Positions 1-27,099 of a stretch of 27,099 nucleotides of DNA are shown here, piece after piece. How positions within the stretch are numbered: position 1 is the first letter of the stretch; each line of letters begins with the position of its first letter. The translations under genes were made by a program, and so were the position numbers. The DNA comes from a virus. The stretch lies in the IMG/VR virus record IMGVR_UViG_3300035698_009787, positions 1 to 27,099 of that record, one strand, 5' to 3'. The notes beneath the pieces were generated by a model. The model was given only the letters and a program-made list of their open reading frames with translations. It was not told the DNA's origin and made no database searches.

Positions 1-7490: not shown

Positions 7491-7964
7491 TTACGCTCCT
7501 TGTTCTTTCCTTTTTGCTATCTGCGCCCTGATTTGTGCGATAGCGTCTTTCTCGGAAATTACGCCGCTTGCGATACGGTCGGCAAGCTCTTCATAAGCGT
7601 CTTTCTGGACTTTTGCAGTGCGTCTTGCAACGCCGGGTTTCCAAGCTGCAAGAGCAGCTATAGCATCTTCAACGGTTTTGGTAAAGGTAAGCTGGTCTTT
7701 AGGAATGTCAGCTTTGCTGATATGCTTCAGACGAGCCTGCTCAATCACCTTAAGACTCGGTGAATCAACAGCATCAAGAACACCACGTAAGACTTGCTGA
7801 GACATTACGATAGCGCCCTTAAGAAAGATACTGTGCTCAACTTCCTCGCCGAAGAGAGCTACACTCTCAGCAGAAGTTGCTCCAAGGTTTTTCGTTGCAG
7901 TTACTTCCCGTCCGGAAAGAGGACTTTTTACACTAATACTTACAACACCTGATTCGTCACCCAT
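7491..7964 (-). CDS. Conserved phage protein of unknown function
   Basis: A 157-residue soluble protein. The segment NLGATSAESVALFGEEVEHS matches a pattern I know from several unrelated phages (nlG.t..Eav..fGee.v...f...a.v..Q...R), where the function is unknown. The middle is Ala/Lys-rich and helical (VEDAIAALAAWKPGVARRTA) and the last third is helical. It has a good AAAGGAG site 6 nt before the ATG. A 27-bp palindrome lies 34 nt upstream of the ATG, so it may head its own transcription unit. It reads as more GC-rich than its neighbours, judged by eye only. Confidence 0.65.
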   Translation of the reverse strand: MGDESGVVSISVKSPLSGREVTATKNLGATSAESVALFGEEVEHSIFLKGAIVMSQQVLRGVLDAVDSPSLKVIEQARLKHISKADIPKDQLTFTKTVEDAIAALAAWKPGVARRTAKVQKDAYEELADRIASGVISEKDAIAQIRAQIAKRKEQGA

Positions 7965-7997
7965 GGGTTTCTCCTTTTGGTAGGGTGTTTTGTTTTC

Positions 7998-8024
7998 ATC
8001 TGTGAAAGATTATTTATCACAGAT
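7998..8024. promoter_or_regulatory. 27-bp palindrome, copy A (putative operator)
   Basis: ATCTGTGA-N11-TCACAGAT, with perfect 8-bp arms, lies in the gap between two leftward genes (8034 end, 7964 start). Related copies are at 15301, 15617 and 17276. It could be an operator for a dimeric phage regulator or, in the transcript, an 8-bp hairpin. Confidence 0.6.
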
Positions 8025-8033
8025 AGGATGGTA

Positions 8034-8291
8034 CTACGGTGTAGCTTCGATTGTGATGGTTAGTTCAAGAGGTACTCTATCAAGGCTTCCTCGTACTACG
8101 TTAAGTACCTCAAAAGGAATGTAAATGGCCATCTTTGGTTCCTGGCAGTCATACCGTGCCGAGTGCTTCTTGTCTGAGCTGAACTTGAAGGTTAGTTTCA
8201 TTTTCTTCATCACGCTCCTTTCGGTTAAATCGTTAATGGTACAAGGGTTAGGGTCTACAATGAAAAGCATAGATTTAATATTCCAGTTCAC
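8034..8291 (-). CDS. Small beta-type hypothetical protein
   Basis: Up to 85 residues, no recognised family. A GTG at 8291 directly follows the stop of the gene upstream and has GGAGG 5 nt before it. A second possible start is the ATG at 8210 (58 residues, MKKMKLTFKFSSDKKHSARY...), whose GGAG is only 4 nt away. The shorter core has alternating strands (MAIYIPFEVLNVV, LELTITIEA). The choice of start is open. Confidence 0.5.
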   Translation of the reverse strand: MNWNIKSMLFIVDPNPCTINDLTERSVMKKMKLTFKFSSDKKHSARYDCQEPKMAIYIPFEVLNVVRGSLDRVPLELTITIEATP

Positions 8292-8648
8292 CTAATCCTC
8301 CTCAAGTAAACTATCTAACGTGTCTTCAAGACCACCCGGTTTTAGTGAGAAGCCTTCAATCACACTCTCCTCATTTAATTGTCTTGCCAGCGCTTTGTTT
8401 CTATTAGGGTTATTTACCTGAGATACTGAAAATCCACATAGTTCGAGGAAGCCTAATGCCAGTTCTGTATCTGTGAACCGTTCGGATAAAGGTACAGTAT
8501 TCTCAACTATGATATCAACACAACGTCTAACCATACTTGAAAATGTGACCGGTGGTAGCAGATTAGCTTTCTTGAAAGAAAGGAGAAGATTCGCTACCTG
8601 AGTCGCTGGCATATAACTTTGCACGTTAAAGCTATTCCTTTGTTTCAT
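8292..8648 (-). CDS. Hypothetical protein, first gene after an internal promoter
   Basis: A 118-residue soluble protein, mostly helical, beginning MKQRNSFNVQSYMPATQVAN. The reading frame is open 40 codons further upstream, but that stretch crosses an AT-rich promoter-like gap and has biased content, so the ATG at 8648 with GAAAGGATTGCTT before it is preferred. The phrase MPATQVANLLLSFKKANLLP, followed by TFSSMVRRCVDIIVEN, might be a DNA-binding or protein-protein helix pair. No family recognised. Confidence 0.6.
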   Translation of the reverse strand: MKQRNSFNVQSYMPATQVANLLLSFKKANLLPPVTFSSMVRRCVDIIVENTVPLSERFTDTELALGFLELCGFSVSQVNNPNRNKALARQLNEESVIEGFSLKPGGLEDTLDSLLEED

Positions 8649-8680
8649 AAGCAATCCTTTCATCATTAACTTGTATATAT

Positions 8681-8709
8681 AATATAATGAATTATTGTTG
8701 TCGTCGCAA
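8681..8709 (-). promoter_or_regulatory. Putative sigma70-type promoter
   Basis: On the minus strand TTGCGA - 17 bp - TATATT, in the AT-rich gap just upstream of the gene starting at 8648. Four of six -35 bases and five of six -10 bases match consensus. It would restart transcription of the leftward operon. Confidence 0.5.
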
Positions 8710-8736
8710 GGCGAATATTGGATTAATATTATACAT

Positions 8737-8937
8737 TCATTTCTCATCGCCATAACACAGCAACACATAATGGCTTGAAACTAATGTCGGGAAAGGTTTA
8801 TCTATCTCAACTACTATTTTAGCATCACCAATAGGACAACTAGCACAGAACTGAATGACGGTTCGGTAGCCAATCAACGGACACCGTACACAGGTGCAGT
8901 CATTCTTTTCCAGATAGATTAGCTGTAGTTTCTGCAT
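8737..8937 (-). CDS. Small zinc-ribbon-like protein
   Basis: A 66-residue protein with the cysteine pattern CTCVRCPL (C14, C16, C19) followed by FCASCPIG (C31, C34): two close CxxC-type pairs 11 residues apart, as in zinc ribbons. A beta-rich C-terminus follows. It starts 38 nt inside the upstream gene, with GGTGAGGTGG before the ATG. The conserved-looking Cys spacing is the main reason to believe in it. Function unknown. Confidence 0.6.
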   Translation of the reverse strand: MQKLQLIYLEKNDCTCVRCPLIGYRTVIQFCASCPIGDAKIVVEIDKPFPTLVSSHYVLLCYGDEK

Positions 8938-9358
8938 CTACCACCTCACCATCGCATTGGAGTTCGAATACTGGTTTGCTATGCGCGGGTATCAATTCCT
9001 CCCCTATCTGCACTAACTTACACGAATTACCGGTTAGATTAAAATAAGTGTAGAGACTTCCAAAGTCAAAGTTGAAGACTTCACTTGAAGCATCTACATT
9101 ACGGTAAGTTATTTTACCAAGGACAGATATTAGTATTCTTAGACACGGGGCTATTGCCTTTGTATGGCTTATGAATATATTTGCCCGTACGTAACCTGGA
9201 GATGGTTCGCATGTAACACTTTCAAAGCCTTCAACACCTTTAAATGCTTCACATGCCTCATCAAGCTTCAAGCATAGAGGGTTCATATCTTCAATGAGTT
9301 GTATATACGCTCTCCACCGGTCTTGCTCTTTGAGTATTGTTGGATGTAGCTTATTCAT
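8900..9358 (-). CDS. Hypothetical protein
   Basis: A 152-residue soluble protein (MNKLHPTILKEQDRWRAYIQ...). The middle is beta-rich (GYVRANIFISH, ILISVLGKITY) and no catalytic motif stands out. The ATG at 9358 has GAGGAGG just upstream and follows the ligase stop by one base; a TTG reading five codons longer would cover that site. No family recognised. Confidence 0.6.
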   Translation of the reverse strand: MNKLHPTILKEQDRWRAYIQLIEDMNPLCLKLDEACEAFKGVEGFESVTCEPSPGYVRANIFISHTKAIAPCLRILISVLGKITYRNVDASSEVFNFDFGSLYTYFNLTGNSCKLVQIGEELIPAHSKPVFELQCDGEVVDAETTANLSGKE

Positions 9359-9359
9359 C

Positions 9360-10250
9360 TTACCTCCTCTCAATCTTTAGTAAAACTGGTTGACTTGGAA
9401 CACCACGGTCGGTAAGCTCAGGATAGGTGACAAGAGCCTTATAATCACTGTAAGGACGAGTACGTAGTGCTATCCAGTATCTCCTACGGTCATGGTGGTC
9501 TAAGCGTCCACCACCACAACGGAAGTCATCACCTTTATCATTTACTAACTGTAGGGCTCCAAGCTTAGCTCTTACTGTTCTGTCTTCAGCAACTTCAGGA
9601 TGTAGACCAGTTATGGTGAACCATTCCTTATGCTTAGGTTTCCACTTAAGGAGAGAGTTCGACCGCTTACATTCATAGAGAGCATCAGCGTCTCGAACGA
9701 TTACACCCTCGTAGCCTTGGGCAACATAACCTTCTCCAGCACCAATAATATGATCCATTAAGTATTGGTTGTTAGAGCTTCCTGCAAACACAGAATGGAC
9801 AGCTTGCAGATATATGAACTGTTCAAAGTCGCTTTGTTTTGGTATTCTGTCAAACTGTCTCCATCCATTAATAATATCAAAGATATGATACCCGACCTCT
9901 TTCATATCAGGGTGAGGGCTGTCTCGCAGGACGACTGAGCGTAGGTGCTGATGAGACCAGCCATGATGGTAGAGCTCGCCATCAAACATTAAATGACCTG
10001 CAGGTAAGCCTTCAGGATAAGTAGCTTTTGTATATGATAGTAACTCTACCTCAATATGAGGCATGCTAATTATTCGTCTATTAGTACTAGAATATGACCA
10101 TACACGCCAACCATTAGGGTGGAATCCTAACTCAGCCCTACACCTAATCCCGTTAATCTTAGGCTGAAGAATACAGCGATTCATCTTGCTAAGCAGCTTC
10201 TCTGTAAGAGGCTTAGATTGCATCACGCCGGAGCGCTTACGACGGTTCAT
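9360..10250 (-). CDS. ATP-dependent DNA ligase
   Basis: A 296-residue nucleotidyltransferase of the phage-size ATP ligase group. Motif I is QPKINGIRCR (K31 is the AMP-accepting lysine), motif III FDGELYHHG (E92), IIIa YHIFDII, IV YEGVIVRD (E181) and V LLKWKPK (K202, K204). A C-terminal OB-fold-like segment follows (~212-296). It seals nicks in duplex DNA. Motif I reads K-I-N-G where most ligases have K-x-D-G. The ATG was chosen for AGGAG 7-8 nt upstream; a longer reading would lie wholly in the preceding gene. It overlaps that gene by 14 nt. Confidence 0.85.
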   Translation of the reverse strand: MNRRKRSGVMQSKPLTEKLLSKMNRCILQPKINGIRCRAELGFHPNGWRVWSYSSTNRRIISMPHIEVELLSYTKATYPEGLPAGHLMFDGELYHHGWSHQHLRSVVLRDSPHPDMKEVGYHIFDIINGWRQFDRIPKQSDFEQFIYLQAVHSVFAGSSNNQYLMDHIIGAGEGYVAQGYEGVIVRDADALYECKRSNSLLKWKPKHKEWFTITGLHPEVAEDRTVRAKLGALQLVNDKGDDFRCGGGRLDHHDRRRYWIALRTRPYSDYKALVTYPELTDRGVPSQPVLLKIERR

Positions 10251-10455
10251 TCTTGGACTCCTCTCTACGCTTAGTAACTCTAGCCATTGTTGAAGTAAAG
10301 TCTCCATCTATAGGTAATAGTGGAGTGATACTCTCTTGAATACACTTATCTTCTTCTAACTCCATTATATAAGCGCCATTGTAACCAATAACTTGAGACA
10401 CACCCTGCATAAGCCTTTTTAACTTTTCAAGCTTAGCTATACTTATTTCAGGCAT
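10237..10455 (-). CDS. Hypothetical protein
   Basis: A 72-residue protein with an N-terminal amphipathic helix (ISIAKLEKLKRLMQGVSQVI) and a polar, basic C-terminus. GGAG lies 6 nt before the ATG, and it overlaps genes on both sides (8 and 14 nt). No family recognised. Confidence 0.55.
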   Translation of the reverse strand: MPEISIAKLEKLKRLMQGVSQVIGYNGAYIMELEEDKCIQESITPLLPIDGDFTSTMARVTKRREESKNEPS

Positions 10456-10750
10456 CTTCTACTCCTTCCAGCTTTGCTACTTTGATTGTTAGTGCAGCAA
10501 CGTGATTTTTAAGCTCACTAACTTCATGGTGGATAGTAGAGGAGACCTTTAGAATTGCTAGCAATACTGGCTCCATTGTTACGATAGCAGCTGTTGTAGG
10601 TGCTTCAGGTGCAGTTTCTACAAGCTTGACTGTTATATTACCTAACATAGAAGCAGACATAGCTACTACAAGCTTCTCCTGAGGGTTTTCCAGGCTGTCA
10701 AACATCTTAGCCATTCTCATGGCTCTCTCTTCGTTGGTTGGTTTAGGCAT
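10448..10750 (-). CDS. Hypothetical protein, Ala/Val-rich with coiled-coil end
   Basis: A 100-residue protein beginning MPKPTNEERAMRMAKMFDSL. The C-terminal part (VSSTIHHEVSELKNHVAALT, then IKVAKLEGV) has a heptad-like pattern suggesting a coiled coil. The ATG overlaps the upstream gene by 8 nt and uses GAGG within it; extra Met codons upstream lie in that gene. No family recognised. Confidence 0.6.
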   Translation of the reverse strand: MPKPTNEERAMRMAKMFDSLENPQEKLVVAMSASMLGNITVKLVETAPEAPTTAAIVTMEPVLLAILKVSSTIHHEVSELKNHVAALTIKVAKLEGVEDA

Positions 10751-11099
10751 CAGCTTCCTCATCATCAAGAATTTCCATTTTTGGTCGCTTACCTCTTATT
10801 TGTTGCTGTCGCTTCAGTACCTTTTCTTTAACTACTACAACAGCAGCAGCGGTGTAGACTATTACATCAAGCAGCTCATTAATAACATCAACATCATTGG
10901 TTGCTTTCATAGCCTGCTTTATCTTTTTGTCAACCTGACCAAGAGGAAAGCCTATGCCAATCTCTCGAGTTCGCTTGCATATCTGCTGACGCTCGAAAGG
11001 CTCGTCAGTTGCATGAATAGTTCCTTTACCTTCAGAGGCTCGCTCAACTGCACTATTCAAGACATTCTTGAGGGAGCGGTAGTTGTTTCGTTTGCTCAT
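10743..11099 (-). CDS. Hypothetical protein with an ELLDVIVY helix
   Basis: A 118-residue helical protein: an N-terminal basic part (MSKRNNYRSLKNVLNSAVER), a central IGFPLGQVDKKIKQAMKA, then INELLDVIVYTAAAVVVVKE. The E-L-x-D-V helix recalls all-alpha nucleotide pyrophosphohydrolases (MazG/dUTPase-like), and the operon already has dCMP deaminase, but the other acidic ligand helix is not clear, so this is only a hint. Good GAGGAG site 7 nt before the ATG. Confidence 0.6.
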   Translation of the reverse strand: MSKRNNYRSLKNVLNSAVERASEGKGTIHATDEPFERQQICKRTREIGIGFPLGQVDKKIKQAMKATNDVDVINELLDVIVYTAAAVVVVKEKVLKRQQQIRGKRPKMEILDDEEADA

Positions 11100-11119
11100 C
11101 AGCTTTCTCCTCTTGTTTA

Positions 11120-11148
11120 AATATGATTAATTACTAAGTATGAATCAA
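11120..11148 (-). promoter_or_regulatory. Possible promoter after the GTNNN array
   Basis: On the minus strand TTGATT - 17 bp - CATATT, located between the periodic repeat region and the gene starting at 11099. Each hexamer matches four of six consensus bases. Confidence 0.3.
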
Positions 11149-11311
11149 GACTGTACTTTACTACACATCACCTCACCATCACATTACGGAACACTGCTGA
11201 GCTACACCGTTACTTCACTACATTGTACAGTGCATCACCGTTACGTTACACCAAGTTACGTTACACCACCATTACAGTACGTCACGGCACTTTACCATCA
11301 CATAGCAGCTA
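11135..11311 (-). repeat. Intergenic array of degenerate GTNNN / GTGATG / GTAACG units
   Basis: This stretch of ~180 nt without a gene is built on the minus strand from units starting with GT every 5-6 nt (GTAAA GTGCC GTGAC GTACT GTAATG and so on). It contains a tandem 15-bp repeat (GTTACGTTACACCA plus one base, 11240-11254 and 11255-11269 on the plus strand). Stop codons occur throughout in the sense direction. It separates the gene at 11312-11911 from the gene at 10743-11099. Confidence 0.65.
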
Positions 11312-11911
11312 TCACACTTCTGCAAACTCAACCACCTTGAACCTTCCGTAGCCACCATTCCGAAATTGCCCTAAGCCAGAGAGGTTGCCATAATCAAGAA
11401 GTGCTCTTATTTTATCCACCGTTATCTCATTCTTTCCAGTGTCAATAAGCGTGATAGTAAACTCAAGTGTTGTACCTTCGTCTACTTTATCACTTCTTGC
11501 AAGTGATGTTCTTGGTCCTTTCATTGTCATAGCAGTCAGCGGGCGTTCAACTACTCCAGTTGGCTCCTTTATTAGTATACCGTCTTTATACAGATACACC
11601 TTTCTTGGGTTTATAAAAACTACATCATCAATTTTAGACCTTAAGGCTTTCACCTTAAATCCAGGTGCATCTTTCTTGACATTGCCCCAATGCTTGAGGA
11701 AGCCTTTAACCATATAATCAAAGATGAACAGACCTTTTTCATCGCTACGAATGCCTGTCCAACCTCTTTCCTCAACAGCTTCTATATCTATCTCATCCTT
11801 TCCTCCGTCAGGTCTTTTCGTGTCTATGTATGTCTCATAGACTTCCTTATTCTTTGGTGCTGTACCAAGCATTTCGGTAACCAGTTGCAATTTTACTTTG
11901 ACTTCTTGCAT
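11312..11911 (-). CDS. RAMP-like glycine-loop phage protein
   Basis: A 199-residue protein. The N-terminus has KLQLVTEMLGTAPKNKEVYE, the middle YMVKGFLKHWGNV and FINPRKVYLY, and the end DYGNLSGLGQFRNGGYGRF. The pattern matches a protein I know as a frequent hypothetical in phages of anaerobic bacteria (GTAP...ey...DY.iKGF.k......rPl.....G...G.GqwRn.g.GrF). The final glycine-rich loop GxGxxRNGGYGRF resembles the G-loop of RAMP-fold RNA-binding proteins such as Cas6 and Cmr subunits. That link is an inference from a short motif. GGAGGAG lies 7 nt before the ATG. It overlaps a 34-codon gene upstream by 19 nt. Confidence 0.7.
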   Translation of the reverse strand: MQEVKVKLQLVTEMLGTAPKNKEVYETYIDTKRPDGGKDEIDIEAVEERGWTGIRSDEKGLFIFDYMVKGFLKHWGNVKKDAPGFKVKALRSKIDDVVFINPRKVYLYKDGILIKEPTGVVERPLTAMTMKGPRTSLARSDKVDEGTTLEFTITLIDTGKNEITVDKIRALLDYGNLSGLGQFRNGGYGRFKVVEFAEV

Positions 11912-11997
11912 GTTAATTCTCCTCCTTCATCAAACACCTTCCAGTACTGCTTCTCTTTTTTTGTGGTAGCTTTTCTACCAAGCTTTAAAACACACAT
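11893..11997 (-). CDS. Very small basic protein (34 aa)
   Basis: Reads MCVLKLGRKATTKKEKQYWK followed by VFDEGGELTCKKSK. Support comes from TAGGAGGAAAAGACTG before the ATG, a TGATG junction with the upstream gene, and the fact that it fills an otherwise empty 85-nt gap. Two cysteines and ten basic residues; no family recognised. Its 3' end overlaps the start of the RAMP-like gene by 19 nt. Confidence 0.5.
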   Translation of the reverse strand: MCVLKLGRKATTKKEKQYWKVFDEGGELTCKKSK

Positions 11998-12203
11998 CAG
12001 TCTTTTCCTCCTATTACTTTCCTCCCACAAGTAGGACATTTTACTGGTTTATCCAAGGCAAGGCAGAGTTGGCCTATAGCCATAGATAGACGATTTAATA
12101 TCGTATAAACATCTTCAAGTGCTGGGCTAAAAGCCCTTCTATGAAGAAGGTCACTAGCCTTGTTATTCTGTACTCTTGCATTTGCTATATTTTCCCTGTT
12201 CAT
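11997..12203 (-). CDS. Hypothetical protein ending in a CPTCG zinc knuckle
   Basis: A 68-residue helical protein (AFSPALEDVYTILNRLSMAI) with a C-terminal VKCPTCGRKVIGGKD, half of a zinc ribbon. A second CxxC pair is missing, so it might bind metal as a dimer or not at all. GGAGAAAGGCTG before the ATG; TGATG junctions on both sides. Confidence 0.6.
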   Translation of the reverse strand: MNRENIANARVQNNKASDLLHRRAFSPALEDVYTILNRLSMAIGQLCLALDKPVKCPTCGRKVIGGKD

Positions 12204-12412
12204 CAGCCTTTCTCCTTAATCTTCTTTACTATGAGAGTGTTAGTTTCGGCTAGGAAATCCCAATTTTGGTCTGTATGGTCACCTTTCTCTTGGTGCTCCC
12301 TAACCTGGATTAAGAGCTCTTTCAGTTTTGCCTTGCTTAGTGCATCTACTCCGTCTAAGAATAAGAGTAAGCCACCAAACGCTTGAACTCTGGTTACTTT
12401 ACGTCCTAACAT
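12203..12412 (-). CDS. Hypothetical protein
   Basis: A 69-residue helical protein, MLGRKVTRVQAFGGLLLFLD..., with a hydrophobic stretch too short for a clear membrane span (FGGLLLFL) and a Lys-rich C-terminus. GAGGAGG lies 7 nt before the ATG. No family recognised. Confidence 0.55.
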   Translation of the reverse strand: MLGRKVTRVQAFGGLLLFLDGVDALSKAKLKELLIQVREHQEKGDHTDQNWDFLAETNTLIVKKIKEKG

Positions 12413-12424
12413 AGTTAGTCCTCC

Positions 12425-12736
12425 TCATAGACCTATGTTGTGTAGTTCATCACGAGCTTGCATTAGTAATGTGCAAGCCCTAGTAATACCCACAAGAAAC
12501 TCTGATGGTGTATCGTTTTCAACTTCGTTGACTGTAGAGTCTAAACCAAACCTTGAGAGTATCATAGACAGTGCAGTAACTATAGCACTTGGCTTGGTGT
12601 GTTTTATTACAGCAAACATTATGTTTGTTCGCTTCTTTACCTCGTCACCACAGTTTCCAAAATACTCTGCTGACTCGTTAGAGAAAGGAGTCTTGTCAGG
12701 AGTAATTCCAGGTTTTAGATTGCTACCGTAAGACAT
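12425..12736 (-). CDS. Hypothetical protein
   Basis: A 103-residue soluble protein beginning MSYGSNLKPGITPDKTPFSN. The centre is helical (VTALSMILSRFGLD, FLVGITRACTLLMQARDEL). The ATG with AGGGGAAG upstream was chosen over a reading 17 codons longer that lies inside the preceding gene. It overlaps that gene by 14 nt. No family recognised. Confidence 0.6.
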   Translation of the reverse strand: MSYGSNLKPGITPDKTPFSNESAEYFGNCGDEVKKRTNIMFAVIKHTKPSAIVTALSMILSRFGLDSTVNEVENDTPSEFLVGITRACTLLMQARDELHNIGL

Positions 12737-13094
12737 TATATCTTCCCCTTGTTTTAATAGTTGCAATTTTGGCTTGCATAGCAGCACAAGCCTCGTTGAA
12801 TTCTTTTACAGGAGCTACGTCAGTCTTGTTCATGGTGATGCTAATGTGCCTTACAGCTCTCCACTCAGTACAACAACCATTCTCCGTTATGTCTTCCCTA
12901 GTTGCTAATGGACAGCAGAGACATTTATTGTAATCTATAGAACTAAAATAATAGCATAATGAACAGGGCTGCTGCCCTTTAGCATACCACCAGTTCCTAG
13001 CCCCTTTTATGGTAACTGCACGAAAGCTCCACTTACTTATAGCATCAGTCTTTACCTTTAACGGTACTGTCTTCCGCCGTTTTGGCTTTCTCAC
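12723..13094 (-). CDS. Cys-rich CCTEWRA-motif protein (short paralogue)
   Basis: A 123-residue protein with a basic N-terminus (MRKPKRRKTVPLKVK) and a Cys-rich core: PCSLCYYF, then KCLCCPL, then GCCTEWRAVRHI, seven cysteines in ~35 residues. The same arrangement occurs in the gene at 13682-14575, so the two share a domain that is probably zinc-binding. The start is taken as the GTG at 13094, 6 nt after GGAGG; a GTG six codons earlier would cover that site. It overlaps the upstream gene by 50 nt. Function unknown. Confidence 0.65.
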   Translation of the reverse strand: MRKPKRRKTVPLKVKTDAISKWSFRAVTIKGARNWWYAKGQQPCSLCYYFSSIDYNKCLCCPLATREDITENGCCTEWRAVRHISITMNKTDVAPVKEFNEACAAMQAKIATIKTRGRYNVLR

Positions 13095-13422
13095 TTTCAG
13101 CCTCCCTTTCACGTAAAATACTGTTTAACTTTTCCATCGCTCTGTTTGCTTGAGCTAAATGCTCACGCAGTTCAAATGCATCCTCCGAAGCATCCTTGAA
13201 AAGGTTTACTGTGTTAATAAGTGTACCTATTAGCTCGTCGCCATGGTCGAGAAGATTGAGCGCTCGCCTTGCCTCGTTTCTTGGTATCATCTTCTTGGCT
13301 TCAAAGGCATTGATGACGGTGGTTACACTTGGATAGTTCTCTATTGCCCGGTCTGTTCGACCTAGCGGGCAGGAGAGAGTAGTCCGGTCGTATTTCTGGT
13401 TAAGTTCAAGGGTTTTTGGCAT
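13045..13422 (-). CDS. Hypothetical coiled-coil protein
   Basis: A 125-residue protein. The first third is basic and polar; from ~70 on it is helical with heptad-like spacing (ASEDAFELREHLAQANRAME, then KLNSILREREAESEKAKT). A phrase LSCPLGRTDRAI near the N-terminus has a single cysteine. The ATG at 13422 follows GGAAGG and overlaps the upstream gene by 17 nt. No family recognised. Confidence 0.6.
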   Translation of the reverse strand: MPKTLELNQKYDRTTLSCPLGRTDRAIENYPSVTTVINAFEAKKMIPRNEARRALNLLDHGDELIGTLINTVNLFKDASEDAFELREHLAQANRAMEKLNSILREREAESEKAKTAEDSTVKGKD

Positions 13423-13660
13423 GGTTAGCGCCTTCCACGTTTGCAAGGTTTTCAGCATTTACCCAAAAGTTAAGCTCACGGCGGTTATCGAGAGTGTAAA
13501 CTATTTTATAGTTCATTCTTGCATCTGAGTCAATTCTAATAATGGTAACTATTTCCGCTTCAAATCGCATATCAGAGTATTCGCCTTTCAGTACTTGATA
13601 AGGTACTCTACCATCCCATAGCACCTTATCACCTACTTTGAATAGCTTAATTACTGGCAT
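13406..13660 (-). CDS. Small SH3/KOW-like barrel protein
   Basis: An 84-residue protein of alternating strands: FKVGDKVLWDGRVPYQVL, then AEIVTIIRID, then YKIVYTLDNRRELNFWVNAE. The opening F.vGDkV.w.g..y.v and the L.nW..e end are typical of small SH3/Tudor-like barrels that bind nucleic acid or proteins. Two ATGs are adjacent; the second is 6 nt from GGAGG and is preferred. Role not known. Confidence 0.6.
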   Translation of the reverse strand: MPVIKLFKVGDKVLWDGRVPYQVLKGEYSDMRFEAEIVTIIRIDSDARMNYKIVYTLDNRRELNFWVNAENLANVEGANHAKNP

Positions 13661-13681
13661 CATTGACCTCCATTAAGAGTA

Positions 13682-14575
13682 TTACTTATTCTCCCGCACG
13701 TAGATTACCAGAGGAGTTGGGCTGTTTTGCTCATCGTTATGACTCACCTTGAATACCTTACAGAAGCGCTCTTGGGTAGAATAATCCAAGTCGTTGTAAT
13801 GGATCCGTATTATGCTGCAGCCTCTAAGTTCCTTTTTTCTGGCTTGAACCTCTTCCAGCGCATTTGCTGTGTTCATAGCCTTAACCTGCGCATCAAACTC
13901 TGCTCTTGTAAAGGCTGCATATCTTCTTGCTCTGAACTCTTCTGCTCCTGCAAAGGCTGCATCTCTTCTTACTCTGAACTCTTCCCTCTCTTCTCTCTCT
14001 TCCAGCGTTACTATCTCAGCAATTCTGCGGTGTAGCAAGCGACAAAACATATTGAATCTATCAAGCCATAACTTTTCGCTTTCTGTACCTCTTTGCGTGA
14101 GGTAACTGTCAGTAATCGCTTTCAATGCTCTCCACTCAGTACAACATACTCCGTTAGGGCCTTGTAATGGGCAGATACAATTTGGTTGTGTGTTACCATA
14201 GTAATGACAGAATGAACAGTTTCTCTGACCTCCACCATACCTAAACCATTCATACGCATCTGCAGCTGTCTCAAACTGCACATCCCACTTCTTTTCTGCT
14301 TCATGTTTCACGCTTTGTGTTAACTCTTTCATGGTTTGTTTCTCCTCTTGTTTTGGTTGTTCATCAAGTATAACGAACTTTATCCCACTTGTAGTTACCA
14401 GCGCATGTATAGCTGGTTTACTGCTGAAGTCAATACCAAAAAAGCTGAGCTCTGCATTATCTTGTGCTTTCTTAAAGTGTTGATGAAGTAGTTCTTCTGT
14501 TGCTGTTATCCTCTCATTTTTAGCTGGTGTTCTGTACTTCGGATTATTGTAGTCAGGTGTATTTGGTATTGGCAT
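13682..14575 (-). CDS. Cys-rich CCTEWRA-motif protein with repeat-rich tail
   Basis: A 297-residue multi-part protein. Residues ~1-80 are an N-terminal segment with a beta-strand core (KPAIHALVTTSGIKFVILDE). At ~110-160 lies the Cys core CSFCHYY, CICPL, CCTEWRALKAI, matching the protein at 12723-13094. At ~185-235 there is a charged repeat (EEFRVRRDAAFAGA / EEFRARRYAAFTRA). The C-terminal ~50 residues are beta-rich. An internal ATG at 14332 (residue 82) has GAGGAG ahead of it, so a second, shorter product starting MKELTQSVKHEAEK is possible. Probably zinc-binding; function unknown. Confidence 0.6.
   Translation of the reverse strand: MPIPNTPDYNNPKYRTPAKNERITATEELLHQHFKKAQDNAELSFFGIDFSSKPAIHALVTTSGIKFVILDEQPKQEEKQTMKELTQSVKHEAEKKWDVQFETAADAYEWFRYGGGQRNCSFCHYYGNTQPNCICPLQGPNGVCCTEWRALKAITDSYLTQRGTESEKLWLDRFNMFCRLLHRRIAEIVTLEEREEREEFRVRRDAAFAGAEEFRARRYAAFTRAEFDAQVKAMNTANALEEVQARKKELRGCSIIRIHYNDLDYSTQERFCKVFKVSHNDEQNSPTPLVIYVRENK
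13902..13985 (-). repeat. Tandem 42-bp repeat inside a coding region
   Basis: Two adjacent copies (13902-13943 and 13944-13985) differ at a few positions and encode 14-residue units of the form EEFRxRRxAAFxxA in the protein at 13682-14575. A recent internal duplication is likely. Confidence 0.7.
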
Positions 14576-14589
14576 TAGTTCCTCTCTTG

Positions 14590-14808
14590 TTACTTAGTGA
14601 ATGTTTTTAGCGTCATCCGCACTGCCTTAGCTACCTCACCTCGCCAATGACTCATATTGTTGAGAACATATAGACACTGAACTCTCAACTCTTCTCCGGT
14701 CATGGTTATGCCTGCCTGTGCATAGTTGATGGCATAGTTCAGACTCTTCGCATGACGGTTGTCTACAATGGTTCGTAGAGCCTCACGGACGGTACTTTCA
14801 CTGGTCAT
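14590..14808 (-). CDS. Small hypothetical protein
   Basis: A 72-residue helical protein beginning MTSESTVREALRTIVDNRHA. The ATG with AAAGGAGAGTGTG before it was chosen; a longer reading would cross the small membrane gene that overlaps its start by 11 nt. No family recognised. Confidence 0.6.
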   Translation of the reverse strand: MTSESTVREALRTIVDNRHAKSLNYAINYAQAGITMTGEELRVQCLYVLNNMSHWRGEVAKAVRMTLKTFTK

Positions 14809-14908
14809 CACACTCTCCTTTATTATACTTCCGTTCACACTTACGAATGGTATCGAGGGCAGTCCATCCACCCCACACGAGACATAATAGTATTAAGATG
14901 TTTAGCAT
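14798..14908 (-). CDS. Very small membrane protein (36 aa)
   Basis: MLNILILLCLVWGGWTALDT is one short hydrophobic span followed by a charged tail with two cysteines (KCERKYNKGECDD). AAAAGGAAAGGCTAAC precedes the ATG and the 3' end overlaps the next gene by 11 nt. One of several tiny membrane peptides in this operon; function unknown. Confidence 0.6.
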   Translation of the reverse strand: MLNILILLCLVWGGWTALDTIRKCERKYNKGECDDQ

Positions 14909-14950
14909 GTTAGCCTTTCCTTTTATAATCCTACAGTTTGCATTACCTCA

Positions 14951-15175
14951 TCAGTTGGGGTCTTTCATCACTTCATCAAAGGCATTTAAGAAGGCTTTAA
15001 CACCATGTTTCCGAATCATACCTGAGACTTCAATGAAGAGTTCGCAACCTTCTTCTGCAAGTTTGTTTGCATCAAGAGTTCTTATTTCACTATCATCACC
15101 GGTTGAAATTTTTGCTTCTTTACATCCTTCTATTATACCTTTTGCAAGTTCTACATACTCATTTTTCTCTTTCAT
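14951..15175 (-). CDS. Small hypothetical protein, first after a strong promoter
   Basis: A 74-residue, acidic, helical protein (MKEKNEYVELAKGIIEGCKE...). It is the first of the main run of leftward genes behind the promoter at 15234-15262, with GAGGAAATAAACT before the ATG. First-position genes in phage early operons are often host-takeover factors; that is inference only. Confidence 0.65.
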   Translation of the reverse strand: MKEKNEYVELAKGIIEGCKEAKISTGDDSEIRTLDANKLAEEGCELFIEVSGMIRKHGVKAFLNAFDEVMKDPN

Positions 15176-15233
15176 AGTTTATTTCCTCACTGTTAAGAGT
15201 GTTAATGTTATCCTTTCTTAATACCACATATAC

Positions 15234-15262
15234 AATATAATACATTAAATATGTAATGTCAA
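15234..15262 (-). promoter_or_regulatory. Strong leftward promoter
   Basis: On the minus strand TTGACA - 17 bp - TATATT: a perfect -35 and a five-of-six -10 at ideal spacing, 59 nt upstream of the ATG at 15175. The spacer contains an inverted repeat TACAT-N5-ATGTA that could be an operator. It is the likely start of the long early operon. Confidence 0.75.
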
Positions 15263-15300
15263 GACAGTTCTCTCACACCATCGAAAAAGCACATTGTTGC

Positions 15301-15327
15301 ATCTGTGTTAAATTATTTATCGCAGAC
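15301..15327. promoter_or_regulatory. 27-bp palindrome, copy B (degenerate)
   Basis: ATCTGTGT-N11-TCGCAGAC, with the arms partly decayed relative to the other copies but the same spacing and the same right inner end (TTATTTA). It lies just upstream of the strong leftward promoter and just after the stop of the 37-aa gene. In the transcript it also forms CTGTGT/ACACAG. Confidence 0.5.
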
Positions 15328-15333
15328 ACAGGT

Positions 15334-15447
15334 TTACTTCTTCTTGGCCGCTGGTCTGTTTCCGATATAATAGCCAATCATAAGTACTATAAGTATACCT
15401 ACAACGACCGTTATGATAGTTCCTGCTACCATCCAATCATGTGGCAT
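15334..15447 (-). CDS. Very small membrane protein (37 aa)
   Basis: MPHDWMVAGTIITVVVGILI continues as a single transmembrane span and ends with a basic tail (NRPAAKKK), which predicts the C-terminus inside. GGGAG lies 5 nt before the ATG; an in-frame ATG four codons upstream lacks a site. A third small single-span peptide in this operon, after those at 14798 and 3536. Confidence 0.65.
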   Translation of the reverse strand: MPHDWMVAGTIITVVVGILIVLMIGYYIGNRPAAKKK

Positions 15448-15474
15448 AGTGTCTCCCATCTTAGTGTGAATTAA

Positions 15475-15491
15475 CATGAACTATGTTCATG
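15475..15491. repeat. 17-bp perfect palindrome
   Basis: CATGAAC-TAT-GTTCATG lies between the stop of the 29-aa gene and the start of the 37-aa gene. It could be a regulator site or a short transcript hairpin; no T-run follows. Confidence 0.5.
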
Positions 15492-15497
15492 CTTGCA

Positions 15498-15587
15498 TTA
15501 CTCAATAAGAGCATTCTGAGCATCATAGATACAGTTGCAATCATCCTCATTCATATGGAACTCTGATACTACTCTAATCTTAGGCAT
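15498..15587 (-). CDS. Very small acidic protein (29 aa)
   Basis: MPKIRVVSEFHMNEDDCNCI followed by YDAQNALIE. It has a strong AGGAGGAG site before the ATG. Palindrome copy C sits 30 bp upstream, between this gene and the AT-rich control core, so it may be under that operator. A CNC pair is present. Small size limits confidence. Confidence 0.5.
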   Translation of the reverse strand: MPKIRVVSEFHMNEDDCNCIYDAQNALIE

Positions 15588-15616
15588 GGCGCATCTCCTC
15601 CTATTGTAATGTAAGT

Positions 15617-15643
15617 GTCTGTGATAATTAATTTATCACAGGT
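15617..15643. promoter_or_regulatory. 27-bp palindrome, copy C
   Basis: GTCTGTGA-N11-TCACAGGT with a central TAATTAATTTA. Located just upstream of the 29-aa leftward gene and ~27 bp from the left arm of the 31-bp inverted repeat. Confidence 0.6.
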
Positions 15644-15669
15644 GAACCTCCGGCGAACGTCGGCGAGAG

Positions 15670-15700
15670 TCTATATACATAGGTCTATGTATCTATTACC
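15670..15700 (+). repeat. 31-bp inverted repeat, left arm
   Basis: Starts TCTATATACATAGG and ends ATCTATTACC. It contains the 18-bp palindrome ATACATAG-GT-CTATGTAT. It matches the reverse complement of 15891-15921 except at one base. Confidence 0.8.
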
Positions 15701-15890
15701 TCCGCCGTCAGGTAAAAATTGAAAATATTTGTTCTTAGTTCATAATATTAAATAATTATTATATATAAATAAACTAAGAACTAAACCTCCTTTTCTTTTT
15801 AACTAGTTAAATAAAAGTTTTACTAGTTAAAATTAATTAACTATACATTTCAATATCATAATATAAAATGTCAATTATCGAGGACTCATG

Positions 15891-15921
15891 GGTAATAGAT
15901 TCATAGACCTATGTATATAGA
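15891..15921 (-). repeat. 31-bp inverted repeat, right arm
   Basis: Reverse complement of the left arm at 15670-15700 with a single mismatch (A for T after CTATG). It also contains the self-complementary core CATAG-AC-CTATG. Confidence 0.8.
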
Positions 15922-15978
15922 TCTGTGCCATCACTCGCCGTCAACTTCCAGCAAAAGTTATCGAGTTCCTCGTAAGGT

Positions 15979-16143
15979 TTACCCCTTTCTATTTTTAATT
16001 CTATCAGTGCATATCTCTATAAGTATACGCAACTGTTCTTCTGTTAAAGATTCTGGAAATGCATTTTGAATACCTGTCAAAAGCATTTGTGTCCAATTAC
16101 CACCACAAGTAGTACAGTGGTCTAAAAATTCTTTTCTCTTAAT
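15979..16143 (-). CDS. Conserved small Cys protein with apparent ATT start
   Basis: A 54-codon open frame: initiator then KRKEFLDHCTTCGGNWTQM, followed by LLTGIQNAFPESLTEEQLRI. The motif FLDHCttCGGNW..MLLtGI is one I recognise from small phage proteins, normally beginning M-K-x-x-E-F-L. Here the position of that Met is an ATT codon (16141-16143). A TGA lies nine codons before it and no ATG, GTG or TTG lies between. Either ATT is used, as in infC genes, or the start has mutated. No good ribosome binding site is seen. The gene follows 16178-16600 by 34 nt. Confidence 0.5.
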   Translation of the reverse strand: MKRKEFLDHCTTCGGNWTQMLLTGIQNAFPESLTEEQLRILIEICTDRIKNRKG

Positions 16144-16177
16144 GGTGTAAGGTTGGGTTCCGAATCACTCGTAAGAT

Positions 16178-16600
16178 TTACTCCTGTTCGAGTTTCAATT
16201 TACCTTCTGCGTGCAGTCTATTAATTTCATTTAACTGCTCGTCTGTCAACCTAGAGATTAAATCTTCTGGTTTTGCGTCTTTCAGGTCTTCTTTCACAAC
16301 TCTCGTTGATGCCTGCCGACCGATAAGGTCTTTCACGTTGACTGTTATTCCTTTCTCACCCAACTCAAGACATTCTTTCAAGAAGACTGTATCTTTTTTT
16401 CTTAGTCTAATTGCAATCTTGCGAACGGCTTCTTGCTGTGCGAGTGTAATCAGTTCGTCTGTTGTAATATCACTATAATCATAATGAAGAATAACATAAC
16501 CCTCGGCTTGACCTGATTTCGTGTTGACAGTTATAACCTTACCTGTCGATTTTACTTGCACATCTTCAGGTTTCACGTCTACTGTTTTCTTATCACTCAT
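16178..16600 (-). CDS. Hypothetical protein, first gene behind a divergent promoter
   Basis: A 140-residue soluble protein beginning MSDKKTVDVKPEDVQVKSTG. A beta-rich first half (KVITVNTKSGQAEGYVILHY) is followed by helices (ELITLAQQEAVRKIAIRLRK) and a helical end (RLTDEQLNEINRLHAEGKLK). Some overlap in style with phage regulators, but there is no clear DNA-binding motif. It is the first gene after the promoter at 16721-16749, with a ~115-nt leader. Function unknown. Confidence 0.65.
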   Translation of the reverse strand: MSDKKTVDVKPEDVQVKSTGKVITVNTKSGQAEGYVILHYDYSDITTDELITLAQQEAVRKIAIRLRKKDTVFLKECLELGEKGITVNVKDLIGRQASTRVVKEDLKDAKPEDLISRLTDEQLNEINRLHAEGKLKLEQE

Positions 16601-16720
16601 AATATACCTACTCTCACCTTAAAATGGTTTGAATTAATGGTTTATGAATGACTCGAAACCCTTAATACTCCGTTATTGAATTGTAAAAAGAACATTTGAA
16701 TCCTAGCACATCTTAACCCT

Positions 16721-16749
16721 AGTATAACACATTGTGATCTGTCTGTCAA
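16721..16749 (-). promoter_or_regulatory. Strong leftward promoter of a divergent pair
   Basis: On the minus strand TTGACA - 17 bp - TATACT, both hexamers near consensus. It drives the gene at 16178-16600. The -35 is 35 bp from the -35 of a plus-strand promoter. Confidence 0.75.
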
Positions 16750-16784
16750 GAGAAATATTTTTCTAGTTGCATATTCATTTCATA

Positions 16785-16813
16785 TTGACATGTTATATAC
16801 TAGCAAATATCAT
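16785..16813 (+). promoter_or_regulatory. Rightward promoter of a divergent pair
   Basis: TTGACA - 17 bp - TATCAT, five of six at -10. No protein gene follows closely, so the transcript would run through ~600 nt of leader to the late operon or make an untranslated RNA. A GTAACATGTTAC palindrome (16835-16846) lies near the expected start of the RNA. Confidence 0.6.
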
Positions 16814-16940
16814 TCCAAAAAGAGGTGATTCAACGTAACATGTTACAGGAGAACAACATACAGATCATTGTGTTACTCCTCTATTGTAATGTACTCTAGG
16901 TATGTTTGTGTCAATATAGGACAAAGTGTCCCAGATTGAA

Positions 16941-17000
16941 ACATAAGTGAACATAAGCGAGCGTAACGTATGTGCAGGTGAATACATACACGTAACATTA
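16941..17000 (+). repeat. Periodic ACATAAGTGA-like repeats
   Basis: Decamers ACATAAGTGA, ACATAAGCGA, GCGTAACGTA run in tandem at 16941-16970 and decay into further 5-nt GTAA/GTGA-like units up to the CGTAAC near 17000. Similar in style to the array at 11135-11311, but on the opposite strand. Confidence 0.5.
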
Positions 17001-17275
17001 GAATATACAGAGTATGAGTGTAAGTGAACATCCGTTCATACCTATCACTGGTGCATAAACTCCTAGATGAACACGTACCCACGCTCACCCGCACTCGCAC
17101 CCACCCGTGTACGCAAGCGCACACGTACGCATGAGAGCAGACACCCGCCCTAGGGGAAACGCTAGACGTCTTATATAGCGGTACACCCCAATCCAAATTT
17201 TCTGAGAATTTCAACCTCGCCATGTGGCTACGCCGTCACCGCTCAGATGTGGATGCACTGCTTAGATGTGGGTAC

Positions 17276-17302
17276 ATCTGTGAAAAATAATTTATCACAG
17301 AC
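17276..17302. promoter_or_regulatory. 27-bp palindrome, copy D
   Basis: ATCTGTGA-N11-TCACAGAC, 57 bp upstream of the -35 of the late rightward promoter. Same design as the copies at 7998, 15301 and 15617. Confidence 0.6.
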
Positions 17303-17358
17303 GGACGCTGCAGACGCTCAGAGTGGCCACAGCGGCGAAAGATAATCCAAAAATAGTC

Positions 17359-17387
17359 TTGTGGCGAGTGCGTGTATGTATTATATT
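17359..17387 (+). promoter_or_regulatory. Late-operon promoter candidate
   Basis: TTGTGG - 17 bp - TATATT, with a good -10 and a weak -35, placed 28 bp before the ATG of the TerS-like gene. A weak -35 would fit a promoter that needs an activator. Confidence 0.5.
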
Positions 17388-17415
17388 GTATATATACAGG
17401 TTAAGGAGACTAGCA

Positions 17416-17958
17416 ATGAAAGGTGTTCCAGAGGACAGAAAGTACCAGATACAAGCGGTGCGCAACCGTCACCATGAGATTGTGCGCCTCGTTGTGTTGG
17501 GCTGGGACAATAAGAGAATCGCTAAGCAGCTCGGTATCGGCGCACAGAATGTTTCAGATGTAAAGAACAGTCCGCTTGGTGCCCGTAGCATTATGATACT
17601 CCAAGCGAGACGTGATGCCAATACAGTTTCTTTAGCGAAGATGCTGGAGAATGATGTTCCTAAAAACTTCGACCTCATTATGCAAGTTCGTGATGGGAGT
17701 ATAAAGTCAGACTCTGATCTATACATACCAATTCAACTCCGTATGTTAGCAGCAACCAAACTACTCGACAGAGAAGGTTACGGGCCTACTAAGAGCGTAA
17801 CCGGCAAGTTCGTACATGCTTTCCTCACCGGTGACGATATAGAAGATATTAAAAAGAGAGCTGATGTAGCCAGTGCTAATGCAAGTCAACAGGCTCGCAT
17901 TGATGGACTGGAAGTGGCAGAAGCTGAAGTTATTAAACAGGAGCGGGTGCCCGCTTAA
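17416..17958 (+). CDS. Putative terminase small subunit (HTH protein)
   Basis: A 180-residue protein. Residues ~15-50 form a helix-turn-helix (HHEIVRLVVLGWDNKRIAKQ, LGIGAQNVSDVKNS), followed by a long helical region and IQLRMLAATKLLDREGYGP at ~96-116. This arrangement (HTH, SplG.....l...RD....., helical hairpin, lkAa..iLdRaGyGp) is shared by TerS-like phage proteins that select DNA for packaging. As the first late gene it could also be a DNA-binding regulator. The ATG at 17416 follows AAGGAGACTAGCA; a GTG 31 codons earlier would overlap the promoter and was rejected. Confidence 0.65.
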   Translation: MKGVPEDRKYQIQAVRNRHHEIVRLVVLGWDNKRIAKQLGIGAQNVSDVKNSPLGARSIMILQARRDANTVSLAKMLENDVPKNFDLIMQVRDGSIKSDSDLYIPIQLRMLAATKLLDREGYGPTKSVTGKFVHAFLTGDDIEDIKKRADVASANASQQARIDGLEVAEAEVIKQERVPA

Positions 17959-17967
17959 GGAGGCAAG

Positions 17968-18420
17968 ATGAAGTTCTTGAAACGACAATGGCTTAGTTGT
18001 TTGATCCTAGCCGTAGTTAGTATTGGAATGTATGGAGCATTGCAAGCGGCCACTATAAACATTACCGGCAGCACTATGAATGGTCGGACGTGTTATGCTG
18101 ATAGCTTGACAGCAGTTGGCGACTTTGATACACTTGAGCTAGTAAGTTTCTCCGGTACGCTTGAAACTATACAAGAGGTTACATTTCAAATTACTGTTAC
18201 AAATATTAATACAAGTGTAGATGTTCGAGGTGAAGGCTCTCTTGATGGTGTTAACTGGTGGAATCTTGATGATACTGGTAGCGATACACAATACCTAACT
18301 GACGATACAAGCGCTATTAGATATTATGGTTTAGCTAGCGTAGTGTATATTCGACTGGTGTGGACAGCTGAAGCTGGCGGCACTGATGCTATTATAGCGG
18401 TAATAGTAAAGGCAGGTTAA
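17968..18420 (+). CDS. Exported beta-sheet protein with Sec signal peptide
   Basis: A 150-residue protein. Residues 1-27 are a classical signal peptide: basic MKFLKRQW, a hydrophobic core LSCLILAVVSIGMYG, and an ALQAA cleavage-like end. The mature part is Thr/Asp-rich beta structure (FQITVTNINTSVDVRGEGSL, DGVNWWNLDD). No Cys after the signal, so it is not a lipoprotein. TAAGGAGG precedes the ATG. It is the first of three consecutive signal-peptide proteins in the late operon. Likely periplasmic, surface or virion-associated; no family recognised. Confidence 0.65.
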   Translation: MKFLKRQWLSCLILAVVSIGMYGALQAATINITGSTMNGRTCYADSLTAVGDFDTLELVSFSGTLETIQEVTFQITVTNINTSVDVRGEGSLDGVNWWNLDDTGSDTQYLTDDTSAIRYYGLASVVYIRLVWTAEAGGTDAIIAVIVKAG

Positions 18421-18421
18421 C

Positions 18422-19360
18422 ATGAAGAAAATTATATTTGCTATAACCGTTCTTCTTCTCGCTGCAGCTTTAGTCTACAGTGATGGTGAGGTAAAGCATC
18501 TTGGTGGCACAGTAACAGGCAACGACACTATTGACAGCACTAACGTAATCATTCATAGTCTTGCTAAGAGTGATATTGAAGTTTTTGCTACTGCTCTATG
18601 GGACAGTGCCGGTGCTATTACTGCACGAGATACTGTTCTTATCAACACTCTATTGAATTATGCGGGTGCAGACTCTATCCTAAGTAACCTCCTTATGAAC
18701 TATGTTGCTGCAGATTCTATTATTAGAAACTTTCTTACCTTAGCTGTTGCTATAGATACTACTCTTATGAACGATGTACGAATAGCAATGGAAGCTGATA
18801 CTAGTGCTGTTAACACTGCCGTCCTATATACTCTTGCTGATGCTCATCCAGACTTTGATCAGTTGGCTGTAGCTGGCGGTGATATAGGTAATTACATTAA
18901 GGTGAATGATGGGACTAATGTTTTAGAGTGGATAACGCCAGGCAACCTCCTAACCGACATTAGCGGTGCTGCTTCTGGTGCTAACAGTGACATTACTTCT
19001 TTGGCTTCAATTGACAGTGTAGTTACTGATGGCATCGTTGCAGGAAAGTGTAGAGTCTACCTTGATATTGATGCTGACCGGCAAATTAGTGCAGCTGAGA
19101 CTGGTTCACTCTTCCTTGCCCATAATATAGGTACAAAGAGGACTTACACATTACCAGCTGCTGCTATTGGTCTAGAATTCTACTTCTCCGTAGATGATGC
19201 TGATAGTCTTCTACTTGAGGGTGCTGGCGCTAATGGTATTAAAGACCGCACAAACGCTTATGCAACTTTCTCAGCAGTTAATGCAACTATACATCTTATT
19301 GCCTACAATGCTACGACTTGGCTAGTACAGTCACAAACAGGTACTTGGACGCCCTATTAA
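18422..19360 (+). CDS. Signal-peptide tail-fibre-like protein
   Basis: A 312-residue protein. Signal peptide MKKIIFAITVLLLAAALVYS, then DGEVKHLGG, a start shared with the next gene. The middle is helical with Asp/Ser repeats (INTLLNYAGADSIL, LLMNYVAADSII). SGAASGANSDITSLASIDSV is typical of phage tail fibres, and the C-terminus (TYTLPAAAIGLEFYFSVDDA ... TWLVQSQTGTW) resembles a beta-structured fibre tip. A fibre with an export signal is unusual, since virion parts normally assemble in the cytoplasm. Start ATG after AGGCAGGTTAAC. Confidence 0.65.
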   Translation: MKKIIFAITVLLLAAALVYSDGEVKHLGGTVTGNDTIDSTNVIIHSLAKSDIEVFATALWDSAGAITARDTVLINTLLNYAGADSILSNLLMNYVAADSIIRNFLTLAVAIDTTLMNDVRIAMEADTSAVNTAVLYTLADAHPDFDQLAVAGGDIGNYIKVNDGTNVLEWITPGNLLTDISGAASGANSDITSLASIDSVVTDGIVAGKCRVYLDIDADRQISAAETGSLFLAHNIGTKRTYTLPAAAIGLEFYFSVDDADSLLLEGAGANGIKDRTNAYATFSAVNATIHLIAYNATTWLVQSQTGTWTPY

Positions 19361-19380
19361 ATAGCTTTGGAGCTGAATAA

Positions 19381-20925
19381 ATGATGACTAAACGTTCTAT
19401 ACCAGGCTGGTTATTCTTTACATTTACACTAGTACTAATCTGTATTGCTTACGTACAAGGTGACGGTGAAGTAAAGCACTTAAGTGGTGGTGATGTAGCT
19501 CTCAATAGTCTTGACTCTACCTACATCAAAGATGCAAGTACTTCTTTTAGCGACCTGAGTAGTGCTGGTGGTGCTTATACTATGGTACTCAAGTGGAATC
19601 CAACAACCAGCAAATGGTCAGCACAAGCTGATAGTACTGCTGGTGTTGGTGCTGGTCTTGACTCTACTAGCCTTGCTAATGACGGTGTAGGTAATGAAGA
19701 CCTGGTTGAAAATTCAGTCTCAACCCTCGAGATTCGTGATGCTACAATCGACTCTGAGGATGTGGCACCTACTGGTATTACGGCTTCTAACTTAGCTGCA
19801 GTCCTTCGTCATACTGGCTACATCACTACCGATAGTTTAAAAGTTGGTGACAATATATTTCTTGAAGATAGTATCCCTTTCCTCTTCGGCACTGGTCGAG
19901 ACCTTGAGAAGCATTATGATGGCACTTATGCTATGGAAATTCAGAGTCTCACTACAGATGCTTATTGGTGGTACCGTAACTCAAAAGCAGAGCATGTAGA
20001 CAACTCTGTCTGGCTGGCTCACCGGCTTGAAACTGACGGTGATAATACCCGTAGTGGCTTTGGTATTGAGACTAAGTTTAATGTAATAACCGATGCTACA
20101 CGTAACAGCACTGTCGTGTTCTATGGAACTGATGCTGGCACATGGGGCGCTGTGATGACCTTTGAAGGTCATAATGTTGGCTTCGGAACTAGTACACCTA
20201 AAGCCTCTAGTGTAACGTATGCTAAGGAAGTCTTATACTCTTTGGAGTATGTTCCTGCTGGAGAAGATTCTAGCTTAACTATCTCCATTGTTGATGGCGA
20301 GCCTGAGATTAATTTCTTTGCTAGTGATGGTGATACATGGAAGATTGTAAGTAACACCTCCGACCAGATGGTCATTTCTGGTGCTGATGATATTCTTCTT
20401 GGAACTGATGCTGTAATGCTAGCACCATCATTCAACGACTCATTAAAGAATCACCAGCCTACAATTTTATACCTCTACTGGACATCTGCTTTTGCTGATA
20501 GTATCTCCGCTAATGACTCACTTGATGTAATTATTACAGCTCAAAATCTTATTGGCAACCTTCAATCTGCTTTCATAATAAATGACCAGGGTGTAGAGGA
20601 GAAGGGTAGACTAATCATTGACGGTTATCTTCCTAACCCTCTTTCTACTCTTGATAGTCTTGGTATGCATATTTGGACTGAGACTACTGACGATAGTGAC
20701 TATATAAACGTCTACGTCCATGATGACTCTGTAGCAACAGACTTCAAGCATGTAGCTATTGACTCTGCTGTGACTCAGCATTCAGCAGTTGCTCGGACCA
20801 AGTGGTATATATCATTAGCTGTCGGCGGTATTGTTGGTGGAGAGTTCAGAGTGATAACAGACTTTACTAGCCTAAGTGACACTGTGTTTATTGGAAGACC
20901 TAGACTATTTATAACTAATCACTAG
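19381..20925 (+). CDS. Large signal-peptide tail-fibre-like protein
   Basis: A 514-residue protein. An N-terminal hydrophobic segment GWLFFTFTLVLICIAYVQG is a signal peptide or anchor, followed by DGEVKHLSGGDVALNSLDST, clearly related to the previous gene. Later phrases such as LKWNPTTSKWSAQADST, DIPFLFGTGRDLEKHYDG-like text (actually SIPFLFGTGRDLEKHYDG), NVGFGTSTPK and a C-terminal beta domain are characteristic of fibre or adhesin proteins. No catalytic motif. Likely host recognition or surface attachment. Paralogy of the two N-termini suggests a common export or docking segment. Confidence 0.65.
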   Translation: MMTKRSIPGWLFFTFTLVLICIAYVQGDGEVKHLSGGDVALNSLDSTYIKDASTSFSDLSSAGGAYTMVLKWNPTTSKWSAQADSTAGVGAGLDSTSLANDGVGNEDLVENSVSTLEIRDATIDSEDVAPTGITASNLAAVLRHTGYITTDSLKVGDNIFLEDSIPFLFGTGRDLEKHYDGTYAMEIQSLTTDAYWWYRNSKAEHVDNSVWLAHRLETDGDNTRSGFGIETKFNVITDATRNSTVVFYGTDAGTWGAVMTFEGHNVGFGTSTPKASSVTYAKEVLYSLEYVPAGEDSSLTISIVDGEPEINFFASDGDTWKIVSNTSDQMVISGADDILLGTDAVMLAPSFNDSLKNHQPTILYLYWTSAFADSISANDSLDVIITAQNLIGNLQSAFIINDQGVEEKGRLIIDGYLPNPLSTLDSLGMHIWTETTDDSDYINVYVHDDSVATDFKHVAIDSAVTQHSAVARTKWYISLAVGGIVGGEFRVITDFTSLSDTVFIGRPRLFITNH

Positions 20926-20936
20926 AAGGATAAATT

Positions 20937-21191
20937 ATGGCTTTAACAATCGAACAGAAAAAAGAAATAGCTGCAAAGTTTCAGGGACATATAAGCAGTT
21001 TATTGGAAGCAACAAGTCTTTCTAAAGCAGATATAAAAGCATGGGTAAGTTATGCTGTTGGTGCTATTGAGAGCGGGCTTGTTACGATAAATAATAACTC
21101 TCCTGACCCGGCAAAGAGTAGCCTTACTTTGGAACAAAAACGGTGGATATTCAAGGCTATTATTGATGTAATATTTAAGGAGGTGAGTTGA
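20937..21191 (+). CDS. Small hypothetical late protein
   Basis: An 84-residue, soluble helical protein with two similar helices, LTIEQKKEIAAKFQGHI near the start and LTLEQKRWIFKAIIDVIF at the end, perhaps an internal duplication. AAGGATAAATT precedes the ATG. Possibly a chaperone or connector for the neighbouring fibre proteins; no family recognised. Confidence 0.6.
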   Translation: MALTIEQKKEIAAKFQGHISSLLEATSLSKADIKAWVSYAVGAIESGLVTINNNSPDPAKSSLTLEQKRWIFKAIIDVIFKEVS

Positions 21192-21192
21192 T

Positions 21193-21687
21193 ATGGCAAG
21201 TGGAGATACTTTACTGGTTTTTACACCGCATAATGCAGAACCCCCAGCGGCTAATTTTGCAACGCATGATACTCGGAATAACCATCCAGTATTAGACTTC
21301 GATGCAACAACAAACGAAACTATTTATTTCTCGGCTGTTATGCCACGTTATTATGTAGGAACTACTGGTATAACAGTATATTTGCATTTTTCCATGAGTT
21401 CAGCAGAAGCGAATACTGTTGATTGGGATGTGGCTTTTGAGAGAATAGGTGACCAGCAACAGGATGTTGATACTGACAGCTTCGCAGCCGTGAATAGTGT
21501 TGATAATACAACCGTTCCGGGTACTACAGGACTCGTAGATATTGTCAATGTCGCTTTCACAGATGGCGCGGATATGGATAGCGTGGCAGTTGGCGAATTA
21601 TTCAGGATACTTGTAACCAGAGACGCAGTGAATGATGATGCTGCCGGTGATGCTGAACTTCATGCAGTGGAATTAAAGGAAACCTAA
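21193..21687 (+). CDS. Phage structural/decoration protein candidate
   Basis: A 164-residue beta-rich protein. The opening MASGDTLLVFTPHNAEPPAA followed by FATHDTRNNHPVLDFD, and the later AFERIGDQQQDVD and ELHAVELKET, match a protein I know from tailed phages in environmental samples, taken as a minor structural protein. Role on the virion is inferred from context beside fibre and lectin genes. GGAGGTGAGTTGAT before the ATG. Confidence 0.65.
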   Translation: MASGDTLLVFTPHNAEPPAANFATHDTRNNHPVLDFDATTNETIYFSAVMPRYYVGTTGITVYLHFSMSSAEANTVDWDVAFERIGDQQQDVDTDSFAAVNSVDNTTVPGTTGLVDIVNVAFTDGADMDSVAVGELFRILVTRDAVNDDAAGDAELHAVELKET

Positions 21688-21691
21688 TGTA

Positions 21692-22498
21692 ATGGCACGA
21701 AGTTTTGACGGAAACGATGACTTAGCAAGTGCGTCCACTATTGACTTATCAGGAACGCAACAGCTTACGTTGGCATGGTGGATGATATGGGATACCTTTG
21801 CGGATAATGATAAATTGGCTTTTGAGTTTAGCACAAATTATAACATTGTTGAAACTGGTTTTATTATTAACCCAAATGACTCTGTACGTAACGAGTTTAT
21901 GGCAGGGATAAAAGGTGATGATGGTTTTTCTGCCGGTTCATTTACAAGACCGTCGGCTGATGTTTGGCACCATTACGTTGTTTTGCTGGATAAAAGTGCC
22001 GCTGCATCCGAAGTTGTTGACATATATCTTGATGGCTCTGCGCAAGGTTTAAATCGCAGTGCTGATTCCAATAACACAAACAATTTTGGCAACCTTAATT
22101 TGTATTTTATGAGCCGAGCCGGTAGCAGCCTGCTTGCGGATGGTGAAATGGCAGAGGTGGGTTTGTGGGATAGGCTTGCAACTGTTGGAGAATGTGAAGG
22201 TTTAGCAAAAGGATATTCACCTGAATGTTATCCGAACGGTCTTGTAGAATATTGGAAACTTATGGGGAATAATTCACCCGAAATAGGTGAAAGAGGGGTT
22301 TCTGATTTAACAGTTGATGGCGCAACAAAGTTTGCACATCCGAGAATGATATATCCTGCCAGAACACAAATAGGAGTGCCGGCAGCGGGTGATGCACCAG
22401 CAGTTAGTAAAGAAGGTACTAAGAACAAACTTGTGAGTACTGCTGGTACTATGGGTCGTAAACATAGCCGCTTTGGCAGAACTTGGTGGGGATACTAA
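21692..22498 (+). CDS. LamG/ConA-like lectin-fold protein
   Basis: A 268-residue protein of the concanavalin A-like (LamG_3) group. SFDGNDDLASASTIDLSGTQ, then LTLAWWMIWDTF, WHHYVVLLDKSAAASEVVDI, YLDGSAQG and GEMAEVGLWDRLAT are the typical strands. The C-terminal ~60 residues are a Lys/Arg-rich tail ending GRTWWGY. No signal peptide. Likely glycan binding on the virion or fibre complex; the stop codon overlaps the sialidase ATG (TAATG), which ties the two genes in translation. Confidence 0.75.
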   Translation: MARSFDGNDDLASASTIDLSGTQQLTLAWWMIWDTFADNDKLAFEFSTNYNIVETGFIINPNDSVRNEFMAGIKGDDGFSAGSFTRPSADVWHHYVVLLDKSAAASEVVDIYLDGSAQGLNRSADSNNTNNFGNLNLYFMSRAGSSLLADGEMAEVGLWDRLATVGECEGLAKGYSPECYPNGLVEYWKLMGNNSPEIGERGVSDLTVDGATKFAHPRMIYPARTQIGVPAAGDAPAVSKEGTKNKLVSTAGTMGRKHSRFGRTWWGY

Positions 22499-23637
22499 TG
22501 AAATACTTGATAGCTTTATGTATAGTAGTATGCTTTACGTATGGGCAAGAAGCGCCAACAATTACCCAGAGTAATATTTTTGTTGCTGGTGATGGCAGCT
22601 ACCACACGTATCGTATTCCTTCGCTAATAACAACTCCTAATGATACTGTTCTTGCATTCTGTGAAGGTAGAGTTAATAGTATTGCTGATAATGGTGATAT
22701 AGATGTAGTTATGAGACGGAGTTCTGATAGTGGTGTTATTTGGAGTGCTCAAGAAGTTCTATATGGTGTAGGTGATGCTACAAACGTATTTGGAAGTCCT
22801 ACGGCTGTTATTGATACGTCTACTGGTTATACATGGCTTACGGTACGGTGGGTTGATATGGCTCATGGCTTACCTAGAATGCAAAGAATATATATGACAT
22901 ATAGTCAAGACGATGGAGTTACATGGGAAGACACAACTGATGTAACTAGTGATATCTCATTCTTTAGTGATTATCTTACAGGATGGGGCTTTTATGCTCC
23001 AGGCCCTGGTCTGAGTATTTGTTGTGATAGTGGTAGACTTCTTATTCCAGCATACTTTGAAAATCTTGCAGTTGATAAGTATTATGCTTACTGCTTCTAT
23101 TCTGATGATAATGGTTCTAATTGGGTAATGGGAGATAGCTGTGCTACAGCTGGCCTCTCTGAACACCAGATAGTGGAACTTACTAATGGTAATATAACGC
23201 TTACCGCACGTGATGAGAACTCAAGTCAAAGAAGGATAGTAGCAGTTAGTACTGATGAAGGTGAGACGTGGAATGCTGCTACAACTTCAACTATTATTGA
23301 CCCTACTGTTCAAGGTAGTATAATAACATTTGCTGACTCACTTCACGCTAATAGATTTGGTGTGCTATTCTCCAACCCTATGAGCGAGGATACTCGAGAG
23401 CGTATGACTGTTAGATTAAGTTGGGATGAAGGAGATACATGGCCAGTAGACAGAACTTTACATACAGGTCCTTCTGGGTATTCATGTATGACTATACTTC
23501 CAGACTCTACTATTGCTTGTTTGTATGAAAGTGGTACATCATCATTTAGAGAGAGAATAACATTCGCTAAATTTAACATTTCATGGCTTCAACAAATCGG
23601 GAGTCTAAGGAGCTTAAATGAGTTTAAACCTTGGTGA
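22498..23637 (+). CDS. Secreted exo-alpha-sialidase (GH33)
   Basis: A 379-residue protein with a signal peptide (MKYLIALCIVVCFTYGQ). The mature part is a complete GH33 six-blade propeller. YRIP (R39), the ADNGDID acid/base region (D64), SEHQIVEL (E222), TARD (R238), an arginine in ERMTVRLS (302 or 306) and GYS (Y328) followed by CLYE match the catalytic set. Five Asp boxes S-x-D-x-G-x-x-W are seen at 75-82, 136-143, 202-209, 251-258 and 308-315. By family it hydrolyses terminal sialic acids from glycans. Its coupling to the lectin gene and placement before the endolysin put it in the late operon. It resembles bacterial secreted sialidases more than phage endosialidase tailspikes. Confidence 0.9.
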   Translation: MKYLIALCIVVCFTYGQEAPTITQSNIFVAGDGSYHTYRIPSLITTPNDTVLAFCEGRVNSIADNGDIDVVMRRSSDSGVIWSAQEVLYGVGDATNVFGSPTAVIDTSTGYTWLTVRWVDMAHGLPRMQRIYMTYSQDDGVTWEDTTDVTSDISFFSDYLTGWGFYAPGPGLSICCDSGRLLIPAYFENLAVDKYYAYCFYSDDNGSNWVMGDSCATAGLSEHQIVELTNGNITLTARDENSSQRRIVAVSTDEGETWNAATTSTIIDPTVQGSIITFADSLHANRFGVLFSNPMSEDTRERMTVRLSWDEGDTWPVDRTLHTGPSGYSCMTILPDSTIACLYESGTSSFRERITFAKFNISWLQQIGSLRSLNEFKPW

Positions 23638-23643
23638 GACTAG

Positions 23644-24075
23644 ATGTATTATTTAAGTGAGTACTCTGAAAATAAACTTTCTACTTGTGCAGAACCCTTA
23701 CAGCGTATTGCTCATGCTACGATTCAAGCAGTTGACTTTAAAGTAATATGTGGGCATAGGGGTGAGATTGCTCAGAATGAAGCATATAACACTGGTCATT
23801 CTGATAAGAAGTGGCCTGATGGTAAGCATAACGTCAGCCCTTCTCTTGCTATAGATATAGTTCCTTGGCATAGCAAATTTCCTAATATTCGTTGGGAGGA
23901 TACAGATTCTTTTATATATTTAGCCGGTCATATACTAATGTCTGCTCACTTACTAGGTATTAGTTTGAGATGGGGTAGAGACTGGAACATGAACGATAAC
24001 TTGAATGATGAGCATTTCTTCGATTGGGGACATTTTGAGTTAACTGGTAGCCCGTACGATTCAAAGAAAGGATAA
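23644..24075 (+). CDS. M15-family peptidase endolysin
   Basis: A 143-residue protein of the VanY/M15 peptidase family. GKHNVSPSLAIDIVPW carries H62 and D71, and DEHFFDWGHFEL carries the catalytic D/E and H130: the zinc-ligand set H-x-D ... H of D-Ala-D-Ala or L-Ala-D-Glu peptidases. The stretch CGHRGEIAQNEAYNTGHS is also typical. It cleaves peptidoglycan cross-links at the end of infection. No signal peptide, so it needs a holin; candidates lie downstream at 25395 and 25563. Confidence 0.85.
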   Translation: MYYLSEYSENKLSTCAEPLQRIAHATIQAVDFKVICGHRGEIAQNEAYNTGHSDKKWPDGKHNVSPSLAIDIVPWHSKFPNIRWEDTDSFIYLAGHILMSAHLLGISLRWGRDWNMNDNLNDEHFFDWGHFELTGSPYDSKKG

Positions 24076-24079
24076 GTGC

Positions 24080-25336
24080 ATGGCTGGTGTAACTAATAAA
24101 GAAATAAAAAGCATGGTTGAAGAGCGTTATAGTGCTCTGGAGAATGTGCTTGGTCGCTTTGTTGATTCAGTTGAGGACTTGAAGCATATTAAGATTCCAG
24201 TACCGGATGAGTTTCACGAAGCGGCTAAAGCTCTTATTACATGGACTGCTAAGGATAAGGATAAGAATAGTAGCGTAATATCCCTGAAGGACATTGATAA
24301 TGCTATTCTAAACAGAGTTAATGCTGTGACGGTATCTGTGCATGAAGTAAAGAAAGCTATTTCTACTCTTGTCCCTATGCGAGGAACAGACAAAGCAGTA
24401 ACATCGCTGGAGTCTGTAACTTCTGGCCTTGACGATATAGATAAAAACATTTCACATCTTGGTGTGCTCCTGTCCGAGACTCTAGAACGACTCCAGCGTA
24501 TTGAAAAGAAGCGTGTAGAACGGGGTGAGGCTATGCGCGGCACTGACAATGCCATCACTTCGCTGGAGTCTGTTCTGGAAAGACTTGATAAGTTGGAGAA
24601 GAGTAATGTTAGCGCTCTTACTAATGTGCAGAAGGTAATAGAGAGAGGCTTTAAAGCTATGCCTAAGATTTCTGACTTGCTAGGCATATCTGAACGTCTA
24701 GATAAGATTATGGAAACACCAGAACCTCCTATTATTGAGAAGTTGGATGCTAGTCAGCAAGCTATTAAGGTTAGTATTGGTGATGTGCTTCTCAATCAAA
24801 AGGCATTAGAGAAGCTGATAAAGAATATGCCTGTTAGTGTAGAGAGAGAAGTACCTGTTACTCAAATTGAGCAAGTTGATTATACTGAAAAGTTTAATGA
24901 GCTGAAGGTTGAAGTAAAAAGTATCGAATATCTTATAAGGAATGCTCCTGCACCAGTTGTTAAGATTAGCGATGTGTTTCCATCACCTGAGCAGATTGCT
25001 CATGTTGTATGGCAGAGAAAAGAAGAGATTGAGCAAGATATAGAGGATTTCAAAATTGATAACTTTCATCAAGGTGAAACTTTTAGGAAGGGTTACGAAA
25101 CGCTTACATCAGCAAAGTCTGTAAGCTTAGTCATGGAGCCTGATGATGGTAAGAGTGATAGCCAAGCTTTAGTTTCTATACCTTCAGATGTAGGTGGTGT
25201 TGTAGTCTTTGAGATTACCCCTGAGAGAACCTCTAAAATGAGACCTACCAGTTATAAGTGGGAATTATGGGATGGTAAAGTTATGGCTCATCAAGGTCGT
25301 TTTAACATTCTTGGTAGCTTTAAAGGAGAAAAATAA
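24080..25336 (+). CDS. Coiled-coil tail/baseplate protein candidate
   Basis: A 418-residue protein. Long helical and coiled-coil stretches fill residues ~1-320, with a duplicated module MRGTDKAVTSLESV / MRGTDNAITSLESV (around 100 and 150). The last ~75 residues are a beta domain (SLVMEPDDGKSDSQALVSIP ... YKWELWDGKVMAHQGRF) similar in character to the two small proteins at 25901 and 26296, which suggests related baseplate or upper-fibre folds. AAAGGATAAGTGC precedes the ATG. No enzyme motif. Confidence 0.6.
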   Translation: MAGVTNKEIKSMVEERYSALENVLGRFVDSVEDLKHIKIPVPDEFHEAAKALITWTAKDKDKNSSVISLKDIDNAILNRVNAVTVSVHEVKKAISTLVPMRGTDKAVTSLESVTSGLDDIDKNISHLGVLLSETLERLQRIEKKRVERGEAMRGTDNAITSLESVLERLDKLEKSNVSALTNVQKVIERGFKAMPKISDLLGISERLDKIMETPEPPIIEKLDASQQAIKVSIGDVLLNQKALEKLIKNMPVSVEREVPVTQIEQVDYTEKFNELKVEVKSIEYLIRNAPAPVVKISDVFPSPEQIAHVVWQRKEEIEQDIEDFKIDNFHQGETFRKGYETLTSAKSVSLVMEPDDGKSDSQALVSIPSDVGGVVVFEITPERTSKMRPTSYKWELWDGKVMAHQGRFNILGSFKGEK

Positions 25337-25394
25337 CAAGTCAAGTCCAATGATATAACCGTTACACAAAGCGCAAGCGGAAAAGGAGCAAGTG

Positions 25395-25550
25395 ATGGAA
25401 CAGTGGCTGATAGAAAATTGGAAGTGGATCTTAGCAGGGTTTTATATCATGGAGAAAGTCGTATATCTCACACCAACCAAGTATGATGATATTGCAATAA
25501 GCATTTTGAAGGGTTCTGTTAGTATCATTGCCAATAAGAACAAAAAATAA
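25395..25550 (+). CDS. Small membrane-type protein (51 aa), lysis-linked
   Basis: MEQWLIENWKWILAGFYIME followed by KVVYLTPTKYDDIAISILKG. An N-terminal hydrophobic and Trp-rich segment and the phrase VVYLTPTKYDD are like short hydrophobic proteins I know near phage lysis genes. AAAAGGAGCAAGTG precedes the ATG. It lies in the gap between the coiled-coil protein and the holin-like gene, where nothing else is coded. Confidence 0.65.
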   Translation: MEQWLIENWKWILAGFYIMEKVVYLTPTKYDDIAISILKGSVSIIANKNKK

Positions 25551-25562
25551 GTGAGGGTTCTA

Positions 25563-25901
25563 ATGGGGGAGTATACGAATGTCGTTGGTCTTGGCTTGCT
25601 TGTTTCTGGTGTAGGTTTTCCAATAGGAGGTTATCTCTTGTTTCAGTGTGTAAAAATGTGGTTAGGGAAAAAGAACGGGAATGGAAACTCCAGAGGTAAT
25701 ACACATATAGTAACTGAAGAACGATGTACTGAGAGGGTTAAGAGCCTTCGTGAAAACGTTGAGCTAAAGTTTGATAATGTTAAAGATCGTATGGAAAGTC
25801 TTAATACTACAGTCAGTGGTATTCATGAAGCACTTAAGGAAACAAATAGTACACAAACAGAAATATTGAAAGCAGTAAGAATTAGTAATGGAGGCAGTTA
25901 A
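25563..25901 (+). CDS. Holin-like membrane protein with coiled-coil tail
   Basis: A 112-residue protein with an N-terminal hydrophobic span (VVGLGLLVSGVGFPIGGYLL), a basic Gly/Asn linker (KKNGNGNSRGN) and a heptad-rich tail (VKSLRENVELKFDNVKDRME, then SLNTTVSGIHEALKETN). Size, layout and the nearby endolysin fit a holin or membrane-anchored lysis factor; a tail anchor is also possible. ATG after GAGGGTTCTA; a GTG four codons earlier was not used. Stop overlaps the next ATG (TAATG). Confidence 0.55.
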   Translation: MGEYTNVVGLGLLVSGVGFPIGGYLLFQCVKMWLGKKNGNGNSRGNTHIVTEERCTERVKSLRENVELKFDNVKDRMESLNTTVSGIHEALKETNSTQTEILKAVRISNGGS

Positions 25902-26296
25902 TGAGTATTGCTGGCAGATATGATTTTGTGATAGAGCAAGGACAGCAGTTTACTCGTTTCATTAGCTGGAAAAGTAGTAGTGGAACCCAGAAAGATTTAC
26001 ATACAAACGATGACCATGCTGTACTTAAGCTTCGTCCATATAGAGGTTACATAGGCACACCTGATTCTGGTTATAATATTGGCGGTGATGATACTATCCT
26101 AAATGATACAGATGGTGAAATTGTTCTATATAACGCAGTAGCACATATATATAATATTAGAATTGATATTATAGCCGCTGTAACAGAGTTGCTTGACTTT
26201 GTTCGCGGTGAGTACACTCTTGAGTGTACTTATGGTGGTAGTATCTTATATAGGGTGCTTGAAGGAACTATATTTTTACGAAAGGAAGCTAGCTGA
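25901..26296 (+). CDS. BppU-like small tail/baseplate protein 1
   Basis: A 131-residue all-beta protein. DFVIEQGQQFTRFISWKSSS opens it, DTDGEIVLYNAV lies in the middle, and LDFVRGEYTLECTYGGSILY with a GTIFLRKEA end closes it. This is a common phage pattern (f.i.qG..f.r.i.w.s......G.i.l.....t..ld...g.YtlE......v.r.l.G...l..e), seen in small baseplate or receptor-binding support proteins. Paralogue of the next gene; TAATG junctions on both sides. Confidence 0.65.
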   Translation: MSIAGRYDFVIEQGQQFTRFISWKSSSGTQKDLHTNDDHAVLKLRPYRGYIGTPDSGYNIGGDDTILNDTDGEIVLYNAVAHIYNIRIDIIAAVTELLDFVRGEYTLECTYGGSILYRVLEGTIFLRKEAS

Positions 26297-26694
26297 TGTA
26301 TCTACCAGAAGAGCATAATTTTGTAATACAGCAAGGTCAAGATTGGCAGAGACGCTTAGCTTGGAAGAGTGCCGCTGGTGCTGTATATGACCTTAGTTCT
26401 GGATATACAGCTAAGCTTGTACTAGCTCCTTTCTTTGGCTTTAAAGGAACAATCCCTACTGGCTATCGCATTGGGAGCACTGATTCTATCATGACTAGCG
26501 GTGCTGAAATTACATTATCTGTAGCAACTGGCACTCCTAATAGGAATATTCTATTAGCAATAACTGATACAGTAACAGCAGCTTTGGATTTCGAGCGTGG
26601 ACAATATACACTTGAGCTTGTATCTACTGCTACTAGCAAGATTTATCCTATTCTTCGTGGTTATATGTATCTATTAAAAGAGGCTACTAACTAA
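26296..26694 (+). CDS. BppU-like small tail/baseplate protein 2
   Basis: A 132-residue paralogue of the preceding protein: NFVIQQGQDWQRRLAWKSAA, then GAEITLSVATG, then LDFERGQYTLELVS and a LRGYMYLLKEA end. The pair likely arose by tandem duplication and may form a heteromeric baseplate or fibre-base unit. Coupled by TGATG and TAATG junctions. Confidence 0.65.
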   Translation: MYLPEEHNFVIQQGQDWQRRLAWKSAAGAVYDLSSGYTAKLVLAPFFGFKGTIPTGYRIGSTDSIMTSGAEITLSVATGTPNRNILLAITDTVTAALDFERGQYTLELVSTATSKIYPILRGYMYLLKEATN

Positions 26695-26876
26695 TGACTA
26701 CAGAGCATAACGAACTTTATGATTATGATATAACATATGATACAGATGAAATACGAAGTAGTGTAGTTGAGAGTGCTACATCTGATGAGCATCTAATAAC
26801 AGTAACAGAACAGACCCCGACAGCATCTTTACATACTGTAACCCTGCTTAGTGGTCAAACAGTGGATATCTGGTAA
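26694..26876 (+). CDS. Small acidic hypothetical protein
   Basis: A 60-residue acidic protein, MTTEHNELYDYDITYDTDEI..., with a Thr/Val-rich C-terminus (TASLHTVTLLSGQTVDIW). No motif recognised. TAATG junctions to both neighbours show that it is translated with the TerL gene. Confidence 0.6.
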   Translation: MTTEHNELYDYDITYDTDEIRSSVVESATSDEHLITVTEQTPTASLHTVTLLSGQTVDIW

Positions 26877-27099
26877 TGAATATTTCTGAGTTATCAAATG
26901 CGTCATACTTGAAGGATGCTCTTGCTGAAGCATATAAGCATACAGAGATTGCAGCTAAGTTCTTCTTCCCTCTACGCTTTACTCGTGAGTTCAGTCCTAT
27001 GCACAAGGAAATCTTTGCTGCGTTAGATGACCCTAATGAGAGAAAGATAGCTATAGCTGCTCCTCGTGGAATTGGCAAAACTTCAATGGTTCAGTTAGC
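26876..27099 (+). CDS. Terminase large subunit, 5' end (cut by window)
   Basis: 74 codons are visible: MNISELSNASYLKDALAEAY, later FFFPLRFTREFSPMHKEIFA, then the Walker A motif APRGIGKTS at 62-70. Spacing of the P-loop ~60 residues from the start, after a FS.mH.e.f segment, is that of the ATPase half of large terminases, which pump DNA into proheads and cut the concatemer. The nuclease half is outside the window. TAATG overlap with the upstream gene. Confidence 0.8.
   Translation, partial: MNISELSNASYLKDALAEAYKHTEIAAKFFFPLRFTREFSPMHKEIFAALDDPNERKIAIAAPRGIGKTSMVQL

Follow-up and report, generated by a model that had tools for sequence, protein, structure and literature searches.

A long inverted repeat around the least stable DNA of a phage early region: a candidate replication origin whose layout recurs in distant relatives

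Genomic context of the element

The window, that is, the whole stretch of DNA analysed here, is a 27,099-base IMG/VR virus record and represents a fragment only. Its leftward genes encode an exonuclease, a Sak4-like protein, a PD-(D/E)XK nuclease, a dCMP deaminase, a DNA ligase and a ParB_N protein with a DNA methylase; in this last gene (80–1372, minus strand), a ParB N-terminal domain is fused to an N6/N4 DNA methylase. The rightward genes encode a lectin-like protein, a BNR protein and an endolysin, and a terminase-like sequence is located at ~26.9 kb, 11 kb from the element described below. The genes switch strand between 16600 and 17416; this divergent region of 816 bp is apparently free of genes and has sigma-70-like sites on both strands, at 16749 (minus) and 16785 (plus). 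The listed ORF at 16873–17223 is of low complexity and looks like a chance frame.

The element, close to the start of the early (replication) operon, occupies a non-coding gap of 391 bp (15588–15978), the largest among the 33 listed gaps between leftward genes and ORFs. No ORF of at least 60 aa overlaps the element, and the small ORFs that flank the gap (15498–15587 and 15979–16086) both run leftward and are hence non-divergent. Two short sequences recur in the surroundings. CTTACGAG is found at 15976 and 16175 (minus strand), just past the stops of two small ORFs that are neighbours and also resemble each other at the C-terminus, and ATATACAATATAATACAT, an 18-nt perfect inverted repeat, lies at 15228–15245 and 17376–17393, where its copies cover promoter-like sequence before one leftward and one rightward gene.

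Inverted repeat and AT-rich core

The arms of the element, 15670–15700 and 15891–15921, are complementary at 30 of 31 positions and are separated by 190 bp. When they are lengthened to 15651–15700 and 15891–15940, pairing is found at 40 of 50 positions (80%). The repeat scored 28, against no more than 13 in 300 dinucleotide shuffles of the 391-bp gap, and it is the top long-range stem of the whole window (28.5, whereas 40 shuffles of the window gave 16.0 at best). The inverted repeat is therefore real, and chance is ruled out.

The core between the arms (15701–15890, 21% GC) is the proposed unwinding element. Nearest-neighbour energies make it the least stable duplex of the 27-kb window at the 50–150 bp scale, with a z of 5.3 at 150 bp compared to 3.2 for the next-ranked place. 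As a property of the sequence, this is the minimal duplex stability by which the unwinding element of a phage theta replication origin would be recognised, with the caveat that non-coding gaps are AT-rich anyway, so that a stability minimum is favoured there.

The left arm contains a perfect 18-bp palindrome, ATACATAGGTCTATGTAT (15675–15692), and the right arm a copy with one mismatch (15899–15916); within the window, this palindrome is confined to the two arms. The left palindrome is modestly unusual (p 0.002 with mononucleotide and 0.025 with dinucleotide shuffles), and the right one is not significant against shuffles. Inside the core lie an inner stem pair (15728–15743/15769–15784) and the palindrome TTTAACTAGTTAAA (15798–15811) with a near copy at 15818–15831. 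The sequence-only reading had described a 31-bp inverted repeat with a 190-bp AT-rich, gene-free core, a palindrome of 12–18 bp in each arm, a 10-bp stem pair, TTTAACTAGTTAAA and a near copy, and CGGCGAG with its complement outside the 31-bp arms (found at 15661 and 15934); every part of this description was confirmed.

The motif TTAACTA occurs, in both orientations, four times in a 45-bp stretch of the core (15799–15843, a cluster that takes in the palindrome at 15798–15811) out of six copies in the window, an iteron-like arrangement. Four copies were reached in none of 5000 core shuffles, but some 7-mer reached at least four copies in 22 of 2000, so that the cluster is notable without being overwhelming. 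TGACGGCG lies in the core on the minus strand (15703–15710); a second copy (15936–15943) reaches into the extended right arm at its outer end, and the third and last in the window is at 17231–17238.

A separate family, the 23-bp palindrome CTGTGATAAATnATTTATCACAG and its variants, occupies four sites (8000–8022, 15303–15325, 15619–15641 and 17278–17300), all intergenic, where 0.01 matches would be expected by chance. The copy at 15619–15641 is 9 bp from the extended left arm. The 23-mer had no match in viral contigs, and it is possibly a phage operator or a processing hairpin.

Recurrence of the layout in distant relatives

No DNA relatives of the window were present in the collections searched. 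Positions 14000–18000 had no match as a DNA query in phages, and the element itself, compared with phages and plasmids at E up to 10, gave short, mostly AT-rich matches only. Anchoring in viral contigs with the proteins of 16178–16600, 17323–17958, the ligase, 19381–20925 and Sak4 led to no confirmed relative; neither did the 13682–14575 protein in genomes, nor tblastn in phages with 19381–20925, 13682–14575, 16178–16600 and 17416–17958. A protein search with the window nuclease, however, reached three relatives: Desulfofustis phage MD01 (OP947158), Microcystis phage Mel-JY34 (PP438425) and ctMlz233 (MW202489). The nuclease and a ParB-like methylase are present in all four lineage members; the methylase relatives in MD01 and Mel-JY34 were found by tblastn, and ctMlz233 was reached through Mel-JY34. 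The three whole records also have in common a DNA polymerase, a DUF3987-type primase and further genes, and the replication proteins within the lineage are mostly 22–54% identical.

In each of the four genomes, the strongest long-range stem is located in the early region. The stems lie at 43071–43096/43392–43417 in MD01 (24 of 26 positions paired), 44129–44156/44264–44291 in Mel-JY34 (25 of 28) and 38405–38472/38546–38613 in ctMlz233 (53 of 68), and every one exceeds all 40 shuffles of its own genome, that of MD01 by a small margin (21.0, with 19.5 as the shuffle maximum). The least stable 50 bp of each genome lie between these arms in four of four cases, and the least stable 50, 70 and 100 bp all fall inside the core (rank 1 in each), although two of these genomes are ~60% GC. 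At 150 bp, the MD01 core ranks only sixth. Arms, stability minimum and place thus recur together in all four genomes.

When the same element was sought in relatives, as had been proposed, its layout was found in all three examined, and its letters were not. The 18-bp arm palindromes were not found in the three relatives, their elements contain no palindrome of at least 7 bp per half, and the TTAACTA repeats are absent from them. MD01 has a GGATAATATCCCTAGT-type repeat in three copies, and no clear iteron-like repeats were seen in Mel-JY34 or ctMlz233. The architecture is kept across the lineage; the letters are not. Small annotated hypothetical CDSs overlap the element in MD01 and ctMlz233, so that 'gene-free' is our interpretation there, and in ctMlz233 frames of 304 and 170 aa extend to the element edges. 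In MD01, a terminator-like hairpin with a T run (42862–42903) is found ~150 bp upstream of the element, and past it a 21-nt direct repeat at 42946 and 43014.

Comparison with control genomes

To quantify the layout, we asked whether the 50-bp stability minimum of a genome lies between the arms of its top stem. This arrangement was framed after the window and MD01 had been seen; Mel-JY34 and ctMlz233 were scored for stability later. It was found in four of four lineage members and in one of 21 controls (Fisher p 0.0004). The controls comprised seven phage records (L021, L022 and L025–L029, with L025 covered to 50,000 of 50,490 bases) and 14 loci reached with a pol-exonuclease anchor, in which the window's nuclease was not found. 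The single positive control is one of the 14 loci, L011, whose stem is weak (12.0). Because these loci are fragments, the seven phage records are the fairer control, and none of them shows the arrangement (p 0.003). Two further records, L023 and L024, have the length and gene list of L021 in rotated form and were left out of the count as repeats.

The top stem of L027, an unrelated phage, scores 21.0, the same as that of MD01, with the stability minimum ~117 bases outside the stem; this top inverted repeat (119–446) stands at the beginning of the record. L021 (MW202524), a more distant phage, has the nuclease-AAA pair but a different replication set, and the layout is absent from it. Its second-ranked inverted repeat (35127–35142/35329–35344), in a gap close to repA, may be a weaker counterpart of the element.

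A candidate replication origin

We put the probability that the element is the replication origin of the phage, with an AT-rich unwinding core framed by foldback arms, at about one in two. An origin with an AT-rich unwinding element was among the suggestions of the sequence-only reading, and it gains real support from a core that is the stability minimum and from the layout in three of three distant relatives examined. We infer that in vivo the core would be melted either by an initiator or by the early operon, through its transcription and supercoiling. The arms could fold back on themselves as a cruciform or as a hairpin on one strand; alternatively, they might seat the initiator in mirror orientation. 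Folded or initiator-bound arms would then keep the bubble open for loading of the phage primase/helicase, presumably of the DUF3987 type seen in the three relatives, and of the DNA polymerase, allowing initiation.

Several findings count against an origin. Cumulative GC skew, proposed earlier as a pointer, switches within ~0.5 kb of the element in Mel-JY34 only; the switch is at the gene divergence, away from the element, in the window (17244–17246) and in MD01 (41467), and it is 4 kb off in ctMlz233. GC skew is thus no clean pointer to the element. No initiator gene was identified, and neither DnaA boxes nor an IHF site were found in the element with consensus patterns, which speaks against a DnaA- or IHF-dependent origin. 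The rank of MD01 at 150 bp, the lack of TTAACTA and arm palindromes in the relatives, the control stem in L027 that matches that of MD01, and the framing of the joint arrangement after two members were seen weigh in the same direction. No description of such a layout in phage origins was seen in the literature searched, and a search for Mel-JY34 gave no papers. The available portion of the MD01 paper contains none of the origin terms looked for, and its two mentions of inverted repeats both concern a host transposon (PMC10370329).

The main rival, to which we assign a clearly smaller share of belief, is that the early transcript contains a large structured RNA (a leader, a processed RNA or an RNase III substrate), whose long stem would be closed by the arms and whose three hairpins would come from the core. 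RNA of the sense strand folds far beyond shuffles in all four genomes (z −9.8 in the window, −9.7 in MD01, −7.0 in ctMlz233 and −4.2 in Mel-JY34) and better by z than the antisense in the three relatives. However, the antisense folds well in all four genomes and equally well in the window (z −10.4), and the core alone is unexceptional as RNA (z ~−3, like several other windows); the core minus strand ranked first as a fold with 25 shuffles, a result withdrawn with 400. Wobble mismatches favour the sense strand by 30 to 12 in gapped extended alignments (p 0.008), but the lean is 9 to 2 with strand-blind arms (p 0.065), 21 to 10 with wide arms (p 0.07) and 0 to 0 in the window's own 31-bp arms, and C-to-T damage on the sense strand could produce it as well. 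G-U pairing therefore leans to the sense strand without deciding between DNA and RNA. Rfam gave no window match at gathering scores and only a chance-level match nearby, no intrinsic terminator was found in 14500–17500, and no good leftward promoter was found at the border. An RNA also leaves the genome-wide stability minimum of the core unexplained.

A transcription-primed origin would join the two leading readings and is a more speculative idea than either. Here the sense RNA would pair arm to arm into the long stem, with the core kept open as an R-loop that provides the primer. If true, this would explain together the stability minimum, the wobble lean and a layout that outlives sequence similarity.

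The operator, packaging-site, invertible-segment and transposon readings are weaker than an origin. It seems unlikely, at nearly the same level as the transcription-primed origin, that a regulator bound to the two 18-bp palindromes and to sites in the core regulates the leftward early genes, perhaps through a loop. The restriction of that palindrome to the two arms and the adjoining second palindrome family at 15619–15641 would suit such a complex. Against it, the left palindrome alone is statistically notable, the elements of the relatives lack palindromes of this kind, the palindrome centres are 224 bp apart, which is no whole number of 10.5-bp turns, and no repressor was identified. The lysogeny-type operator envisaged from the sequence alone fared poorly, since neither an integrase nor a repressor turned up among the scanned proteins, the ORFs on either side do not diverge and the relatives have no arm palindromes.

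A packaging (pac/cos) site is improbable. In the three relatives, the element and the terminase side of the gene divergence are ~1.5–2.2 kb apart, but in the window the element stays with the early operon although the terminase-like sequence is 11 kb away, which argues against packaging. Equally improbable is a promoter segment flipped by a site-specific recombinase, as the sequence-only reading had also offered. The asymmetric, near-identical 31-bp arms in inverted orientation and the short gene-free core with weak promoter-like sites fit such a switch, yet a Pfam search of 50 proteins or ORFs of the window, a fragment with some doubtful or alternative frames, matched no recombinase family, and the less perfect arms of the relatives are unexpected for active recombination sites; inversion thus found no support. 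Least probable of all is a small non-autonomous transposon (MITE), which would account for terminal-repeat-like arms and an AT-rich core, but the arm patterns had no match in the viral or genome contigs of the collections scanned, no target-site duplication was seen by eye in the flanks, and unrelated letters occupy the same region in the three relatives.

In most uncultured phages the origin has escaped recognition, since the letters of origins are not conserved. In all four members of this lineage, the least stable DNA of the genome lies close to where the early operon begins and is enclosed by the strongest inverted repeat. If this layout marks origins, it would provide a sequence-independent way to locate them, together with a small testable DNA fragment.

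Comparison with known systems

GOLLD and ROOL are large RNAs that occur in phages. As large structured non-coding RNAs, they resemble what the element might encode as RNA, going by the part of their description available to us (PMC12286853), and differ in that the window has no Rfam match at gathering scores. Closer to the preferred reading as an origin is the 44-kb Bacillus phage SPP1, in which, in the sections consulted of PMC6316719, oriL and oriR pair repeats with an adjacent AT-rich unwinding region. The SPP1 repeats are direct and bound by gp38, with oriL inside gene 38 (PMC6316719, same sections). The element of the window differs in that its AT-rich part is enclosed by long inverted arms and lies in non-coding DNA, and no gp38-like gene was found. 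In OriS of Herpes simplex, as outlined in excerpts of PMC12543377, inverted initiator sites flank an AT-rich spacer and a hairpin forms in the unwound origin; the boxes are much smaller, the origin-binding protein is known and the virus is unrelated. By analogy, the element may work like Herpes simplex OriS without being a member of its kind.

Follow-up and report, generated by a model that had tools for sequence, protein, structure and literature searches.

Introduction

Phage enzymes that cut sugars are normally parts of the virion; the K1 endosialidases, for instance, are trimeric virion spikes that cut polysialic acid internally. Sialidases of family GH33 have also been described on viral contigs. 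They were listed among the viral glycoside hydrolases of cold seeps, host unidentified, where they were interpreted as AMGs for carbohydrate degradation (PMC8319345), and they were found in soil viral contigs (PMC10746233). As described in the relevant passages of these papers, such genes are virus-borne and bacterial-like, as is the gene reported here, a likeness of description and not of sequence comparison. Virus-borne GH33 as such is therefore not new, and what can be given here beyond those passages is the predicted signal peptide, the operon slot and the phage lineage.

We analyzed a GH33 gene in a stretch of 27,099 nucleotides (the window), which comprises positions 1 to 27,099 of the IMG/VR virus record IMGVR_UViG_3300035698_009787. 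A first-pass annotation, made from the letters alone, had read this gene as a complete, secreted exo-sialidase in a phage late operon, coupled to a ConA-like lectin gene and unlike the mostly endosialidase-type phage sialidases.

Predicted catalytic completeness of the sialidase

The sialidase ORF lies at 22498-23637 on the plus strand, starts with ATG and encodes 379 aa followed by a stop codon. The protein matched the Pfam families BNR_2 (104 bits, 1.1e-29) and BNR_3 (2.2e-17), and a phmmer search of the PDB produced 74 matches, the best being the Micromonospora sialidase 1EUR (2.3e-46, residues 20-366). Its AlphaFold model had a mean pLDDT of 88.7, and the nearest solved fold was again 1eur (TM about 0.83-0.88, E 8.7e-31), so that residues 20-366 take the six-bladed beta-propeller fold of sialidases, behind a predicted signal peptide at residues 1-16/17.

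In an alignment of 50 sequences, R39 (YRIP), D64, E222 (SEHQIVEL), R238, R300 and Y328 (GYS) were invariant and E344 (LYE) was kept in at least 90%; the Arg triad, acid/base Asp, Tyr nucleophile and Glu partner are all present. D64 was off by one residue from D92 of 1EUR in the pairwise alignment (GID-APG) and aligned column for column with the Asp of Bacteroidota sialidases (NSSVD), such as BDI_2946. The sequence contains five Asp boxes (S-x-D-x-G-x-x-W), beginning at residues 75, 136, 202, 251 and 308, compared with a mean of 0.007 and a maximum of 1 in composition-preserving shuffles. The profile search, the structure model and the conserved residues thus bear out the motifs and the five Asp boxes read by the first-pass annotation, and the gene is predicted to encode a catalytically complete GH33 sialidase of the bacterial exo-sialidase type.

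Position in the late operon of a tailed phage

The contig carries TerL, endolysin, ParB-methyltransferase, Sak4, exonuclease and ligase genes and is that of a tailed phage. A host contig was considered and rejected, since terminase, Sak4, ligase and endolysin are present. The divergent early/replication block (2..16600, minus strand) encodes the ParB-methyltransferase, exonuclease, Sak4, a PD-(D/E)XK nuclease, a dCMP deaminase and the ligase. At 2-1372, a ParB N-terminal domain is fused to an N6/N4 DNA methyltransferase, an arrangement kept in 15 related contigs. Among named phages, Desulfofustis phage LS06-2018-MD01 is the nearest, with identities of 50% for TerL, 38% for ParB-methyltransferase, 37% for the nuclease and 36% for Sak4. 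Judging from relatives, the whole genome probably measures about 45 kb, of which 27 kb are in the window. The gene is known from one contig, no second copy of the phage having been found. An integrase was looked for in 15 related records and not found, part of the window phage itself being missing, and the phage is probably lytic. Lysogenic conversion, one of the settings that the annotation had offered, is for that reason unsupported.

The late ORFs are co-directional on the plus strand and are separated by 0-20 bases between 17958 and 24080. They are preceded by a probable terminase small subunit (TerS) gene (17323..17958), whose counterparts in nine related contigs, at 29-38% identity, either immediately precede TerL or open the corresponding late block; the true start of the window gene is likely downstream, at about 17416. 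Three consecutive proteins with predicted signal peptides follow: a 150-aa protein (17968..18420), whose structure model was unusable (pLDDT 50), and two proteins judged fibre-like by eye, of 312 aa (18422..19360) and 514 aa (19381..20925). No homologue was found for any of the three, including among GenBank phages. The two fibre-like proteins carry DGEVKHLGG and DGEVKHLSGG, respectively, and so have in common the motif (S/G)DGEVKHL(G/S)GG just past the predicted cleavage region. A search of IMG/VR for DGEVKHL(G/S)G returned three chance matches in an unrelated protein, which were discarded. Next come an 84-aa protein with no significant family (20937..21191), a 164-aa protein with no match (21193..21687) and a LamG/ConA-like protein without a signal peptide (21692..22498; Laminin_G_3 5e-12, virion structural family phrog_8510 1.5e-5).

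The sialidase gene therefore sits among phage genes in one operon, between the LamG gene and the endolysin gene (23644..24075; phrog_465 endolysin, 1.4e-26) and within the TerS-TerL interval. Downstream are a coiled-coil, weakly tail-like protein (24080..25336; phrog_788 tail 0.009, phrog_3590 0.003) and the terminase large subunit gene, which runs off the contig end (26879..27099; phrog_38 5.7e-8, 50% identity to the Desulfofustis phage TerL). The sialidase gene has a GC3 (0.23) resembling that of most late neighbors (0.21-0.34), which speaks, on this measure, against a very recent foreign insertion.

The sialidase ATG overlaps the TAA of the LamG ORF, forming TAATG at 22498, as the annotation had noted. 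A special functional pairing of the two genes is not supported. A LamG-like protein, just below the Pfam cut-off, lies beside TerL in the related contig L171 (16330-17286), which has no sialidase, and the LamG protein in the window matches the virion family phrog_8510; the overlap consequently shows only operon packing.

Signal peptide and predicted export

Signal peptides were called throughout by hydropathy rules. By these rules, the sialidase begins with a predicted Sec signal peptide, MKYLIALCIVVCFTYGQ (22498..22548, plus strand), whose hydrophobic core reaches a mean KD of 3.46 from residue 4. The N-terminus was read as MKYLIALCIVVCFTYG cleaved before QEAP, with small residues at -3/-1 by eye. 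This agrees with the first-pass annotation, and the enzyme is probably exported via Sec.

The predicted signal is not confined to the sialidase, since the three late proteins at 17968-20925 also have one. A rule-based count over ten lineage contigs, window included, yielded 11 signal-peptide-like ORFs among 135 ORFs of at least 140 aa. Ten of the 11 fell in the terminase-area module, and the eleventh was the window TerS ORF with its over-extended start. In 6 of the 10 sampled contigs, a fibre- or tailspike-like protein of this module has a predicted signal peptide.

Likely bacterial origin of the enzyme

The best 80 genome matches to the sialidase were all bacterial and rich in Planctomycetota, Verrucomicrobiota and Acidobacteriota, with a Sumerlaeota contig at the top (41%, 5e-90); a single-sequence scan of genome contigs gave no match. 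The closest homologues are bacterial sialidases with export signals at 37-44% identity, 44% being the maximum to anything. Fold, catalytic residues, Asp boxes and a predicted export signal are common to the window protein and these exported enzymes, represented by 1EUR/1EUS of Micromonospora viridifaciens and by a Planctomycetota-rich clade (best JADFCW010000172.1, 44%), many of which also consist of a single catalytic domain. The window gene differs from them in its phage late operon, its AT-rich codon use and its long branch. A hydrophobic segment occurs at the corresponding place in 63 of the best 80 matches, so that inheritance is the simplest source of the predicted signal peptide of the phage gene. 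As part of our best explanation, given a little above even confidence, the gene would derive from the exported sialidases of environmental bacteria and would have been taken over together with its signal peptide.

In the tree proposed by the annotation, the protein did fall near exported bacterial enzymes, on a long branch and without a supported phylum; no placement is made because this branch shifts with the choice of taxa. The long branch could reflect altered specificity. Together with identities of at most 44% to anything, it would suit a protein that keeps the sialidase fold as a lectin or with another specificity and has no exo-sialidase activity, but all catalytic residues are retained and we consider this very improbable.

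GH33 enzymes in other phages and viral contigs

A single-protein search of IMG/VR gave no direct relatives of the whole sialidase gene, and no sialidase was found in 19 related contigs. IMG/VR was further scanned with short conserved peptide patterns, for which reason the counts of phage GH33 are lower bounds. The matches were mainly fibre-fused domains, and a small number were stand-alone enzymes on actinophage-like contigs; GenBank phages produced one genuine match, of the fibre type (Acinetobacter phage MD-2021a, two records), and one mislabelled bacterial fragment. MT835944.1 (L002, "Bacteriophage sp.") was not accepted as a phage, since its remaining ORFs form, by eye, a Bacteroidota sialic-acid locus with transporter, N-acetylneuraminate lyase-like and SusC/D-like genes, and L012 was set aside as a Mu-like prophage edge with a host-type flank. 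Given the tail-fibre domains, the stand-alone genes and the published viral-contig GH33 as described in PMC8319345 and PMC10746233, the window gene is not the singular case that it had first seemed.

The tail-fibre domains (phrog_35653; L014-L017 and L028 of IMG/VR; MD-2021a) likewise have a sialidase-type propeller in the tail/lysis region, but they stand behind about 245-412 residues of fibre and have no signal peptide. Their scores to the window protein (20-63 bits) compare with about 250-310 bits for the bacterial enzymes, and a tail-fibre-derived origin was rejected on these scores. The stand-alone enzymes of four actinophage-like contigs (L011, L125, L126, L127) are about 350 aa long with tail genes upstream, and belong to unrelated GC-rich phages at 32-34% identity to the window sialidase. 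The enzyme of L127 has a predicted signal peptide, MPMRLRTVALAVAGLLAAAAVILAPAPAHA, and is followed by a GH25 lysozyme/endolysin; those of L011 and L126 lie in tail modules and have no signal peptide, and the L125 copy has an in-frame TGA. Export is thus not required of the stand-alone phage GH33 type, several of which have no signal peptide. A 602-aa stand-alone sialidase-like protein without a signal peptide was also observed in L013 (7111-8919), another phage contig, where a tailspike-like protein and terminase lie downstream of it.

The GH58 endosialidase tailspikes of K1 phages (e.g., K1E P49714) share the six-bladed propeller and act on sialic acid, but K1E matched the window sialidase in structure only (11% identity). 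Named phage matches to the model in BFVD were all below 20% identity, in line with the initial view that the enzyme is unlike these spikes. GH58 tailspikes are defined by a virion anchor and a trimerization/chaperone domain. Neither a virion anchor nor a C-terminal trimerization/chaperone domain was detected by sequence match or in the model of the mature sialidase, which consists of the catalytic propeller and about 12 further residues.

The terminase-area module in related phages

Relatives of the window phage were reached via the PD-(D/E)XK nuclease, and their terminase areas varied in content. The order was TerS, Mtd-like receptor-binding protein, endolysin-like ORF and TerL in G005, and TerS, two fibre-like proteins (one with a weak CBM_4_9 match), endolysin-like ORF and TerL in G003. 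In G013, G015 and G019, TerS was followed by a family 2 glycosyltransferase, a tailspike-like protein of 730-812 aa with a predicted signal peptide, and TerL, whereas in G010 and G011 fibre-like proteins with predicted signal peptides adjoin lysis-like genes just upstream of TerS. The Mtd-like protein in the slot between TerS and TerL measures 690 aa (L166 6404-8476) and has an Mtd second domain of the major tropism determinant type; no reverse transcriptase was found in that record.

The tailspike-like proteins with strong predicted signal peptides between TerS and TerL are those of L171 (11615-13807), L172 (4600-7038) and L173 (12617-15019), those of L172 and L173 being a beta-helix protein and a Phage_depo_C protein, respectively. 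Directly upstream of each is a family 2 glycosyltransferase gene (L171 10564-11610, L172 7040-8092, L173 11567-12616). Between L171 and L173, the signal peptides are identical at 8 of 21 positions and the adjoining 100 columns at 81 of 98, as expected if only hydrophobic character is selected in the former. Taken together, the interval that holds the sialidase appears from gene content to be a variable glycan-interaction and lysis module, in which relatives hold tailspikes, fibres and endolysins, several with predicted signal peptides.

These tailspikes also bear on whether the sialidase could be carried on the particle, as tailspike sialidases are, and cut surface sugars at adsorption despite its signal-peptide-like N-terminus. 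The spikes of L171-L173 resemble virion spikes in that a conserved N-terminal domain precedes variable rear parts, phage sialidase domains often form part of a tail-fibre protein, and stand-alone GH33 without a signal peptide occurs in the tail modules of L011 and L126. The small mature sialidase offers no anchor or trimerization domain, however, and exported proteins would need to join virions after lysis. We regard a virion-mounted depolymerase as distinctly unlikely.

Proposed role

The reading that we favor, at slightly better than even odds, is a late, Sec-exported, free glycosidase that would uncover cells or remove receptors at release, with its activity predicted from sequence. The sialidase would be made late, alongside fibre, holin and lysis proteins, would pass via Sec into the periplasm and would be set free at or before lysis. 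Having no virion-anchor domain, it most likely works as a free glycosidase. It may then take terminal sialic or related nonulosonic acids off the host's own surface or matrix, and the uncovering of cells or the destruction of receptors would let progeny leave and spread.

The annotation had offered two roles, of which the clearing of cover before release is the better supported, and the feeding of the infected cell the less likely. In the latter, the exported enzyme would act as an AMG, freeing sialic acids from environmental glycans that the infected host imports and burns, to the gain of phage yield. The closest relatives are indeed exported bacterial sialidases, and the viral-contig GH33 described in PMC8319345 was taken as a carbohydrate-degradation AMG. 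Against this, no sialic-acid transporter, lyase or epimerase is among the recognized window genes, the late lysis/fibre block leaves little time to feed, and relatives fill the same interval with spikes and lysis genes. We judge it unlikely. Release or de-covering is favored over host feeding because the neighbors of the sialidase and the tailspike-like proteins of relatives also have predicted signal peptides. Overall, a complete exo-sialidase type with predicted secretion in a late operon stands from the annotation; the lysogen, the lectin pairing and the singularity are unsupported.

Implications

Viral GH33 was known before, but exporting proteins of this surface-acting kind looks like a feature of this phage lineage. 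We tentatively propose, at somewhat less than even confidence, that this tailed-phage lineage uses the host Sec pathway to export proteins that act on surfaces, encoded in a variable terminase-area module; these would include tailspike-like depolymerases, fibre-like proteins and, in the window, the sialidase. If the lineage does so, depolymerization may proceed in trans by free enzymes, or virions may receive their spikes outside the cytoplasm. If the single-domain sialidase of this probably lytic phage is exported, its case and the signal peptides predicted on several neighboring and related spike-like proteins would imply that certain phages turn the dying cell into a secretion factory, stripping surfaces in trans by a logic comparable to receptor destruction by influenza neuraminidase.
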